A stretch of DNA of 64,000 nucleotides from Neglectibacter timonensis (lineage in GTDB: Bacteria; Bacillota; Clostridia; Oscillospirales; Acutalibacteraceae): the NCBI RefSeq assembly GCF_900048895.1, contig NZ_LT160640.1, positions 1-64,000 on the forward strand, given 5' to 3'. Positions 1 to 64,000 of this stretch are shown here, piece by piece. Position 1 is the stretch's first letter, and each line of letters begins with the position of its first letter. The notes beneath the pieces were generated by a model. The model was not told the origin of the DNA and ran no database searches. It worked only from the letters and a program-made list of their open reading frames with translations. A program made the translations under genes and the position numbers.

Positions 1-9
1 AAAAAGTAG

Positions 10-38
10 TTGACAAAAGGATAAGGATTTGATATTAT
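10..38 (+). promoter_or_regulatory. rRNA operon promoter
   Basis: A perfect -35 box TTGACA (10-15) is followed after exactly 17 bases by TATTAT (33-38), which matches the -10 consensus at five of six positions. It lies about 260 bases ahead of the 16S gene, the usual place for an rRNA promoter. Other promoters may lie left of the window. Confidence 0.8.
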
Positions 39-298
39 AGTCAAGCGCTCGAGAGAGAGGGCGGAAGCGGAAGGGAGCTCGAGAGAGCTTGAAGCCGCAT
101 AGAAGCTGGATTTCGAGAGAGCAGAGGACCTTGAAAATTAAACAACGAGAAGAAAGATAGGACCCGTAATTCCTTGAGGGAACTCGAGGGAGAACAAAGG
201 AAACAGAACCTAAAATCTGTGACAGACGTCAGAGACGTCAAATGAGCTACAAAAGCTCTAAAGATGATTTGAGACCCGAGAGGGTTTTAGATACCATA
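39..298 (+). other. rRNA leader with 16S processing-stem arm
   Basis: This transcribed leader holds no gene. Its segment 125-148 is complementary to 1909-1932 just after 16S (24 positions, one mismatch and one G-U pair). The two arms would form the long duplex that loops out pre-16S RNA for RNase III-type cleavage. The sequence CTTGAAAA inside this arm recurs before 23S. Confidence 0.7.
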
Positions 299-1840
<1,542 letters not shown>

Positions 1841-1983
1841 TGGAGACCAAAAGGAGACGGAAGTCAGCCTTTTAACATCCAAGGTCAGGACGAGTCTTAG
1901 AAATCTAATCGTTGTTTAATTTTGAGGGTCCTGAAAGGGAACCTCAGGAGAGAAAGGGAACACTTCTTTTCTGAAAAGAATAT

Positions 1984-2059
1984 GGGGGTGTAGCTCAGCT
2001 GGGAGAGCACCTGCTTTGCAAGCAGGGGGTCATCGGTTCGAACCCGTTCATCTCCACCA
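1984..2059 (+). tRNA. tRNA-Ala(TGC)
   Basis: A complete 76-base cloverleaf sits in the 16S-23S spacer. The acceptor stem GGGGGTG pairs with CATCTCC, the anticodon loop is TTTGCAA with anticodon TGC, the T-loop is TTCGAAC, and the 3' CCA is encoded. Ala plus Ile spacer tRNAs are standard for bacterial rRNA operons. Confidence 0.97.
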
Positions 2060-2183
2060 GACCTGCGGAAGGCAAGCTGCGATAGGGAGCAAGGTTGAGA
2101 AATTGGCATTGCGCCCGTATTGTTGACAAGTCGGAGGCAGGAAAAGGGCAGAGTGGTAGAAACCACCTCTCAAACCAAGAAAT

Positions 2184-2260
<77 letters not shown>

Positions 2261-2569
2261 GCACCGAGAGGTGCGGGGATTAAGAAAAGAGAAGCAGTGT
2301 CGGAAGCTTATACGAAGTATAAGCCAAAAGGCAGAGAGTGACTCGGTTCTTAAGCCCAAGAAGAGTACCTTGAAAACTGAATAAAGCGAAGCAGATAAGA
2401 AATCGAGAATGTTATTTAGATTTAATTTGGTCGAAAGATCTGGTTAAAGGTAAATGACTACAATTTCAAAGAAGCGAAGAAGCAGGAAGGGAAGAGACGC
2501 CTTTTCTGCAAAGTTAAGTCTATTCAAAGAAATGCGAAAGATTTAGCTACTCAAAAGAAAGAATCACAT
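2261..2569 (+). other. tRNA-Ile to 23S spacer with 23S processing-stem arm
   Basis: No gene is visible in this transcribed spacer. Positions 2368-2386 (CCTTGAAAACTGAATAAAG) are complementary to 5487-5505 after 23S, apart from G-U pairs, and weaker pairing continues outward. This is the expected duplex that excises pre-23S RNA. Confidence 0.65.
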
Positions 2570-5405
<2,836 letters not shown>

Positions 5406-5533
5406 TAGCTTTCTTTTAGGTCAGGCTTCTTTGAGACATTTTCTTCTGATTTTGTCTCCCCACTTCGATCTCTTTCTCGCTTCTTCCTTTATTCAGTTTT
5501 TAGGGTATTCTGTTTTACAGTTTCCCTTTGAAT

Positions 5534-5609
5534 GCACCATTAGCTCAGTTGGTAGAGCACCTGACTCTTAATCAGGGTGTCCCGGGTTCGAGTCCCTGAT
5601 GGTGCACCA
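5534..5609 (+). tRNA. tRNA-Lys(CTT)
   Basis: A 76-base cloverleaf 128 bases after 23S. The acceptor GCACCAT pairs with ATGGTGC, the anticodon loop is CTCTTAA (anticodon CTT), and CCA is encoded. It takes the position where 5S rRNA normally sits. Confidence 0.96.
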
Positions 5610-5637
5610 TACAAACTGGCTGCGAGCCAGTTTCTTT

Positions 5638-5712
5638 GGCCCGTTGGTCAAGCGGTTAAGACAGCGGCCTCTCACGCCGTTAACGTGGGTTCGATTCCCG
5701 CACGGGTCACCA
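5638..5712 (+). tRNA. tRNA-Glu(CTC)
   Basis: A 75-base cloverleaf. The acceptor GGCCCGT pairs with ACGGGTC (one G-U), the anticodon loop is CTCTCAC (anticodon CTC), the T-loop is TTCGATT, and CCA is encoded. Confidence 0.95.
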
Positions 5713-5746
5713 AGAACTGCGGCAGTTTAGTAAACTGCCGAGATAT

Positions 5747-5822
5747 TCCTCCTTAGCTCAGTCGGTAGAGCATGCGGCTGTTAACCGCAGGGTCGTTGGT
5801 TCGAGTCCAACAGGGGGAGCCA
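5747..5822 (+). tRNA. tRNA-Asn(GTT)
   Basis: A 76-base cloverleaf. The acceptor TCCTCCT pairs with AGGGGGA, the anticodon loop is CTGTTAA (anticodon GTT), the discriminator base is G, and CCA is encoded. Confidence 0.96.
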
Positions 5823-5828
5823 AAAATG

Positions 5829-5866
5829 AAGAGCCGCCGTTAAGTTATTTAGCGGCGGTTCTCTTT
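5829..5866 (+). terminator. Hairpin between tRNA-Asn and the CAU tRNA
   Basis: GAGCCGCCGTTA pairs with the following TAGCGGCGGTTCTC around a short loop, with a two-base bulge, and four T residues follow. It looks like an intrinsic terminator, yet another tRNA starts four bases later, so it may be leaky or act as a processing signal. Confidence 0.55.
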
Positions 5867-5869
5867 TAT

Positions 5870-5946
5870 GGACCATTAGCTCAGTTGGTTAGAGCAACCG
5901 GCTCATAACCGGTCGGTCCGGGGTTCGAGTCCCTGATGGTCCACCA
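5870..5946 (+). tRNA. tRNA with CAU anticodon (elongator Met or Ile2)
   Basis: A 77-base cloverleaf. The acceptor GGACCAT pairs with ATGGTCC, the anticodon loop is CTCATAA (anticodon CAT), and CCA is encoded. The C1-A72 mismatch and G-C run of initiator tRNA are absent, so it is not fMet. Elongator Met and lysidine-modified Ile2 share this anticodon. The GGACC start and GGCTCATAACC arm resemble the Ile2 species I recall from Bacillus, but I cannot settle it. Confidence 0.93.
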
Positions 5947-5954
5947 AACGAGAT

Positions 5955-6003
5955 GCAGCCAACCTTTGAACTTATAACAGTTCAAAGGTTGGCTGCTTTT
6001 TTA
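5955..6003 (+). terminator. Strong terminator of the rRNA-tRNA operon
   Basis: A perfect 17-bp stem (5955-5971 with 5980-5996) with an 8-base loop is followed by a T run. It ends the rRNA-tRNA transcript and also lies just past the 3' end of the opposing gene at 6044. Confidence 0.92.
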
Positions 6004-6043
6004 TTTGGGCCTAAAGTTTTAACGGATAATATATACCCTTAAA

Positions 6044-7174
6044 TTAATTCCTTTCATTATTAATAAAATTTTCCATCGAATGATACACTTCTAAAGGATT
6101 CCCATTGTATTCGATTGCATAACAAGAAGGTAAATTTTCGCAGATTTCATGAAATGCCTGATTAGTCGCTTGTTCCAAATCACCTATTTCGTTAAATGGC
6201 AGCCAATTCACTTTATGATCAGAATCCTTGATGCATCCTGCTAATTTCTCTATCCCCTCCTCTCTTGATAAAGGCCGAATTGTATTGTACTGTTTATCGA
6301 CAGAAAGTTTTGGAAATACGATATAGTCCAAAGGACACATATCTTTTGCTATTGAAGATTCACCAAATATATGTTTTAAGGCAGAAGGGACAATCTGTAC
6401 TTTACCATTTATAACAAGTTCTGCATACAACATTTTTGACTGACTGATATTGGCTGTGTTTGCTAAATAATTTTTCAGGTTATCATTATGTTCGACCGTT
6501 TCAAGACCTAGGCGCAAACAATGGGGGTTTTTGCTGAGGAACAGTCTCTTTCCTTGTACAAAAACAAACGAGGAGTCATTGCCAATATATTTGCCCCCAT
6601 AACTTAGAAGACTCGTGACAATCGTTGACTTTCCAGCTCCTTTTTGAGCGGGAAATAAGAAGCTCTTACCTTCGAAGACACAAGAAGAAGAGTGCAGCAA
6701 TATTGTGTTTTGCATCAACCTTTGTGAATTTATTGGATCTTTTATAAGTTGACTCAGGTGTATCGTATCAACCTTGTCTGAGCTTCGTAAAAAATACACT
6801 TCTCTTCTTCTTTTATCAAAAATTGTGATACTATCTGATGGATTTTTCGCTACAACATAGAATAGATCATCGTTGTATAAAAAGCCTGACGTTCTATCAT
6901 AAAATAAATCATTTTGCGGCCTAAAATGAAACATGGAAACTGTTTCGTCATAATGCTCCAGTTTAAGACTAATAATCCGAGTAAGAAGAAGCTCGCTACC
7001 CAAAAAATCTTTTGATTCCCATATATCCCAAATAGTATTGAAATACTGTTCTACTGCAAAGTATTCATTTTGATTGTCTGTAACAAATTTAACCGTATTG
7101 CATCCGTCTGTGGCATAAAGTGAAGAGGCAAAACTTTCTTTTCGAATTTTTCTTATTACGTCATTAAGTGTCAT
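6044..7174 (-). CDS. HPr-kinase-like P-loop protein, function unknown
   Basis: A 376-residue soluble protein. The first 160 residues show no domain I recognise. A HprK/P-like nucleotide-binding core follows, with a Walker A motif AQKGAGKST at about 176-184 and a GND motif near 198-200 where HPr kinases carry their acidic segment. The HPr-kinase capping loop and C-terminal helix signature are not evident, so it is probably not a true HPr kinase. Proteins of this type are known beside ribosomally made peptide clusters, but none is visible here. The gene is visibly AT-richer than its neighbours and sits directly behind the tRNA cluster, which suggests acquisition by transfer. Confidence 0.6.
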   Translation of the reverse strand: MTLNDVIRKIRKESFASSLYATDGCNTVKFVTDNQNEYFAVEQYFNTIWDIWESKDFLGSELLLTRIISLKLEHYDETVSMFHFRPQNDLFYDRTSGFLYNDDLFYVVAKNPSDSITIFDKRRREVYFLRSSDKVDTIHLSQLIKDPINSQRLMQNTILLHSSSCVFEGKSFLFPAQKGAGKSTIVTSLLSYGGKYIGNDSSFVFVQGKRLFLSKNPHCLRLGLETVEHNDNLKNYLANTANISQSKMLYAELVINGKVQIVPSALKHIFGESSIAKDMCPLDYIVFPKLSVDKQYNTIRPLSREEGIEKLAGCIKDSDHKVNWLPFNEIGDLEQATNQAFHEICENLPSCYAIEYNGNPLEVYHSMENFINNERN

Positions 7175-7361
7175 AAAAATCTCCTCTCCAATATTTTAAT
7201 GATATGTATGGTATTATTCTTTTGCTGCAATGTTTCGTATTAATCCAACGTGAGAACTTATTTGTTGAAGGAAGCCGATTGTTGTAAATCAGTCGACTTC
7301 TTTTAACTTGTATGATAAAATAAGAACGGTGTTAAACTTGTGGACAAGGAGATATTTCAAA

Positions 7362-7718
7362 ATGAAAATCGGCGAGGTTTCTCTTTCAACGAATGATGTA
7401 ATTAGGCTAGCGAATTTCTACAAAATGCTTTTTAATATTGATAATGACAGTGAGGATGATATTCACCAGGTTATTTTAACAGAAGGAACCGGTTTCACTA
7501 TTTATAATGATGGGAAGAGAAGAGAAAATAACTCTCAACATATTTGTCTTGCGTTTACAGTCACTGATGTGGATATGGAATTTGAGCGGCTAAAAAAGCT
7601 CGGTGTACAGATAGCAGAGTTTCCGACACTAAGACCATGGGGCGCAAAAAATATGTATTTTAACGATCCCGATGGAAATTCTATTGTGTTTCGAAGTTTT
7701 CCAATCGAACACAACTGA
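7362..7718 (+). CDS. VOC-family (glyoxalase/bleomycin resistance fold) protein
   Basis: A 118-residue protein of the vicinal-oxygen-chelate fold. It shows the paired beta-alpha-beta-beta-beta layout, the stretch FTVTDVDMEFERLKKLGV and the C-terminal NDPDGNSIVFRSF typical of these proteins. Substrate is unknown; members range from glyoxalases to antibiotic-binding proteins. The start at 7362 is chosen because AAGGAG lies 10 bases ahead; the reading frame is open further upstream to 7308, but with no ribosome site. Base composition is AT-rich like the preceding gene. Confidence 0.8.
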   Translation: MKIGEVSLSTNDVIRLANFYKMLFNIDNDSEDDIHQVILTEGTGFTIYNDGKRRENNSQHICLAFTVTDVDMEFERLKKLGVQIAEFPTLRPWGAKNMYFNDPDGNSIVFRSFPIEHN

Positions 7719-7821
7719 TAAGTGCATGTACAATGGTTACTATCAATTATTTCTTATAGTCCCATTGCCTGGGACGCAGTGCATCTGTTTTATAGGCTTG
7801 TAATAAGGGAGAGAAGATTGA

Positions 7822-8301
7822 ATGAATGTGGAATTGAAAGCCAGAACGGCTGATCATGTAAAGACTTACTGGGAGAGAACGAAGGATCCGGAAATCCGGG
7901 CCTTAATCCCTATAGCAGAACTTACCTTTGAAGAATCCCTGCGGCAGTACGAAGAATCTCTTTTCCCGGGGGCTTCCAGCTTTGGCCGCGTGATTTACGC
8001 AGATGGTTGCTATGTCGGCGATGTCTGGTGCTATGGAATTGATGAACGGGAAGAAAAAATGGCAATGTTCAGTTTTTTGATATTTGAAAAAAAACTATGG
8101 GGGAAAGGGATAGGCTCCCAAGCGGCCAAACTGTTTCTTCCAGAGGTCTTTTCCCGTTATCAGATCAATAAAATGGGAGCTTTTACCTATGCGGATAATC
8201 TGTCATCCATCGAGGCCTTGAAAAAAGCCGGGTTTCGAGAAGTGGAACGCTTTGAGGAAGAGGGAAGGATGTCTGTCTATTTGGAAGCACAAAGGGGATA
8301 A
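7822..8301 (+). CDS. GNAT-family N-acetyltransferase
   Basis: A 159-residue acetyltransferase of the RimJ/RimL type. The acetyl-CoA binding turn appears as LWGKGIGSQAAKLF, and the late motif reads YADNLSSIEALKKAGFREVERF. Such proteins acetylate small amines or protein N-termini; the substrate cannot be read here. A GGGAGAG ribosome site precedes the ATG. It stands alone, with a terminator after it at 8337-8377. Confidence 0.85.
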   Translation: MNVELKARTADHVKTYWERTKDPEIRALIPIAELTFEESLRQYEESLFPGASSFGRVIYADGCYVGDVWCYGIDEREEKMAMFSFLIFEKKLWGKGIGSQAAKLFLPEVFSRYQINKMGAFTYADNLSSIEALKKAGFREVERFEEEGRMSVYLEAQRG

Positions 8302-8336
8302 ATTGTATTTTATCTTTCAAGTATTCTCAAGAAGAT

Positions 8337-8377
8337 GGGCTTGCGGTCTGTAGAGAGCAGATGCAAGCCTTTTTTAT
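8337..8377 (+). terminator. Terminator after the GNAT gene
   Basis: GGGCTTGC (8337-8344) pairs with GCAAGCCT (8363-8370), with inner pairing of TCTG and CAGA, and runs into a T-tract (8370-8375). Confidence 0.7.
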
Positions 8378-8420
8378 TGCCAAGGAACCTGCCCCGATTT
8401 GCGGCGGGTTCCTTGGCAAT
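8376..8420. repeat. 18-bp inverted repeat between convergent genes
   Basis: 8376-8393 and 8403-8420 are inverted copies with one mismatch and a 9-base loop. No T-run follows on either strand, so it is not a classical terminator. It may help end the minus-strand transcript, or be the scar of a small repeated element. Confidence 0.6.
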
Positions 8421-8462
8421 AGCATTGGATGACGCGGATCGGAATCGGATCCCTTCATTTGC

Positions 8463-9371
8463 TTATTCGTCCACCATGATAAGCTCGGAATCAAAGTACT
8501 GTTCCTGAAACCATACTTGTTCCCAAATAGCTTCTTTGGAAAAAGTATACCTCTCCGGCGCGGCAATCCATTTGTCCTCGTTATCGTCTCTCCGATGGAC
8601 AACTGCCAGGATTACGGCACGACAGCTTGGCACAGGCTGGTCTACTCCTAACAGGTATACATCCTGCGCTTCTCCATCCCCACCCAAGATACCGGGAACA
8701 TAGCCGTAATTGACAGGATACACGATGTCGGGATGCGATGGGTGGACGGAACCGAGAGGACGGTCGACTGCAACCAACACAGTTGAACCTAGTATTTCAG
8801 CTGGTTTCACCGCTTGCCCTTCCCGGATTTTGAAGCAGGCGGCGTCATGATCGTTAATGATTCCTGCTGCCTGCAGATGCGAATATGTTGTTACCCGGCC
8901 AAGGAATTTGAAGCCCCTCTTTTTCAAGTCTGTACTGATCTGTTCTGAGAGCTCATTATAGGGCCTGTTCCGTTCTCCATCAGGATAGCGTTGGGGAACT
9001 CCATTCACAAAAGACCAAAGATATTTGCTAAAACTGCCTTCTGCTTCCTGAATCTTCAGGAAGCATTTCGCGTTATGGATGATCGCTTCTATTTTTTTCC
9101 GGGAACGAATGATTCCTGGATTCTCCAATAGTTCTGCGATTTTATCATCCCTATAGCAGGCGATCTTTTGGTAATCAAATTGATCGAAAGCAGCCTGCAT
9201 AGCGGCACGCTTCCGCAGTATGGTCATCCAACTCAAACCACATTGCATGACTTCCAAACTTAGAAATTCAAATTGCTTTTGGTCGTCGCACAGAGGATTT
9301 CCCCACTCCTCATCATGATAGCGCTCTAAAAGTGGGTCTCCGTTTGCCCAGACACACCGATGCTGTTCCAT
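8463..9371 (-). CDS. Tag 3-methyladenine DNA glycosylase fused to a pyrophosphatase-like domain
   Basis: A 302-residue two-domain protein. Residues 1-185 are a full Tag glycosylase, which excises 3-methyladenine from DNA. The HRCVW start, YHDEEWG, CGLSWMTILRKR and KKRGFKFLG are all present, and the zinc ligands fall at C6, H19, H175 and C179, as in E. coli Tag. Residues about 195-302 resemble the short family I inorganic-pyrophosphatase-like proteins of Clostridia (RPLGS, YPVNYGYVPG, DGEAQDVYLLGVD, W-I-A-APE). The start at 9371 has an AGGAGG site five bases ahead; the longer frame to 9401 has none. The fusion is unusual; each half is normally encoded alone. The catalytic state of the second domain is uncertain. 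Confidence 0.85.
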   Translation of the reverse strand: MEQHRCVWANGDPLLERYHDEEWGNPLCDDQKQFEFLSLEVMQCGLSWMTILRKRAAMQAAFDQFDYQKIACYRDDKIAELLENPGIIRSRKKIEAIIHNAKCFLKIQEAEGSFSKYLWSFVNGVPQRYPDGERNRPYNELSEQISTDLKKRGFKFLGRVTTYSHLQAAGIINDHDAACFKIREGQAVKPAEILGSTVLVAVDRPLGSVHPSHPDIVYPVNYGYVPGILGGDGEAQDVYLLGVDQPVPSCRAVILAVVHRRDDNEDKWIAAPERYTFSKEAIWEQVWFQEQYFDSELIMVDE

Positions 9372-9528
9372 AAGCTCCTCCTGTTTTTTTGATTTTAACA
9401 TGATTTCACAAAAAAATCAAATTTTGTTTGACTTTTTTAAACTAGAAGGCTATAATAAATTTCCGTGCCGAATTTTGGCGCGAAGACAGCAATTTGAACG
9501 ATACAGGAGAAGGGAGTGTGTTTTGAGT

Positions 9529-10332
9529 ATGATCGAAGTGTCGCACCTGAGGAAAACCTTTCGTGTAGCAAAGCGGAACGCTGGTTTTTCGCAGGCCCTC
9601 AAAGCCTTGTTTCACAGGGAATACGAGGAAATACATGCTTTGGATGGAGTATCTTTTTCTATCGGAGAAGGAGAAATGGTAGGTTATATCGGTCCCAACG
9701 GCGCGGGAAAAAGCAGCACAATTAAGGTACTAAGCGGAATTTTGACACCGGACAGCGGAGAATGCCTGGTTGATGGACAAGTTCCCTGGAAAGACCGGGT
9801 TAACCATGTACGGCAGATTGGCGTGGTATTCGGGCAGAGATCGCAGCTTTGGTGGGATGTGCCTGTAATTGATTCTTTTGAGCTGCTAAAAGAAATCTAT
9901 GCGGTTCCAGAAGATTTGTATCGCAAAAATCTTTCTGAACTGACAGAGCTTCTGAACTTGTCGGAGCTGCTTCGTACTCCTACACGGCAGCTTTCCCTGG
10001 GCCAGCGGATGCGGTGTGAAATGGCTGCATCCCTGCTTCACAGCCCGCGAATCCTGTTTTTGGACGAACCCACTATCGGCCTGGATGCTGTGTCCAAGCT
10101 GGCGGTGCGGGACTTCATCAAACAGCTGAACCGAGAACACAAAACCACGGTAATCCTGACTACCCACGACATGCAGGATATTGAAGCCCTAGCCAGCCGT
10201 GTACTTCTTATCGGCAAAGGGAGGATTTTGCTGGACGGTACGCTGGAGGATATCCGCTTGGCTTCCAGCGGAGACGGCGGAAAGAACATCGATGAGACGC
10301 TGGCTCAACTTTACAAGCAGTATGAAATTTAG
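9529..10332 (+). CDS. ABC-2 exporter ATP-binding protein
   Basis: A 267-residue ABC ATPase with Walker A GPNGAGKSS, a Q-loop region near GVVFGQRSQLWW, signature LSLGQRMRCE, Walker B ILFLDEPTIGLD and an H-loop TTHD. It powers the two membrane proteins encoded 12 and about 880 bases downstream. The trio matches exporters with ABC2_membrane_6 (DUF990) permeases, whose substrates are mostly unknown. TTG at 9523 is an alternative start, six bases behind AGGGAG; the ATG at 9529 matches family N-termini (MIEV-x-L-x-K-x-F). Confidence 0.9.
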   Translation: MIEVSHLRKTFRVAKRNAGFSQALKALFHREYEEIHALDGVSFSIGEGEMVGYIGPNGAGKSSTIKVLSGILTPDSGECLVDGQVPWKDRVNHVRQIGVVFGQRSQLWWDVPVIDSFELLKEIYAVPEDLYRKNLSELTELLNLSELLRTPTRQLSLGQRMRCEMAASLLHSPRILFLDEPTIGLDAVSKLAVRDFIKQLNREHKTTVILTTHDMQDIEALASRVLLIGKGRILLDGTLEDIRLASSGDGGKNIDETLAQLYKQYEI

Positions 10333-10344
10333 GAGGGAGAGGGC

Positions 10345-11148
10345 ATGAAAAAATATCTGAGTTTTTTCCGTCTGCGGTTCTCTATGGGACTTCAATACCG
10401 GGTAGCGGCTTTTGCCGGCCTGGTGACCCAGTTCGCCTGGGGCGGCATGCTGATCCTTGCTTACCGAGCCTTTTACCGGGCGGACCCCAATGCCTTCCCC
10501 ATGACCTTTCAGGCGACTGCTACATATGTCTGGCTGCAGCAAGCCTTTTTGATGTTGTTTCAACCCTGGGGCTTTGAATATGATATTCTGGAAGCGATCA
10601 GCAGCGGGAGTGTGGCTTATGAACTCTGCAGGCCGGTAAGCGTTTACAATATGTGGTTTGCAAGAACTGTAGCCACTAGGGCTTCTGCCACGTTCCTGCG
10701 CTGTTGGCCTGTGCTGATTCTGGGCGCACTTCTGCCAGCGCCCTATGGAATCTCTGCGCCTTCCTGTGTACAGCAGCTCCTGTGGGCACTGCTGTCTGGC
10801 ATTTTGGGAATGCTGGTTTCCTCGGCGATTTGTATGCTGGTATATTTCAGCACGTTCTATACTGTCAATTCCACAGGCGTACGGACCATATCTGCCTGTC
10901 TTACAGATTTTCTCCAGGGATCTGTCATCCCCTTGCCCTTCATGCCGGATGGGATCCGCCAGGTCTTGGAGCTTCTGCCCTTTGCCGCCACCTTGAATGC
11001 TCCCCTGCGGATCTATTCCGGAGATATTGCCGGAATTACACTGATACGCACGGTGGTTCTGCAGTTTTTTTGGCTTGGGGTGCTGGTGGCGGCAGGAAAG
11101 CTCTTGGAAAGAAACGCCATGAAAAAGACCGTGATTCAGGGCGGTTGA
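10345..11148 (+). CDS. ABC-2 family permease, first subunit
   Basis: A 267-residue membrane protein with about six hydrophobic segments and the MKKYLSFFRLRFSMGLQYR N-terminus seen in ABC2_membrane_6 (DUF990) exporter subunits. It starts 12 bases after the ATPase behind a GGAGGGAGA ribosome site, so the two are co-transcribed. With the next gene it would form a heterodimeric channel in the cytoplasmic membrane. The substrate is unknown. Confidence 0.85.
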   Translation: MKKYLSFFRLRFSMGLQYRVAAFAGLVTQFAWGGMLILAYRAFYRADPNAFPMTFQATATYVWLQQAFLMLFQPWGFEYDILEAISSGSVAYELCRPVSVYNMWFARTVATRASATFLRCWPVLILGALLPAPYGISAPSCVQQLLWALLSGILGMLVSSAICMLVYFSTFYTVNSTGVRTISACLTDFLQGSVIPLPFMPDGIRQVLELLPFAATLNAPLRIYSGDIAGITLIRTVVLQFFWLGVLVAAGKLLERNAMKKTVIQGG

Positions 11149-11214
11149 CAGAGAACTCTTGTGCCCTGGCTTTGGAACAGGTCAAGCTTTAAAAAGGGAA
11201 GGAAGGTGCGTCTT

Positions 11215-11991
11215 GTGAGACTCTACAGAAAATATTTCTCCGTCTTTTTAAAAGGCGCTATGCAGTATAAGGTATCTTTTTTTCTTACCATGTTGGCACA
11301 GTTCTTTGTGTCCTTTGAAGTGTTTTTAGGCGTCTATTTTATGTTTCAGCGCTTTCATTCTGTGGAAGGCTTTACTTACAGTCAGGTATTGTTGTGCTAC
11401 AGTGCAGTGCTGTTTCAATTCTATCTGGCGGAGTTTTTCTTTCGCGGCTTTGACCGTTTTGCCTCTATGTTGGGCAACGGTCAATTCGACCGTATTTTGG
11501 TTCGCCCCAGGAATACGGTATTTCAAGTGATTACAAGCCAGATGGATTTCACTCGTATGGGCAGGTTGCTGCAGGGATTTGTTCTGCTGCCCTATGCGAT
11601 GGCTACTGCCGGGGTGGAGTGGAATTTTCTCCGGGTACTGACGCTTCTTTTCATGATCCTGGGGGGGACTCTGCTGTTTGCTGGAATCTTTGTCCTGGGA
11701 GCCACCCTTTCCTTTTTTACTACCGCCGGGCTGGAAGTGGTAAACGTCTTCACCGATGGCGTAAAGGAGCATGGCAAATATCCCTTGAGCATTTATGGAA
11801 AGCGTGTATTGGAGTTCTGTACTTTTGTGATCCCTTATGCTTTGGTGCAGTATTATCCGCTTTTGTATCTGCTGGGAAGAAGTACTGATCTACTCTATGT
11901 TTTCCTGCCGCTGATAGCCTCTGCTTTTTTAATTCCCTGCTGGCTGCTGTGGCGGTTTGGCGTTCGTCATTATAGATCTACAGGTTCTTGA
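11215..11991 (+). CDS. ABC-2 family permease, second subunit
   Basis: A 258-residue membrane protein with about six hydrophobic segments and an N-terminus (RLYRKYFSVFLKGAMQYK) parallel to that of the preceding subunit. The conserved segment NGQFDRILVRPRN matches the family's first cytoplasmic loop (LCRPVSV in the partner). The GTG start at 11215 has AAGGAAGG eight bases ahead; an in-frame GTG at 11206 and an open frame to 11161 are less likely. It closes the exporter operon. Confidence 0.83.
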   Translation: MRLYRKYFSVFLKGAMQYKVSFFLTMLAQFFVSFEVFLGVYFMFQRFHSVEGFTYSQVLLCYSAVLFQFYLAEFFFRGFDRFASMLGNGQFDRILVRPRNTVFQVITSQMDFTRMGRLLQGFVLLPYAMATAGVEWNFLRVLTLLFMILGGTLLFAGIFVLGATLSFFTTAGLEVVNVFTDGVKEHGKYPLSIYGKRVLEFCTFVIPYALVQYYPLLYLLGRSTDLLYVFLPLIASAFLIPCWLLWRFGVRHYRSTGS

Positions 11992-12054
11992 GCAAGGGCA
12001 TATAAGATTATTTCCCAACAAGGGAAGGAAAAACACGGAAAGGACTGCGGTAAA

Positions 12055-12810
12055 ATGGATTTCAGAAAAACTTATGACCAAATTCCGGAAAAGTTCGATC
12101 AGTGGAGGCCCCGTTACTGTGATGAATTATTTGCCGCAGTAATTGAGTATACCAAACTGGAGGATGGAAAAGCAGCGCTGGAGATCGGTCCAGGAACCGG
12201 TCAGGCAACTGAGCCTTTTTTGAAGACCGGGTGTGAGTATTGGGCCATTGAACTGGGAGAAAATTTTACGAAATTCATGAAGGATAAATTCAGCTCTTAC
12301 CCCCGTTTCCATATAATGAATGGTGATTTTGAGACATATGATTTTGGCGATCAGAAATTTGACCTGGTGTATTCGGCAGCGACGATTCAGTGGATTCCTG
12401 AAAAAATAGGATTTCCAAAAGTGTATGACCTGCTGAAAAGCGGAGGCGCCCTGGCGATGTTTATGACATTGTCAGATGAAAAATCAGGCAATGAAATTTT
12501 GTATGAAAAGATAGAGGAAGCGTATCGGCGCTATTTCCGTGTGGAAACAAAATACAACTGTAAGCTGGATTACGGCAATGCGGTCAATTATGGGTTTGTC
12601 GACTTTCATTATCTCGATTGGAAAAGGACAAGGATACTTACGGCAGACGAATATGTGGAATATTTGGTCAGCACTCAGGTGGAGCACATTACACTGCAGG
12701 AGCCTTACCGGTCACGGTTCCTGAATGCTGTTCGTGACGCGGTTCTTGATGCGGGTGGAAGGATTATGATCCATGATACGATAGCTCTGTATCTGACAAG
12801 AAAGCCATGA
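12055..12810 (+). CDS. Class I SAM-dependent methyltransferase
   Basis: A 251-residue Rossmann-fold methyltransferase. Motif I is LEIGPGTGQAT, followed by an acidic strand end (AIELGENF), motif II-like FDLVYSAATIQWIP and motif III-like LLKSGGALAMFM. Substrate unknown; the layout is that of the UbiE/trans-aconitate group of small-molecule methyltransferases. It follows the exporter operon by 63 bases and may share its transcript. Confidence 0.82.
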   Translation: MDFRKTYDQIPEKFDQWRPRYCDELFAAVIEYTKLEDGKAALEIGPGTGQATEPFLKTGCEYWAIELGENFTKFMKDKFSSYPRFHIMNGDFETYDFGDQKFDLVYSAATIQWIPEKIGFPKVYDLLKSGGALAMFMTLSDEKSGNEILYEKIEEAYRRYFRVETKYNCKLDYGNAVNYGFVDFHYLDWKRTRILTADEYVEYLVSTQVEHITLQEPYRSRFLNAVRDAVLDAGGRIMIHDTIALYLTRKP

Positions 12811-12868
12811 ACACTGTGGAAGATCAGAATGAGAACAGACAGAATGGTAATTTGAATCGAGAAGTATT

Positions 12869-12907
12869 TGCGGGAGATCCGATGCATTTTGCATCGGGTC
12901 TCCCGCA
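12869..12907 (+). terminator. Long hairpin after the methyltransferase
   Basis: A 17-bp stem (12869-12885 with 12891-12907, one G-U pair) has a 5-base loop. Only a weak T-run follows (GTTTAG), so termination may be partial. Confidence 0.6.
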
Positions 12908-13005
12908 GTTTAGTAGGGAAATTCTGCTTCTTGGTAAAAAACGGTTGTAAGTACCGGAATCGGAGGTTATACTGAGGCGGTAGCTACGGAAAGGAGGGGC
13001 GGAAC

Positions 13006-13446
13006 ATGAAGTTATTCGTAGAGGAAGGAGCGGAGTACCGGGAGATTGAGGTTATCATACGGTGTCAAAAGACAGATTCACAAGTGATGAAGTTGATCTC
13101 CGCCCTGCGGGTATTTGAGCGAAAGATCACCGGGTACAGAGATGGGCAGACATTTTTGCTGGAAGCGGAAAAGCTTCTCTATATAGAAACAGTGGATAAG
13201 AAGACTTTTCTTTATACTTCTGAAGGAGTCTATGAAACATCCCTGCGTCTGTATGAGCTGGAAGACCGTCTGGCTGCCTGTGATTTTTTTCGTGCGTCAA
13301 AATCCATGGTAATCAATTTTAACGAGATTAAATCTATGAGACCCGATTTTGGAGGAAGGATGCAGCTTGCTATGAGCAACGGCGAGACAGTTTTTGTCTC
13401 CCGTCAGTATGCCTGGTACATTAAAGAGAAATTGGGCCTGAAATGA
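13006..13446 (+). CDS. LytTR-type transcription factor
   Basis: A 146-residue protein whose last 100 residues are a stand-alone LytTR DNA-binding domain (AEKLLYIETVDKKTFLYT, FFRASKSMVINFNEIKSM, VSRQYAWYIKEKL). There is no receiver domain. It lies 19 bases ahead of a DUF3021 membrane gene, a pairing common in Firmicutes in which the membrane partner is thought to control the regulator. An AAGGAGG site precedes the ATG. Confidence 0.88.
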   Translation: MKLFVEEGAEYREIEVIIRCQKTDSQVMKLISALRVFERKITGYRDGQTFLLEAEKLLYIETVDKKTFLYTSEGVYETSLRLYELEDRLAACDFFRASKSMVINFNEIKSMRPDFGGRMQLAMSNGETVFVSRQYAWYIKEKLGLK

Positions 13447-13465
13447 CAAGAAGGAGGTCATTACT

Positions 13466-13924
13466 GTGAAAAAAATATTGGAAGCCGCGGTGGAACTTAA
13501 AACTTGGGCGTGCTTATCTTTTACTGCCGCCGTACTGATCTATACCGTCTGCAGTCTGGCTTTCGGTGAGAGATCGATGGACCTCGTGATGGTGTTTGAG
13601 TTGTTGGGTCTTTCGGTAGGGGCGACGCTGCTGCAGTTCGTCTGTTTCTCCGGCAAGGTGATCAAAAAAATGCGTTATTCGGTCCGCATGCTGGTGTTTT
13701 CAATCCCTATGTTCGGAGTGGCTGGCCTCTGTGCTGTACTATTCCGTTGGTTCCCTATTCAAGACCCCTGGGCCTGGATCAGCTTTGCGGCTTTCTATCT
13801 TTTAGGCTTTATTGGAATTACGTTGGGGTTTGAAATATATTATTGGGCTACAGGTAGAAAATACAACGGCTTGCTGGGCCAGTATAAGGCAGGAAAAGAA
13901 AGGAATGAAGAGGGAAAAGTTTGA
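13466..13924 (+). CDS. DUF3021 family membrane protein
   Basis: A 152-residue protein with four hydrophobic segments and a charged C-terminal tail, the layout of DUF3021. The GTG start has AAGGAGGT eight bases ahead. It is co-transcribed with the LytTR gene and is probably its membrane sensor or anti-regulator; the signal sensed is unknown. Confidence 0.82.
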   Translation: MKKILEAAVELKTWACLSFTAAVLIYTVCSLAFGERSMDLVMVFELLGLSVGATLLQFVCFSGKVIKKMRYSVRMLVFSIPMFGVAGLCAVLFRWFPIQDPWAWISFAAFYLLGFIGITLGFEIYYWATGRKYNGLLGQYKAGKERNEEGKV

Positions 13925-13991
13925 GATTGTCTGTCTTTTCCGTTATACTATATAGAGTGAAAATGAGAAAAGGCAGGGCGGAACAGATACA

Positions 13992-14480
13992 ATGTCATAT
14001 GAAACAGATTGTCTGATGGCAGAATTAGAAGAGAACCTGCGTGAATTGGGAATTCCTCTTTCACGAAATATCGTACCTCAGGTGCGCATCAATACACGGG
14101 CCAAGCGGCGGCTTGGATGCTGTTATTATCAGGACGGCGTTTACGCGGTAGAGGTATCGGCGGCCCTGCTGGAGCAGCCGGAGCGGCTACGTCAGACTCT
14201 GGTTCACGAGCTGCTGCATACTTGTCCTGGATGCAGAAATCATGGAAAACGGTGGAAAAGCCATGCGGCGCAGGTAAATGAAGCGTTTGGATACTCCATA
14301 GAAAGAACAGTCCAGCTGGAGGATGACGAAAGCGGCCCACTTCGAAAGGAAACGGTCAAGTATGTTCTGGAATGCCAGAGCTGCGGCATCCGGATCAGCC
14401 GAACCAGAATGTCAAAAGCAGTGAAATCTCCCTGGCAGTATCGATGTAAATGCGGAGGAAAGCTGAAACGCATCCAGTAA
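13992..14480 (+). CDS. SprT-like zinc metallopeptidase-type protein
   Basis: A 162-residue SprT-like protein. The zinc-binding HExxH motif reads HELLHT, and a GRNHG(K)RWKSH-like segment supplies further ligands. A C-terminal zinc ribbon shows CQSC and CKC pairs (ECQSCGIRI, YRCKCGGKL). Eukaryotic relatives cut DNA-protein crosslinks; bacterial members are little studied. The gene stands alone and ends at a bidirectional terminator. Confidence 0.85.
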   Translation: MSYETDCLMAELEENLRELGIPLSRNIVPQVRINTRAKRRLGCCYYQDGVYAVEVSAALLEQPERLRQTLVHELLHTCPGCRNHGKRWKSHAAQVNEAFGYSIERTVQLEDDESGPLRKETVKYVLECQSCGIRISRTRMSKAVKSPWQYRCKCGGKLKRIQ

Positions 14481-14542
14481 TCCTTTTGTATGTTGAAAAG
14501 GACCGGAGACGTGGCAGGGACTGGAACCGAAGAAAACAATAG

Positions 14543-14581
14543 AAAGCAGCGGTATGGTCGGAATGACGATACCGCTGCTTT
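14543..14581. terminator. Bidirectional terminator between convergent genes
   Basis: AAAGCAGCGGTAT (14543-14555) pairs perfectly with ATACCGCTGCTTT (14569-14581). A-rich and T-rich flanks on the two sides let it serve the genes ending at 14480 and 14611. Confidence 0.85.
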
Positions 14582-14610
14582 TGAAATTAGTAGAAATGGG
14601 ATCTCATAGT

Positions 14611-15840
14611 TTACAGGCGCCTGATTCTATACCTCCGTTTGGCGGGGAGGGCAGTATCGGCGCACTCTTTATCCAGACAGCGGATCCAGAGCCTGAGACG
14701 AAGAGAGAGCGCCTGCTGCCATAGGTAGGCGCTGGGAACCAGCCATAGTAATTTGTTTTCAGCAAAGGTTGGAGTCCCTGTGAAGACGACGCTACAGAAA
14801 GCCAGCAGCAGAAAAAACACAGTGGTTCCCCAAAGCCCCCGATTTTGCTGCATGGAGAGGCGGGGCAGAGAGATGGGATAGAGGAAAACAGCTAGAAGGC
14901 CGAACCCTATAGCTTTTAGAGAGTTGAGAAAGAGCGGCAGCTCCGGCCCAAGCTTTTCCGAGGTGAGCAGCAGAACCAGCTCATCTCCTTTGCTTTTCCA
15001 AAGCCTGCTCCAAAATTCAAAATCTGACCACTTGGTGGGAATAAAGTCTTCGGGAAGCTGGAAAGAGAATTCGCAAAGCCAGAGCAAGAGAAACCAGGAC
15101 AGCCCGCAGAGCAGGAGGCAGGCCAGAAAAGGAAGGGGGAATTCCAGGGCGGTGAAAGTTGTTTTCAAAAGGGAGAACAAAGCAGACAGCAGCAGAACTG
15201 CTGGGGCAAGCAGCGTTCCGGCATGGGCTAGTTCGCTCCAAAAGCGCAGGGAAGACCATTGGCCTGAAAGTCCATGGCGGTTTACAAATTCTGTCAAAAA
15301 TTTGTGTGGAGCAGTTCCGGATGGTATGCTGAGACTGACCCGGGACATATCGGAATCCTCCGGCAAAGCCTGTAAAAGAAGTATTGGAGCGTCTCCTTCC
15401 AGGATGCCGCGTACCGTCAGGATCCTGTTCTGGTAGTTCAGCGTATTTCCAACGGCTTTTGAAGTTCCAAACAGCTCCTGTGCAGTAGTGCGGTCCAGGA
15501 GACAGCCCTCCGTATCTTCGGTGAGAAGCGGTGCGGAAGAGGAATAGAGAAGGAAAGAAGGGCCGCACAGCGTCAAAACAGCAGGATAAGCAGTCCGTCC
15601 CAAGCTAGGGTTTGACACTGGTTTCTCTGACTCCTGCCCCCAAACTGCAAAGGGGACAGGGTCGCTTTCCATCGCCTCTTTCCTCTGCATTTCAAGTGCT
15701 TCCTTTCCGGTGAAAGTACGCTCTTCCTGAATCAGCGTATACAAATTTGGGAGCTCTTGAATTTGCTGGGAGGCGGTGCTGGAGAGAAACAGACAAAGAA
15801 AGAAAAGGCCGGGTAAAAGGAGGCGGCGCAGCGCTTTCAC
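14611..15840 (-). CDS. MacB/FtsX-like membrane protein, divergent
   Basis: A 409-residue membrane protein, the last gene of the minus-strand transport operon. It has an N-terminal signal/transmembrane segment, then an extracytoplasmic region with the MacB periplasmic-domain signature (LLDRTTAQELFG...AVGNTL...ILTVRGILE), then about five hydrophobic segments. MacB/FtsX permeases normally end in a conserved four-helix core that I do not see clearly, so it is a diverged relative. The GTG start overlaps the stop of the adaptor gene by four bases (GTGA), which implies translational coupling and points to a physical partnership with the adaptor. No ATPase is encoded nearby. Confidence 0.6.
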   Translation of the reverse strand: MKALRRLLLPGLFFLCLFLSSTASQQIQELPNLYTLIQEERTFTGKEALEMQRKEAMESDPVPFAVWGQESEKPVSNPSLGRTAYPAVLTLCGPSFLLYSSSAPLLTEDTEGCLLDRTTAQELFGTSKAVGNTLNYQNRILTVRGILEGDAPILLLQALPEDSDMSRVSLSIPSGTAPHKFLTEFVNRHGLSGQWSSLRFWSELAHAGTLLAPAVLLLSALFSLLKTTFTALEFPLPFLACLLLCGLSWFLLLWLCEFSFQLPEDFIPTKWSDFEFWSRLWKSKGDELVLLLTSEKLGPELPLFLNSLKAIGFGLLAVFLYPISLPRLSMQQNRGLWGTTVFFLLLAFCSVVFTGTPTFAENKLLWLVPSAYLWQQALSLRLRLWIRCLDKECADTALPAKRRYRIRRL

Positions 15841-17558
15841 GGCTGATTCAGACGCACCCGGTCGCCTGCCTCCAAGGGCTTGTTGGAATCTGCGATGAAT
15901 TCTTGACCTGCGACGAGGCTTCCTCCGTCAATAGCTGCATAGCTTTCATTTTTTTCCAAAATTTCCACGTTCAGCCGGGCTGCGGTAAGCTCTGGCCCCA
16001 AAAATCCTGCATCTTCCTGGATAATCAGGAGGTAATAGCCCCCGTTTTCTTCCTGCAAAGCGCTGAGCGGAACACAGTAGGGATAGGGTTTGGAGGGCTG
16101 GACTGCTTCCATTTCCGCGGAGCTGCCCAGTTTCAGAGAATTTTCGGGCAGTTTTACTGTAATCTCCAGCAGTTCGGAATCCTTCTGGACCTTTTGAATG
16201 GATTCTACGGTCAGGCCGGTAAGTTCTTTTTGATCGCCGCCAGGTTTCAGCGTTACTGTGCTGCCTACAGAAATATATTTTTCCTGCTCCGCAGGAATTT
16301 GCGCTATAAAAGCAGTTCCCTGAGAGAGGTCGGAGATCAATACGGCAGTGCCGTCCGGTGTGGGATTTCCCACCTCAATATTCAGCTTGTCCACCACGCC
16401 ATCGAAAGCGGAACGGACGACGCCTCCGTTTTCCAGCAATTTTTGAAGCTCTTCTATTTTTTCTGACAACTTTTGCCATTCCATCTCCATCTTTTCTGCA
16501 GAACTGTCGGCGGACGGGGATTTCTGGGCGTCTTCTATGGCTCTGGCGGCGGCCTTCAGAGCAGAATCCCTAGCGGAAACTGCTTGGTCAAAGTTTTGCT
16601 GGGCAATGGAGACGGCATCTAACAGTTCCTGCTCCTGAGAGCTGGATTCCTGCTCTGAAGCCGCCGCCAAATCATGATCGGCAGTCTGTTTTTCAGAACG
16701 AGCGGTTTCTGCTTTTTCAGCAGCGGTATTCAATGCCTGTTCATAGGATGCCCTGACAGAATTTTCAGCCTCGTCCGGATCGACTCCCGCTGTTTCAGCC
16801 TGCTGGCGTGCCTCCTGCACCTGCTGATCGACGGTCGTCTGCAGCGCATCCAGAGCGGAAAGGGCCTCTTCCAAGGCCTTTTCCCGTGCTTCACAGATAA
16901 GCTGAAGAGATTCCAAGTCCGCGTGAGGCGGAGGATTCTCCCGGTACTCTTCCAACCTGTTCTGTGCCTCAGTGAGAATTTTTTGCGCCTGCTCTACTGC
17001 TTTTCCAGTCTCGCTTTTCATGTCGTTATAATCCTGAAGGGCTCGGGCAAGCGCGGTACTGCGGCTGTCGGCTTCCGTCTTCTCCCTGCTTTTCTGATCC
17101 CGGATATCCAGGTTCAGTTTTTCCAATTCCAATTCTGTTTCCTCCAATTTTTGCTGAAGGTCTTCCAGGCTCAGGGAAAACAGCGGGTCATTTTCCGCTA
17201 CCGCTTCGCCAGGCTTGACCGCTAGGGAAGCCACTCGTATTCCGGGAAAGGAGGTTACGGTCTTTGCTCCATTTGCAATTACCTGGCCGGAAGCAGTGAT
17301 TTTATGATCGATTGACCTTTTTTGTGTTTCCTGCAGATCTACCCGGGCGATGGTCAGGCTGTCTGCGACCCGGGAGAGAACTGTGAAGAATATCATCAGG
17401 CTCAGGAAGCCTGCAAGGGCTCGCAGAGCCTTGGCCTGCAGTGTAAACGGCTTCTTACGGCGGCGTCCAATCAGGCTGTGTAAATCTATCTCAATCAGTC
17501 GGGCTGGGCTGCCGGGGTGTGGCCGCGGCAGTTGATTCTTACTGTGGAGTCGTTCCAT
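15837..17558 (-). CDS. HlyD/RND-type membrane-fusion adaptor protein
   Basis: A 573-residue adaptor. It has a basic cytoplasmic N-terminus, one transmembrane helix near residues 45-65, a split lipoyl domain (SGQVIANGAK...VKPGEAVAENDPLFSL and later VRSAFDGVVDKL), a long coiled coil rich in Glu, Gln and Ala between the two halves, and a beta-barrel region near the C-terminus (STVTLKPGGDQKELTG). Such adaptors join export permeases to extracytoplasmic factors. The ATG at 17558 with AAAGGA ahead is preferred over the longer frame to 17606. It follows an importer-type permease gene by 161 bases, an odd neighbour. Confidence 0.85.
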   Translation of the reverse strand: MERLHSKNQLPRPHPGSPARLIEIDLHSLIGRRRKKPFTLQAKALRALAGFLSLMIFFTVLSRVADSLTIARVDLQETQKRSIDHKITASGQVIANGAKTVTSFPGIRVASLAVKPGEAVAENDPLFSLSLEDLQQKLEETELELEKLNLDIRDQKSREKTEADSRSTALARALQDYNDMKSETGKAVEQAQKILTEAQNRLEEYRENPPPHADLESLQLICEAREKALEEALSALDALQTTVDQQVQEARQQAETAGVDPDEAENSVRASYEQALNTAAEKAETARSEKQTADHDLAAASEQESSSQEQELLDAVSIAQQNFDQAVSARDSALKAAARAIEDAQKSPSADSSAEKMEMEWQKLSEKIEELQKLLENGGVVRSAFDGVVDKLNIEVGNPTPDGTAVLISDLSQGTAFIAQIPAEQEKYISVGSTVTLKPGGDQKELTGLTVESIQKVQKDSELLEITVKLPENSLKLGSSAEMEAVQPSKPYPYCVPLSALQEENGGYYLLIIQEDAGFLGPELTAARLNVEILEKNESYAAIDGGSLVAGQEFIADSNKPLEAGDRVRLNQP

Positions 17559-17719
17559 GCAGATTGTTCCTTTCTGTGTTTCTGAATCCCTTTCTGCGGC
17601 ATGCAAAGCTGTGCGCTACCTGCCAGATCTGAGTGTGCGAGATTATACGGAATCGCTAGAGGTGTTATACAGTCCTGCGTCCAATCTGGTACGATGCAGT
17701 GGGTGAAAGTTTCAGCCCC

Positions 17720-18559
17720 TCAGCCTTTTATTGCGGCTGCGGTGATCCCCTGCTCCAGATAATCCTGTCCGCTGAGAAAGACCAGAAGAGCGGGCAGCAG
17801 GGTCACTACCGATCCGGTAAATGCCACCCCTGCCTTTGCCAGGTCAATGTTGGGAAGATAGAGGGAGAGGGGCCAAAGCGTCTTGTCTTTTAAAAAAGCC
17901 AGGGGCTGTTCAATCAGATTCCAGTTTTCTAAAAATCCGAGTACCAGCGCAGATACGATCCCAGCAGAACCCAAAGGCAGACCGATGTTCAGGAAGATTT
18001 GAAAGGCACTCCCAGTATCCAGCTTGGCAGATTCTAAAATAGCCTCTGGAATGGAACGGAAAAAACGATACATTAAAAATACTGGAAAGGTGGAAAAAAC
18101 AGCGGGCAGGATGACAGACCACTGCGTGTTGATGAGATGAATGCTGTCCAGCACCAAAAAGCTGGACAGCATGGTGACCTGGAAGGGCATCAGCATCAGG
18201 ATGAGATAAAGGGTAAAAAGAGTTTTCCGAAAACGGAACTGAAACCGTGCGAATCCCCAAGCGGCCGGCGCACCTACCAAAAGCTGTCCGACAAGGATCA
18301 GGGCTGTAATGCGCACGGAGTTCCAAAACATGGCAAAAAACTCGGGAGAATCCAGCAGCAGCTCTACATAAGAGCGCAGACTGGGGGATTGGGGGACCAG
18401 CCGCCAAGCGACATAGCCTTTGCCCTGAGAGAGTATAGGGGACAAATACTGTGACAGCTCACCGGGATCCATCAGTGAACCTGTAAGAAGAAACAGCACA
18501 GGGCTGCAGACCAGAAAAGCAAGTGGAAGGAGCACAAACAGTGCCAGTTTCCAGCGCAA
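17720..18559 (-). CDS. Carbohydrate-type ABC transporter permease, MalG class
   Basis: A 279-residue inner-membrane permease with six hydrophobic segments and the EAA loop ESAKLDTG...IFLNIGLPL near residue 195, the site where the ATPase docks. MalG-class subunits pair with a MalF-class subunit, here encoded just upstream. The TTG start is supported by AGGAGGTG about six bases ahead. No cognate ATPase lies in the window, so a shared ATPase of the MsmK type is likely. Confidence 0.9.
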   Translation of the reverse strand: MRWKLALFVLLPLAFLVCSPVLFLLTGSLMDPGELSQYLSPILSQGKGYVAWRLVPQSPSLRSYVELLLDSPEFFAMFWNSVRITALILVGQLLVGAPAAWGFARFQFRFRKTLFTLYLILMLMPFQVTMLSSFLVLDSIHLINTQWSVILPAVFSTFPVFLMYRFFRSIPEAILESAKLDTGSAFQIFLNIGLPLGSAGIVSALVLGFLENWNLIEQPLAFLKDKTLWPLSLYLPNIDLAKAGVAFTGSVVTLLPALLVFLSGQDYLEQGITAAAIKG

Positions 18560-18617
18560 GGAAGCACCTCCTCTTTGAAGATTGGAGATATGGGGAGTCC
18601 TGAAATAGGACAGATAT

Positions 18618-19469
18618 TCACTCTTCCCAGTTCCAGATTCGCTGCAGAAGCAGGATCAATCCCAGGATAACGGCAGCTACCAGAACCGCTCCTGCAGAGA
18701 GTTTATCGAAGGAGAGATCCCGAAACCAATTGTTAAACAGATGCTGGAGCAGGTACATACTCTCGTTTGGATAATCCCCTGCCACCAGATAGGCTTCGCG
18801 AAATACCTTGAAGGAATTGAGGAAGGAAAGGACGGAAATAGTGTAGAGGGACGGGAGCAGGGATGGAAAAGTAATCTTGCAGAAAATTTTCCATTCTCCG
18901 GCTCCGTCTACCTGGGCGGCCTCGTAAATCTGAGTGGGGATTCCCGAGAGCCCTGCCATCCACAGTACAATGTCATACCCTAGGTTTTTCCATAGGTAAC
19001 TGCCGCAGAGCACCCAGAATGCGGCGGGGCTGTTCATCCAGTCTTCGGGGACTGCACCTAACCGGCAGAGCAAACTGTTCCAAAGCCCGCTGTTTTCAAA
19101 CAGGACCCGCCAGACCAGCGCAACAGAGGCTACCGGGATGGCCATCGGAAAAAGAAAGGCAGTTTTCAAAATACCGCCCAGCCGGCCTAAACGCTGCAGA
19201 AACACAGCGAGTAGCAGAGAGATGGCGAGCAGAGAAGGGATACATACCCCCACAAATCGCAGGGTATTCCAACAGGCCAGCCGGAAAGCAGAATTGTGAA
19301 GGATAGACCAATAATTTTGAAAACCTGCCCACTCCTCGGAAACAGAACTGGATAGCGAACGCCGAAGAACATCGAGAAACGGCAGAAGAACAAAGAGGCA
19401 TACCCCGGTCAAGCTGGGGAGGAGAAAGCACAGCCCAATATTTTCTCCTTTGATTCTGTTTTTTTTCAT
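18618..19469 (-). CDS. Carbohydrate-type ABC transporter permease, MalF class
   Basis: A 283-residue permease with six hydrophobic segments and a canonical EAA loop, EAAQVDGAGEWKIFCKITFP. It begins one base after the stop of the binding-protein gene and lies 58 bases ahead of the MalG-class gene. Together with both it forms the importer-like half of this operon. The transported compound cannot be read from sequence. Confidence 0.9.
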   Translation of the reverse strand: MKKNRIKGENIGLCFLLPSLTGVCLFVLLPFLDVLRRSLSSSVSEEWAGFQNYWSILHNSAFRLACWNTLRFVGVCIPSLLAISLLLAVFLQRLGRLGGILKTAFLFPMAIPVASVALVWRVLFENSGLWNSLLCRLGAVPEDWMNSPAAFWVLCGSYLWKNLGYDIVLWMAGLSGIPTQIYEAAQVDGAGEWKIFCKITFPSLLPSLYTISVLSFLNSFKVFREAYLVAGDYPNESMYLLQHLFNNWFRDLSFDKLSAGAVLVAAVILGLILLLQRIWNWEE

Positions 19470-19470
19470 A

Positions 19471-21900
19471 TCATTCAGAAAGATAAAGGGCTACCTTTTT
19501 CAGAATCTCTTGAACGGCATCGTTCAACTCCAGCTTTCCTTCCAGATAGGCTTGACCGGACTGCAGCACTGCATCGAGGATTATAGTATCCTGGGTCGCC
19601 GGAATTTCCAACCCTTCTACGGTTTCCCGCAGCGCGTCATATTCCTCCTCGGTAGGTTTGCGGAAGGTTAAATTTATGCTGTATGAACTGTCGGAGCTGA
19701 TTACAGCAATGCCGCCCAAGGAACTGTCTTTGACTTGACAGAGCTGCTCAAAGGTTTTCTTGTTGACCGGCATACCCAGTCCCTGATCGATAGCCTGTAC
19801 TTCAGAGGACAGGAGAAACTTCACAAAAGTTTTTGCCTCCTCCTGCTGAGAACTTTTGGCGTTGATACCAACTACGCCGGCGGGCAGAAAAACGTTGCCT
19901 GCCTGACCAGGCTGAGGAGCATATCCATAGTTTTGCATCTTATCGTTAACCGATACCAGGCTGGGAAGACCGCCGATGGAGGAGAAATTCTCCAAGGAGA
20001 TCAGGCTGTTCCCTGACGTCAGCTCGGTACCCATGGCCATACCGTTTTTGCCGAAAGAGACACTGGCATATCCGAGCCCATCTTGAGGATCTCCGCCGTC
20101 TTCATCGGGAAGATTCGTGTCGAAAATACGTTTGGCCTGCTGAAGAAATTCGGAGAGGGCATCCTGTTTAAGTGTTCCGTCTGTCTGAAACCATGCGGGG
20201 GAATTGGCGGGATAGAGGGCTTTCAGGAGAGAAGCGGCGTCAGTAAGGCCTGTAACGCTTTTCTGGTCAGGATGTTCCTTCCTCAGCTTATCTACAGCAT
20301 CTGCCAGGGAAGCGAGATCATGGACAGAGGAAAGCGACTCTTTATCCGCATCTAGAATGGGGAGGACAAAACGGGTGGGAACGGCATAATAGCCTTCATC
20401 GGTTTTGTAAGCGGACAAAATATTTTCAAAGAGGCCATCGGAATCCTCGACTTCCTTTACCAAGTCTCCGATCTCTGTGAGCAGGCCTTTTTGTAGGTAA
20501 TTCTGCACAGGCATTCCATCCAAAAAGATGACGTCCGGGCCTTTTCCTGCCATGATGTTGGTATTTAGGGTGCGAAGGGCATCTGAAACGGTCATGGCGT
20601 CGCTTCCGCTTAGGGCCAGTTCCAGATTGATATAGATATCTGGATTTGCCTTCTGATACATGGCGATAGCTTGGCGCAGCTCTGTGGAGTCTGAGAACGC
20701 ATAGGCTTTCAGTTCTTTTTCTGGAACTGCAGACATGTTAGGGTCATAGAGATAGTTCAGCAGTTTGTGGCTTTCGTCAGTTTCATTCCACCCCAAGAGG
20801 GTAAAAGAATCGTCAGAAAGCTTGAGAATCTTCTGTACGTGGAAAGTGGGGTCGGAAAGCGTGTTGAGGGCGCCGTTGATTACCTGCTCTATACTGCTGC
20901 CGCCCAGAATATGACGGTAGACCCCGTTTTGCGAGCAGAGGTAAATGGAATCGTCCTGCCTGTCGGAAAAAAGGAGAATGTCTCCGGTGAGAAAAACGTT
21001 TCCTGATGATGAGACATTTGTCTGTACAGTGGCTTCGGGGTTTCCTGTACTTTGTCTGGAACTGTTCAGAAAATCTTCCAAAACGCTGTCCCGTTCTTTT
21101 AAGGTCCAGTCAGTGAGATGGAATAGGTCTACTCCATCGTAGGAACGGACCAGGAGAGTGTCCGTGGTGAGGACAAAATCAATGTATTGATTATATGTGC
21201 CCGTGGCTTCCAGGGTGTGCAGGAAAGATCCGGTTTCCGGATCGATATGGTAGAGTACGCCGTTCTGATCCAGCCCAAGCAATGATCCGTCATGGAGAAA
21301 GGAAAACTTCTGGATGCTGTTTTCCGGGACGGCCGAGCTGCCTGATGCGACGCTGGTTTCAGCCGCAGAGGAGGCACTGTCTTCAGAGGAATCTTCAGGA
21401 GCGCCGGATTTATCATCCGAGCCACTCAGGAGTACGCCGTCTGTAAACGTCTCGTTTTCGGGCAGATTTAAGACTAGCTCCCTCTTTTTCCGCGACTTAT
21501 CCATCAGCCAATACCGGGACTTTCCGGAGTCGTCAGAGGTGGTAAATACAGCGCTGCCGTCGGTCCCCCAAGCGGCTGGCGATGAAAATGTTTCAGGAGC
21601 TTCTGCCTCGAAAGCAACTTTTTCCCAGGTCTTACCATTGTCGGAAGAGTCGAAGATACCTTCCGAACTGGTAAGACGGAGTTTGTCGCCCGTTTGATCC
21701 AAGGAGAGGGGGATGTTCCCGTCACCTCCTGGAAGGCTGAATTCTTCTTCTACATAACGTCCCTTGGCTGATGAATTGGAAGGAATATCCGAGAGGCTGC
21801 TATCGCCGCCGGTGCTGCAGGCGACCGCAGACAGCAAGAGGGCAGAAGAGAGGAACAGGCTGATTAATTTTGTTCCATATCGTTTTAACTTTGGTCTCAT
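19471..21900 (-). CDS. Solute-binding lipoprotein with N-terminal propeller-like region
   Basis: An 809-residue secreted lipoprotein, about twice the usual length. A signal peptide ends at the lipobox cysteine C28. Residues about 45-385 are rich in beta-repeat sequence and include one exact Asp-box, SSDNGKTW (85-92), plus recurrent D-x-G-x-L strands (DGSLLGLDQNGVLYHIDPETGS), as in sialidase/BNR propellers. From about 395 a type 1 extracellular solute-binding domain follows (GKGPDVIFLDGMPVQNYLQKGLLTEI, YYAVPTRF). It is the first gene of the operon and divergent from the response regulator. The extra domain may bind glycan, wall or a partner protein; that is inference. Confidence 0.85.
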   Translation of the reverse strand: MRPKLKRYGTKLISLFLSSALLLSAVACSTGGDSSLSDIPSNSSAKGRYVEEEFSLPGGDGNIPLSLDQTGDKLRLTSSEGIFDSSDNGKTWEKVAFEAEAPETFSSPAAWGTDGSAVFTTSDDSGKSRYWLMDKSRKKRELVLNLPENETFTDGVLLSGSDDKSGAPEDSSEDSASSAAETSVASGSSAVPENSIQKFSFLHDGSLLGLDQNGVLYHIDPETGSFLHTLEATGTYNQYIDFVLTTDTLLVRSYDGVDLFHLTDWTLKERDSVLEDFLNSSRQSTGNPEATVQTNVSSSGNVFLTGDILLFSDRQDDSIYLCSQNGVYRHILGGSSIEQVINGALNTLSDPTFHVQKILKLSDDSFTLLGWNETDESHKLLNYLYDPNMSAVPEKELKAYAFSDSTELRQAIAMYQKANPDIYINLELALSGSDAMTVSDALRTLNTNIMAGKGPDVIFLDGMPVQNYLQKGLLTEIGDLVKEVEDSDGLFENILSAYKTDEGYYAVPTRFVLPILDADKESLSSVHDLASLADAVDKLRKEHPDQKSVTGLTDAASLLKALYPANSPAWFQTDGTLKQDALSEFLQQAKRIFDTNLPDEDGGDPQDGLGYASVSFGKNGMAMGTELTSGNSLISLENFSSIGGLPSLVSVNDKMQNYGYAPQPGQAGNVFLPAGVVGINAKSSQQEEAKTFVKFLLSSEVQAIDQGLGMPVNKKTFEQLCQVKDSSLGGIAVISSDSSYSINLTFRKPTEEEYDALRETVEGLEIPATQDTIILDAVLQSGQAYLEGKLELNDAVQEILKKVALYLSE

Positions 21901-21938
21901 ACTCTAAGCGTCCTTTCTGTTTTGGAATTCTGCACGAT

Positions 21939-21972
21939 AGGATACCACCCAAATCTCTAAACAGCCTCTAAA
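21939..21972 (-). promoter_or_regulatory. Candidate response-regulator site and promoter of the transport operon
   Basis: Read on the minus strand, TTTAGAG occurs twice as a direct repeat with an 11-base period (CTCTAAA at 21955-21961 and 21966-21972 on the plus strand), the spacing typical of OmpR/PhoB-class sites. A -10-like TATCCT (21939-21944) lies just downstream, so the repeats overlap the -35 region as for an activator. Another TTTAGAG lies on the plus strand at 22089-22095, just before the response-regulator gene. Confidence 0.45.
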
Positions 21973-22100
21973 TTTTAAAGGTTTTTTCGAGATTTCCATG
22001 ATATACTTAGTTTCAGATCAAAAAAGCGGTGGAATACTGAGAGTACGGCTGGAAGTATGGAAATCGTCTGACGCTGAAGGAAAGCTGGTTTAGAGAAAAG

Positions 22101-22787
22101 ATGCGTATTTTGTTGATTGAAGACGATAGAAGGTTATTAGAATCTTTGAAATTTCAACTGGAAAAGGAAGATTTTACTGTCGATGCCTGCACAACTGGAG
22201 ACGATGGATTATATTTTGTGCTGCAGGGAGCCTATGACCTGGTGATCTTGGACAGAATGCTGCCCGGCATGGATGGGATATCCCTCCTCAGGCGGCTGCG
22301 CAGAGAGGGCGGAGCTGTACCGGTGATCTTATTGACTGCATTGGGAGAACTGGAACACAAAATCGAAGGGCTGGATGCAGGGGCGGATGATTATATTGTA
22401 AAGCCGTTTGCTTTTGAAGAATTGATGGCCCGGATTCGCAGTATTGGCCGCCGGCCGCAAAGCTGGGAGCAGCATGAGACCTATACTGTAGGAGATCTGC
22501 GCCTGGAACCAAGGGAAAAGCGGCTGGAAGGTCCGGGAGGCGTGTGCAGCCTTTCCAAACGGGAAGCCGATCTGCTGGAATTCTTTCTGAAGAATCCGGG
22601 TCAGACCCTTCCGAGAGAGACTTTGCTCCTCAGAGTATGGGGACCGGATGCCGAGGTTGAGGATGGGAACCTCGACAACTATATTCATTTTCTGCGTCGC
22701 CGGCTGCGTACTTTGGGCAGCACCCTGAAGCTGGTGACAGTACGGGGAACCGGATACCGCTTGGAAGAGGAGGATGAGAATGTTTGA
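22101..22787 (+). CDS. OmpR-family response regulator
   Basis: A 228-residue two-domain regulator. The receiver has the acidic pair near residues 8-9, the phospho-acceptor D51 (LVILDRMLPGMDG), T79 (LLTALGE) and K101 (VKPFAF). A winged-helix OmpR/PhoB output domain follows (LSKREADLLEFFL, RVWG, VDGN-like NLDNYIHFLRRRL, VRGTGYRLE). It overlaps the kinase gene and is divergent from the transport operon, which it probably controls. Confidence 0.95.
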   Translation: MRILLIEDDRRLLESLKFQLEKEDFTVDACTTGDDGLYFVLQGAYDLVILDRMLPGMDGISLLRRLRREGGAVPVILLTALGELEHKIEGLDAGADDYIVKPFAFEELMARIRSIGRRPQSWEQHETYTVGDLRLEPREKRLEGPGGVCSLSKREADLLEFFLKNPGQTLPRETLLLRVWGPDAEVEDGNLDNYIHFLRRRLRTLGSTLKLVTVRGTGYRLEEEDENV

Positions 22788-24066
22788 GCGTCTCCACAGG
22801 CAAATGACCCTTTTCTGCGCGGCGGTTACCGGAATCATACTGGTGGTTATGACGCTGCTGTGCCTATTCCTTTCAGAAGCTTCTATCCGTCAAAACCATT
22901 ATCAATCCTTTTTGAATGAGCTGAATTCGGTCATCTCCTATCTGGAAAACCAAACAGTCATTTCCAATCAATGGCTTGCGAAAACAGAGGATGACAACAG
23001 GCTGGTTCTGGATGTATATGATAACGGGGCTCCGTTGCTGTACAATTCCCTGGCGGCGATACAGCCCGAGCGGGAAAAACTGGTGGAGCAGGCGAAGAGA
23101 CAGGCGGCAGAAGAATATGGGCTGGATATATCCTTGCCGGTTTCCAATTCCGTTCTCTCAAAGTATACAGAGTTTTCTATGAAGGGAGAGGAGGGCCGGA
23201 AATATTATGCGGCTGCAGCAGTGTTTCCCAAGAGCGGCGGCGCGCTCAGCGCTGTTTTAGTGTATTCTCTGACAGGGCAGGAATGGCAGGTTTTCCTGCA
23301 GCGACTGCTATTTCTCGGAGTGGATCTGCTGGGAATCGGAGGATTGATTCTGTTTTCCTGGATATTTACGGGAAAAATGCTTGGCCCTTTGGAGGAAAGC
23401 AGAAAAAAACAGGCTCAATTTGTGGCGGCAGCCTCCCATGAGCTCCGTTCTCCTTTAACAGTGATGCTATCCAACCTTTCGGCGCTGCAAAAGGCAGGTC
23501 CGAAAGATCGCGGAAGATTTGAAGAAAATATTAAGGCGGAGGGAAACCGCATGTCTCGCCTCATTGATGATATGCTGGCGCTTGCCAACGCAGACAGCCG
23601 ATCCTGGCGCATCACAAAGGCCACGGAGGAAGTGGATACCCTGATCCTCGAACTTTATGAACATTACCAGGGGCCTGCCCGGGAGCGGGGGATCGCGCTG
23701 TCTGTACGCTTGCCGGAAAGGGTTCTGCCGGAGTGCGTTTGCGACGGCGGCCGCATCCAGCAGGCGCTCTCTGTGCTCCTGGAAAATGCTTTGAGCTATA
23801 CCCCTCAGGGAGGATGCGTAGAACTTTCTGTCGAAGAGAAGTCCGGCAGATGCCTGATTTCTGTACAGGATAACGGACCTGGAGTTCCTGATGGGGAGAA
23901 GCTGCGAATCTTTGACCGTTTTTACCGCACTGATAAATCCCATCAAAATAAGGAGCATTTCGGACTGGGGCTTTGTGTGGCCCGTGAGATTGTTGATCTG
24001 CATAAGGGGAAACTTTGGGTGGAGGATACCCCTGGCGGAGGCGCTACATTTTGTATGCTGCTGTGA
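22780..24066 (+). CDS. Sensor histidine kinase
   Basis: A 428-residue membrane kinase. Two transmembrane helices (about 15-32 and 175-197) frame a roughly 140-residue extracytoplasmic sensor region of no recognised type. The dimerisation motif AAASHELRSPLTV places the phospho-histidine at H220, and N, G1 and G2 boxes follow (LLENALSYTP, DNGPGVPDG, GLGLCVAREIV). The ATG at 22780 sits six bases after AGGAGG; an ATG at 22774 is adjacent to that site and less likely. Partner of the preceding response regulator by overlap. Confidence 0.93.
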   Translation: MFERLHRQMTLFCAAVTGIILVVMTLLCLFLSEASIRQNHYQSFLNELNSVISYLENQTVISNQWLAKTEDDNRLVLDVYDNGAPLLYNSLAAIQPEREKLVEQAKRQAAEEYGLDISLPVSNSVLSKYTEFSMKGEEGRKYYAAAAVFPKSGGALSAVLVYSLTGQEWQVFLQRLLFLGVDLLGIGGLILFSWIFTGKMLGPLEESRKKQAQFVAAASHELRSPLTVMLSNLSALQKAGPKDRGRFEENIKAEGNRMSRLIDDMLALANADSRSWRITKATEEVDTLILELYEHYQGPARERGIALSVRLPERVLPECVCDGGRIQQALSVLLENALSYTPQGGCVELSVEEKSGRCLISVQDNGPGVPDGEKLRIFDRFYRTDKSHQNKEHFGLGLCVAREIVDLHKGKLWVEDTPGGGATFCMLL

Positions 24067-24130
24067 GCTTCCTGGCGTGTGATTCACGAATTTCTTAAAT
24101 GAATTATGTAAACAAGCTGTGCGGGCAAAC

Positions 24131-24170
24131 AAAAAAGAGCTAAAACCCACATGGAGTTTTCAGCTCTTTT
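24131..24170 (-). terminator. Terminator of the small lipoprotein gene
   Basis: AAAAGAGCT and AGCTCTTTT form an inverted repeat with further pairing inside. On the minus strand it ends in a T-run just after the gene that stops at 24175. It may also serve the kinase transcript on the plus strand. Confidence 0.75.
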
Positions 24171-24174
24171 CCGG

Positions 24175-24585
24175 TTATGCGTGATGAATTAGCCTTTTGA
24201 ATTCTGCAGCCGAGGTATTAGAGCGGTAGATTGTGCCGGAACCTTCCGGATTGGGACCTGGATAGTAGAAATCTACATATTCGCCGTTGATATCTACTAT
24301 AACGGTGAGCTTGCCGCCCTCCCAAGGGGTAATTTCCAAAAGATAGTCCGGATAGTAAGCGAACATGGAAAGCGATTTATCCAGAGGTTCAGCTTCCAAA
24401 ATAACGCGGGAAAAAGCCTGGATGCGTTCCCGCTTTTCAGAGGTGCTGGCGTTAAGATGGAGCAGCTTCAGATGCTCTCCATAGCCGCGGGAAAGATCCA
24501 TCTGCAGGGAATTCGGAGTACTGCTGCATCCGGATAACTGCAGAACCATGATGCAAAAAAGAAGAACGCAGAGCGATTTTTTCAT
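24175..24585 (-). CDS. Small secreted lipoprotein, function unknown
   Basis: A 136-residue protein with a signal peptide ending in the lipobox LSGC (C20). The mature part has no motif I recognise; it contains a region of strands (LLEITPWEGGKLTVIVDINGEYVDFYYPG) suggesting a small beta-fold. It converges with the histidine kinase gene, stands alone, and has its own terminator. Confidence 0.75.
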   Translation of the reverse strand: MKKSLCVLLFCIMVLQLSGCSSTPNSLQMDLSRGYGEHLKLLHLNASTSEKRERIQAFSRVILEAEPLDKSLSMFAYYPDYLLEITPWEGGKLTVIVDINGEYVDFYYPGPNPEGSGTIYRSNTSAAEFKRLIHHA

Positions 24586-24653
24586 AACTGGATTTCCTTA
24601 TCTCATAATACGTCATGATATATGCTTTATTCTACCCAGTTTTTCGCTAAATG

Positions 24654-25454
24654 TCAAACAGAAATGCCGAACAGGGATTCGGCGTTCCGACAGGCGATCT
24701 GTTCCTTTTCCGCAGGTTTGAGCCCGGTGGCTTCCAGCAACGCTTTTTCTTCCGGAAAAGTGCTCCAGGGACAATCTGTGGCGAACAGCACTCGGTCCAC
24801 GCCATGAAGGCGAATCAGTTCCTCCAGTTGTCCGGGCGTCAGAAAGTGTGAAGCAAAGGCGGTATCAAAATAAACATTGGATTTGCCGGCCAGATACTGT
24901 GCAGCTGCTTCCGGCATATCCATACCGCCCATGTGCGCGGCAATGATTGTGAGGTTTGGGAACAGATCCGCAATTTTTGCAAGCACATCGGGAGGGCAGT
25001 GTACCAAACTTGGGGAATAGGGATCCCGGCCCGTATGAAAAGCTATGGGCAAACCCAGTTTTTCCGCCTCCGCATAGATGGGCAGCGCAGCGTCGTCGCC
25101 GATGAAGAATTCCTGATAATCCGGATGAAGCTTGATACCATACAATCCCAATTCCTTGATACGGCGCATCTCTTCCAATGCATTTTCGGCGTACGGGAAC
25201 ACGCTTCCGAAGCATCGGATGGAATCATGCTGGCTTTCCGCTGCAAAGTTGTTAACGGAGGTCTGTTGTTTGGCAGTGGTAGCGATATGCAATGCCATCC
25301 CGCCGGAACACCCCCATTCTGCGAGAGCTGCAGCTGTCCCGCCGCGGGTACCGTCTGTAAAATAGGGGCATTTGCAGATGCCGGAAAGCCTGGGGAGCGC
25401 TTTTCCTGCCAACGTATCCGGGAAGAAATGAATATGGGTATCGAAGTATTTCAT
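24654..25454 (-). CDS. Amidohydrolase-family metal-dependent hydrolase
   Basis: A 266-residue TIM-barrel hydrolase of the amidohydrolase_2 type. Metal and active-site motifs appear in order: FDTHIHFF, GIKLHPDY, AFHTGRD, AAHMGGMD and the late FATDCPW aspartate. Relatives are decarboxylases or hydrolases with unknown physiological substrates. The ATG at 25454 has AGGAGG 11 bases ahead. The reading frame extends further upstream to 25532 without a ribosome site. It follows rpsR by 87 bases on the same strand and might be read from that operon. Confidence 0.83.
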   Translation of the reverse strand: MKYFDTHIHFFPDTLAGKALPRLSGICKCPYFTDGTRGGTAAALAEWGCSGGMALHIATTAKQQTSVNNFAAESQHDSIRCFGSVFPYAENALEEMRRIKELGLYGIKLHPDYQEFFIGDDAALPIYAEAEKLGLPIAFHTGRDPYSPSLVHCPPDVLAKIADLFPNLTIIAAHMGGMDMPEAAAQYLAGKSNVYFDTAFASHFLTPGQLEELIRLHGVDRVLFATDCPWSTFPEEKALLEATGLKPAEKEQIACRNAESLFGISV

Positions 25455-25541
25455 AAGACCGGAATCCTCCTGTTGAGAAAATTTAGCATAGAATGAGAAA
25501 GAGACTTTCCGCAGTAGCGGAAAGTCTCCCAATGAATCGAA

Positions 25542-25793
25542 TCAGTCGCTCGTGTAGGGGAGCAGAGCCAGATGACGCGCACGTTTGATCGCAACGGTCA
25601 AAGCACGCTGATGATATGCACAAGTACCGGTCACACGGCGGGGGAGGATCTTTCCTCTCTCGGAGATGAAGCGGCGAAGCTTGGCGATATCTTTGTAATC
25701 AATATAGTCCGCTCTGTCAACACAGAAGCTGCACACCTTTTTGCGTCCCTTGCGTCCACCGCGGCGGACTTCTCTTTCGGGTCTATCAGCCAT
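25542..25793 (-). CDS. rpsR: 30S ribosomal protein S18
   Basis: An 83-residue S18, a protein that pairs with S6 on the 30S platform. Recognised by [30 protein letters not shown] and [18 protein letters not shown]. The CSFC and GTC cysteines mark the zinc-binding form. Last gene of rpsF-ssb-rpsR. The ATG at 25793 with AAGGAGG ten bases ahead is used; TTG at 25799 is in frame. Confidence 0.98.
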
Positions 25794-25840
25794 AGCCAAA
25801 AAGCCTCCTTAACAAAATTTTAGTCTGAAGAGTCAAAATT

Positions 25841-26311
25841 TTAGAAGGGGAGATCGTCGTCTCCCAGGATCTCTTCAAAATCCTCGTTGCTTCCGCTGGA
25901 ATAGGCGGGGGCAGGCTCGCTGTAGGCGGCCGGCCTCTGCTGCACGGCGGGCGCGCTGTCATAAGAACCGGGCGCACTGCCGGAGGAATCCCGCTTGGAA
26001 TCCGCGAAGCTCACATCGTTGGCCACGATTTCAAAGGCCTTGCGTTTGTTGCCCTGCTTGTCCTCATAATTGCGGGTCTGGATGGAACCAGTTACAGCCA
26101 TCATCCGGCCCTTTGAAAAATACTTGCAGACAAATTCTGCGGTCTGACGCCAGGCGACCACATCGATAAAATCAGTCTGGCGTTCCGTGCCCGCTCTTGA
26201 ATAGGAGCGGTCCACAGCCAGAGTAAATGTGGTGACGGCAATGTCATTGGGAGTATGTCTCAATTCCGGGTCGGCTACCAGCCTGCCCATGATAGCGGCA
26301 ACATTCAGCAT
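25841..26311 (-). CDS. ssb: Single-stranded DNA-binding protein
   Basis: A 156-residue SSB with an N-terminal OB-fold (MLNVAAIMGRLVADPELRHT, DFIDVVAWRQTAEFV, GRMMAVTGSIQTRNYEDKQGNKRKAFEIVA), a flexible Pro/Ser/Ala-rich linker, and the acidic C-terminal tip DDDLPF that recruits replication and repair partners. Its place between rpsF and rpsR is the standard Firmicute order. Confidence 0.97.
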   Translation of the reverse strand: MLNVAAIMGRLVADPELRHTPNDIAVTTFTLAVDRSYSRAGTERQTDFIDVVAWRQTAEFVCKYFSKGRMMAVTGSIQTRNYEDKQGNKRKAFEIVANDVSFADSKRDSSGSAPGSYDSAPAVQQRPAAYSEPAPAYSSGSNEDFEEILGDDDLPF

Positions 26312-26343
26312 AAATCAGGCACTCTCTTTCGTAGTCAGCAGAA

Positions 26344-26769
26344 TTATTCTGCGCTTTCCGCAGAAGCTGTCTCAGCAGCGGGAGCCTCTACAGCTTCCAC
26401 GGCGATGGCTTCCACGTCGATATTGCTCTCTTCAGCCTTCTGAGGCTTCTGGGCTTTCTTGGGGTTTACATGACGGGGATCGCGCTTTACGATAATCGTG
26501 CGCAGGATACCGTCGGTAATCTGATACCTTCTGTCAAGCTCAGCGGTAAAATCCGGTGTGCTTTCGAAGTTGATCAGGGTGTAATAGCCCTCGTTCTGCT
26601 TCTGAATGGGATAAGCAAAGCGGCGCTTCCCCCAATCGTCAACACTCTGAACAGTACCGTGCTCTGCAATCAGAGCCTTGAATTTGTCTACGAGTTCCGT
26701 GTTTCCCTCCTCGCCGATTTTGGCGGTCGTGATGATGACGGTCTCGTAGAGGTTCTTTCCATCTGCCAT
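26344..26769 (-). CDS. rpsF: 30S ribosomal protein S6
   Basis: A 141-residue S6 (YETVIITTAK, WGKRRFAYPIQKQNEGYYTLINFES, DRRYQITDGILRTIIVKRD) with an Ala/Glu-rich C-terminal extension. The ATG at 26769 is fixed by AAGGAGGT eight bases ahead; the frame is open to 26913 but that extension lies upstream of the promoter. First gene of rpsF-ssb-rpsR. Its leader is about 100 bases and GC-hairpin-rich, where an S6:S18 autoregulatory element could lie, though I could not match the motif. Confidence 0.97.
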   Translation of the reverse strand: MADGKNLYETVIITTAKIGEEGNTELVDKFKALIAEHGTVQSVDDWGKRRFAYPIQKQNEGYYTLINFESTPDFTAELDRRYQITDGILRTIIVKRDPRHVNPKKAQKPQKAEESNIDVEAIAVEAVEAPAAETASAESAE

Positions 26770-26872
26770 TTGTATTGCACCTCCTTCTGGTCTTTTGGCC
26801 CCGCGCAGTTTTATATCGTCGCGGAGCAAGGATGAAAAATCGTTAGGATCTAACGAAAAGTCAACGGGAATT

Positions 26873-26900
26873 ATTATAGCATAAATTGGATTTAAGTCAA
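26873..26900 (-). promoter_or_regulatory. Promoter of rpsF-ssb-rpsR
   Basis: Read on the minus strand, TTGACT (26895-26900), 16 bases, then a perfect TATAAT (26873-26878). It lies about 100 bases ahead of the rpsF start and fixes the operon's transcription start. Confidence 0.85.
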
Positions 26901-26925
26901 GGAAAATCTGCAAATACGCGGTTTG

Positions 26926-27570
26926 TCATCCAGCGAAGCAGCCAGTGGCCAGCTCCATCAGGTGAACGCCCCGGCCGCCGCCCAACAGAATGCCCGCAGT
27001 GCAGCGGTTGCAGTAGGCCACTGTAAGAGGACAAGTATATTTTTCGACCTGTTCGGCCATCAGTTGTTTTTGGATATCCTCTGGCAGCCGGTACAGCGGC
27101 GTATCGGGCCAACGCTTCAGCAAGGCGATATTTTCCGGCTTTTCCGGTTGGAAATGTAAATTCCCGCAGTAGAAGGATCGCTCTCGATTTTCCGTCAGTT
27201 CCACAGCTCTCACGTTCAGCTTTTGCAGGACAGACCGCACCCCTTGGAAAATTTCCGGGTGTTCCCGGTCCCGCCAGCAGTCCTGGATGTTTACCGTAAG
27301 GCCTTTGTAATCCGGCCAGGGATAATCCTCCTGTCGATCCAGCCAGACAAAAAGGTTTTCCAAAATCAACTGGTTTTCCGGCTTTGCCTCCAGAGTTTCC
27401 CGGCAAGCCTGGCAGAAGTACAGGGCGGTATTCCCCGCAGGATAGGAAGTACTGTCTATCCTGCAGCAGCCGGCCACAGGCATTTTCTCCTTGAGATAAG
27501 CCCGAAGCCTTTTTGCAGCTTCGGGACTGGCTTTTGTGAAATTGCAGCTGGGAAAATAAATTTCACCCAT
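26926..27570 (-). CDS. Cysteine-rich Fe-S or metal-binding protein, function unknown
   Basis: A 214-residue soluble protein. The pattern (YFPSCNF, AGCCRID, YFCQACRETLE, YCNRCTAGILLGG) resembles the CCG cysteine-rich domain of heterodisulfide-reductase-like Fe-S proteins, which bind a [4Fe-4S] cluster or zinc. The second half is not recognised. It stands between galU and the rpsF promoter on the same strand. Binding of a cluster and any redox role are inference. Confidence 0.6.
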   Translation of the reverse strand: MGEIYFPSCNFTKASPEAAKRLRAYLKEKMPVAGCCRIDSTSYPAGNTALYFCQACRETLEAKPENQLILENLFVWLDRQEDYPWPDYKGLTVNIQDCWRDREHPEIFQGVRSVLQKLNVRAVELTENRERSFYCGNLHFQPEKPENIALLKRWPDTPLYRLPEDIQKQLMAEQVEKYTCPLTVAYCNRCTAGILLGGGRGVHLMELATGCFAG

Positions 27571-27607
27571 GGGAACTTGCCTTTCTGTGAGATTGTGGGA
27601 AACGCTG

Positions 27608-28483
27608 TCAAAGCCGTGAGCAGAGTTCCTTGAGATAGACGCGGAAATCCTCGCCGATTTCGGGGTGTTTCAAAGCTACCTCTACGCTGGCCTGCATGAT
27701 GCCTAGCTTGTTGCCCATGTCGTACCGCGTGCCGGTGAAGTCCACAGCGGTCATACCGTCCCGTCTGGCCAGTGTCTTCATGGCATCGGTAAGCTGGATT
27801 TCCCCTCCTGCGCCGGGAGGGGTTTTATCAAGGATATCAAATATCTCTGGAGGCAGCACACAGCGGCCTAAAATAGAATAAAGAGAAAGTTCTTCGCCTT
27901 TTTGGGGTTTTTCTATCATATCGGTGCAACGGAAATAATTCTCCCGAATGGCTTCAAGCTTCAGGGAGGAATATTTTGAGATTGCTTCAGGTGAGACCTC
28001 TTTCACGCCGACCACACCGTTGCCGAATTGTTCGTAGGCGCGGATAAGCTGGGCGCACGCCGGATCCTCACCGATGATAACATCGTCCCCATAGAGCACT
28101 GCAAAGGGTTCGTTCTCCACGAAATACCTGGCGCAGTTGATAGCGTGTCCCAGGCCTTTTGTCTCCTTCTGCCGCACATAGTAGATATTGGCAAGCTTTG
28201 AAATACCAATAATTTCTTGAAGGATTTCTTCCTTTTCCGGATTTCCGGCAAGCCGCTGTTCCAACTCGGGGGCCCGGTCAAAATGATCCTCCAGCAGCCC
28301 TTTGCCTCGGTTCGTAATGATTAAGATATCCTCGATGCCGGAGGCCGCGGCTTCTTCCACAATATACTGGATCGCAGGCTTATCTACAATGGGCAGCATT
28401 TCTTTGGGCATTGCCTTGGTGGCGGGCAGTACGCGGGTACCAAGTCCCGCGGCCGGGATTACGGCTTTTCTCACTTTTTGCAT
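27608..28483 (-). CDS. galU: UTP--glucose-1-phosphate uridylyltransferase
   Basis: A 291-residue GalU, which makes UDP-glucose for wall and capsule sugars. The N-terminal nucleotidyltransferase motif is IPAAGLGTRVLPATKAMPKEMLPIVDKP, and YGDDVI, VGVKEV and FTGTRYDMGNKLG follow. Length is normal. The ATG at 28483 begins the family motif (MQKVRKAVIPAAG); the frame runs on to 28702 but overlaps the upstream gene. An AAAGGA site lies somewhat far ahead. Confidence 0.96.
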   Translation of the reverse strand: MQKVRKAVIPAAGLGTRVLPATKAMPKEMLPIVDKPAIQYIVEEAAASGIEDILIITNRGKGLLEDHFDRAPELEQRLAGNPEKEEILQEIIGISKLANIYYVRQKETKGLGHAINCARYFVENEPFAVLYGDDVIIGEDPACAQLIRAYEQFGNGVVGVKEVSPEAISKYSSLKLEAIRENYFRCTDMIEKPQKGEELSLYSILGRCVLPPEIFDILDKTPPGAGGEIQLTDAMKTLARRDGMTAVDFTGTRYDMGNKLGIMQASVEVALKHPEIGEDFRVYLKELCSRL

Positions 28484-28545
28484 GGCTGTTTTCAGATCCT
28501 TTCTCGGGATTCTCGTCCTGGAAAAACGGGCGGAAAGGGGAAACG

Positions 28546-29616
28546 CTATAAAAACAGGGGGATATTCACGATAATCATATAGCAGACAAACATACAGATA
28601 GCGATGGAAACATTTACGCCGCCGCGTGCTTCCAGCAGCGCGCCTTCCGCTTCGCCGGTTTTTGCGGCTGCCACCTTGGTATCCCTGACAGTGCGGACAC
28701 AATGCTTCATATACATTTTATTGCCGCGGAACCCCACCACGATCATCACAATCAGCATGCAGAACAAGCAGATCATGGGCAGAGTAATCTGCAGATACAT
28801 AATGGGGTTTTGAGACATGATATCTGAAATGATGATCATTTGATCGTTAGTAGGGCTGAAGCCTTCGGCAAGATCCATCCCCGCTTTCTGCATCAACTCC
28901 ATCAGCACAGGGGATGCAATGAAAATGGAAAAACACAGATAGGCAATATAAATACAGAACATCAAAGCCGTGACCAGAATGCCAAATTTATATTGTTTGC
29001 GGTAGAGCATCCAGGCGCCGGAAAACAGAAAAGCGGAAAAATTAAATTTGTTTTTGCCGCTTTGCTTCATGTAGCGGAATACGGGCATATAATACGCCGT
29101 GTTCTGTTTAATCAGCTTGGAGGCGTCGCCGAAGGTGACGTTTTCATCCAAAATTTCTGTAGGGCTCACACCGCCCATTGGATCCATGGGAAAGGGGAAC
29201 GGGCCGCCGTACATATTTCCCTGGGGAACAGGCGGTACACCGTAGGGAGTGGAAGGGGGAGGAACAGTTCCCTGTTCCTGATTGGAGTTTTGATAGGTGT
29301 TGTTGTATCGTTGTGGTTCCCCCACAAGAGAAGAGCCGCAGCGATTACAAAACAAAGCGCTGTGACCGTTTAAAGTGCCGCAAATCGGGCATTCCCGGTC
29401 TTTGATCTCTGTACTGGGATCCGGGGCCACCGGCGGCGCAGGAGGTTCCCAGGCTTTTCCCGCTTTGTGGAGCTCCTCCTCGAAGATGCATTTTCCCTCT
29501 TTCTGGTAGCAGGCCCTGTGATACGGAGCGCCGCATTCCGGACAAACAACGATGTCGTCGTTCTGCTGGAAGGGTACGTCGCATACAGGGCACTTGATTC
29601 CAGTGTAGTCAAGCAT
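28546..29616 (-). CDS. Zinc-ribbon/RING-like membrane protein
   Basis: A 356-residue protein. The N-terminus is a treble-clef or RING-like zinc module (CPVCD...CPECGAPYHRACY...C), with a second zinc ribbon (CPICGTLN...LFCNRCGSSL). A Pro/Gly/Asn/Gln-rich linker follows, then a DUF2628-like membrane part with the segment FSAFLFSGAWMLYRKQYKFG and about four hydrophobic helices, ending in a hydrophobic tail. Clostridia often carry such proteins; the function is unknown. The start at 29616 matches MLDYTG-type family N-termini; ATG at 29628 is the alternative. Confidence 0.78.
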   Translation of the reverse strand: MLDYTGIKCPVCDVPFQQNDDIVVCPECGAPYHRACYQKEGKCIFEEELHKAGKAWEPPAPPVAPDPSTEIKDRECPICGTLNGHSALFCNRCGSSLVGEPQRYNNTYQNSNQEQGTVPPPSTPYGVPPVPQGNMYGGPFPFPMDPMGGVSPTEILDENVTFGDASKLIKQNTAYYMPVFRYMKQSGKNKFNFSAFLFSGAWMLYRKQYKFGILVTALMFCIYIAYLCFSIFIASPVLMELMQKAGMDLAEGFSPTNDQMIIISDIMSQNPIMYLQITLPMICLFCMLIVMIVVGFRGNKMYMKHCVRTVRDTKVAAAKTGEAEGALLEARGGVNVSIAICMFVCYMIIVNIPLFL

Positions 29617-29838
29617 AGAGGCAGCCATTCCTTTCTTTAAATAAAGAAAACTTGACCGCGGAATTCCCAACTTCAGCGCGGACAAGCCTGGGACAAAACA
29701 AAAATTCCCAGGAGTTATATGATTCCCTATTTTACCTTATTTTTTTAGAAAGCGCAATCGAAACCATTTTTATTTTCAGACTGTTAATATTTTATCCGAT
29801 ATTTCGGAAAAATAAGGGAAGACACGATGCCAAATAGG

Positions 29839-29867
29839 TTTACTTTTTTACCTGTTTCCAGTATAAT
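29839..29867 (+). promoter_or_regulatory. Promoter of prfB
   Basis: TTTACT (29839-29844), 17 bases, then perfect TATAAT (29862-29867). It falls inside the longer possible reading frame of prfB and therefore shows that the real start is downstream at 29908. Confidence 0.85.
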
Positions 29868-29907
29868 GGCAAAAGAAAACCGCAAACGAGAGGTTAAGGA
29901 TACAGAT

Positions 29908-31035
29908 ATGCTGCAATTTGAAGAGTTGAAACGAGAACTGGAAGGACAGGAAAAAGCACTGGACGGCCTGAAGGTTGCGCTGGGGCTTGAAAAGCTGCGG
30001 GAAGAAGTGGAGATGCTGGAGCATAAGGCCTCAGAGCCTGGCTTTTGGGATAATATGGCGGAAGCTCAGAGAATCACACAGAGAATGGCGGCCCTGAAGG
30101 GAAAGGATGAGACCTATCAGAAGCTGTGCGGTCGGGCGGACGACGCCTTGGCGCTGATCGAGATGGGCGATGAGGCGGAGGACTTGTCTTTGATTCCTGA
30201 GGTGAGGGCAGAATTGGATGCAATCGGCAGTGAGATTGAAACGATGAAGCTCTCCACGCTGCTTACCGGGGAATATGACTCCAACAATGCGATTCTCACC
30301 TTCCACGCGGGGTCCGGCGGCACAGAGGCGCAGGATTGGGCGGAAATGCTGTTCCGCATGTATAACCGCTGGGGGGAGCGCCACGGATTTAAGGTGAGCA
30401 CCCTGGATTATCTGGACGGAGACGAGGCCGGTCTGAAGAGCGCTTCTATCCTGGTGGAAGGCGAGAATGCCTATGGCTTTTTGAAAAGTGAAGCGGGCGT
30501 TCACAGATTGGTACGGGTATCCCCCTTCGATGCGGCTGGCCGCCGGCACACCTCTTTTTCCTCTCTGGAGGTTATGCCAGAAATTGATGAGGATAACAGC
30601 GTAGAGATCAATCCCGATGACATCAGGATGGAGGTTTACCGCGCCAGCGGCGCAGGCGGCCAGAAGGTTAACAAGACATCCTCTGCCGTGCGCCTCATCC
30701 ATATCCCCACCGGAATAGTTGTCTCCTGTCAGGTGGAGCGCAGCCAGTATCAGAACAGGGATGTAGCCATGAAGATGCTGATCTCGAAATTGGTGGAGAT
30801 TAAGGAACGGGAAAACCTGGAAAAGATTTCCGACATCAAGGGTGAGCAGAAAGAAATCACTTGGGGCAGCCAAATCCGATCCTATGTGTTTATGCCTTAT
30901 ACCATGGTGAAGGATCATCGTACGGGATTTGAAACCGGCAATGTCAACGCCGTGATGGACGGCGAGTTGGATGGTTTCATCAACGCGTATCTGACCGCGC
31001 TGAGCCAGGGCACCTTGGGTGAGAATATTGAATAA
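29908..31035 (+). CDS. prfB: Peptide chain release factor 2
   Basis: A 375-residue RF2, which ends translation at UGA and UAA. It has the stop-codon recognition tripeptide SPF (205-207) and the catalytic GGQ (250-252) in RASGAGGQKVNKTSSAVR. The gene reads in one frame: where most prfB genes have a programmed +1 frameshift (CTT TGA), this one reads GGG CTT GAA at codons 26-28. Autoregulation by frameshifting is thus absent. AAGGA lies eight bases before the ATG. Confidence 0.97.
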   Translation: MLQFEELKRELEGQEKALDGLKVALGLEKLREEVEMLEHKASEPGFWDNMAEAQRITQRMAALKGKDETYQKLCGRADDALALIEMGDEAEDLSLIPEVRAELDAIGSEIETMKLSTLLTGEYDSNNAILTFHAGSGGTEAQDWAEMLFRMYNRWGERHGFKVSTLDYLDGDEAGLKSASILVEGENAYGFLKSEAGVHRLVRVSPFDAAGRRHTSFSSLEVMPEIDEDNSVEINPDDIRMEVYRASGAGGQKVNKTSSAVRLIHIPTGIVVSCQVERSQYQNRDVAMKMLISKLVEIKERENLEKISDIKGEQKEITWGSQIRSYVFMPYTMVKDHRTGFETGNVNAVMDGELDGFINAYLTALSQGTLGENIE

Positions 31036-31071
31036 AAAACTGCGCCGCAATTCTCCGCGGCGCAGTTTTTT
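31034..31071 (+). terminator. Terminator of prfB
   Basis: A-run plus CTGCGCCGC (to 31048) pairs with GCGGCGCAG plus T-run (31057-31071) around an 8-base loop. A strong intrinsic terminator, starting at the prfB stop codon. Confidence 0.9.
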
Positions 31072-31091
31072 CAGGAAAGGGACGCTGAATT

Positions 31092-31604
31092 ATGAAACTG
31101 AAACTGGTTCCGATTCAAGAGGAAGAGAAGGAAATCCTTAGGAATCTGCTGGAAAAGTACCTGTATGAGTTTTCTCAATATGACGGGGGTACCGTGAATG
31201 CCCTGGGGCTTTACGGCTATTCCTATCTGGATAACTACTGGACGGAGGAAAACCGCTGGGCCTTTTTTCTGAAGGCGGACGGGAAGCTGGCCGGTTTTGC
31301 CATGGTCAACGATTATCCAGAATCGGGGGAAAAGACGGACTTCTGCATGTCGGAATTTTTCGTCATGTACCCATACCGGAAACATGGATTGGGAAAGGAG
31401 GCGGCCTTTGCGCTGTTTGACCGTTTTCCCGGAACCTGGCAGCTGAAGTACCATCCTAAAAACATCCCCTCCGTACATTTTTGGAACAGGGTGGTGGCAG
31501 AATATACCCATGGAGAGTTTCGATCGGTCCCAGGCAATTCACAGTTTCCTTACGGAGACGGTTCGCCCGGTCAAGTTCTTTATTTCACTGCGCGGAAAGG
31601 GTAA
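31092..31604 (+). CDS. GNAT-family N-acetyltransferase
   Basis: A 170-residue acetyltransferase with the acetyl-CoA loop YPYRKHGLGKEAAFALF near residue 95 and a late SVHFWNRVVAEYT helix. The N-terminal region (LLEKYLYEFSQYDGG) matches a GNAT subgroup common in Firmicutes, of unknown substrate. It follows the prfB terminator and so probably has its own promoter or depends on readthrough. Confidence 0.82.
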   Translation: MKLKLVPIQEEEKEILRNLLEKYLYEFSQYDGGTVNALGLYGYSYLDNYWTEENRWAFFLKADGKLAGFAMVNDYPESGEKTDFCMSEFFVMYPYRKHGLGKEAAFALFDRFPGTWQLKYHPKNIPSVHFWNRVVAEYTHGEFRSVPGNSQFPYGDGSPGQVLYFTARKG

Positions 31605-31812
31605 GAAAGTCGAAAAATCCCCTTTCCTATTTGAATTCTTTATGATAGAATATGTTTTAAGCCAAAATCTAACAATAAATCTATTGGCTGGTTGCCGCTG
31701 GCTTTCCAAAAATATTTCTGCTTGGAAAGCGAACAGCCCCATTTAGCAGGAGACAGTTGCTGAATGCGATCGCTGAATCATGCTGAAATGCATGGTAGAA
31801 AGGATGGTACAA

Positions 31813-33072
31813 ATGAACACAAAAGCTTTTGAAACGTACGAATCTGAAGTCCGCTCTTACTGCCGCAATTTCCCTGCGGTGTTCACCACCGCCAAGGGGC
31901 CGTTTCTTTACGATGAGGACGGCAGGGAATATATCGATTTCTTCTGCGGCGCGGGAGGGCTTAACTACGGGCACAACAACGACTACATCAAGTCAAGGCT
32001 GCTCTCTTATCTGGAGAGCGACGGTGTTATGCATGCGCTGGATATGTATACAGTGCCCAAGCGTGAGTTCATTGAATTTTATGAAGAAAAGATCTTGAAG
32101 CCCAGAGGGCTCAATTATAAAATTCAGTTTGCAGGCCCTACCGGGACCAATGCGGTGGAAGCGGCCTTGAAACTCGCCCGAAAGGTGAAAAAGCGCACCA
32201 ATATTTTTGCCATGATGGGCGCGTTCCACGGAATGACGCTGGGTTCGATCGCCATGACGACGGATGCTTCTTCCAGGGCCGGCGCAGGCGTACCCCTCAC
32301 CAATGTGACCCATATTCCTGCTCCTTATATGTTTCCGGAACTAGACACCCTGAACTATATTGAAACGCTTTTGACGGATGACCATTCGGGCGTGGACAAG
32401 CCAGCTGCTATTGTGCTGGAAACCGTACAGGCGGACGGCGGCATCAATGTGTTTGATGTGGAATGGCTGAAGGGGATCCGTGCTATCTGTGATAAGCATG
32501 ATATTTTGATGGTGGTCGACGATGTGCAGGTAGGCTGTGCGCGTACCGGTACCTTTTTCTCCTTTGAACGGGCGGGTATCGTACCTGATATTGTCACCCA
32601 GTCCAAATCCATCGGCGGTTATGGCATGCCGTTCGCACTGGTATTGATCCGGCCGGAGCTGGATCTTTGGGAACCCGGCGAGCATAACGGTACCTTCCGG
32701 GGCTATCAACTTTCCATGATTGCCGCCAAAGCAGGTTTGGAGGTTATGCTCAACGAACATGTGGAGGAGCGGGTACAGAAGCTTTCCGCCGTCATCGCGC
32801 AGGCCATGGAGGAAATCCAGGCGCTTTCTCCGGAGAAAATAAAAACCCGCGGCATGGGCTTTGTCTGGGGCGTGGATTTCTGGCGCTTTGACCATGACGG
32901 CGTCACTTCAAAAAAAGTACTGGACGAATGCTTCAAAAACGGCCTGATTGTGGAACGTGTAGGCCGTGGGAATACTGTGGTCAAGGTGATGCCCGAACTG
33001 CTCATAGAAGAGGAGACCCTCAAAAAGGGACTTGATATCCTCAAAAATTCCATTTCCAATGTGATTCGGTAA
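31813..33072 (+). CDS. EctB-like class III aminotransferase
   Basis: A 419-residue PLP enzyme closely resembling diaminobutyrate--2-oxoglutarate transaminase, which converts aspartate semialdehyde to 2,4-diaminobutyrate. Landmarks are DFFCGAGGLNYGHN, FAGPTGTNAVEAALK, VVDDVQVGCARTG (PLP aspartate) and the Schiff-base lysine K265 in TQSKSIGGYG. The ectoine genes ectA and ectC are not next to it, so its product may enter another path or the substrate may differ. The ATG at 31813 has AGAAAGGA eight bases ahead. A tRNA-Leu promoter starts nine bases after its stop. Confidence 0.85.
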   Translation: MNTKAFETYESEVRSYCRNFPAVFTTAKGPFLYDEDGREYIDFFCGAGGLNYGHNNDYIKSRLLSYLESDGVMHALDMYTVPKREFIEFYEEKILKPRGLNYKIQFAGPTGTNAVEAALKLARKVKKRTNIFAMMGAFHGMTLGSIAMTTDASSRAGAGVPLTNVTHIPAPYMFPELDTLNYIETLLTDDHSGVDKPAAIVLETVQADGGINVFDVEWLKGIRAICDKHDILMVVDDVQVGCARTGTFFSFERAGIVPDIVTQSKSIGGYGMPFALVLIRPELDLWEPGEHNGTFRGYQLSMIAAKAGLEVMLNEHVEERVQKLSAVIAQAMEEIQALSPEKIKTRGMGFVWGVDFWRFDHDGVTSKKVLDECFKNGLIVERVGRGNTVVKVMPELLIEEETLKKGLDILKNSISNVIR

Positions 33073-33080
33073 AAATAGAG

Positions 33081-33109
33081 TTGACTTTTTTGCCTGTACT
33101 GGGTATAAT
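33081..33109 (+). promoter_or_regulatory. Promoter of tRNA-Leu
   Basis: TTGACT (33081-33086), a 17-base spacer, and a perfect TATAAT (33104-33109), 21 bases before the mature tRNA. Confidence 0.88.
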
Positions 33110-33130
33110 GATTCCGTTGCGCCAGAATAT

Positions 33131-33217
33131 GCCGGTGTGATGGAATTGGCAGACGTAGTGGACTCAAAATCCACCGGTAGCGATACCGTGCCGGTTCGAG
33201 TCCGGCCACCGGCACCA
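33131..33217 (+). tRNA. tRNA-Leu(CAA)
   Basis: An 87-base class II tRNA with a long variable arm. The acceptor GCCGGTG pairs with CACCGGC, the anticodon loop is CTCAAAA (anticodon CAA, codon UUG), the T-loop is TTCGAGT, and CCA is encoded. Confidence 0.96.
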
Positions 33218-33243
33218 GTTTGAATGTTCATAGCGACATTCGA

Positions 33244-33284
33244 AAAACAAGGATAGTCTTTATTGACTATCCTTGTTTTCTTTT
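33244..33284 (+). terminator. Terminator of tRNA-Leu
   Basis: A perfect 15-bp stem (33244-33258 with 33265-33279) with a 6-base loop, followed by a T-rich stretch. Confidence 0.9.
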
Positions 33285-33363
33285 AGAGGATATCAGGGCA
33301 GCCCTGACAAGCTGCCTTTTTGGGACAAACGGCGATGCTTGCCGATCTTGTTAATGTCCATAC

Positions 33364-33392
33364 TTGCTGCTTGGGGCGAAATGTAGTATACT
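33364..33392 (+). promoter_or_regulatory. Promoter of the 33431 gene
   Basis: TTGCTG (33364-33369), 17 bases, TATACT (33387-33392), about 38 bases before the start codon. It lies inside the longer possible frame and supports the 33431 start. Confidence 0.65.
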
Positions 33393-33430
33393 GCTGTAGA
33401 GTTGTGTTATACAAATCCAGGAGGTTTATA

Positions 33431-33937
33431 ATGAAGAAATGGGAAGAGTTTATTTTCGAATTTTATGAGATGATAAGCGACGAAGAAAAGCTTGTCTATC
33501 AGCCCATCATTGAAACATTAATAAACTTGGATTATACGCCCCTGAAAAAAAGGACAAAAGGGTTTATCCTTTCGTTTAGCAACCTTGCTCACAACAGAGT
33601 ATTGGCACGATTCGGCGTCCGAGAGGGCGGGGAAAAAGCTTTTTTTGGATTGCGTTTTTCATCGTGCGTGTATTACTCAGACAAATTTGCCAATGTTATA
33701 CGAGAAAGAATTTTGGCACGCAATAACCGCCTTGCAAAATGCGGACAATGCGGATATTGTAAGGGCGGCAAGCACGTTTATACCTATACGTTTCCTGATG
33801 GGGAGATCAAAGCCGCATGCGGTGCGTTTGTACTGGAAATACCCGATGTAACGTTAACCGATGTCGACGAAATCAAAAGACTGATTCATGAACAGCATGA
33901 ATACTTTATGAAGAATGCATTGTACCTTCCTAAATAA
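33431..33937 (+). CDS. Hypothetical protein with CxxCxxC cysteine cluster
   Basis: A 168-residue soluble protein I do not recognise. The middle carries a tight cysteine group, KCGQCGYCKGGKHVYTY, followed later by CGAFVLEIP, a likely zinc site. The N-terminal third is helical and acidic (KKWEEFIFEFYEMISDEEK). AGGAGGT lies directly ahead of the ATG. Flanked by tRNA-Leu and a decayed gene, it could be accessory DNA. Its AT-rich composition resembles that of the 6044-7718 genes. Confidence 0.65.
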   Translation: MKKWEEFIFEFYEMISDEEKLVYQPIIETLINLDYTPLKKRTKGFILSFSNLAHNRVLARFGVREGGEKAFFGLRFSSCVYYSDKFANVIRERILARNNRLAKCGQCGYCKGGKHVYTYTFPDGEIKAACGAFVLEIPDVTLTDVDEIKRLIHEQHEYFMKNALYLPK

Positions 33938-34039
33938 TATTTTCAATAAGACACAAGCCGATAAATTAGCAGTATCTCGAAACAACACAACGATACAGTG
34001 CCTTTCGCCTCTGTCGTTATGAACATTCGTACCAAGTTG

Positions 34040-34076
34040 AAAGCTACATTTTGATTTTTCAAGATGTAGCTTTTTT
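34040..34076 (+). terminator. Terminator downstream of the 33431 gene
   Basis: AAAGCTACAT (34040-34049) pairs with ATGTAGCTTT (34064-34073) and is followed by a T-run. Confidence 0.8.
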
Positions 34077-34104
34077 CATGTTTTCAAGCGAAGAAATGAC
34101 CTCC

Positions 34105-34378
34105 ATGCTATACGTTTGAATTTGCGTATGGAAACGTATCACCGGAAGCCCAGTCTTTTGACAAGGATTCAAAGTATGGAAGGGCAATCGGGCTGGCGGC
34201 GGTCATAGAGCAGGAATTGATGGACAGGCTGGGTACGCAGGAGAAAGACCTGTTTCAAAAGTATGCCGACGTGCAAAATGAAGTAAACCAGCTTACCGCG
34301 GTTAGGAGCCTTGTTTATGGGTTCAAGGCGGGCTTGATTATGACCGCGGAGGCATTCATAGGAATGGAAGAATTGTGA
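34105..34378 (+). pseudogene. Frameshifted remnant of a DUF6809-like small protein
   Basis: From 34115 to the TGA at 34376-34378 one frame encodes a coherent helical protein containing YGNVSPEAQSFDKD, ELMDRLGTQEKDLFQKY and LVYGFKAGLIMTAEAF. This resembles the small DUF6809-type proteins of Clostridia. That frame has no usable start; ATG CTA TAC at 34105-34113 would supply one if G34114 were absent. An in-frame TGA lies just upstream. I read it as a pseudogene with a one-base insertion, or a gene using an unseen start. Confidence 0.5.
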
Positions 34379-34460
34379 GAGTCTAACCGGTTTCGGAAGT
34401 GGGAGATTCCCTGCGCGGACCGGCAGCACAGGACAGATGGACTCAGGCAGACAGTCATGA

Positions 34461-34500
34461 TAAAGGGGGCGCCGCAGTAAAAACTGCGGCGCCCCCTTTA
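34461..34500. terminator. Bidirectional terminator downstream of the catalase gene
   Basis: A perfect 18-bp GC-rich stem (34461-34478 with 34483-34500) with an AAAA loop and A/T flanks. It ends the catalase transcript on the minus strand and any plus-strand transcript from 34105. Confidence 0.9.
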
Positions 34501-34534
34501 TCAGTTTTTTTCAAAAAACCAGCAAATCCTGCGG

Positions 34535-36040
34535 TCAGTCGTGCAGCGTGGCTTCAATCAGGGTTTTGTGATCCCCTTCCGCCAGCTTTTTCACTTTTTC
34601 AAGATCAAGACCCATGGCCGCTGTAATGCGCTCCCCATAGGAGTGATCGGCCCAGTAGCAATGTACCGCATGACGGTACTTGATGTTTTCCGTGACTGGC
34701 TCGATGTTTCTGGCAGTGTTTTCAATCAGCAAGGCCCGTTTCTCTTCGGTCATGACACGCCACAGATCGCCTCCTGCACGGAAGCAGTTATCCGTAGGGT
34801 CTTCCTGCGGGTTATAAGCGTACATGGCGCCGGAGAGATCCAGCGGCGGTTCCATCACTTCGGGCTGAGCCGCCCATTCCCCCTGGCTGTTTGGAGAGTA
34901 AGCCGGAGCTCCGCCATAGTTGCCGTCAGTGCGCATGAAACCGTCTCTATGATAGTCATGAACCTCCACCTTGGGGCGGTTGACAGGAATCTGGTTGTAG
35001 TTGACCCCCAAACGGTAGCGCTGAGCATCGCCGTATACGAAGAGCCGACCTTGCAAGAATTTGTCGGGAGAAAAGCCGATGCCGGGCACCACGTGGGCAG
35101 GGGTGAAAGCGGCCTGCTCCACCTCGGCAAAGTAGTTTTCCGGATTCCGGTTGAGCTCGAGTACGCCTACCTCATGGAGCGGGTACTCACTGTGCCGCCA
35201 GATTTTGGTGATGTCAAAGGGGTTTTCATAATGCTTGAGGGCCTGCTCTTCGGTCATAATCTGAACGTACATTGTCCATCTGGGGTATTCTCCGCGCTCA
35301 ATGGCCTCGTAAAGATCCCTGCCATGGCTCTCCCGGTCTTTGGCAATGAGGGCTTCTGCTTCTGCATCCGTCAGATTTTTAATTCCTTGCTGCGTTCTGA
35401 AGTGGAATTTGCACCACACCCGCTCATTTTTATCGTTGTAGAAGGAAAACGTGTGCTCCCCATAGAAATGCATGTGCCGGAAGGAGGCGGGAATCCCCCG
35501 GTCTGACATGACCACTGTGGTCTGGTGGAAGGTCTCCGGCAGCAGCGTCCAAAAGTCCCAATTGTTTTGGGCGGAGCGCATACCGGTTCGGGGATCCCGC
35601 TTGACGGCCCGGTTCAGGTCGGGAAAATTATGTACATCCCGAAGGAAGAAAGTCGGCGTGTTGTTGCCAACCAGATCCCAGTTTCCTTCTTCCGTATAAA
35701 ATTTGACCGCAACACCGCGGATATCCCGTTCGGCATCCGCCGCACCACGCTCTCCAGCCACCGTGGAAAAACGGAGGAAAAGCTCTGTCTTGGCTCCAGG
35801 CTGAAGAACTTTAGCTTTCGTCCACTGGGAAATGTCATGAGTAACGGTCAGGCAGCCGTAGGCTCCCCAGCCTTTTGCGTGCATGCGTCGTTCCGGTATC
35901 ACTTCCCGATCAAAATGGGCCAGTTTTTCCAGCAGCCAGACATCCTGCAGCATGACAGGGCCCCGCGGACCCGCCGTTAAGGAATGCTCATTTTCTGCTA
36001 CTGGCGCGCCTGCTTCATTCGTCAGCTTTTTGTTTTCCAT
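34535..36040 (-). CDS. katA: Monofunctional heme catalase
   Basis: A 501-residue small-subunit catalase, which dismutates hydrogen peroxide in the cytoplasm. The distal histidine is H54 ([12 protein letters not shown]), the distal asparagine is N127 ([11 protein letters not shown]), and the proximal heme ligand is Y336 ([14 protein letters not shown]). Length and all core motifs are normal, so it should be active given heme. Catalase is uncommon in strict anaerobes and no heme synthesis genes are nearby. A palindrome overlapping its promoter suggests peroxide- or metal-responsive repression. Confidence 0.96.
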
Positions 36041-36401
36041 GATTCACACCTCTTTCTAAAAATAATATTTAATCTTATTTTTAAAATACCACAATTTTTA
36101 TGGAAAATCAAGGAAAACTTTTTGAGAATTTGAACTATTGATGTATGGCGCATTGCATGGAAGCAATAGAGATTAAGCTTTTTGGAAATCTGGATATGAC
36201 CGGCAGATTTGAACCCTGCAGGATTTAGCGGAGGATCGACAGGCGCTGGTGCGTTCTGACTTGTGTCCGGCCGTAAGGATGCAGAAAATTGTGATTGACA
36301 GAACGGATGGGGTGCGGTATCGTTTATCTGGAGAAGCCGCATCGTGTGCTGCGGCGCCCTGAGATTGTTTTTCCAAGAGAAAGCATATGGAGGATTTTGA
36401 A
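36041..36401. other. Intergenic region between katA and the allulose epimerase
   Basis: This 361-base stretch between divergent genes contains the catalase promoter and operator at its left end (36058-36111). Beyond about 36120 I see no gene, no clear hairpin and no strong sigma-A promoter for the epimerase. Only its ribosome site GGAGG (near 36389) is plain. Confidence 0.6.
36058..36111 (-). promoter_or_regulatory. Catalase promoter with 25-bp palindromic operator
   Basis: On the minus strand TTGATT (36106-36111), 17 bases, TATTTT (36083-36088). Immediately downstream, 36058-36082 is an inverted repeat: AAAAATAA, 9-base centre, TTATTTTT. Size and AT-rich symmetry recall PerR/Fur-family boxes, though not an exact PerR consensus. 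Binding here would block transcription. Regulator identity is inference. Confidence 0.55.
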
Positions 36402-37277
36402 ATGAAATATGGGATTTACAATGCTTATTGGACCAGGGAATGGTCCTCGGATTACAAGTACTATATCCAGAAAGTAAAGCAATTGGGCTTCGACATTCTG
36501 GAAATCTCCTGCGCCGCGCTGCAGAGCGACTATACGGAGGATAAGCAGCTGCTGGAGCTGAAAAAGTGCGCTGAAGAAAACGGTGTAATCCTCACTGCCG
36601 GTTACGGTCCAACCAAGGAACAGAATATCTGTTCTCCGGATCCGGAGGTGGTCAAACGGGCAATGCAGTTTTTTACCAACCTAATCCCGAAGCTTCATCT
36701 GATGGATATCAAAATTCTGGGCGGCGGACTGTACTCTTACTGGCCGCTGGACATGGCGCTGCCGATGGACAAGGAAGCCGATACGGAACGTGCCATACAG
36801 AACATGCGTGTTTTGGCCAAGGTTGCCGAGGAATACGATGTGACGCTGGGCATGGAGGTGCTCAACCGCTACGAGGGATATATGCTCAATACCTGCGAGG
36901 AAGCGCTGCGCTTTGTGGACGCTGTGGGAAGCACTCATGTCAAAGTCATGCTGGATACCTTCCACATGAACATTGAGGAGGATAACATGGCGGCGGCCAT
37001 CCGTATGGCAGGAGATAAGCTGGGGCATTTGCACCTCGGCGAGCAGAACCGGCTTGTGCCCGGCATAGGGACCCTGCCGTGGGCGGAGATTGGTCAAGCG
37101 CTGCGCGACATCGATTACCAGGGCGCTGCAGTAATGGAACCTTTTGTGATGAGCGGTGGAACGATTGGAAAAGAGATCAAGGTCTGGCGGGATCTGGTGC
37201 CGGATGCCGATGAGGAGAGGCTGGACCGGGATGCCAAGGGCGCGCTCGAGTTTGTGCGCCATGTGTTTGAGCGGTGA
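36402..37277 (+). CDS. D-psicose (D-allulose) 3-epimerase
   Basis: A 291-residue TIM-barrel ketose 3-epimerase, interconverting D-fructose and D-allulose with a divalent metal. The catalytic set is E152 (LEVLNR region, here GMEVLNRYEGY), D185 (VMLDTFHMN), H211 (LGHLHLGE) and E246 (VMEPFV), at the same spacing as clostridial allulose epimerases. The N-terminus MKYGIYNAYW and the FDILEI motif agree. The ATG at 36402 follows GGAGG by eight bases. It precedes a GH32-like hydrolase and a LacI regulator, so it probably serves catabolism of allulose or allulose-containing sugars. Confidence 0.92.
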   Translation: MKYGIYNAYWTREWSSDYKYYIQKVKQLGFDILEISCAALQSDYTEDKQLLELKKCAEENGVILTAGYGPTKEQNICSPDPEVVKRAMQFFTNLIPKLHLMDIKILGGGLYSYWPLDMALPMDKEADTERAIQNMRVLAKVAEEYDVTLGMEVLNRYEGYMLNTCEEALRFVDAVGSTHVKVMLDTFHMNIEEDNMAAAIRMAGDKLGHLHLGEQNRLVPGIGTLPWAEIGQALRDIDYQGAAVMEPFVMSGGTIGKEIKVWRDLVPDADEERLDRDAKGALEFVRHVFER

Positions 37278-37303
37278 GTTGAATCAGAAGAACTGTGAAA
37301 CGG

Positions 37304-37345
37304 GGACTGCAGCAGCGCCGATGGCGCTGCTGCAGTCCTATATTT
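37304..37345 (+). terminator. Terminator of the epimerase gene
   Basis: A perfect 16-bp stem (37304-37319 with 37323-37338) with a 3-base loop, followed by TATATTTT. It separates the epimerase transcript from the hydrolase gene. Confidence 0.85.
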
Positions 37346-37401
37346 TGGCGGCTTCTGCTTGTTTAACAAAAAGCATTTGTTTCTTTTGTGAGATTTGACG
37401 C

Positions 37402-37469
37402 TTTACTTTTACCATTCGATCGAATAGACTAAAAGCAAACGATTGCGCAATCGTTTGCTTTTAGTCTAT
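37402..37469 (+). promoter_or_regulatory. Hydrolase promoter with perfect 46-bp palindrome
   Basis: TTTACT (37402-37407), 17 bases, TAGACT (37425-37430) form a plausible promoter. From 37424 to 37469 the sequence is a perfect palindrome with 23-base arms and no loop. Its core AAACGATTGCGCAATCGTTT has the centre and symmetry of LacI/GalR-family operators. A smaller palindrome ATTCGATCGAAT (37414-37425) overlaps its left edge. The LacI-type regulator encoded at 38895 is the obvious candidate to bind here. Confidence 0.75.
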
Positions 37470-37487
37470 GAAATGAGGGAGAAACAG

Positions 37488-38867
37488 ATGCAAAAGATTT
37501 ATTATCAGCCGGAAAATGCATATTTTGGGGATTGTATGCCGTTTTATCACAACGGCAAGTTCTATGTGTTCCACCAAAGGGACAGCCGGGATCCTGTCCC
37601 TTTTGAACCCTTCGAATGGTCTCTGGCAGTGACAGAGGATTTTGTGCACTATGAAGACAAGGGAGTAGCTATCGCAAAAGGAGGGGAGGAGGATCCCGAC
37701 CAATACATCTACGCCGGCAGCGTCTTCCAGGGAGAAGGCCGCTTTCACGCCCTGTATGCGGTATATAACCGCAATTACCCTAAGCAAGGGAAGCCTTCCC
37801 AGGCCTTGATGCGCGCAGTCAGCGACGACTTGCTGCATTGGGAAAAGTGCGGGGAGTTTTTCCTTCCCGCCCCGGAGGGCTATGATGGAAATGACTGGAG
37901 AGATCCCTATATCCTATGGGATGAGGGCAGCGAAGAATACATTATGATACTGGGGGCACGCAAGCTGGAGGGGAAAAAGGTACGCACCGGCTGCACAGTC
38001 TGGTATACCTCGAAGGATTTGGAGCATTGGGAATTCCAGGGGGATTTTTGGGCGCCGAATCTCTACAGTATGCACGAAATGCCCGATCTGTTCCGAATCG
38101 GCGACTGGTGGTATCTGTTGACCACAGAATACAGCGAAAAGAGCAAAACGGTTTACAGGATGAGCCGTTCCCTTCATGGCCCGTGGGCTGCGCCGAAAGA
38201 TGATGCCTTTGATGGGAGGGCTTACTATGCCGCACGCAGTGCTGCCAGTGAACAGGGACGTTTTCTGTTCGGATGGGTCCCCACACGCGTAGGGGAAAGC
38301 GATATGGGAAACTGGCACTGGGGAGGCACTCTCGTCGTACTGGAGGTGTATCAGCGTCCGGACGGAACCCTGGGCACTAAGACGCCTGACACGGTCCGTC
38401 GCTTTTTTGGTGAGCCCCAGTCTACACAAATCGGCCGGATTTTCAATCAGGACGGTGTGGCTGAATTGGACGTGGCAGATGAAATCGGGGATACTTTCTG
38501 TTATGAAGCTCGAATCCGGTTCAGTGAGAACACTCACAGCTTTGGGGTACGGCTCTATGAGGATGACTATGATGGAGACGCCTACCGGTTCCACATAGCG
38601 GTCTCTGAAAATAGGATGCTGTTCGACAAGACCCCTAATCAAAACTGGTATCGGTGTCAGAATATAGGGCTGGACCGCCCGGTTTTCCTGGAACCTGGAA
38701 GGGAGTGCGTCCTGCAGCTGGTTGTGGATGGCACCATTGCCACCTGCTTCCTTGACGGGGTTGCACTGAACGTGCGCATGTATCAAAAACAGGGAAAAAA
38801 GATAGTGCTCTATGTTGACAGCGGTGAACTCACGATAGTATCATCTAACATAGCCAAAGTGAAATAA
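37488..38867 (+). CDS. GH32-like beta-fructosidase-type glycoside hydrolase
   Basis: A 459-residue intracellular protein (no signal peptide) with a five-blade propeller (about 1-300) and a C-terminal beta-sandwich (about 320-459), the GH32 layout. Catalytic candidates are D15 (FGDCMPFYHNGKFYVFH), D139 in the RDP motif (NDWRDPYI) and E197 (HEMPDLF). The nucleophile block is the GDCMPFY variant rather than WMNDPNG, so the substrate may not be a common fructan. With allulose epimerase upstream and a LacI regulator behind, it may release fructose or allulose from an intracellular oligosaccharide. The ATG at 37488 follows GAGGGA. Confidence 0.83.
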   Translation: MQKIYYQPENAYFGDCMPFYHNGKFYVFHQRDSRDPVPFEPFEWSLAVTEDFVHYEDKGVAIAKGGEEDPDQYIYAGSVFQGEGRFHALYAVYNRNYPKQGKPSQALMRAVSDDLLHWEKCGEFFLPAPEGYDGNDWRDPYILWDEGSEEYIMILGARKLEGKKVRTGCTVWYTSKDLEHWEFQGDFWAPNLYSMHEMPDLFRIGDWWYLLTTEYSEKSKTVYRMSRSLHGPWAAPKDDAFDGRAYYAARSAASEQGRFLFGWVPTRVGESDMGNWHWGGTLVVLEVYQRPDGTLGTKTPDTVRRFFGEPQSTQIGRIFNQDGVAELDVADEIGDTFCYEARIRFSENTHSFGVRLYEDDYDGDAYRFHIAVSENRMLFDKTPNQNWYRCQNIGLDRPVFLEPGRECVLQLVVDGTIATCFLDGVALNVRMYQKQGKKIVLYVDSGELTIVSSNIAKVK

Positions 38868-38894
38868 TTCGCAGCTGCCAAAGGGGGCCTGAAT

Positions 38895-39902
38895 ATGGCT
38901 GTAAGCTTAAAGGATGTTGCAAATCTTGCAGGAGTGTCTGCAACTACGGTTTCCCATGTGATGAACCGGACACGGTACGTTAAACCGGAGACGGTTGAAA
39001 GGGTTCATCAGGCCTTGGAAGAATTGGGCTATGTGAATAATTCGGCTGCCCGACTGCTTCGTGCAGGCAGATCTTTCACCGTTGGGGTGATGGTCAACGG
39101 CTATGCCAATTCCTTTTTCCTGGAAATACTGGAAGGGATCGAATCCGTGTTGGAAACTGAAAATTACAGCATGATTATCGGCAATGCGGAGGGAAGCACG
39201 GCACAGGAATCCCGCATTCAGCGTGCTGTACGGGAATTTGCCTCCTGGCAGGTTGACGGGGTCATTGTCTTTGGACAATCCTACCGGGAAAACAGGCTGC
39301 TGTTTCAAAAGCTCAGCTGTCCCGTGGTATGTATCGAAACCTTTGGAGGAGAACAGGCGGATCATGTGATGATTGACGGACGGAAAGCCTGCAGTGAAGC
39401 CGTAAAGGCTATGCTTGCCTCCGGAGGAAAAGCCGTGGGATGTATCGGCGGCACCCCGTCGGCCGATACCAGCGCGGAACGGATTGAGGGGTACAAGACC
39501 GCCCTGATGGCTGCGGGGATAGAGCCGAGAGAAAATTGGATAGCAGACGGCGGTTCTACCTTAGAGGGCGGGTACACAGCAGCCTGCAGGCTGCTGGAAA
39601 GAGAAAAAATAGACAGTCTGCTGGTCTGCAATAATTTGATGACTTTGGGATGTGTCAAGGCTTTGTCGGAAAAAGGGAAGATTGCCGGAAAGGATATCCG
39701 TCTTGTTGGCTATGATGATGATGGATGGAGAGCCGTTTTTCATCCGGGGGTTTCTTCTATCCGTCCGCCTTTGAAAAAGATGGGGACAGAGGCGGCGCGG
39801 TGTCTGGTGGGAAGGATGCAGGATCCATCGCTTCCTATCAGGAAAATTATGCTGTCCAGCCAATTGATTCTGCGAGGCTCTGAAGGACTGCAGAATTATT
39901 AA
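38895..39902 (+). CDS. LacI-family transcriptional regulator
   Basis: A 335-residue repressor. The N-terminal helix-turn-helix (VSLKDVANLAGVSATTVSHVMN) and hinge helix (NNSAARLLRAGRS) are followed by a periplasmic-binding-like sugar-sensing domain (GVMVNGYANSFFLEILEG, VIVFGQ, LVGYDDDGW). It lies 27 bases after the hydrolase and is probably co-transcribed, so it would repress itself through the palindrome at 37424-37469. The inducer is likely a ketose or its phosphate. Confidence 0.93.
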   Translation: MAVSLKDVANLAGVSATTVSHVMNRTRYVKPETVERVHQALEELGYVNNSAARLLRAGRSFTVGVMVNGYANSFFLEILEGIESVLETENYSMIIGNAEGSTAQESRIQRAVREFASWQVDGVIVFGQSYRENRLLFQKLSCPVVCIETFGGEQADHVMIDGRKACSEAVKAMLASGGKAVGCIGGTPSADTSAERIEGYKTALMAAGIEPRENWIADGGSTLEGGYTAACRLLEREKIDSLLVCNNLMTLGCVKALSEKGKIAGKDIRLVGYDDDGWRAVFHPGVSSIRPPLKKMGTEAARCLVGRMQDPSLPIRKIMLSSQLILRGSEGLQNY

Positions 39903-39914
39903 AGGCCAGGAGAA

Positions 39915-39956
39915 AACAGAGACTGCTGCGAAGGTTTTTGCAGCAGTCTCTGTTCC
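39915..39956 (+). terminator. Terminator of the hydrolase-lacI operon
   Basis: A perfect 15-bp stem (39915-39929 with 39940-39954). The T-run after it is short. Confidence 0.7.
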
Positions 39957-40024
39957 ATAATAGCGAATTCCACGTTTGGCCTCTTAGCAAGAAAGCGGTG
40001 AAAAGCGGAATTTCTGTCCGGGCC

Positions 40025-40483
40025 TTATAGCCGCAGCCCCTTGATATCCTTGATGCGGGAGAGGATGCTGTTACAGCTGCAGCTCACCACACCGGGCAGA
40101 CGGTCAATCGTCTCCTGAATCAGCTTTTCCATTTCTTCTTGAGAAGACGCCACTGCATGGACATGGAGCTTGTCTCTCCCGGTGACGCGGTAGATCTGCG
40201 TGACGGTTTCATTCTGAAAGAGGAGTGTGGTCGCCTGTGCCAGCGCCTCCGGCAGGAATTCCATTTCAAAATAACAGGAAACCGCACCGCTGATTTTTTG
40301 CGGATTGACTATGGTTGTGTATTCTTCGATGATACCGCGTTTCTCCAATGCCTGCACCCTCATTTTGACAGCAACCCTGGAAATACCCACCTGTTCTCCT
40401 AGCTCAGAGTAGGAAATGCGGGCGTTCTTTATCAGCAGCTGCACGATTTTTTGATCCAGTTCGTCCAGTCCGTCCAGAAACAT
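40025..40483 (-). CDS. Lrp/AsnC-family transcriptional regulator
   Basis: A 152-residue regulator with an N-terminal HTH (LDELDQKIVQLLIKNARISYSELGEQVGISRVAVKMRVQALEKRGII) and a C-terminal RAM ligand-binding domain (ETVTQIYRVTGRDKLHVHAVAS, ETIDRLPGVVS). The family senses amino acids or related small molecules. The ATG at 40483 follows GGAGG by seven bases. It is divergent from a MATE exporter with back-to-back promoters, so it probably controls that exporter and itself. Confidence 0.93.
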   Translation of the reverse strand: MFLDGLDELDQKIVQLLIKNARISYSELGEQVGISRVAVKMRVQALEKRGIIEEYTTIVNPQKISGAVSCYFEMEFLPEALAQATTLLFQNETVTQIYRVTGRDKLHVHAVASSQEEMEKLIQETIDRLPGVVSCSCNSILSRIKDIKGLRL

Positions 40484-40508
40484 GAGAAAACCTCCGGCAG
40501 TTTTTTTC

Positions 40509-40574
40509 ATTATAGAAAAGATTTGCTGAAAATGCAATTGGAAGATTGACATTTATAAAACTGATTGATAAAAT
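40509..40574. promoter_or_regulatory. Back-to-back promoters of the Lrp and MATE genes
   Basis: Plus strand: TTGACA (40546-40551), 17 bases, TAAAAT (40569-40574) for the MATE gene. Minus strand: TTGCAT (40532-40537), 17 bases, TATAAT (40509-40514) for the regulator. The two -35 boxes are only eight bases apart, so one bound protein could affect both. Confidence 0.82.
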
Positions 40575-40575
40575 T

Positions 40576-40606
40576 GTTTCGATATGTAATATGAAAATTT
40601 CGAAAC
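40576..40606. promoter_or_regulatory. Inverted repeat in the MATE leader, candidate operator
   Basis: GTTTCGA (40576-40582) and TCGAAAC (40600-40606) form an inverted repeat with a 17-base AT-rich centre, right after the -10 box of the MATE promoter. Spacing and an AT centre fit Lrp-type binding. Confidence 0.45.
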
Positions 40607-40623
40607 GTAAGCGGGAGAAAGAA

Positions 40624-42009
40624 ATGAATGGAGATCTGACGCACGGTCCTGTCATGAAGACCATGCTTCGTTTTGCGATTCCCATGATTGTGGGAAATTT
40701 GCTGCAGCAGTGCTATAACGTGGCGGACACCTTAATTGTCGGGCGTTTTTTGGGCGCGAATGCATTGGCGGCAGTGGGGTCTTCCTATACGCTGATGACC
40801 TTTCTGACCTCTATTTTGTTGGGCCTGTGTATGGGCAGCAGCGCTGTGTTTTCCATCCGTTTTGGCCAGAAAGACGAGAATGCGCTGAAAGAAGGGATTT
40901 TTGCATCCTTCCTGCTGATTCTGTTTTTTACCGTACTGTTAAATGTGGCTACGTTGGCAGGTATGGATGGTATGATTCTTTTTCTGCAGGTTCCCGAAGA
41001 AATATGTGGGTTGATGAAGGAATACCTGTCGGTTATTTTTTGCGGTATTGCGGCTACCTTTCTATACAACTATTTTGCGTCGCTTTTACGCGCCGTAGGA
41101 AATTCTCTGGCGCCTCTGCTGTTCCTGGCGGTTTCTGCCCTGCTGAATATTGCGCTGGATTTTTGGTTTGTGCTGGGTCTCGGCCGGGGTGTGGCAGGCG
41201 CGGCGGAAGCAACCGTCCTTTCTCAGTTTGTTTCCGGAATCGGAATTTCGGTATATACCTGGGTAAGCTTTCCCAACCTGCGGATTTCCAGGAAGCACTG
41301 CCGTATCCGCTGGAGATGCTTGAAAGAAATCGGAAGCTTTTCTTTTTTGACCTGTATCCAGCAATCTGTAATGAACCTGGGAATTTTGATGGTACAAGGG
41401 CTCGTAAACAGCTTTGGAACAACGGTGATGGCGGCCTTTGCAGCCGCTGTGAAGATAGACTCCTTTGCCTATATGCCAGTACAGGATTTCGGAAATGCAT
41501 TTTCTACGTTTATTGCTCAAAATTATGGAGCCCGGCAGGAAAAGAGGATTCGTTCCGGGCTGAAAGGGGCTGTGCTGGCCGCTTTGGCATTCTGCACGGC
41601 GGTTTCTGTGCTTGTCTGTGTGTTTGCGCGTCCGCTGATGCAGCTTTTTGTCAGTGCGGAAGAGGGGGCGGTGATAGTTGAAGGAGTTCGCTATCTGCGG
41701 ATCGAGGGGGCTTTCTATTGTGGAATCGGCTGCCTGTTTTTGCTGTATGGACTGTACAGGGCGCTGGCAAAGCCTGGAATGTCGGTAGTCCTTACGATGA
41801 TTTCTTTGGGAACCCGTGTGGCGTTGGCCTATCTTCTTTCCTCGATTCCCTTTTTAGGAGTGACGGGAATCTGGTGGTCTGTGCCGATTGGCTGGGGACT
41901 GGCAGATATTACCGGATTGGTCTATTACAGAATAAAAAAGAAAAAATTGATTTGCTGGGCAGCCGCAGATTTGCTCGAAAAGGCGGTCGAGCCGAAAATT
42001 TCCTCATGA
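40624..42009 (+). CDS. MATE-family multidrug/metabolite exporter
   Basis: A 461-residue transporter with about twelve hydrophobic helices. The N-terminal MATE signature reads LRFAIPMIVGNLLQQCYNVADTLIVGRFLGANALAAVG; a second-half copy follows (VQGLVNSFGTTVMAAFAAAVKIDSFAYMP). It exports cationic compounds by exchange for protons or sodium. The start at 40624 matches family N-termini; ATG at 40591 is possible, while the frame to 40546 would begin inside the -35 box. Divergent Lrp regulator suggests export of an amino acid or a related compound. Confidence 0.93.
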   Translation: MNGDLTHGPVMKTMLRFAIPMIVGNLLQQCYNVADTLIVGRFLGANALAAVGSSYTLMTFLTSILLGLCMGSSAVFSIRFGQKDENALKEGIFASFLLILFFTVLLNVATLAGMDGMILFLQVPEEICGLMKEYLSVIFCGIAATFLYNYFASLLRAVGNSLAPLLFLAVSALLNIALDFWFVLGLGRGVAGAAEATVLSQFVSGIGISVYTWVSFPNLRISRKHCRIRWRCLKEIGSFSFLTCIQQSVMNLGILMVQGLVNSFGTTVMAAFAAAVKIDSFAYMPVQDFGNAFSTFIAQNYGARQEKRIRSGLKGAVLAALAFCTAVSVLVCVFARPLMQLFVSAEEGAVIVEGVRYLRIEGAFYCGIGCLFLLYGLYRALAKPGMSVVLTMISLGTRVALAYLLSSIPFLGVTGIWWSVPIGWGLADITGLVYYRIKKKKLICWAAADLLEKAVEPKISS

Positions 42010-42165
42010 GGGTATTGCTTCTACCGGGATTTTACTGTCAGAAGAAGCGTCTTGCACTTTTGACCGGGCAGAGTTAAAATAAAAGCAGGAATGCGGGAGC
42101 TCCCCGGCAACAGGTTTTCATGGAGTTTTATCTTTTAAAATGGTGCTCTGATGGGGGGAGAGTAC

Positions 42166-42684
42166 ATGATGTTAGAAACCGATAGACTGGTTATACGTGA
42201 AATGACACAAGATGATTTTGGTGCACTGTGCAAAATCATGTGCGATGAAGAAGTAATGCGGGCCTCCTATGAAAGTGCATTTACAGAGGGAGAAGTTCAG
42301 AGCTGGTTAAACAGACACATTAAAAGATACGAGACGCTTGGTTTTGGGCTTTGGGCTGTTGTGTTAAAGGAAAATAATGAAATGATCGGCCAATGTGGCC
42401 TGACAATACAAAACTGGAAAAGCAAGAATGTGCTTGAAATAGGATATCTATTTCAAAAGGCTTATTGGCATAAAGGATATGCAACGGAGGCTGCAATGGC
42501 GTGCAAAGAATATGCATACACTGCTCTTGATGCGGACGCAGTGTATTCCATGATTCGGGAGACGAATAGTTCGTCACAAAATGTTGCGGTCAGAATTGGC
42601 ATGAAGATAGTTGATAGGGATATAAAGAATTTTCGATGTGTGGATATGAATTTTTTGTTGTATGGCATAGAGAGAGGCGTATAA
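42166..42684 (+). CDS. GNAT-family N-acetyltransferase, RimJ/RimL type
   Basis: A 172-residue acetyltransferase beginning MLETDRLVIREMTQDDF, with LEIGYLFQKAYWHKGYATEAAMACKEYA as the acetyl-CoA motif and SQNVAVRIGMKIV late. The order matches RimJ/RimL proteins acting on N-termini or small molecules. GGGGAG lies just before the ATG at 42166. It stands alone; the sequence is AT-richer than that of the MATE gene. Confidence 0.85.
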   Translation: MMLETDRLVIREMTQDDFGALCKIMCDEEVMRASYESAFTEGEVQSWLNRHIKRYETLGFGLWAVVLKENNEMIGQCGLTIQNWKSKNVLEIGYLFQKAYWHKGYATEAAMACKEYAYTALDADAVYSMIRETNSSSQNVAVRIGMKIVDRDIKNFRCVDMNFLLYGIERGV

Positions 42685-42858
42685 ACGTTTTATAAGGCTT
42701 TATAAACACGCTTAGTTGTAAAAGGATTTCCGTTTGTAAAATCAATATGCGAATGCAGATGAGGAGGTCTTGTTTTCCGGTTTTGCCGGCAGAACGGAAT
42801 TCCGAACGGGTCTTGCAGAGAATTGGGCAGAGAAGATTCTCGAACTTAAGAAAGGACA

Positions 42859-44016
42859 ATGAACAGAATAGTGAGAAGCATTAAAAAAGGCGCTAGGTGT
42901 TGGGCTGGGATTTTTCTGTCGGCTCTTCTGATGTTTACTATGTATGCCTGTACAGGGAAAGCGCAGGAATTGGAAAGCTCTGTCAAAAACGAATCTTTTG
43001 CCTCCGAAAGCGTGAATTTGGGGGAGAGCGACAGCCCGGCAGTTTCCTCCGAAGAGGATAGGCTGCAGGAAAGGGGGATTTTGAGGGAAGAGCTCAGCAG
43101 AAAGAGATCGCGGTATGAAAGTCTGGAATATTGGGCCTGCCTGGAAAAGGATTCCTCTAAACCGGCTGATGTATTTCTTCTCAGTCCGACTGTCGATATG
43201 GGGACTGCCGGCAACTATAACTTGTCGCTGGAGGACGCTGGAATGAAGGAAAAGTTAAAGGGCGCCATGACCATGCAGCGTGGTATCTATGACGGTACGG
43301 CCCGTGTTTTCTCCCCCTATTACAGGGAGGCGGCTTTTTCTGTTTATTCACTGCCCAAGGAAGAGGCCGAACCCTATTTTGAGATTGCCTATGAAGATGT
43401 CAAAGAGGCGTTTCTCTATTACATGGAAAACTACAATGGCGGCAGGCCGTTTTTTTTAGCCGGTTTTTCCCAGGGATCCGATATGGTGCTCCGACTGCTC
43501 AAGGATGTCTTCCAGCAGGAGGAGTACAGGGAATTGTTGATCGCGGCTTATTGCCCGGGTTGGCGTGTGACAGAGAAGGATCTGGAAGAAGCGCCCTGGC
43601 TGAAAATGGCACAGGGTGAGACAGATCTTGGAGTGATCATATCCTACAATACCGAAGCTGTTGAAGTGGAGGATTCGCTGATGGTTCCTTTGGGGGAAAA
43701 GGCCCTTTCCATCAATCCTCTGAATTGGAAGACCGACGGTACCAGTGCCGGCCGGTCAGAAAATCTGGGCGCCTGTTTTATCAATTCCGAAGGCAGGATC
43801 ACTTCGGAAATCCCGCAGCTTACAGGGGCTTATCTCGATCTCAGGCGGGGAACACTGAAAGTTCCGGATATCAAAGAGGCAGATTATTTGAATTCGTCTT
43901 TTCCAGAAGGTGTCTATCATCTGTATGACTATATGTTTTTTTACCGGAACCTACAGAAGAATGTGGGAGACCGGTATGCTGCATATCAGGAAAGTGCCAG
44001 TGCTGCTGTAGCCTGA
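42859..44016 (+). CDS. DUF3089 alpha/beta-hydrolase lipoprotein
   Basis: A 385-residue secreted lipoprotein. A signal sequence ends in a lipobox-like MYAC near residue 31, followed by a Ser/Glu-rich linker. The DUF3089 hydrolase core has DVFLLSPTVDM, SPYYREAAF and the nucleophile elbow GFSQGS (serine nucleophile). It is a predicted esterase or lipase of the cell surface; substrate unknown. It ends before a hairpin terminator at 44037-44080. Confidence 0.85.
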   Translation: MNRIVRSIKKGARCWAGIFLSALLMFTMYACTGKAQELESSVKNESFASESVNLGESDSPAVSSEEDRLQERGILREELSRKRSRYESLEYWACLEKDSSKPADVFLLSPTVDMGTAGNYNLSLEDAGMKEKLKGAMTMQRGIYDGTARVFSPYYREAAFSVYSLPKEEAEPYFEIAYEDVKEAFLYYMENYNGGRPFFLAGFSQGSDMVLRLLKDVFQQEEYRELLIAAYCPGWRVTEKDLEEAPWLKMAQGETDLGVIISYNTEAVEVEDSLMVPLGEKALSINPLNWKTDGTSAGRSENLGACFINSEGRITSEIPQLTGAYLDLRRGTLKVPDIKEADYLNSSFPEGVYHLYDYMFFYRNLQKNVGDRYAAYQESASAAVA

Positions 44017-44036
44017 ATTGGCTGATAAATCGGGAG

Positions 44037-44084
44037 AATCCCCCTAGAACGGTTTTCGTACAGGCCGTTTCAGGGGGATTTTGT
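44037..44084 (+). terminator. Terminator of the DUF3089 gene
   Basis: AATCCCCCT (44037-44045) pairs with AGGGGGATT (44072-44080), with further pairing of GAACGG and CCGTTTC inside. TT follows; moderate strength. Confidence 0.65.
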
Positions 44085-44167
44085 GCGTGTGGGCTGGCCG
44101 CTTCCATCCTGCGTCATTTCTCCATACGAGTGGCGCCCTATTTGGATGGTTCATAGTGTAAAGTCAA

Positions 44168-44202
44168 ATATAATTGACATTTTAGATTATATATCATACA
44201 AT
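44168..44202 (+). promoter_or_regulatory. Promoter of the HTH module with inverted repeat
   Basis: TTGACA (44174-44179), 17 bases, TACAAT (44197-44202). ATATAAT (44168-44174) and ATTATAT (44186-44192) form an inverted repeat with an 11-base centre across the -35 box, a likely operator for the HTH protein encoded directly after. Confidence 0.75.
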
Positions 44203-44221
44203 ATTAAGCAGAGGTGGTGAG

Positions 44222-44419
44222 ATGGGTAAGAATCTAAAGTTGAAAGCGGCACGGGCGGCAATGGATATGACGCAGCAGGAGCTGGCTGATGCGGTAAGTG
44301 TAACCCGTCAGACAATCGTTGCCATCGAACGGGGAGATTATAATCCTACGGTCAGGCTCTGTATTGAAATCTGCAAGGTTCTTGGCAAAACCCTGGATGA
44401 ACTGTTTTGGGATTCCTAA
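44222..44419 (+). CDS. Small XRE-family HTH regulator
   Basis: A 65-residue single-domain Cro/CI-type DNA-binding protein ([56 protein letters not shown]), of the YozG class. GGTGGTGAG precedes the ATG. It leads a three-gene module with two small membrane proteins, an arrangement common in Firmicutes. Confidence 0.93.
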
Positions 44420-44453
44420 AAGCCGGATTGATTTGAGAAGGGAGTTTTAATAG

Positions 44454-44909
44454 ATGAGGTGTCGAAATAATCTGGACGAGCGGCAGCTGCTGCAGAGAGG
44501 CAATGTGTTTCAGCATACCTTGATTCTGCTGGTGGTTTTGCTGATAGCTAATGCGTTCCTGAAAGAAGAAGGGATCGTCTGGGCGGAGGGAATGTGGGAA
44601 AACATATTGATTGTCTGGGCCGCAATCAGCCTCTGTTTCTGTGAATTCATCTTTTTGGAGATTTATCCCATGGGAAAAGGGCAGACCGCATTCTATGCAG
44701 TATTGGGGATTGCAGGAATGGCTATTTTGGGAATGAGCTTCTTTCATCTGGCAGCCGGTACAGAAAGCCTCACGGATGGGTATATGCTTACTTCCCAGGG
44801 GGGAATGGTTCTGGAAGCGGTATTCCTGATCGTGATATTTTTGGTGTCTGTTTTCCAAAAGCTGTATCACAGAAAGAGGAGGGAAGATGAAGATGAAGAT
44901 GAAGAATAG
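44454..44909 (+). CDS. DUF6773-like membrane protein
   Basis: A 151-residue protein with four hydrophobic segments, an N-terminal DERQLLQRGNVFQHT motif, and a highly charged tail of Arg/Lys then Glu/Asp repeats. It resembles DUF6773 membrane proteins found beside small HTH regulators. Function unknown; it may sense membrane state for the regulator. It overlaps the next gene by 23 bases. Confidence 0.72.
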   Translation: MRCRNNLDERQLLQRGNVFQHTLILLVVLLIANAFLKEEGIVWAEGMWENILIVWAAISLCFCEFIFLEIYPMGKGQTAFYAVLGIAGMAILGMSFFHLAAGTESLTDGYMLTSQGGMVLEAVFLIVIFLVSVFQKLYHRKRREDEDEDEE

Positions 44910-45105
44910 GGAAAATGCCTTTCTAAAATACTGGCCATGGCTGCTTCCGGCCGGGGCCGTGATTGCGGCGGCCGGCCGGCTTTTGGGAACATTTGGAATG
45001 CTGCCGGATTTCTGGATGGGATTCTTGGAAGGTTCCGGCTGCCTGTTGGCGTTGTTGGGAGCTGCGATGCTGATTGTAAGCTTTGCAGAGAAACGAAAAA
45101 AATAG
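44887..45105 (+). CDS. Small membrane protein, 72 residues
   Basis: Two hydrophobic helices (about 13-30 and 45-65) flanked by Lys-rich ends. GAGGAGGGAAG ahead of the ATG and the 23-base overlap with the preceding gene indicate translational coupling. No family recognised. It completes the HTH/membrane module. Confidence 0.75.
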   Translation: MKMKMKNRENAFLKYWPWLLPAGAVIAAAGRLLGTFGMLPDFWMGFLEGSGCLLALLGAAMLIVSFAEKRKK

Positions 45106-45127
45106 TCTTTCTTTCTTTCCGGTCCAT

Positions 45128-45136
45128 TGCTATAAT
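45128..45136 (+). promoter_or_regulatory. Extended -10 promoter of asnA
   Basis: TTGC followed by a perfect TATAAT (45131-45136) gives a TGN-TATAAT extended -10 element. The -35 region is poor. It lies 39 bases before the asnA start. Confidence 0.65.
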
Positions 45137-45175
45137 AAAGAGTAGAAATTAGTGTTCGGATGGGAGTAATGAAGC

Positions 45176-46177
45176 ATGACCATTATACCGGAAGGATATC
45201 AGGCGGCTCTCAGCCTTTATGAAACGCAGAGGGCCATTGGGCTGATCAAAAACGTATTCCAGGTTAAACTGAGCGCTGCACTGCACTTGAAGCGGGTGAC
45301 TGCGCCGCTGTTTGTGGATCCGGCAACAGGATTAAACGACGATCTCAACGGAGTGGAGCGCCCTGTAAGCTTTGACGTGCCGGCGGTTGGAAAGGACGCC
45401 CAGGTGGTCCACTCCCTGGCGAAATGGAAGCGGCTGGCGCTTCATGACTATGAGTTTTTTGTGGGTAACGGTCTGGTGACAGATATGAATGCCATTCGCC
45501 GGGACGAGGAGCTGGACAACCTGCATTCCATCTATGTGGACCAGTGGGACTGGGAAAAGGTGATCGACCGGAACATGCGCAGCGAACCCTATCTGCAGGA
45601 AACTGTGCGGCGGATCGTCAGCGCCATCTGTGGCACGCTGGATGAATTGAAATGGCAGTTCTCCAATTTGGAGACAGAGCTGTGCCGTGAAGTGACCTTT
45701 GTCACAGCACAGGAATTGGAGGATCGCTGGCCGGAGCTCACCCCGAAAGAACGGGAAAACGCTGTAGTCAGGGAGCACAAAACCGTGTTTATTGAGAAAA
45801 TTGGCGGAAAGCTGAAAAGCGGCGCCCGCCATGACGGCAGGGCGCCGGATTATGATGACTGGTCACTCAACGGGGATCTGCTTTTTTGGCACGATGTGCT
45901 CGGCCTTGCAATGGAGATCAGCAGCATGGGAATACGCGTGGATGCGGAAACTCTGGACCGGCAGCTGGCGGAGGCAGGTTGTGAGGAGAGACGGAATCTG
46001 CCGTTCCACCGCATGCTGCTTGAAGGTGAGCTGCCGCTGACAATTGGCGGTGGAATCGGCCAGAGCAGGCTTTGCATGCTTCTGCTGGGAAAGGCCCACA
46101 TAGGCGAAGTGCAGGCCTCCATGTGGGATAAAGAAACCCGGCGTATCTGCCGGGAAAACCAGATAGTCCTGTTGTGA
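45176..46177 (+). CDS. asnA: Aspartate--ammonia ligase
   Basis: A 333-residue AsnA, which makes asparagine from aspartate, ammonia and ATP with a class II tRNA-synthetase-like fold. Landmarks are FVDPATGLNDDLNGVERPVSFD, SLAKWKRLALHDYEF, GLVTDMNAIRRDEELDNLHSIYVDQWDWE and the C-terminal GGGIGQSRLCMLLL. Length is as usual. The glutamine-dependent AsnB is also encoded in this window (61750-63603), so both nitrogen donors are covered. Confidence 0.97.
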   Translation: MTIIPEGYQAALSLYETQRAIGLIKNVFQVKLSAALHLKRVTAPLFVDPATGLNDDLNGVERPVSFDVPAVGKDAQVVHSLAKWKRLALHDYEFFVGNGLVTDMNAIRRDEELDNLHSIYVDQWDWEKVIDRNMRSEPYLQETVRRIVSAICGTLDELKWQFSNLETELCREVTFVTAQELEDRWPELTPKERENAVVREHKTVFIEKIGGKLKSGARHDGRAPDYDDWSLNGDLLFWHDVLGLAMEISSMGIRVDAETLDRQLAEAGCEERRNLPFHRMLLEGELPLTIGGGIGQSRLCMLLLGKAHIGEVQASMWDKETRRICRENQIVLL

Positions 46178-46193
46178 CAGGCCGGGGGAGTCT

Positions 46194-46904
46194 ATGAGGC
46201 GGGAAGCGCGGGAAAATAAGAGGAAATTACTGATTAGGCGGCTCCTTTTCGGTCTGATTCTGCTTTTTGCGGCGGGGATCGGGGCTGTTTTTGGTGTGAA
46301 TACCTATGTGCAGGCCTCCGTGCAGGACAGAATCCTTACCGAGGAACAAGCGGCAGAGCTGGAAGAAATAGACTGTGTTTTGGTACTGGGATGCGGCCTG
46401 GAAGCCGACGGTTCTCCCAGCCCTATGCTGCATGACAGGCTTCAGCAGGGGGTAGCTCTTTACCAAAAGGAAGCAGCCCCCAAGCTGTTGGTCAGCGGGG
46501 ATCACGGCAGGGAAGAATATGATGAGGTCAATGCTATGAAACGGTTTGCTGAGGAACAAGGTGTTCCCTCAGAGGATGTATTCATGGATCATGCAGGTTT
46601 TTCTACCTATGAAAGCGTTTATCGGGCCCGGGATATCTTTCAGGTCAGGCGGATGGTCATTGTAACGCAGGAGTACCATTTATCGCGGGCACTGTACATT
46701 GCGAAGCGACTGGGGATAGAAGCCTGGGGTGTGCCTGCCGATCCCAGAACCTACAGCGGTCAGACCGCCAGAGACCTGCGTGAAATTTTGGCGCGGGATA
46801 AAGATTTCCTCACCTGCATTCTCAAGCCAAAGCCCACCTATCTGGGGAAAGCTATCCCGGTGAACGGCAATGGGAATTTGACCAATGATGGAAATTTGGA
46901 GTAA
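46194..46904 (+). CDS. SanA/ElyC/YdcF-like envelope protein (DUF218)
   Basis: A 236-residue protein with a basic N-terminus, one transmembrane helix (about 16-36) and a DUF218 domain outside the membrane: VLVLGCGLEADGSPSPMLHDRL, LLVSGDHG, VTQEYHLSRALYIAKRLG. SanA relatives affect envelope integrity and vancomycin tolerance; the biochemical activity is unclear. It lies 16 bases after asnA and is probably co-transcribed. Confidence 0.88.
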   Translation: MRREARENKRKLLIRRLLFGLILLFAAGIGAVFGVNTYVQASVQDRILTEEQAAELEEIDCVLVLGCGLEADGSPSPMLHDRLQQGVALYQKEAAPKLLVSGDHGREEYDEVNAMKRFAEEQGVPSEDVFMDHAGFSTYESVYRARDIFQVRRMVIVTQEYHLSRALYIAKRLGIEAWGVPADPRTYSGQTARDLREILARDKDFLTCILKPKPTYLGKAIPVNGNGNLTNDGNLE

Positions 46905-47009
46905 GTTTTCTTCTGTGTATAAGACGAATGCAAAGTGCTGGCAGTACTGGCAATATCATGAATATAAGGCGGTTGGGCAGGCGCTCTGAGGCATCTGCTG
47001 AACCATTTC

Positions 47010-47038
47010 TTGTTTTTTCCTTTTGGCTATGCTATAAT
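47010..47038 (+). promoter_or_regulatory. Promoter of the PASTA pseudokinase gene
   Basis: TTGTTT (47010-47015), 17 bases, TATAAT (47033-47038) with an upstream TGC making an extended -10. It overlaps the start of the longer possible frame and so supports the start at 47121. Confidence 0.75.
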
Positions 47039-47120
47039 AACCGCAGTTGCCTGCGATTTACAGTGGAAAACGGGAATGTTCCTGTTTTCTGCTGCGTTTG
47101 GCTTGGGTTGGGAGGACATG

Positions 47121-48728
47121 ATGGAAAGCAAACTGTGTAGGAACTGTTTTGCCGAATACCATTCTGAAGAAAGCGGTAGCGTTTGCCCCGTGTGCGGATG
47201 GGACAATGCGAAGCCGCAGGTACCAGAAGGGCTGCGGTATCATACGGTTCTTGACGCCCGGTATGTCATTGGACGGGCAAAGTCAATGAACGGCGAGGGA
47301 ATCACCTATGCGGCATTGGACCGTACGACAAAAAAGGTGGTGGAGATCCGGGAGTTTTTCCCCTTGTCCCTTGCTTCTCGAAATGCCGAGGATCAGACAA
47401 TTCTGCCTGCCGGCGGAAAAGAGGCGGAGTTTAACAGCTGTCTGGATGATTTTGTGGAGCTTTCCAAAAATGTCAGCAGGCTGAGAGAATTGAGCGTGGT
47501 GAATTCTGTGCTCGATATCTTTGAGGAAAACTATACGGCCTACGCAGTTTACGAATACGTGCCTTCCGTTACGCTGCGGCGTTCTTTGGAAAATGTGGGG
47601 GGAACACTTTCCTGGAACGAGGTTAACCGGATGTTTATGCCGGTGCTTACAGCATTAGGGCTGATGAATTCCCTGGGCATCTCTCACCTGGGCGTTTCTC
47701 CCGACACCTTACGGGTTACCAAAGAGGGCGGGATGTTGATTACCGGATTTGCCGTGAATGCGGTCCGCAGAAGGGGAACTCTTTTGATAGAAGAATTGTA
47801 CCCAGGCTGTGCTGCGGTGGAGCAGTACAGCAGTAAGGCGGTGTGCGGGGAGATGAGCGACGTCTATGCGCTGGCCGCCACCATGTTTTACGCGTTGACC
47901 GGTTCCCTGCCAAAGGAGGCGCCGGAACGTCTGAACGATCAGCGTCTGCTGATCTCTAAAGAGGTCCTGAAAAATCTGCCTCCCTTTGCCGTAACTGCAA
48001 TTGCCAATGCGCTGCAGGTAAAACAGGAGACCAGGACCGCCAGTTTTGAGCGGTTTAAGGCAGAACTTTCTTCCGCTCCGAGCGTTGTTACAGAGATTGA
48101 ACATACTGATGCGATCCGGCGTCTGCCGCCCATCGATATGGATTTGCCTCAAAATCGGGGGCTGCCGCCCGCGGTCTGGCTGATCGGTTCCTGTGTCATC
48201 ACACTGGTAGCTCTTGTGATTGTAGCGTCAATTTGGCTGGGGGACAGGGGAATGTCTTTTAATGACATTCAAAGATTGTTCCAAAACAGCAGCGCGGCCA
48301 GTGAGGTTATCACTGTTCCCAGTATGGTAAACGAGAGTTATGCCGATTGGGAAAAAAAGATAGCGGACGGGGAATATGATTTTAAGCTGAAGGTCTCTAC
48401 CCGGGAATTCAACGGGACGGTAGAGGAAGGAAATATTATCAGTCAAAGTCCCTTTGCTGGAGAAACCATTGCCGCAGGTGATACGGTGGTGGTTACCGTG
48501 AGTAAGGGCAGCGCTACCCGTACCCTGCCTGAGGTAAAGGGCACAAGCTTTGCCGACCTTTCAGAAATCCTGAGTAAAAATGGATTTGTTCCGGTAAAAG
48601 AGGATGAATTCAGCGACGATATCGAGCCCGGTTATGTCATTGGCTATAAAGATCGCAAAGAGGGGGATTCCCTTGACTACGGTTCTACGGTTACCGTGAT
48701 TGTCAGTGCCGGACCGGAGGAGTCCTGA
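47121..48728 (+). CDS. Zinc-ribbon PASTA pseudokinase
   Basis: A 535-residue membrane protein. An N-terminal zinc ribbon (C6, C9, C22, C25) precedes a Ser/Thr-kinase fold (about 40-315). The catalytic residues are gone: VAIK reads VEIR (R77), HRD reads HLG with SPDTL retained (189-195), and DFG reads TGF. One transmembrane helix (351-373) leads to two PASTA repeats outside (about 396-532), which bind peptidoglycan in active relatives. It therefore looks like a wall-sensing pseudokinase or scaffold. GGAGG lies five bases before the ATG at 47121. It is followed by a WYL regulator. Confidence 0.88.
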   Translation: MESKLCRNCFAEYHSEESGSVCPVCGWDNAKPQVPEGLRYHTVLDARYVIGRAKSMNGEGITYAALDRTTKKVVEIREFFPLSLASRNAEDQTILPAGGKEAEFNSCLDDFVELSKNVSRLRELSVVNSVLDIFEENYTAYAVYEYVPSVTLRRSLENVGGTLSWNEVNRMFMPVLTALGLMNSLGISHLGVSPDTLRVTKEGGMLITGFAVNAVRRRGTLLIEELYPGCAAVEQYSSKAVCGEMSDVYALAATMFYALTGSLPKEAPERLNDQRLLISKEVLKNLPPFAVTAIANALQVKQETRTASFERFKAELSSAPSVVTEIEHTDAIRRLPPIDMDLPQNRGLPPAVWLIGSCVITLVALVIVASIWLGDRGMSFNDIQRLFQNSSAASEVITVPSMVNESYADWEKKIADGEYDFKLKVSTREFNGTVEEGNIISQSPFAGETIAAGDTVVVTVSKGSATRTLPEVKGTSFADLSEILSKNGFVPVKEDEFSDDIEPGYVIGYKDRKEGDSLDYGSTVTVIVSAGPEES

Positions 48729-48747
48729 CCGAAAGGAGGATGTACTC

Positions 48748-49698
48748 TTGGCAAGCGTCTCCGAAAAGAAACTGAAGCTGCTCTATCTGATGGAACTGTT
48801 CTACCGGCAGACGGACAGGGAGCACACCCTCACGCTGCCTGTGATACTCCAGAAATTGGCGGAGCATGGGATTTCTGCCGAAAGGAAAAGTATCTATGAC
48901 GATATCGAGACCCTACGCAGCTTTGGGTTGGATATCCGAATGTGCAAAACGAAAAATTTTGAGTATTATCTGGCGAATCCTTTGCTGGGATCTCAGGAAT
49001 TGAAGTTTTTGGTAGAAGCGCTGGAAAAAGATGGGGAGCTGCCAGAAGAGAAAAAGCGAAAGCTTTGCGGAAAGCTGTCTTATCTGTGTAGCGTGCATCA
49101 GGCTGGAATTTTGCAGGGGAGGATTGCTCAGGTACAGGAGAAGACAAAGGGTTCGGATAAAATTTCAGCTGAAGCTGCGGTGCAAACGGCGTTTGACAAG
49201 AAAAGGATCGTTTGTTTTCAATATGCCGATTTGGAGCTTGCGGAGGGGACATCGGAGCTCCGTGAAGTGCTGAGAAAAAGCGGAAAAATATTCCAGGTGG
49301 TTCCCCTGCAGCGTCTGGGAGAAGAAAGCTTCTTGGGAGCAGAGATAACTGGAGACAAAGTGAAGCAGTTTTACTTGAACAGAATACGGAATCCGGAGCT
49401 TTCTACAGAAGCGGTGGAGTCCGTTTTTCTGAAAGCGTTTATGGACAGACAGGAAGCGCTGTGTCTTGAGGTGGATAGAGAGGCTCTTTGTGTTTTGGCT
49501 GCTTGTTTTGGAAAACTGCAGAGCGTGGAAAGTGTTGGAAAGGGCTGTTTTCAGGTTGTCCTGAATACTTGGATCCAACCGGATGTCCTGCGTTTTCTTC
49601 TCTCGTTCGGTGAAGGCGTTAAGGTGATCTCCCCTAAAAAAACAGCAGAACAACTTAGAGAACGTGCGAAAGCGCTCGCAAAGCTATATAAAAATTAA
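48748..49698 (+). CDS. WYL-domain transcriptional regulator
   Basis: A 316-residue regulator with an N-terminal helix-turn-helix (LKLLYLMELFYRQTDREHTLTLPVILQKLAEHGI...SIYDDIETLRSFG) and a WYL ligand-binding region in the middle (KRIVCFQYADLEL, FQVVPLQRLGEESFLGAE). The W-Y-L tripeptide is not intact. WYL proteins often sense nucleic-acid ligands. The TTG start at 48748 follows AAGGAGG by eight bases, 20 bases after the pseudokinase stop, so the two are probably one operon. Confidence 0.85.
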   Translation: MASVSEKKLKLLYLMELFYRQTDREHTLTLPVILQKLAEHGISAERKSIYDDIETLRSFGLDIRMCKTKNFEYYLANPLLGSQELKFLVEALEKDGELPEEKKRKLCGKLSYLCSVHQAGILQGRIAQVQEKTKGSDKISAEAAVQTAFDKKRIVCFQYADLELAEGTSELREVLRKSGKIFQVVPLQRLGEESFLGAEITGDKVKQFYLNRIRNPELSTEAVESVFLKAFMDRQEALCLEVDREALCVLAACFGKLQSVESVGKGCFQVVLNTWIQPDVLRFLLSFGEGVKVISPKKTAEQLRERAKALAKLYKN

Positions 49699-49701
49699 AA
49701 C

Positions 49702-49737
49702 AAAAAGTGGTTCCGCTTAGATGCGGAACCACTTTTT
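49702..49737. terminator. Bidirectional terminator between convergent genes
   Basis: A perfect 15-bp stem (49702-49716 with 49723-49737) with A-run and T-run flanks serves the WYL gene and the opposing metal-regulator gene. Confidence 0.9.
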
Positions 49738-50098
49738 AACCTTTTACATGCTGTTTGATTGCCTGAAAACTTTCATCGCTGATCACGTGCTCAATACGGC
49801 AGGCATCCTCCGCCGCTGTTTTGGAGTCGACCCCAAGGGAAACCAGCCAGTTGGTAAACAAGGTGTGACGTTCATAAACCCTCTCGGCAATGGCCCTTCC
49901 CTTTTCCGTCAGGAAAATCAGGCCGTCGCCGTCTACCTGGATACAATCGTTTTCCCGGAGGTTTTTCATTGCGACGCTGACACTGGGCTTGCTGAATTCC
50001 AGTTCTTGCGCGATGTCGATTGAGCGTACCATGCCATTGCGCTGATTGAGGACGAGGATGGTTTCCAGATAATTTTCAGCGGATTCCTGTATTTTCAA
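49736..50098 (-). CDS. DtxR/MntR-family metal-dependent regulator
   Basis: A 120-residue regulator with the N-terminal winged helix (SAENYLETILVLNQRNGMVRSIDIAQELEFSKPSVSVAMKNLRENDCI) and a metal-binding dimerisation domain (AERVYERHTLFTNWL, EEDACRIEHVIS: here AEDACRIEHVISDES). There is no C-terminal SH3-like domain, as in MntR. It probably represses iron or manganese uptake genes elsewhere. The TTG start has GGAGGAGG about seven bases ahead. Confidence 0.92.
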   Translation of the reverse strand: MKIQESAENYLETILVLNQRNGMVRSIDIAQELEFSKPSVSVAMKNLRENDCIQVDGDGLIFLTEKGRAIAERVYERHTLFTNWLVSLGVDSKTAAEDACRIEHVISDESFQAIKQHVKG

Positions 50099-50148
50099 TC
50101 CCGCGCCTCCTCCATGTTGTATTGGAATACTTGTCAGTGATTTGTATC

Positions 50149-50177
50149 ATTATACTCGATTTTTGGAGTGGATTCAA
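50149..50177 (-). promoter_or_regulatory. Promoter of the DtxR-type gene
   Basis: Minus strand TTGAAT (50172-50177), 17 bases, TATAAT (50149-50154), about 50 bases before the start codon. It partly abuts the end of the CcdA-TlpA gene, so the DtxR gene is not simply that gene's operon partner. Confidence 0.75.
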
Positions 50178-50185
50178 GTGAAAAC

Positions 50186-51499
50186 TCAGGGCCGCCTTCC
50201 ATCGATAGTCTGTTGAATAATGTTTTTCATAATATCCTTAGTCAGCTGTCCGCTGGCATAGCCGAAGAGATTGCCGTCCTTGTCTATCATAAAAGTGGTG
50301 GGAAATGCTCGAATGCCATAGGTCTGAAAAAGCTCTCCGCCGGGATCCATGACCACGGGATAATCATATCCATTTTCGCTGAGAAAGCTGGTGACCTCCT
50401 CTTCAGAACCTTCCTGTCCCAGTCCGGGGGCTGCAGCGCCCAGGATGATCACATCATTTTCGTTATACCCATACTCTTCATAGAGCTCCTGAATTTCCGG
50501 CATTTCTGCCCGGCAGGGAGGGCACCAAGTGGCCCAAAAATTGAGGAATACAGTTTTTCCTTTGTAATCAGAAAGGGTATGGGTTTCACCGAATTGGTCT
50601 GTCAGGGTGAAATCCGGCGCAGGTGTCGGCTCTTCTGCAGAAGTTTCCGGAGTAGACTCTTGAGAAACGTTGGAAGAGCTCTCTGGAGCGGATTCTGAAG
50701 ATGATGCGGAGGAAGACCCCGTATCGTTGCCGGAACCGGCAGAAGCGCTCTCAGAAGAAGAGGGGGCAGTTCCAAAACCGGACAGGTATCCGGTGATATT
50801 GTTCATCCAGCCCGTCAGCATCATTAACCCCAGAAAGACCATCAGAACACCGCCGATTTTGACGGTGTATTTGACAACGCCCCTGTGTTTGCGGAAAAAT
50901 TCCAAGAGAACCCCGGTAAAAAGCCCTACCGCAAGAAACGGCAGCACAAAGCCCAGTGTGTAGACGCCAATCAGCAGGAAGCCCTTCGCCGCGGCCGCAG
51001 AGGAAGCCATGAGGAGCACGCTGGCAAGCGCAGGACCTACGCAGGGGGTCCAGGCAAAGCTGAAAGTGAAGCCCAGCAGCAATGCCACAAGAGGACTCAT
51101 AGCGAATTTGTCCAGATGGAATGGGAGGCGATGATCCTGGCCCAGCACTTTAGAAGAGCCAAACACGCCCAATTGGTATAGGCCAAACAGAATAACCAGA
51201 ACGCCGCCTATACGGCTGAATAGCAGACGGTTATCTCCGAAAAACTGTCCGGCAGCGGTAAAACCAAGCCCCAGAAGCAGAAAGGCAAAACTGATGCCAA
51301 GCACGAAGAAGAGTGTGTTGAGCATCACTTTGCCGCGCTTATAACGGCTGGTACCGTCTGCCTCCACAGTTCTGGCTCCTCCTGAAAGGTAGCCGATATA
51401 AAGGGGAAGCAGGGGAAGTACGCAAGGAGAGAAAAAGCTGAGCAATCCCTGAAGAAATACGGTGACGGCTGAAATGCCGGTCTGAATATCAAATCCCAT
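50186..51499 (-). CDS. CcdA-TlpA fusion (membrane thiol reductase)
   Basis: A 437-residue fusion. Residues 1-225 are a six-helix CcdA-type membrane protein (GLLSFFSPCVLPLLPLYIGYLSGG, FSFAWTPCVGPALASVL), passing electrons from cytoplasmic thioredoxin through membrane cysteines. A low-complexity Ser/Glu/Ala linker (about 230-290) leads to an extracytoplasmic TlpA/ResA thioredoxin domain with active site WCPPC (FLNFWATWCPPCRAEMPEI). The fusion gives a self-contained route for reducing exported disulfides or peroxides. Fused CcdA-TlpA proteins are known in other anaerobes. Confidence 0.93.
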   Translation of the reverse strand: MGFDIQTGISAVTVFLQGLLSFFSPCVLPLLPLYIGYLSGGARTVEADGTSRYKRGKVMLNTLFFVLGISFAFLLLGLGFTAAGQFFGDNRLLFSRIGGVLVILFGLYQLGVFGSSKVLGQDHRLPFHLDKFAMSPLVALLLGFTFSFAWTPCVGPALASVLLMASSAAAAKGFLLIGVYTLGFVLPFLAVGLFTGVLLEFFRKHRGVVKYTVKIGGVLMVFLGLMMLTGWMNNITGYLSGFGTAPSSSESASAGSGNDTGSSSASSSESAPESSSNVSQESTPETSAEEPTPAPDFTLTDQFGETHTLSDYKGKTVFLNFWATWCPPCRAEMPEIQELYEEYGYNENDVIILGAAAPGLGQEGSEEEVTSFLSENGYDYPVVMDPGGELFQTYGIRAFPTTFMIDKDGNLFGYASGQLTKDIMKNIIQQTIDGRRP

Positions 51500-51603
51500 A
51501 GATTTTCCATACGCGCAGTCAGAGATAAATTGGGAAGGAGAAAATATCTGGACTCGCGTTTTCCTTTCTTTCGTTTAAACTTTTTGCTGATGAGAAAGAC
51601 TGG

Positions 51604-52017
51604 TCAAGTCTTAAAAATCATTTTGTCGATATCGCTGAGGTGAATCTGTTCCAGGCGCTCCCGGCAGATACCGTCCAAATCCGCACAAAGACGGTCCATG
51701 ATCCCCGCCATGCCCGAGGCCACCAGACAGTCCATATCGGTGTCGCCGCTGTGCCAGGAAGCAGTGACAAATTTGGCCTCTACGGCGTCCGCTACAGCCA
51801 AAAGGTTGAGCTCCTGCGGCGCTTTCAACATGCGGTAACCGCCTTCGGCGCCTTCCTTTGTGGATACAAATCCGGCTTTTTTCAGTTTTGTCATGATTTT
51901 TCGCACCCGTGCAGGATTGGTACAGATATTTTTCGCCAATGCTTCACTCGATAGCAACTGAGCCTTGTGATTTAAATAGACCAGAGCATGGACGGCAATG
52001 GTAAATTCACTTGTCAT
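51604..52017 (-). CDS. Rrf2-family transcriptional regulator
   Basis: A 137-residue Rrf2 protein (SEFTIAVHALVYL, SSEALAKNICTNPARVRKIMTKLKKAGFV, GGYRMLK). Cysteines lie at 97, 111 and 118; this spacing is not the tight cluster-ligand set of IscR or NsrR, so binding of an Fe-S cluster is uncertain. It lies upstream of the CcdA-TlpA gene on the same strand. Its own promoter overlaps a palindrome, which suggests autorepression. Confidence 0.88.
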   Translation of the reverse strand: MTSEFTIAVHALVYLNHKAQLLSSEALAKNICTNPARVRKIMTKLKKAGFVSTKEGAEGGYRMLKAPQELNLLAVADAVEAKFVTASWHSGDTDMDCLVASGMAGIMDRLCADLDGICRERLEQIHLSDIDKMIFKT

Positions 52018-52052
52018 AAAAACCCCTTCTGTAATTTGTATTGTTTCAGTGT

Positions 52053-52087
52053 ACTGTTACTATAAATGGTACAGTTAGATTTGTCAA
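52053..52087 (-). promoter_or_regulatory. Promoter and palindromic operator of the Rrf2 gene
   Basis: Minus strand: perfect TTGACA (52082-52087), 17 bases, TATAGT (52059-52064). Positions 52053-52075 form an imperfect palindrome, ACTGTTAC near one end and GGTACAGT at the other, covering the -10 and much of the spacer. Position and size fit an Rrf2 operator for autorepression. Confidence 0.72.
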
Positions 52088-52200
52088 GCTGAAATTTTAG
52101 AAAGCCGGCTTGCAGGGTGGAAAAGTTAATGGTAACATAGTAAAAACATTCGGCGTCATATGTGGTAAAGCCGAAAGACTGCAGGAGGAAAAAGAAAATC

Positions 52201-52581
52201 ATGAGCGTGCCTACGATTTTGCTGTATGAGATTGATCCACAGAAGGAAAGCCGGCTGAAACTGTTGTGCCTGGCTTTGAAAATAAAAGTGAGACAGGTAA
52301 AAAAAGAGGAGTACCAGGAAACTCTTGCCGCTTTATGCGGAATGGAACCTCTTCTAGGCGGGTTGTACAGTGGTTCTGAATTGGGAGAGGAAATGCTTGT
52401 GATGGCCAATTTTCCGACGCGCCTGTTGGAGGCCTTTCTGCAGAAGTACCGCAGGAAAAAGTTGGCTCCGATAGCCTTGAAAGCGGTCCTGACGGAGACC
52501 AATCTCCGCTGGGATTCCCTGCAGCTGCATGAGGAACTTAAGCGGGAGCATGAGGAGATGCATGGAGTTGAAAAAGGGTGA
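52201..52581 (+). CDS. DUF3783 family protein
   Basis: A 126-residue soluble protein of DUF3783 (TILLYEIDPQKESRLKLLCLALKIKVRQV, EMLVMANFPTRLLEAFLQKYR, LKAVLTETNLRWDSLQLHEELKREHEEMH). Function unknown. AGGAGG precedes the ATG at 52201. Its stop overlaps the start of yaaA by one base (TGATG), so the two are translationally coupled. Confidence 0.85.
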   Translation: MSVPTILLYEIDPQKESRLKLLCLALKIKVRQVKKEEYQETLAALCGMEPLLGGLYSGSELGEEMLVMANFPTRLLEAFLQKYRRKKLAPIALKAVLTETNLRWDSLQLHEELKREHEEMHGVEKG

Positions 52582-53366
52582 TGAGGCTTTTCATCTCACC
52601 GGCAAAGAAGATGCGGGCTGACGTGGATTTTCTGCAGGCGGAGCAGCTGCCGCAGTTGCTGTCGAAAGCCTGCGAACTTTTGGAATACTGCAGGGGACTG
52701 ACCGTCCAGGAGCTTAAAAAGCTCCTTTGCTGCAATGACGGCATCGCTGCCCTGAATTATGAACGGTACCGGGATATGGTGTTGGAGCACGCCGTTACGC
52801 CGGCTTTGCTGGCATTTGATGGCATTCAGTATCAGTATATGGCGCCTCAACTTTTTACAGAGGAACAGTTCGGATATGTACGAAAACGTCTGTACATTCT
52901 TTCCGGATTTTATGGGATTTTGCGGCCCTTTGACGGAGTTCTCCCTTACCGGCTGGAGATGCAGGCGAAGATAAAGTTTAAGGGTTATAAAAGCCTGTAT
53001 GAGTTTTGGGGAGCTGAGCCGGCCAAGAAGCTTATATCCGGAGAAGAGGTACTCGTCAACCTGGCATCGAAAGAATATGCCAGGACGGTGCTCCCTTACC
53101 TGCCGGAAGAAATCCGCTGTGTTACGCCGGTGTTTGGTGAGCTGGAGGAGGGCAGGGTGGTGGAAAAAGGCGTCTACGTGAAGATGGCCAGAGGAGAGAT
53201 GGTGCGGTTCCTTGCAGAAAGGCAAGCAGAGAATCCGGAAGAAATGCAGGCCTTTCAGCGATTGGGATACCATTTCTGTCCGGAACGCTCGGACAGATCG
53301 TCCTATGTCTTTTTGAGACAGGCAGAAGGAAAAGGGGAAATGAGGCAAAGCCCGCGGAAAACCTGA
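52581..53366 (+). CDS. yaaA: YaaA peroxide-stress protein
   Basis: A 261-residue YaaA (DUF328) protein: MRLFISPAKKM at the start, ALLAFDGIQYQ, LYILSGFYGILRPFDGVLPYRLEM in the middle, and VLVNLASKEYARTV late. In E. coli YaaA lowers free iron and protects DNA during hydrogen peroxide stress. GTG at 52578 is a possible alternative start. Catalase and the thiol-redox genes in the same window give a matching theme. Confidence 0.95.
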   Translation: MRLFISPAKKMRADVDFLQAEQLPQLLSKACELLEYCRGLTVQELKKLLCCNDGIAALNYERYRDMVLEHAVTPALLAFDGIQYQYMAPQLFTEEQFGYVRKRLYILSGFYGILRPFDGVLPYRLEMQAKIKFKGYKSLYEFWGAEPAKKLISGEEVLVNLASKEYARTVLPYLPEEIRCVTPVFGELEEGRVVEKGVYVKMARGEMVRFLAERQAENPEEMQAFQRLGYHFCPERSDRSSYVFLRQAEGKGEMRQSPRKT

Positions 53367-53476
53367 AAGAAAATTGATATTGAATTGCAAGAGAGTCACA
53401 AGTTTTTCGTAAGAACCTTATGGTATGCTTTCTCCAGCAAAAGGAGAGTTTTATTGGAGAAAGGAAGGAACATTCC

Positions 53477-54175
53477 ATGAAGTTGCTTCGTTGGATACGA
53501 AATTTGTTTGCAGCGCTGCTTGTGGTGGGGATATGTGCTGTGGCGGTACTGGTTTGGCAGGGCTATTCTATGTACAGCAAAGCTGTCTCTGAAACCCCTG
53601 TCTCCCGAATGGTGGAGGAAGTGCGGGAAAAAGAAAATTACACTCCGCTGGAGGACCTGCCTGCCATTTACCGGGATGCGGTGATTTCGGTGGAAGATCA
53701 TCGGTTTTATGAGCATGGAGGCTTTGACTTTTTAGCGACGGGACGTGCTTTATGGAACGATATCAAAACGCTTTCTCTGGCGGAGGGAGGCAGTACAATC
53801 ACGCAACAGCTGGCTAAAAATTTGTATTTTACACAGGAAAAGAAGTTTACCCGCAAGATCGCAGAGGTCTTTTTGGCTCTGGAACTTGAAAACAAGTATA
53901 GCAAGGAAGAGATTCTGGAGCTCTACCTTAACAGTATTTATTTCGGAAACGGCTGTTATACCGTAAGGGAAGCGAGCCTGTCTTATTTCGGCAAGGAGCC
54001 GTCGGAGATGACGGACTATGAAAGCACCCTTTTGGCGGGGATCCCTAATGCTCCTTCGGTTTACGACCTGACGGAAAACCCGGATCTCGCAATGCAACGC
54101 CAGCGCCAGGTAGTGGAGCAGATGGTCAAGTATGAATATCTCACCCAGCAGGAGGCTGAGACGATTTTGGCCTGA
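53477..54175 (+). CDS. Monofunctional peptidoglycan glycosyltransferase (GT51)
   Basis: A 232-residue membrane-anchored GT51 enzyme, which polymerises lipid II into glycan chains outside the membrane. One transmembrane helix (about 8-28) precedes the glycosyltransferase motifs EDHRFYEHGGFD (catalytic glutamate), GGSTITQQLAKN, KIAEVFLALELE and ELYLNSIYFGNG. There is no transpeptidase domain. The ATG at 53477 with AAGGAA ahead is preferred to the frame reaching 53420. Confidence 0.93.
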   Translation: MKLLRWIRNLFAALLVVGICAVAVLVWQGYSMYSKAVSETPVSRMVEEVREKENYTPLEDLPAIYRDAVISVEDHRFYEHGGFDFLATGRALWNDIKTLSLAEGGSTITQQLAKNLYFTQEKKFTRKIAEVFLALELENKYSKEEILELYLNSIYFGNGCYTVREASLSYFGKEPSEMTDYESTLLAGIPNAPSVYDLTENPDLAMQRQRQVVEQMVKYEYLTQQEAETILA

Positions 54176-54260
54176 TGCTGCAGTTTGCACCGTTTGGAAA
54201 GAAGCGGCGGCTTTTCATAACAGGAAAAACATGTTATACTTTTTTAAATGAGAAAGTGAA

Positions 54261-54366
54261 GTTTGAAAGATCATTCTTTCAAACGGTGTTTTGTGGCTTT
54301 CGAGATTTTTCAAATCCCGAAAGCCACAGTTCCACAGGAAAGGAATGCTTTCGCAAAGCGAAAGCC
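54261..54366 (+). promoter_or_regulatory. Structured leader with three hairpins before the AraC gene
   Basis: Three hairpins follow each other: 54261-54284 (9-bp stem GTTTGAAAG), 54292-54328 (TGTGGCTTTCG with CGAAAGCCACA, plus inner pairing) and 54347-54365 (GCTTTCG with CGAAAGC) ending against the ATG. Hairpins 2 and 3 share the same arm sequence, so alternative pairings are possible, including one that covers the start codon. As DNA, the TGTGGCTTTCG inverted repeat could also be an operator for the regulator. Confidence 0.5.
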
Positions 54367-55335
54367 ATGGTCATAAAGATGGAACAAAAGCTCATGGAGC
54401 GGCTTCGAATGGTCACAGAGGAGGAACGGGCCCTCCTTGCAGGCGGTGGGGTGGAGCGGGAGCGCTATGCCACCGGCAGCGGTTTTACAGTGGACAGGGA
54501 AAAGCTGCTGGAAAAGGGAAAGCTGATTACCATGCGGCCCCACACCAGGTTCACCAGGTTTCCGCGCCACTCTCACAATTATGTGGAGATCATGTATATG
54601 TGCAGCGGTCAGACGGTGCATTCGGTTGACGGCGCGCCTCCATTAACGCTTCGTCAGGGGGAGCTGTTGTTTCTCAACCAGCACGCTGTTCATTCGGTAG
54701 AAAGGGCAGATTTGGAGGATATCGGCGTCAATCTCATTGTGCTGCCCCAGTTTTTCGATTTGGCCTTTGAGATGATAGGAGCCGACAATATTTTGGGGAA
54801 ATTTTTGATCGGCAGTCTTCGGCGCGGCGGGGAAGAGATCAGCTATCTGCATTTCCGGGTGGCAGACGCCCTGCCTGTGCAAAATTTAATGGAAAACTTG
54901 GTTTGGAGCCTGGTCAACGCCCAATCCAATTCCCGGCGGATCAACCAAACTACAATGGGCCTTCTGTTTCTCCAGCTTCTGAATTACACGGCGGACATCT
55001 CTCTGGAGAAAAACGCGTTTAGCGGAAATGGGATTGTGCTGGATGTGCTGCGGGAGATTGAGGAGAACTATCGTACAGCAGATCTGACGGCTTTTGCGCG
55101 GGACAGGAGGTTTTCTCTGCCGTATCTGAGCAATGCAGTACATGAGGCTACAGGAAGGACCTTCAAAGAGCTGCTTCGTGAAAAGCGTCTGACCAAGGCG
55201 GCTGAGCTGATGTGCAGCACAAGGCTTCCGGTGCAGGACATCATAACGGCAGTGGGCTATGAAAATACCAGCTATTTCTATAGGATTTTTCGGGAGCGGT
55301 ACGGAATGACGCCAAGGGAGTACCGGCGCCGATGA
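54367..55335 (+). CDS. AraC-family regulator, probably of rhamnose use
   Basis: A 322-residue regulator. An N-terminal cupin-type sensing domain (RHSHNYVEIMYMCSGQTVHSVDG, LRQGELLFLNQHAVHSVE) is followed by a C-terminal double helix-turn-helix (LPYLSNAVHEATGRTFKELLREKRLTKAAELM, ITAVGYENTSYFYRIFRERYGMTPREYRR). The rhaBAD genes follow 126 bases later on the same strand, so it most likely responds to L-rhamnose, like RhaS/RhaR. Start may be 54367 or 54379; the ribosome site is weak. Confidence 0.88.
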   Translation: MVIKMEQKLMERLRMVTEEERALLAGGGVERERYATGSGFTVDREKLLEKGKLITMRPHTRFTRFPRHSHNYVEIMYMCSGQTVHSVDGAPPLTLRQGELLFLNQHAVHSVERADLEDIGVNLIVLPQFFDLAFEMIGADNILGKFLIGSLRRGGEEISYLHFRVADALPVQNLMENLVWSLVNAQSNSRRINQTTMGLLFLQLLNYTADISLEKNAFSGNGIVLDVLREIEENYRTADLTAFARDRRFSLPYLSNAVHEATGRTFKELLREKRLTKAAELMCSTRLPVQDIITAVGYENTSYFYRIFRERYGMTPREYRRR

Positions 55336-55380
55336 ATCCTGCAGAAGGTACGGCTGTCTGAAATCAGTCAATAAATAAGT

Positions 55381-55421
55381 AAGGACGTGTTTTTTATAAA
55401 ATACCGTCCTTTCTTTTTTTG
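55381..55421 (+). terminator. Terminator between the AraC gene and rhaB
   Basis: AAGGACG (55381-55387) pairs with CGTCCTT (55405-55411), with an AT-rich inner part, and is followed by a run of T. It gives the rha operon a separate transcript. Confidence 0.75.
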
Positions 55422-55461
55422 TTTTGATCCAGTATCATAGGAACAGAAAGGGGGCAATACC

Positions 55462-56871
55462 ATGAGCGTCACATACTATCTGGCAGTGGATATCGGCGCG
55501 TCGTCGGGAAGGCATATCCTCGGTCATGTGGAGGACGGAAGGGTCATTTTAGAAGAGGTATACAGGTTTGAAAATAACCCAGAGGAGAAAAATGGCCATC
55601 TGTGCTGGGATCTTTCCCGGCTCTTCTCTCATGTACTGGAAGGGATGAGGGCATGCCGGACAGCTGGGAAGCTGCCTGTATCCATGGGAATTGACACCTG
55701 GGGCGTGGATTTTGTGCTGCTGGACCGGGAGGGAAAGCTGCTGGGAGACGCGGTGGCATACCGGGATGGCAGAACCAGCGGTATGGATGTAATTTCGGAG
55801 AAATGCGTCCCCTTTGAAGAACTCTATGAGAGAACTGGGATTCAAAAGCAGGTGTTCAACACCCTCTATCAGTTGACGGCACTGCAAAAGGAACAGCCGG
55901 ATTTGCTGGAACGTGCCCATCGGCTGCTGATGGTTCCGGATTACCTGCACTACTGCCTAACCGGAAAAAAAGAGAACGAGTATACGGAAGCTACCACCTC
56001 CGCTCTTGTCAACGCCAAGGAAAAGACCTGGGATTGGGAATTGATTGACCGCTTCGGATTTCCACGGCGTCTGTTCGATGAGCTTCGGATGCCTGGTTAC
56101 CTTTTGGGAGGACTGACGCCTCAGGTACAGGAAGCTGTAGGATTTGACTGTACGGTACGTTTGCCGGCAACCCATGATACAGGTTCGGCTTTTTTGGCGG
56201 TGCCTGCAAAGGACGAGGGCGGCGTCTACCTTTCCAGCGGCACCTGGAGCCTTCTGGGTTCGGAAAACAGGGAACCCATCACGACGGAGGCCAGTAGGAA
56301 AGCTAATTTTTCCAACGAGGGCGGTTATGAATATCGATTCCGATATCTCAAAAATATTATGGGCCTGTGGATGATCCAATCAATACGCAGAGAACTGAAC
56401 AAGGAATATTCCTTTGCTCAATTGGAATCCTTAGCCCGGGAAGCCGACCAATTCAAAAGCCGGGTGGACGTAAACGATGAAAGCTTTCTGGCTCCCAAAA
56501 GCATGATGGAAGCAGTGCGTGCGTTTTGCCGAAAAACGGAGCAGCCTGTTCCGGAGACTGTGGGGGAAGTGGTACAGTGTATCTATGGGAGCTTAGCAGA
56601 CTGCTATGCAGCCTCTATTCAGGAATTAGAGGCGCTTACACATCGAAGTTACACGGCGGTCAATATCGTGGGCGGGGGCAGTAAGGACAGCTATCTCAAT
56701 GAATTGACGGCTAAGGCGTCTGGGCTTCCAGTATTCGCAGGGCCTACGGAGGGAACTGCACTGGGAAATCTGATGGTGCAGATGATCGCGGCAGGTGAAT
56801 TTCCTTCGTTGGAAGCAGCCAGAAAAGCGGAAAGGAACAGCTTTCCTATTCAGGAATATCATGTGGAATAA
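55462..56871 (+). CDS. rhaB: Rhamnulokinase
   Basis: A 469-residue FGGY-family kinase that phosphorylates L-rhamnulose at C1. Landmarks are LAVDIGASSGRHILG (phosphate loop), MGIDTWGVDFVLLD, YRDGRTSGM, ATHDTGSAFLAVP, YLSSGTWSLLG and the late VGGGSKDSYLNELTAKASGLPVFAGPTEGTALGN. AAAGGGGGC precedes the ATG. It leads rhaB-rhaA-rhaD, 16 bases before rhaA. Confidence 0.96.
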   Translation: MSVTYYLAVDIGASSGRHILGHVEDGRVILEEVYRFENNPEEKNGHLCWDLSRLFSHVLEGMRACRTAGKLPVSMGIDTWGVDFVLLDREGKLLGDAVAYRDGRTSGMDVISEKCVPFEELYERTGIQKQVFNTLYQLTALQKEQPDLLERAHRLLMVPDYLHYCLTGKKENEYTEATTSALVNAKEKTWDWELIDRFGFPRRLFDELRMPGYLLGGLTPQVQEAVGFDCTVRLPATHDTGSAFLAVPAKDEGGVYLSSGTWSLLGSENREPITTEASRKANFSNEGGYEYRFRYLKNIMGLWMIQSIRRELNKEYSFAQLESLAREADQFKSRVDVNDESFLAPKSMMEAVRAFCRKTEQPVPETVGEVVQCIYGSLADCYAASIQELEALTHRSYTAVNIVGGGSKDSYLNELTAKASGLPVFAGPTEGTALGNLMVQMIAAGEFPSLEAARKAERNSFPIQEYHVE

Positions 56872-56887
56872 AATAGGAGGACTTTTT

Positions 56888-58138
56888 ATGGAAAATCGCT
56901 ATGAAGGTGCAAAGCGGCGCTATGAGGAATTGGGTGTCGATGTGGAACAAGCCCTGGAAAAGCTTGTGAAGGTGCCGGTGAGCATCCACTGTTGGCAGGG
57001 GGATGATGTCACAGGATTTGAGAACAGCGGTGAAGCGCTTTCCGGAGGAATCCAGGCTACCGGAAATTATCCCGGGAAGGCCCGCAATTTTGAGGAACTG
57101 ACAGCTGATTTTGAGAAAGCGTTAAGCCTGATCCCGGGAAAAAAGCGGATCAATCTGCATGCCAGCTATGCGGTGTTAGAACCCGGCGAACGGGCGGATC
57201 GAAATGCCCTGGAGCCCCGTCACTTTGAGAAATGGGTGGAATTTGCCAAAAGAAATAACATCGGTATCGACTTTAATCCCACCTTTTTCAGCCATCCCAT
57301 GATTCGGGACAATCTCACACTCTCTTCTCCGGATGAAACTGTAAGAAGATTCTGGGTAGAGCACGGGATCTGCTGCCGGAGGATTTCTTCCTATATCGCC
57401 CAGCAGCTGGGGTCTCCGGTCCTCTGCAATGTATGGATTCCTGACGGATATAAGGACATTCCGGCGGACCGCCTGTCTCCCCGGCTGCGCCTGAAGAAAA
57501 GCTTGGATGAAATTTTTGCGGAAGAGCTTCCAGGGGTTATCGATTGTGTAGAGAGCAAGGTGTTCGGAATCGGGATGGAGGCCTATACCGTGGGTTCTGC
57601 AGAGTTCTACCTGAGCTATGCGGCGTCTCATCCCGGCGTTTACGATCTTTTAGACAATGGACACTACCATCCCACTGAGATGGTCAGCGATAAAATTCCA
57701 AGCCTGCTTGCCTTTTTTGATAAGGTTCCGCTGCATGTGACCCGGCCTGTCCGCTGGGACAGCGACCATGTGGTGCTGCTGGAAGACGAGCTCAAGGAGA
57801 TAGCCAAAGAAATCGTGCGCAATGATGCGCTGGACCGCGTTCTGATTGGCCTGGACTTTTTTGACGCCTCTGTCAATAGAATTTCCGCCTGGATAGTGGG
57901 AACCCGCAACATGCAAAAAGCGTTGCTCTATGCTCTGCTGCAGCCTGCTGAAAAAATGAAGGAACTGCAGGACAAAGCGGAATTTACAGAGCTGATGATG
58001 CTTTCAGAAGAGTTGAAAACACTGCCGTTTGGCGATATCTGGGAGCACTACTGCGACACCCAGCACGTACCGGCGACCAAGGTATGGTTTGAAGAGGTAA
58101 GGCAGTACGAGATGGATGTGTTGAGCAGAAGAGGCTGA
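56888..58138 (+). CDS. rhaA: L-rhamnose isomerase
   Basis: A 416-residue RhaA, a metal-dependent TIM-barrel isomerase turning L-rhamnose into L-rhamnulose. It begins with VSIHCWQGDDVTGFE and includes INLHASYAV, GIDFNPTFFSHP, CNVWIPDGYKD, DNGHYHPTE and IGLDFFDASVNRISAW. The ATG at 56888 follows TAGGAGGA by six bases; the frame extends back into rhaB. Middle gene of the operon. Confidence 0.97.
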   Translation: MENRYEGAKRRYEELGVDVEQALEKLVKVPVSIHCWQGDDVTGFENSGEALSGGIQATGNYPGKARNFEELTADFEKALSLIPGKKRINLHASYAVLEPGERADRNALEPRHFEKWVEFAKRNNIGIDFNPTFFSHPMIRDNLTLSSPDETVRRFWVEHGICCRRISSYIAQQLGSPVLCNVWIPDGYKDIPADRLSPRLRLKKSLDEIFAEELPGVIDCVESKVFGIGMEAYTVGSAEFYLSYAASHPGVYDLLDNGHYHPTEMVSDKIPSLLAFFDKVPLHVTRPVRWDSDHVVLLEDELKEIAKEIVRNDALDRVLIGLDFFDASVNRISAWIVGTRNMQKALLYALLQPAEKMKELQDKAEFTELMMLSEELKTLPFGDIWEHYCDTQHVPATKVWFEEVRQYEMDVLSRRG

Positions 58139-58158
58139 GAAAGGAAGAGAGCAGAAGA

Positions 58159-58983
58159 ATGAAGGTCCAGGAAAATAAAACGGTTCGCGGTTATATCCGC
58201 ATGTGTGCCGACGGCTGGAAGCAGGGCTGGCATGAACGCAACGGGGGAAACCTCACCTACCGTATGCGGCCCGAGGAGACAGAGGCCTGCCGTCCTTACT
58301 TCTATGTATCCAGCCAGTGGACGGACATGGGGGTGCAAGCAGAGAATCTCGGGGGAGAGTATTTCCTTACTACAGGGAGCGGAAAATATTTCCGCAATGT
58401 TGAAGATGATCCAGAACACAATATTGGCATTGTAGAGATCAATGAAGCGGGCTCTGCCTGGAGGATTGTTTGGGGACTAGAGGGCGGCGCAAAGCCAACC
58501 AGCGAATTTCCCAGCCATTTTTTGAATCACAGTGTCAGGAAAAACGCTACCGGCGGTGAATGCCGGGTTATTTATCACGCGCATACGCCGTATCTGATTG
58601 CCCTGACCTATCTTTTGCCTCTGGAAGCCAAGGCGTTTACAAGAGCCCTTTGGCAAAGTGCTACAGAGTGTCCGGTGGTGTTTCCCGGAGGCGTTGGGGT
58701 CGTGCCCTGGATGGTGCCGGGCGGGGCGGCTATTGCCCGGGCTACCAGCGAACTGATGAAGGAGTACGATGCGGCTGTATGGGCCCATCACGGACTGTTC
58801 TGTTCCGGTCCGGATTTTGACACAACCTTTGGGCTGATGCACACCATTGAAAAGGCGGCACAGATTTATCTTCTGGTGCTTTCCGGGGGCCAGGGAAAGT
58901 TGCTTCAGACCATCCGCGATGATGATCTTCGCGCTATTGCCCACGATTTTGGCGTTACACTGAATGAAAACTTTTTGAACTGA
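58159..58983 (+). CDS. rhaD: Rhamnulose-1-phosphate aldolase
   Basis: A 274-residue class II aldolase that splits L-rhamnulose 1-phosphate into dihydroxyacetone phosphate and L-lactaldehyde. Landmarks are WHERNGGNLTYRM, TGSGKYFRNV, EFPSHFLNH, the zinc site in YHAHTPYLIALTYL, and AVWAHHGLFCSGPDFD. AGGAAGAG lies ahead of the ATG. It closes the operon; no rhamnose transporter or mutarotase is in the window. Confidence 0.97.
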   Translation: MKVQENKTVRGYIRMCADGWKQGWHERNGGNLTYRMRPEETEACRPYFYVSSQWTDMGVQAENLGGEYFLTTGSGKYFRNVEDDPEHNIGIVEINEAGSAWRIVWGLEGGAKPTSEFPSHFLNHSVRKNATGGECRVIYHAHTPYLIALTYLLPLEAKAFTRALWQSATECPVVFPGGVGVVPWMVPGGAAIARATSELMKEYDAAVWAHHGLFCSGPDFDTTFGLMHTIEKAAQIYLLVLSGGQGKLLQTIRDDDLRAIAHDFGVTLNENFLN

Positions 58984-58984
58984 A

Positions 58985-59026
58985 CAGAGAGGGGGACAAT
59001 GTCCTCCTCTCTGCTTTTCTTTTTTT
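58985..59026 (+). terminator. Terminator of rhaBAD
   Basis: CAGAGAGGGGGAC (58985-58997) pairs with GTCCTCCTCTCTG (59001-59013; one G-U) around AAT, followed by a T-rich run. Confidence 0.88.
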
Positions 59027-59077
59027 CGACAACATGCTATACTGATGCCAAATATAGTTGCGGAGGAGAGAGATTCC

Positions 59078-59959
59078 ATGGATTTGAAAGAGTTTGATCG
59101 TTCCGCGCAGGAGCTGCGGCTGCTGAATCTTTTGGTATGGAAGGATGGTAAGGAAATTCTGCGGCGGGATTACGACGGCGAAATACGCCGGAACCAGTAT
59201 TCTGCAAGTAAAAGCTTTACCAGCGCCGCGGTGGGCATCGCCCAGCGGGAGGGGCTGCTGAGCCTGGAGGAGAAGCTGGCAGATGTTTTTGCGGAGGAGA
59301 TTCCAGATGAGCCTGATGAATTTCTGCAGGAGGCCAGAGTGCGGGATCTGCTGACGATGGCGCTGGGACAGAAATCTCCTGCGCTGATGGGGGAACAGCG
59401 GCCGTTTTTAAAGGAACGTGATTGGGTAAAATATTCCCTTGCGCAGCCTTTTATCAGGAAGCCTGGCTCCGAATTTCAGTATAACAATGTAGGTCCCTAC
59501 CTGGCCGGAATATTGGTACAGAGACGTGCAGGCTGCGATTTAGTCAGCTATTTGACTCCCCGTTTGTTTGAGCCTTTGGGAATTGTGCGTCCCACCTGGG
59601 AGGCGGATCCGCTGGGCTATACCTTCGGCGCCGGGGGACTTTTTCTCTGTGTTTCAGAGCTGGCCCGTTTTGGCCAGCTTCTTCTGCAGCACGGGAATTG
59701 GAACGGCAGGCAGCTGCTGCCGGAGGAGTATGTCAGCGAGGCAACTCGGAAGCAGGCGGACAACGGAGGGGAGGGATACGGCTATCTCTTTTGGAGAGGA
59801 GCCAGGAACTCCTTCCGGGCCGACGGCAAGTATGGGCAGTTCGCTGTCGTTTTTCCTGATGACAACGCTGTAATTGCGACCAATGCTGAGTGCCGGGAGC
59901 AGGGAAAGCTGTTGGATTTTTTAATGGAAATTCAGCCGGAACTGCTTGCCTGCAGGTAA
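59078..59959 (+). CDS. Serine hydrolase of the class C beta-lactamase fold
   Basis: A 293-residue protein with no signal peptide, so probably cytoplasmic. SASK (S42-K45) is the catalytic SxxK and YNN (135-137) is the Tyr motif; the third KTG-like motif is not obvious. FSRT-like family context (LEEKLADVFAEEIPDEP, RDLLTMALG, GYTFGAGGLFLCVSELARFGQLLLQHG) marks the beta-lactamase/DD-peptidase-like esterase group. Unlikely to be a resistance enzyme; substrate unknown. GGAGGA precedes the ATG at 59078, which follows a TATACT -10 element near 59037. Confidence 0.87.
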   Translation: MDLKEFDRSAQELRLLNLLVWKDGKEILRRDYDGEIRRNQYSASKSFTSAAVGIAQREGLLSLEEKLADVFAEEIPDEPDEFLQEARVRDLLTMALGQKSPALMGEQRPFLKERDWVKYSLAQPFIRKPGSEFQYNNVGPYLAGILVQRRAGCDLVSYLTPRLFEPLGIVRPTWEADPLGYTFGAGGLFLCVSELARFGQLLLQHGNWNGRQLLPEEYVSEATRKQADNGGEGYGYLFWRGARNSFRADGKYGQFAVVFPDDNAVIATNAECREQGKLLDFLMEIQPELLACR

Positions 59960-60025
59960 CGCATTTTACCGCCGTCTGTTTAGCAAATGGCTTTAGAGCG
60001 GCGGATGACTCTGCCGAAAAAAATG

Positions 60026-60070
60026 GACCTGCTGCAGAGGAGAAAAACTCCTGAGGCAGCAGGCCCTTTC
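60026..60070. terminator. Hairpin between convergent genes
   Basis: CCTGCTGC (60028-60035) pairs with GCAGCAGG (60056-60063), and AGGAG (60038-60042) pairs with CTCCT (60048-60052) inside. A modest T-stretch follows on the plus strand. It ends the serine hydrolase transcript and perhaps the opposing one. Confidence 0.65.
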
Positions 60071-60097
60071 TTCAAATGGAACAGCGAATTTTGTTAT

Positions 60098-60475
60098 TTA
60101 TTTCAATAGATAGGAAATACCAAGAGCGGCAAACAGCAAAGCGGCGGCCAGCAGCATGGCGAGGGAAGCAGGATTAAATTCCAGTACACGATTCTGCCGA
60201 AATTTGGAGGGGCCCGTATTTTGAGATTCCTGCATGGCGACACTGGCATTCCAGTGAGCCTCCCCGGAGGCGTTAGCCCCGCCGGATGGAGTGAAAATGC
60301 CTGTGGTGGGAGAGCCCTTCTGCATGGCGAAAAGCCCCAGGACGAGAAGTACGATACCAATGTAGAAGCATAAGTCCTGAAATGAGGTGCCGAAGCGGCT
60401 GAACACAGCCGCGCAGAGGATACCGACACCACCCAGCACTGCGCCGAATATAAGGCCCTTCACTGCTTTTTTCAT
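60098..60475 (-). CDS. Small membrane protein, function unknown
   Basis: A 125-residue protein with hydrophobic segments near 8-25, 35-52 and 103-123, and a polar Gly/Asn/Ser-rich cytoplasmic or external loop between. No family recognised with confidence; the sequence GEAHWNASVAMQ in the loop is distinctive. A GGGAATGAGAG stretch lies just ahead of the ATG. It stands alone between two plus-strand genes. Confidence 0.7.
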   Translation of the reverse strand: MKKAVKGLIFGAVLGGVGILCAAVFSRFGTSFQDLCFYIGIVLLVLGLFAMQKGSPTTGIFTPSGGANASGEAHWNASVAMQESQNTGPSKFRQNRVLEFNPASLAMLLAAALLFAALGISYLLK

Positions 60476-60720
60476 AGAACTCTCATTCCCTTCTGCATAA
60501 AATTGGCATAACTGCCAATTCCATTATAAGGGAAAGCGGATTGAAAAGTCAAATTCTACTGACGGTTAGAAAATACGAAAAGAATGGCTGTTTCCGTCAA
60601 GAAAATCTATCGCGAGGTGCGGTATGCTAACGGCAGAGAGAATATTGTGACCAGCCGAATGTAGAGACCGAGTCAGAGGCTCCAACGCAGCTGGATTTAC
60701 TGTTGAAAGGGGGAAGGCAG

Positions 60721-61626
60721 GTGGAACATTGGGAAAAGGTGGAGGCGGTGCAGAGGATGCAGGATTATCTGCGTATACATGCTTCTGGGGAGCAATTTGA
60801 CTGGGAAGGCTTTTGGAAGGCGGCCTGCTATTCCAGACGCCATGCAGGCAGGATTTTCCGGGAACTTACTGGTTATACGCCGGGCCAATACCTCCGGAGG
60901 GTCCAGCTGACCCAGAGTGCTGAAGAATTGGCTAAGGAATCCTCTACCATACTGGAAACCGCGCTGTCCACAGGCTTCGATTCCCATGAGGGATTCACCC
61001 GAGCTTTTTCACGAATGTTCGGCGTGGCCCCCAGAGAGTATCGGAGGGAGAAAATGGCGATTCCTTTTTTTACCCAGTATCCGGTTCGCAATTATTATCT
61101 CTATATCACTGGTAAGGAGAGAGAAAAAATGGAAAAAAGCATGACAACCTGCACGGTGATCCCGGTGGAGCGATGCGCCCGTAAGCTGATTTTTCAACGG
61201 TCCAGGAATGCGACGGATTACTGGACCTACTGCGAGGAACTCAATTGTGATTGGGAGGGGCTATTCAACAGTATACCCCAAAAATTCGACACGGCGGCGA
61301 TCTTGGAATTACCGGATTTTCTGCATAAGGCGGGCTTTTCCAGGGTGGCGGCCGGTGTGGAAGTGCCGATGGACTACTGCGCCAGACTGCCGGAAAACTG
61401 TGAGCTGGCAGAGCTTCCGCCTTGTACATTGTTGTATTTTCAGAGCGAGCCCTTTGAGCGGGAGGAAGAGTTCTGCACAGCGATAGAAGCTGCTTTCCGG
61501 GCTGTGGAACGCTATGAACCGGGAAGGTATGGATTTGAATGGGCTCCCGACACCGCGCCCAGCTTCAACTTTGGGGCTTCAGCGGCAGAAGGGGCCAGGC
61601 TGGCTTATCCGGTCAGAAAGAAGTGA
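60721..61626 (+). CDS. AraC-family regulator with GyrI-like effector domain
   Basis: A 301-residue regulator with the AraC DNA-binding domain at the N-terminus (WKAACYSRRHAGRIFRELTGYTPGQYLRRVQLTQSAEEL, ALSTGFDSHEGFTRAFSRMFGVAPREYRR) and a C-terminal GyrI/BacI-like ligand-binding domain (about 145-301), as in Rob and multidrug-responsive regulators. The GTG start at 60721 lies behind GGGGGAAGG; TTG at 60703 is in frame. No obvious target gene lies beside it. Confidence 0.87.
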   Translation: MEHWEKVEAVQRMQDYLRIHASGEQFDWEGFWKAACYSRRHAGRIFRELTGYTPGQYLRRVQLTQSAEELAKESSTILETALSTGFDSHEGFTRAFSRMFGVAPREYRREKMAIPFFTQYPVRNYYLYITGKEREKMEKSMTTCTVIPVERCARKLIFQRSRNATDYWTYCEELNCDWEGLFNSIPQKFDTAAILELPDFLHKAGFSRVAAGVEVPMDYCARLPENCELAELPPCTLLYFQSEPFEREEEFCTAIEAAFRAVERYEPGRYGFEWAPDTAPSFNFGASAAEGARLAYPVRKK

Positions 61627-61699
61627 GTTCCACCATTCGGCTTTGTACCAAGTTTAAAACACCCCGGATGCAATTTTTTCGCCGCTTATGAATATGACA

Positions 61700-61741
61700 G
61701 GAGGCCGCTGCAGGATAAACTGCAGCGGTCTCCCTTTTTTC
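61700..61741. terminator. Terminator between the AraC gene and asnB
   Basis: GGAGGCCGCTGCAG (61700-61713) pairs with CTGCAGCGGTCTCC (61720-61733; one G-U) around a 6-base loop and runs into six T. It ends the plus-strand gene and probably also asnB. Confidence 0.88.
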
Positions 61742-61749
61742 ATTGAGCT

Positions 61750-63603
61750 TTAATTCTTAATAAAAAATTGGTCATACCAAATGATAAAGGTATAGAAGGA
61801 CCAGATTTTCTGCATATTCAAAGCCTTGCCAGCCTTATGATCGTCCAACAGTTTCATCAGTTCTTTTGTGACGAAGAATTTTTCAGCGATATCGCTTTGA
61901 AAGGCGTCTTTTACCTTATTGTAGTATTTGTCCTCCCGCAGCCAGTCGGTCAGAGGTACGGGAAAGCCCAATTTCTTTTTGTTGGCGGTGCGTTCCGGAA
62001 GCTGTTTGATGGCGGCGCTGCGCAGCGCTTTTTTAGTGGTCTCTGTAGCGCAGTCCGCCCGGAAGCGGGTGGGGATGCGGACGGAAAGCTCCAGCATTTT
62101 CTTGTCCAGGAAGGGAACCCGCAGTTCCAAAGAATTTGCCATACTCATGCGGTCCGCTTTCAGCAGAATATCGTAGATCATCCAGGTGTGCATATCCACA
62201 TACTGCAGCTGAGTGGGTTCATCCAGACCCGGTACCTCGTCAAAGTAACGTCTGCTGTATTCTTCCGGGAGAGAGGATGTGATTGTCCGCTTCAGATATT
62301 TCTGCCGTTCTGCACTCTGGAACACGTAGTTGGCCCGCATGAAACGTTGATAAGGCTCCATGGCGCCCCGCACAATAAAATGTTTTCCTTTGAATTCCGG
62401 CAGCCGTTTTGCTACTGCACCGGCCATTTTACGGACGGGACGAGGAATCTTTTTTGTGTACCGCTGGAAATGCCCGCCCTGCAGATACATAGGATATCCT
62501 CCGAACAATTCGTCCGCACCTTCTCCGGAAAGCACCACTTTTACATATTTACGGGCGTTCTGAGCCAGAAAATACAGGGGGATTTCCGAAGGGTTTGGCA
62601 GAGGTTCATCCATAAAATACTGGATTTCCGGCATGGCGTCAAAGAAATCATCGGCAGACACTTTATTGGAAATATTGGGAACCCCCACTACCTTGGAAAA
62701 ATCCTGGGCATAGGGCAGTTCACTGTACTTTTCCTCTTCATAACCCACTGAAAAGGTTTTTACCTTCTTTGTGCCCTTGGAGATTTCCTTGACCACATAG
62801 CTGGAGTCCACTCCTGAGGAGAGGAAACACCCCACTTCTACATCACTGATTTGATGCATGGCCACGGATTCGGTAAATTCCTTGGCAATGGCGTCTTCCC
62901 AGTATTCCAGGGGTTTATCCTCTTCGATGCGGTACTGGATCCGATAATACCGCTCAACTTCCAATTTTCCATTTTGGTACACAAAACAGTGTGCGCCGGG
63001 CAGCTTATAAACGTTTTTAAAGATGGTGTTTTCATAGGGGATGTACTCATAGGACAAGTATTCCGGGATTTTTTCTTCATCCAGCTCCTTTTCAAAGCAG
63101 GGATGGGAGAGAAAACTCTTGATTTCAGAGCCGAACATGAACTGGTTTCCCTTTTTGTAGTAGTAGAAAGGTTTGATGCCGAAAATATCCCTGGCTCCAA
63201 ATAACTTTTTCTCCTTTTTATCCCAGATAACAAAAGCGAACATTCCCCGCAGCTTTTGCAAAATTTCCTTTCCGTATTCCTCGTAGCCGTGAAGGATGGT
63301 TTCGGAATCGGATTTCGTAGTAAAGGTATGGCCTTTCTGCAGTAAATCCTCCCGCAGACTCTGGTAATTGTAAATCTCTCCATTGAACAGCAGGGCCTTT
63401 GAACCGTCCTCGTTGAGGATGGGCTGCCTGCCGCCTTCCAGGTCTATGATGGAGAGGCGGCGGAATCCAAGGGAAATGTCGTCGTCCACATAATAATGAG
63501 CATCGTCCGGACCGCGGTGTATAATGCGGTCGGCCATGGCATGGATAACTGTTTCATAGTCTGCAACCTCCGGAGTATTCCAGAAACCGACAAAGCCGCA
63601 CAT
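61750..63603 (-). CDS. asnB: Asparagine synthase (glutamine-hydrolysing)
   Basis: A 617-residue AsnB. The N-terminal amidohydrolase begins MCGFVGFWN, with Cys2 as nucleophile, and includes IIHRGPDDAHYY, FRRLSIIDLEGGRQPI and LFNGEIYNY. The synthetase domain has the PP-loop CFLSSGVDSSYV, SGEGADELFGGYP and LKADRMSMANSLELRVPFLDKKM. It makes asparagine using glutamine nitrogen; some relatives in Clostridia amidate wall peptides. An Asp/Glu racemase is encoded 26 bases upstream on the same strand, so the two are probably co-transcribed. Confidence 0.96.
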   Translation of the reverse strand: MCGFVGFWNTPEVADYETVIHAMADRIIHRGPDDAHYYVDDDISLGFRRLSIIDLEGGRQPILNEDGSKALLFNGEIYNYQSLREDLLQKGHTFTTKSDSETILHGYEEYGKEILQKLRGMFAFVIWDKKEKKLFGARDIFGIKPFYYYKKGNQFMFGSEIKSFLSHPCFEKELDEEKIPEYLSYEYIPYENTIFKNVYKLPGAHCFVYQNGKLEVERYYRIQYRIEEDKPLEYWEDAIAKEFTESVAMHQISDVEVGCFLSSGVDSSYVVKEISKGTKKVKTFSVGYEEEKYSELPYAQDFSKVVGVPNISNKVSADDFFDAMPEIQYFMDEPLPNPSEIPLYFLAQNARKYVKVVLSGEGADELFGGYPMYLQGGHFQRYTKKIPRPVRKMAGAVAKRLPEFKGKHFIVRGAMEPYQRFMRANYVFQSAERQKYLKRTITSSLPEEYSRRYFDEVPGLDEPTQLQYVDMHTWMIYDILLKADRMSMANSLELRVPFLDKKMLELSVRIPTRFRADCATETTKKALRSAAIKQLPERTANKKKLGFPVPLTDWLREDKYYNKVKDAFQSDIAEKFFVTKELMKLLDDHKAGKALNMQKIWSFYTFIIWYDQFFIKN

Positions 63604-63629
63604 GGCTAATCTTCCTTTCCTGTAGAAAA

Positions 63630-64000
63630 TTATGTAAACAAAACGGAGTATTCTGTTTTCAGAGGAGCGCCGCAGGCCTGTACGCAGCGCTTTGCCAGAA
63701 CTTCCAAGGCGTCTAAATACCCGTGGCCTAACGGCGTGTTTTTCTTTATGAGGGAAAGCTCGGTACAGCCGAGAATCAGGCTGTCACAGCCTGAGAGCTG
63801 CAGTTCACGGGAGACGGCTTCAAACTTTTCCGGATCGGCGGGCCTGCCCGCCTTGATTTCATCATAAATCAGAGACATCACAAGGTTTTGGCCGTATGAA
63901 CCAGGCACGGCGGACTCCAGTCCGCAGGCTTCCAAGGCGGTTTGGAACAGACCGGTGCTCACTGTGCCTGTAGTGGCCAGAATGCCTGCCTTTCTGCGTC
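63630..64000 (-). CDS. Aspartate/glutamate racemase family protein (5' end outside window)
   Basis: The C-terminal part of an amino-acid racemase, cut by the right window edge. The open frame continues past 63962 to the edge and encodes KAGILATTGTVSTGLFQ, the substrate-binding ATTGT motif of the family; the second catalytic cysteine is in LILGCTELSL. It interconverts L- and D-aspartate or glutamate, or a related amino acid. Linked to asnB by a 26-base gap. Confidence 0.88.
   Translation of the reverse strand, partial: RRKAGILATTGTVSTGLFQTALEACGLESAVPGSYGQNLVMSLIYDEIKAGRPADPEKFEAVSRELQLSGCDSLILGCTELSLIKKNTPLGHGYLDALEVLAKRCVQACGAPLKTEYSVLFT

Follow-up and report, generated by a model that had tools for sequence, protein, structure and literature searches.

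An apparent variant of an ABC importer in Neglectibacter timonensis, encoded with a HlyD-type adaptor, a MacB-like protein and a divergent two-component system

A locus of Neglectibacter timonensis (assembly GCF_900048895.1, contig NZ_LT160640.1, 14611–24066 within positions 1–64,000, the whole stretch analysed and here called the window) was found to combine importer parts, an adaptor, a MacB-like protein and, as in most of its relatives, a two-component system in one conserved unit that is not a product of chance. With a probability of roughly 0.6 it is read here as a type I (MalFG-class) ABC importer that is powered in trans by a shared MalK-type ATPase and carries an extracytoplasmic device of adaptor and MacB-like protein. 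ABC import and export machines are usually treated as distinct types, with accessory parts that are distinct too; here, importer permeases and exporter-type adaptor and MacB parts are co-inherited in many Clostridia, the MacB-like part without an ATPase interface. The unit looks like an undescribed variant of ABC importer within the literature searched (few subscription journals covered), where no description of the gene set was found, in keeping with the suggestion of a preceding sequence-only reading of this DNA. In the proposed mechanism, a two-domain lipoprotein would capture the ligand, MalF and MalG would carry it inward, and a MalK-type ATPase from elsewhere, most likely an orphan MsmX/UgpC-type protein, would power them. 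The adaptor and the ATPase-less MacB-like protein, the latter presumably no independent pump, would lie against the permeases on their outer side as a conduit, clamp or docking platform from membrane to cell wall, and the divergent two-component system would turn the whole unit on via a TTAGAG-N5-TTAGAG box. The features are as follows.

14611–15840, minus strand: MacB-like membrane protein, 409 aa (AlphaFold model, fold matches, family sequence profile)
15837–15840, minus strand: GTGA start/stop overlap of the MacB-like and adaptor genes (read in the sequence)
15837–17558, minus strand: HlyD-type membrane-anchored adaptor, 573 aa, ATG at 17558 (HlyD_3, 26.2 bits, cut-off 22.2)
17720–18559, minus strand: MalG-class permease, 279 aa, EAA loop ~17960–18034 (BPD_transp_1, 35.6 bits, cut-off 26.4)
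18618–19469, minus strand: MalF-class permease, 283 aa, EAA loop ~18852–18923 (BPD_transp_1, 56.9 bits, cut-off 26.4)
19471–21900, minus strand: binding lipoprotein, 809 aa (Pfam SBP_bac_1, 57.5 bits, cut-off 26)
21955–21971, minus strand: putative response-regulator box TTAGAG-N5-TTAGAG (direct repeat, recurs in relatives)
22101–22787, plus strand: OmpR/PhoB-class response regulator, divergent (Response_reg and Trans_reg_C above Pfam cut-offs)
22774–24066, plus strand: sensor histidine kinase (HisKA and HATPase_c above Pfam cut-offs)

All seven open reading frames, five on the minus strand and the divergent pair, were confirmed at the positions first reported, and Pfam agreed with their assignment except for the MacB-like protein. 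The reported GTGA overlap is visible at 15840–15837, and no ABC ATPase gene was present among the operon ORFs (ORF list and Pfam), again as reported. The edge of the adaptor/MalG gap had been given as 17559; the adaptor ATG sits at 17558, and its frame is open upstream to a TTG at 17606.

Relatives were collected by scanning named genome contigs with a MalF alignment; at least 567 were confirmed and the best 80 kept, these being the closest of those confirmed, with percentages valid for this clade only. The MalF protein of L027, with masked letters, was omitted from a MalF alignment. The binding-protein alignment comprised 52 of the 69 listed proteins plus that of the window, and the MacB-like alignment all 56 listed plus that of the window. 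Among the best 80 of at least 567 MalF relatives, loci whose downstream sequence extends over 5.5 kb or more had MalG in 69/69 cases, the adaptor in 69/69, the MacB-like protein in 58/69 and the binding protein in 62/69. Relatives consistently lacking the adaptor and MacB-like genes, an outcome that the sequence-only reading had named as refuting its case, did not appear in this set, and the assertion that MalFG and HlyD/MacB parts rarely share an operon fails for this clade. Record titles named many Lachnospiraceae, Blautia, Clostridiales or Eubacteriales, and one locus (L122) came from a Coriobacteriia bin. The usual order was binding protein–MalF–MalG–adaptor–MacB; seven loci (L023, L024, L095, L103, L117, L120, L121) had binding protein–adaptor–MacB–MalF–MalG, and two (L085, L123) had MalF–MalG–adaptor–MacB–regulator–kinase–binding protein. 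Retention of the gene set across at least three gene orders, with others besides those named, argues for an importer with accessory parts as one unit.

In a MalF tree, all 85 MalF proteins of the system grouped together (support 0.89), separately from 16 MalF controls of the N. timonensis genome, and five named adaptor-first loci formed a clade within it (support 1.0). The 11 loci without a MacB-like gene made up a single subclade (support 0.94) and all kept the adaptor; because the MacB-like protein is absent there, it is not essential, which counts against the importer reading. Pairwise identities were correlated between MalF and adaptor (Spearman 0.70), between adaptor and MacB-like protein (0.64) and between kinase and binding protein (0.74), values obtained without a control gene and of which shared genome descent alone would yield some part. 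As a control in the N. timonensis genome itself, 20 stretches, each covering 10 kb at other permeases, gave no adaptor or MacB-like match (0/20 at E≤0.01). This control is imperfect, since 0.6 kb past one of the stretches lies an importer that has no adaptor but does have a protein resembling the MacB-like one in topology (L178); for this protein, seen in an adaptor-free second operon (L178/L185), no Pfam match was found and profile comparison was weak (E 0.0066, probability 5.7%).

The binding lipoprotein is a solute-binding protein of the sugar-binding class by its SBP_bac_1 match and by fold. Its AlphaFold model (mean pLDDT 82.9) has a C-terminal half (residues 394–809) with a sugar-binding-protein fold, closest to CbpC (7x0o, Z 28.9 over 377 residues), and an N-terminal half (~residues 46–342) that is beta-rich and propeller-like. 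This N-terminal half could be a beta-propeller, a weak assignment made from the strand pattern and from low-scoring propeller-type Pfam matches in a minority of binding proteins (for example PQQ_2 in 8/53 at E≤0.1), the C-terminal domain having filled the fold searches. Two or three binding-protein genes were present in 9/49 fully flanked loci (best 80 of at least 567), and median identity was 0.28 for the binding proteins and 0.54 for the permeases; such divergence and multiplicity are what differing ligands would predict. Judged by the modelled fold, the ligand is probably an oligosaccharide or a glycan-like molecule.

Both permeases carry the BPD_transp_1 domain expected of a type I importer. 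Intact EAA loops had been described for the two; this held for MalF, whose loop is conserved with its glycine (81/81 aligned MalF proteins), and not for MalG, whose loop is of full length but has threonine in place of the glycine found in 77/78 aligned MalG proteins, the window's being the only one so changed. Loss of this glycine possibly weakens coupling to the ATPase here and counts against the importer reading.

A search of the genome for an MsmK-type ATPase, as had been proposed, returned an orphan MsmX/UgpC-type protein (C14:806234–807337) that scored 486 bits against an NCBIfam cut-off of 432 and was the only one above that cut-off among 76 matching proteins; two other proteins of MalK-like type scored lower (314 and 300 bits), and each has its own permeases next to it. 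Inspection by eye of the ORFs of at least 180 aa in 13 kb surrounding the MsmX/UgpC gene showed FtsE/FtsX, a regulator, a pseudouridine synthase and further genes, but no MalF/MalG permease. CUT1-like permease pairs occurred in 17/20 sampled stretches of the same genome, and in none of these 17 did a motif test find an ABC-ATPase-like ORF of more than 180 aa within 10 kb; the 3/20 stretches that had such an ORF contained other permeases. The service of several importers by one ATPase is established according to the available part of PMC7658222. Among the relatives, a MalK-type ATPase gene directly followed the MalG or MacB-like gene in five loci (L095 of Blautia parvula, L102, L117, L120, L122), with junctions ranging between a 4-base overlap and ~20 bases of spacing; in L121 it was split between two ORFs, and in L143 it lay next to the kinase. 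Of these ATPases, five were compared with Pfam and scored above the cut-offs for OB_MalK (all five) and TOBE_2 (four), and the orphan MsmX/UgpC protein was 45–64% identical to five of the ATPases. Only 6/80 relatives (best 80 of at least 567) had an ATPase in the operon, one of them divided, which speaks against the importer reading. The missing ATPase was dropped as an anomaly (the motif test found one in 0/17 CUT1-like stretches of this genome, and an orphan MsmX/UgpC is present), and the weight that the sequence-only reading had placed on it is not warranted, MalK-type ATPases being found in some relatives' operons. The locus shares with CUT1/MalFGK importers served by multitask MsmX ATPases the binding lipoprotein, the two BPD_transp_1 permeases with EAA loops, that of MalG being altered, the ATPase-free operon and the orphan MsmX/UgpC, and differs from them in its HlyD-type adaptor, MacB-like protein, beta-rich N-terminal half of the binding protein and adjacent two-component system.

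The box is an 11-base direct repeat that begins 71 bases upstream of the binding-protein start. Its exact form occurred once in the 3.67-Mb genome, which suggests a regulator devoted to this unit; in ten relatives, whole-genome searches gave 23 exact copies and 11 of the reversed pattern, and a single target therefore holds for the window's genome only. Exact boxes were present in 19/27 regulator/binding-protein intergenic regions including that of the window (18/26 others), with an average of 0.0 in dinucleotide shuffles; 3/30 intergenic regions shorter than 150 bases were left out of this test. Across the best 80 of at least 567 loci, exact boxes numbered 77, of which 70 preceded system genes; the reversed control pattern had 5 copies in the same loci, 4 before system genes. 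As 4/5 reversed copies also precede system genes, position alone is a weak argument, and it is the count of 77 against 5 that carries the association. Where binding protein and permeases stood separately, the box preceded both in seven loci (L069, L075, L078, L082, L104, L110, L123); in L064 the boxes lay in one shared divergent region, in L087 and L088 on one side only, and in the separate units of L127 and L124 no box was found. With its clear box, to which the regulator would bind, the unit is a regulon that can be tested.

A different account holds that the locus is a signalling device, in which binding protein and permeases transport little or nothing and instead sense a ligand, passing the signal to the divergent kinase; we consider it improbable. 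Two-component systems coupled to transporters are familiar from Bce-type and Pst-PhoR modules, and here likewise the two-component system probably controls the ABC transporter next to it. A response regulator was near 34/49 and a kinase near 35/49 loci with 8.5 kb on both sides (best 80 of at least 567), the box points to a dedicated regulator, two related loci (L025, L026) consist of binding protein and two-component system with no permease, which suits a sensing role and counts against the importer reading, and the EAA glycine of MalG is lost in the window. Against this, 15/49 fully flanked loci of the same set had no detected neighbouring regulator or kinase (a finding that also counts against the importer reading), members of the family conserve their EAA loops, and the operon includes a MalK-type ATPase gene in several relatives. 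The kinase, moreover, has an extracytoplasmic region of its own: its TM helices are predicted to begin near residues 13 and 179, with ~145 residues outside. Kinases of Bce-type modules are not known to have a sizeable extracytoplasmic sensor region, and this one differs from them accordingly. The earlier preference for a signalling machine over a nutrient importer is therefore unsupported by the relatives' ATPases, the EAA loops and the orphan MsmX/UgpC; a sensing role alongside import is possible.

The adaptor has the HlyD domain, one N-terminal TM segment as membrane anchor and a long coiled-coil region (judged from sequence), and its four-row profile matched chains of MexJ, MacA and EmrA. 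The MacB-like protein consists of TM1, a MacB-type extracytoplasmic domain, a long stalk/TM2 helix and no ATPase domain; in the ORF list and by Pfam, no nucleotide-binding domain is fused to it or adjacent in the operon. The Pfam MacB_PCD match covers 44 residues and, at 22 bits, falls short of the cut-off of 27. In fold searches with its AlphaFold model (57 sequences, mean pLDDT 87.3), the top match was Spr0695 of a pneumococcal MacAB-like pump (5xu1; Z 13.2, rmsd 5.9, 284 residues), followed by the YknZ extracellular domain (5f9q; Z 13.1, 159 residues), MacB (Z 12.9) and 3ftj (Z 12.7, 185 residues); as Z below ~13 can come from common helical arrangements, the assignment of a MacB-type extracytoplasmic domain relies on the top rows agreeing with one another and on the match of the family profile to the YknZ sequence (5f9q, 9.4e-8). 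Whole-chain Foldseek TM-scores to MacB were low (0.31–0.36 by query). A motif after TM3 (P268 and W271-S272-D273-F274 at ~15019–15039, together with W277) is conserved and common to the family.

These parts could also belong to a second machine in the same operon, a MacAB-type exporter that works separately from the importer, with a borrowed ATPase whose gene lies elsewhere. Adaptor genes of Gram-positive bacteria are often in operons with macB homologues, as stated in the portion of PMC5985334 available, and an ATPase–adaptor–MacB set of ordinary size lies next door in four loci (L064, L069, L087, L127). The same portion of PMC5985334 places a major coupling helix of MacB between TM2 and TM3, where the model of the MacB-like protein has only a 4-residue link. 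Start-to-start spacing of TM2 and TM3 had a median of 34 in 58 MacB-like proteins (measurable in 58/66, with a tail of 11 at 43–110 taken as partly wrong TM picks), in contrast to 48–49 in 9/9 ordinary MacB-type proteins of the same loci and 50 in the FtsX of this genome. The major coupling helix is thus absent from the MacB-like protein, and without a coupling segment this subunit would not bind an ATPase of its own. A regular expression for the FtsX coupling signature matched 0/73 MacB-like proteins, yet only 1/12 low-scoring, mostly ordinary MacB-type ORFs, and is uninformative. The adaptor is also retained in 11 operons that have no MacB-like gene. On these grounds two separate machines are unlikely, and a full MacB exporter was rejected for want of the coupling segment. 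The likeness to Gram-positive MacAB-like pumps (Spr0693-0694-0695, YknXYZ) lies in a HlyD/MacA-type adaptor beside a MacB-type domain with stalk; the differences are that here there is no MacB-type ATPase and no TM2–TM3 coupling segment, and that the pair sits in an importer operon.

If the importer reading is taken further, all parts may form one complex, in which a type I importer, MalFG with a MalK-type ATPase, would have its ATPase cycle coupled to a MacA/MacB-like extracytoplasmic device under a dedicated two-component system, the substrate being threaded through the adaptor tube over the space on the wall side to the importer or mechanical work being done outside the membrane. We offer this tentatively, as possible rather than probable. 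If it were true, adaptors could serve an importer, whose motor might power work outside the membrane. In a rival proposal, the MalFG ATPase cycle would move the MacB-like protein and adaptor so as to remove a peptide or antibiotic from membrane or wall, with induction by the two-component system. MacB relatives do work mechanically outside the membrane without transport across it (PMC5985334, in the part available), and adaptor/MacB systems of Gram-positive bacteria target antimicrobial peptides according to the accessible parts of PMC5768738 and PMC4887032; with a sugar-binding-protein fold in the binding protein and a MacB-like gene that a whole subclade can dispense with, such envelope protection is nevertheless quite improbable.

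At the MalG–adaptor gap of the window, low-power scans found no terminator-like and no minus-strand promoter-like site, and folding of the RNA was no better than that of shuffles. Among the relatives, an in-frame adaptor start lay at most 60 bases from the MalG stop in 54/71 cases, a count biased to small gaps by choice of the start nearest the stop, and a 4-base overlap of adaptor and MacB-like genes was possible in 26/65 loci. That 17559–17719 separates two unrelated operons, which the sequence-only reading had named as fatal to its case, is very unlikely on the sequence evidence, because in some gene orders the MacB-like gene stands directly before MalF and overlaps it, and because the box also precedes MalF–MalG–adaptor–MacB where these stand apart. 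A chance neighbourhood or two unrelated operons were rejected on the conserved gene set, the MalF tree, the junctions and the shared box.

Distribution was patchy, with the N. timonensis genome included in each genome count. In the family, 4/250 genomes matched the window's MacB-like protein at E≤0.001, one over 52 residues only; in the class, 5/391 genomes matched a larger MacB-like profile at 1e-15, and in the family of one further genome (G896) a MacB-like match was present in 10/194. Across the order, 57/394 genomes matched at E≤0.001, many of them, by matched range, in the generic MacB domain only; six genomes exceeded 100 bits, and three that scored lower (G574, G590, G568) hold the whole gene set.

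Two importer operons were found in which MalG is followed by a protein of MacB-like topology and an adaptor is absent:

L178:3730-7761 (own genome, G000:C12, about 46729-50760), second importer operon
L185:6084-13413 (same-genus genome, G125:C11), importer operon

At L178, MalG and the gene of MacB-like topology are joined by an ATGA overlap. In the MalF tree, the MalF of this adaptor-free second operon was the nearest relative joining the system clade (support 0.96); in sequence, the MacB-like-topology protein of L178 and L185 was weakly linked to the MacB-like family.

In the MalF subclade that keeps the adaptor and is without a MacB-like gene, small ORFs (172–225 aa) lie upstream of the binding proteins, preceded by exact copies of the putative response-regulator box (TTAGAG-N5-TTAGAG):

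L116:3520-4259, exact boxes and small ORFs
L126:3524-4283, the same
L137:6899, the same
L083:4682, the same

Most of these ORFs had no Pfam match, and they may substitute for the MacB-like part in this subclade.

Binding protein, response regulator and kinase were directly together at two loci, where neither a permease nor an adaptor nor a MacB-like gene adjoins them:

L025:9062-13562
L026:6817-11168

This arrangement may be a remnant or a form purely for sensing. The hybrid operon has an ordinary-sized ATPase-adaptor-MacB set as its immediate neighbour at L064, L069, L087 and L127, in the first 5 kb of each locus.

Two further ORFs of the window were noted:

24175-24585, minus strand, putative small lipoprotein (136 aa), convergent with the kinase
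8463-9401, minus strand, 3-methyladenine glycosylase/inorganic-pyrophosphatase-like fusion (by resemblance)

The putative lipoprotein had no Pfam family match above cut-off; the second ORF, its translation judged by eye, looks like a glycosylase fused to a pyrophosphatase-like domain.
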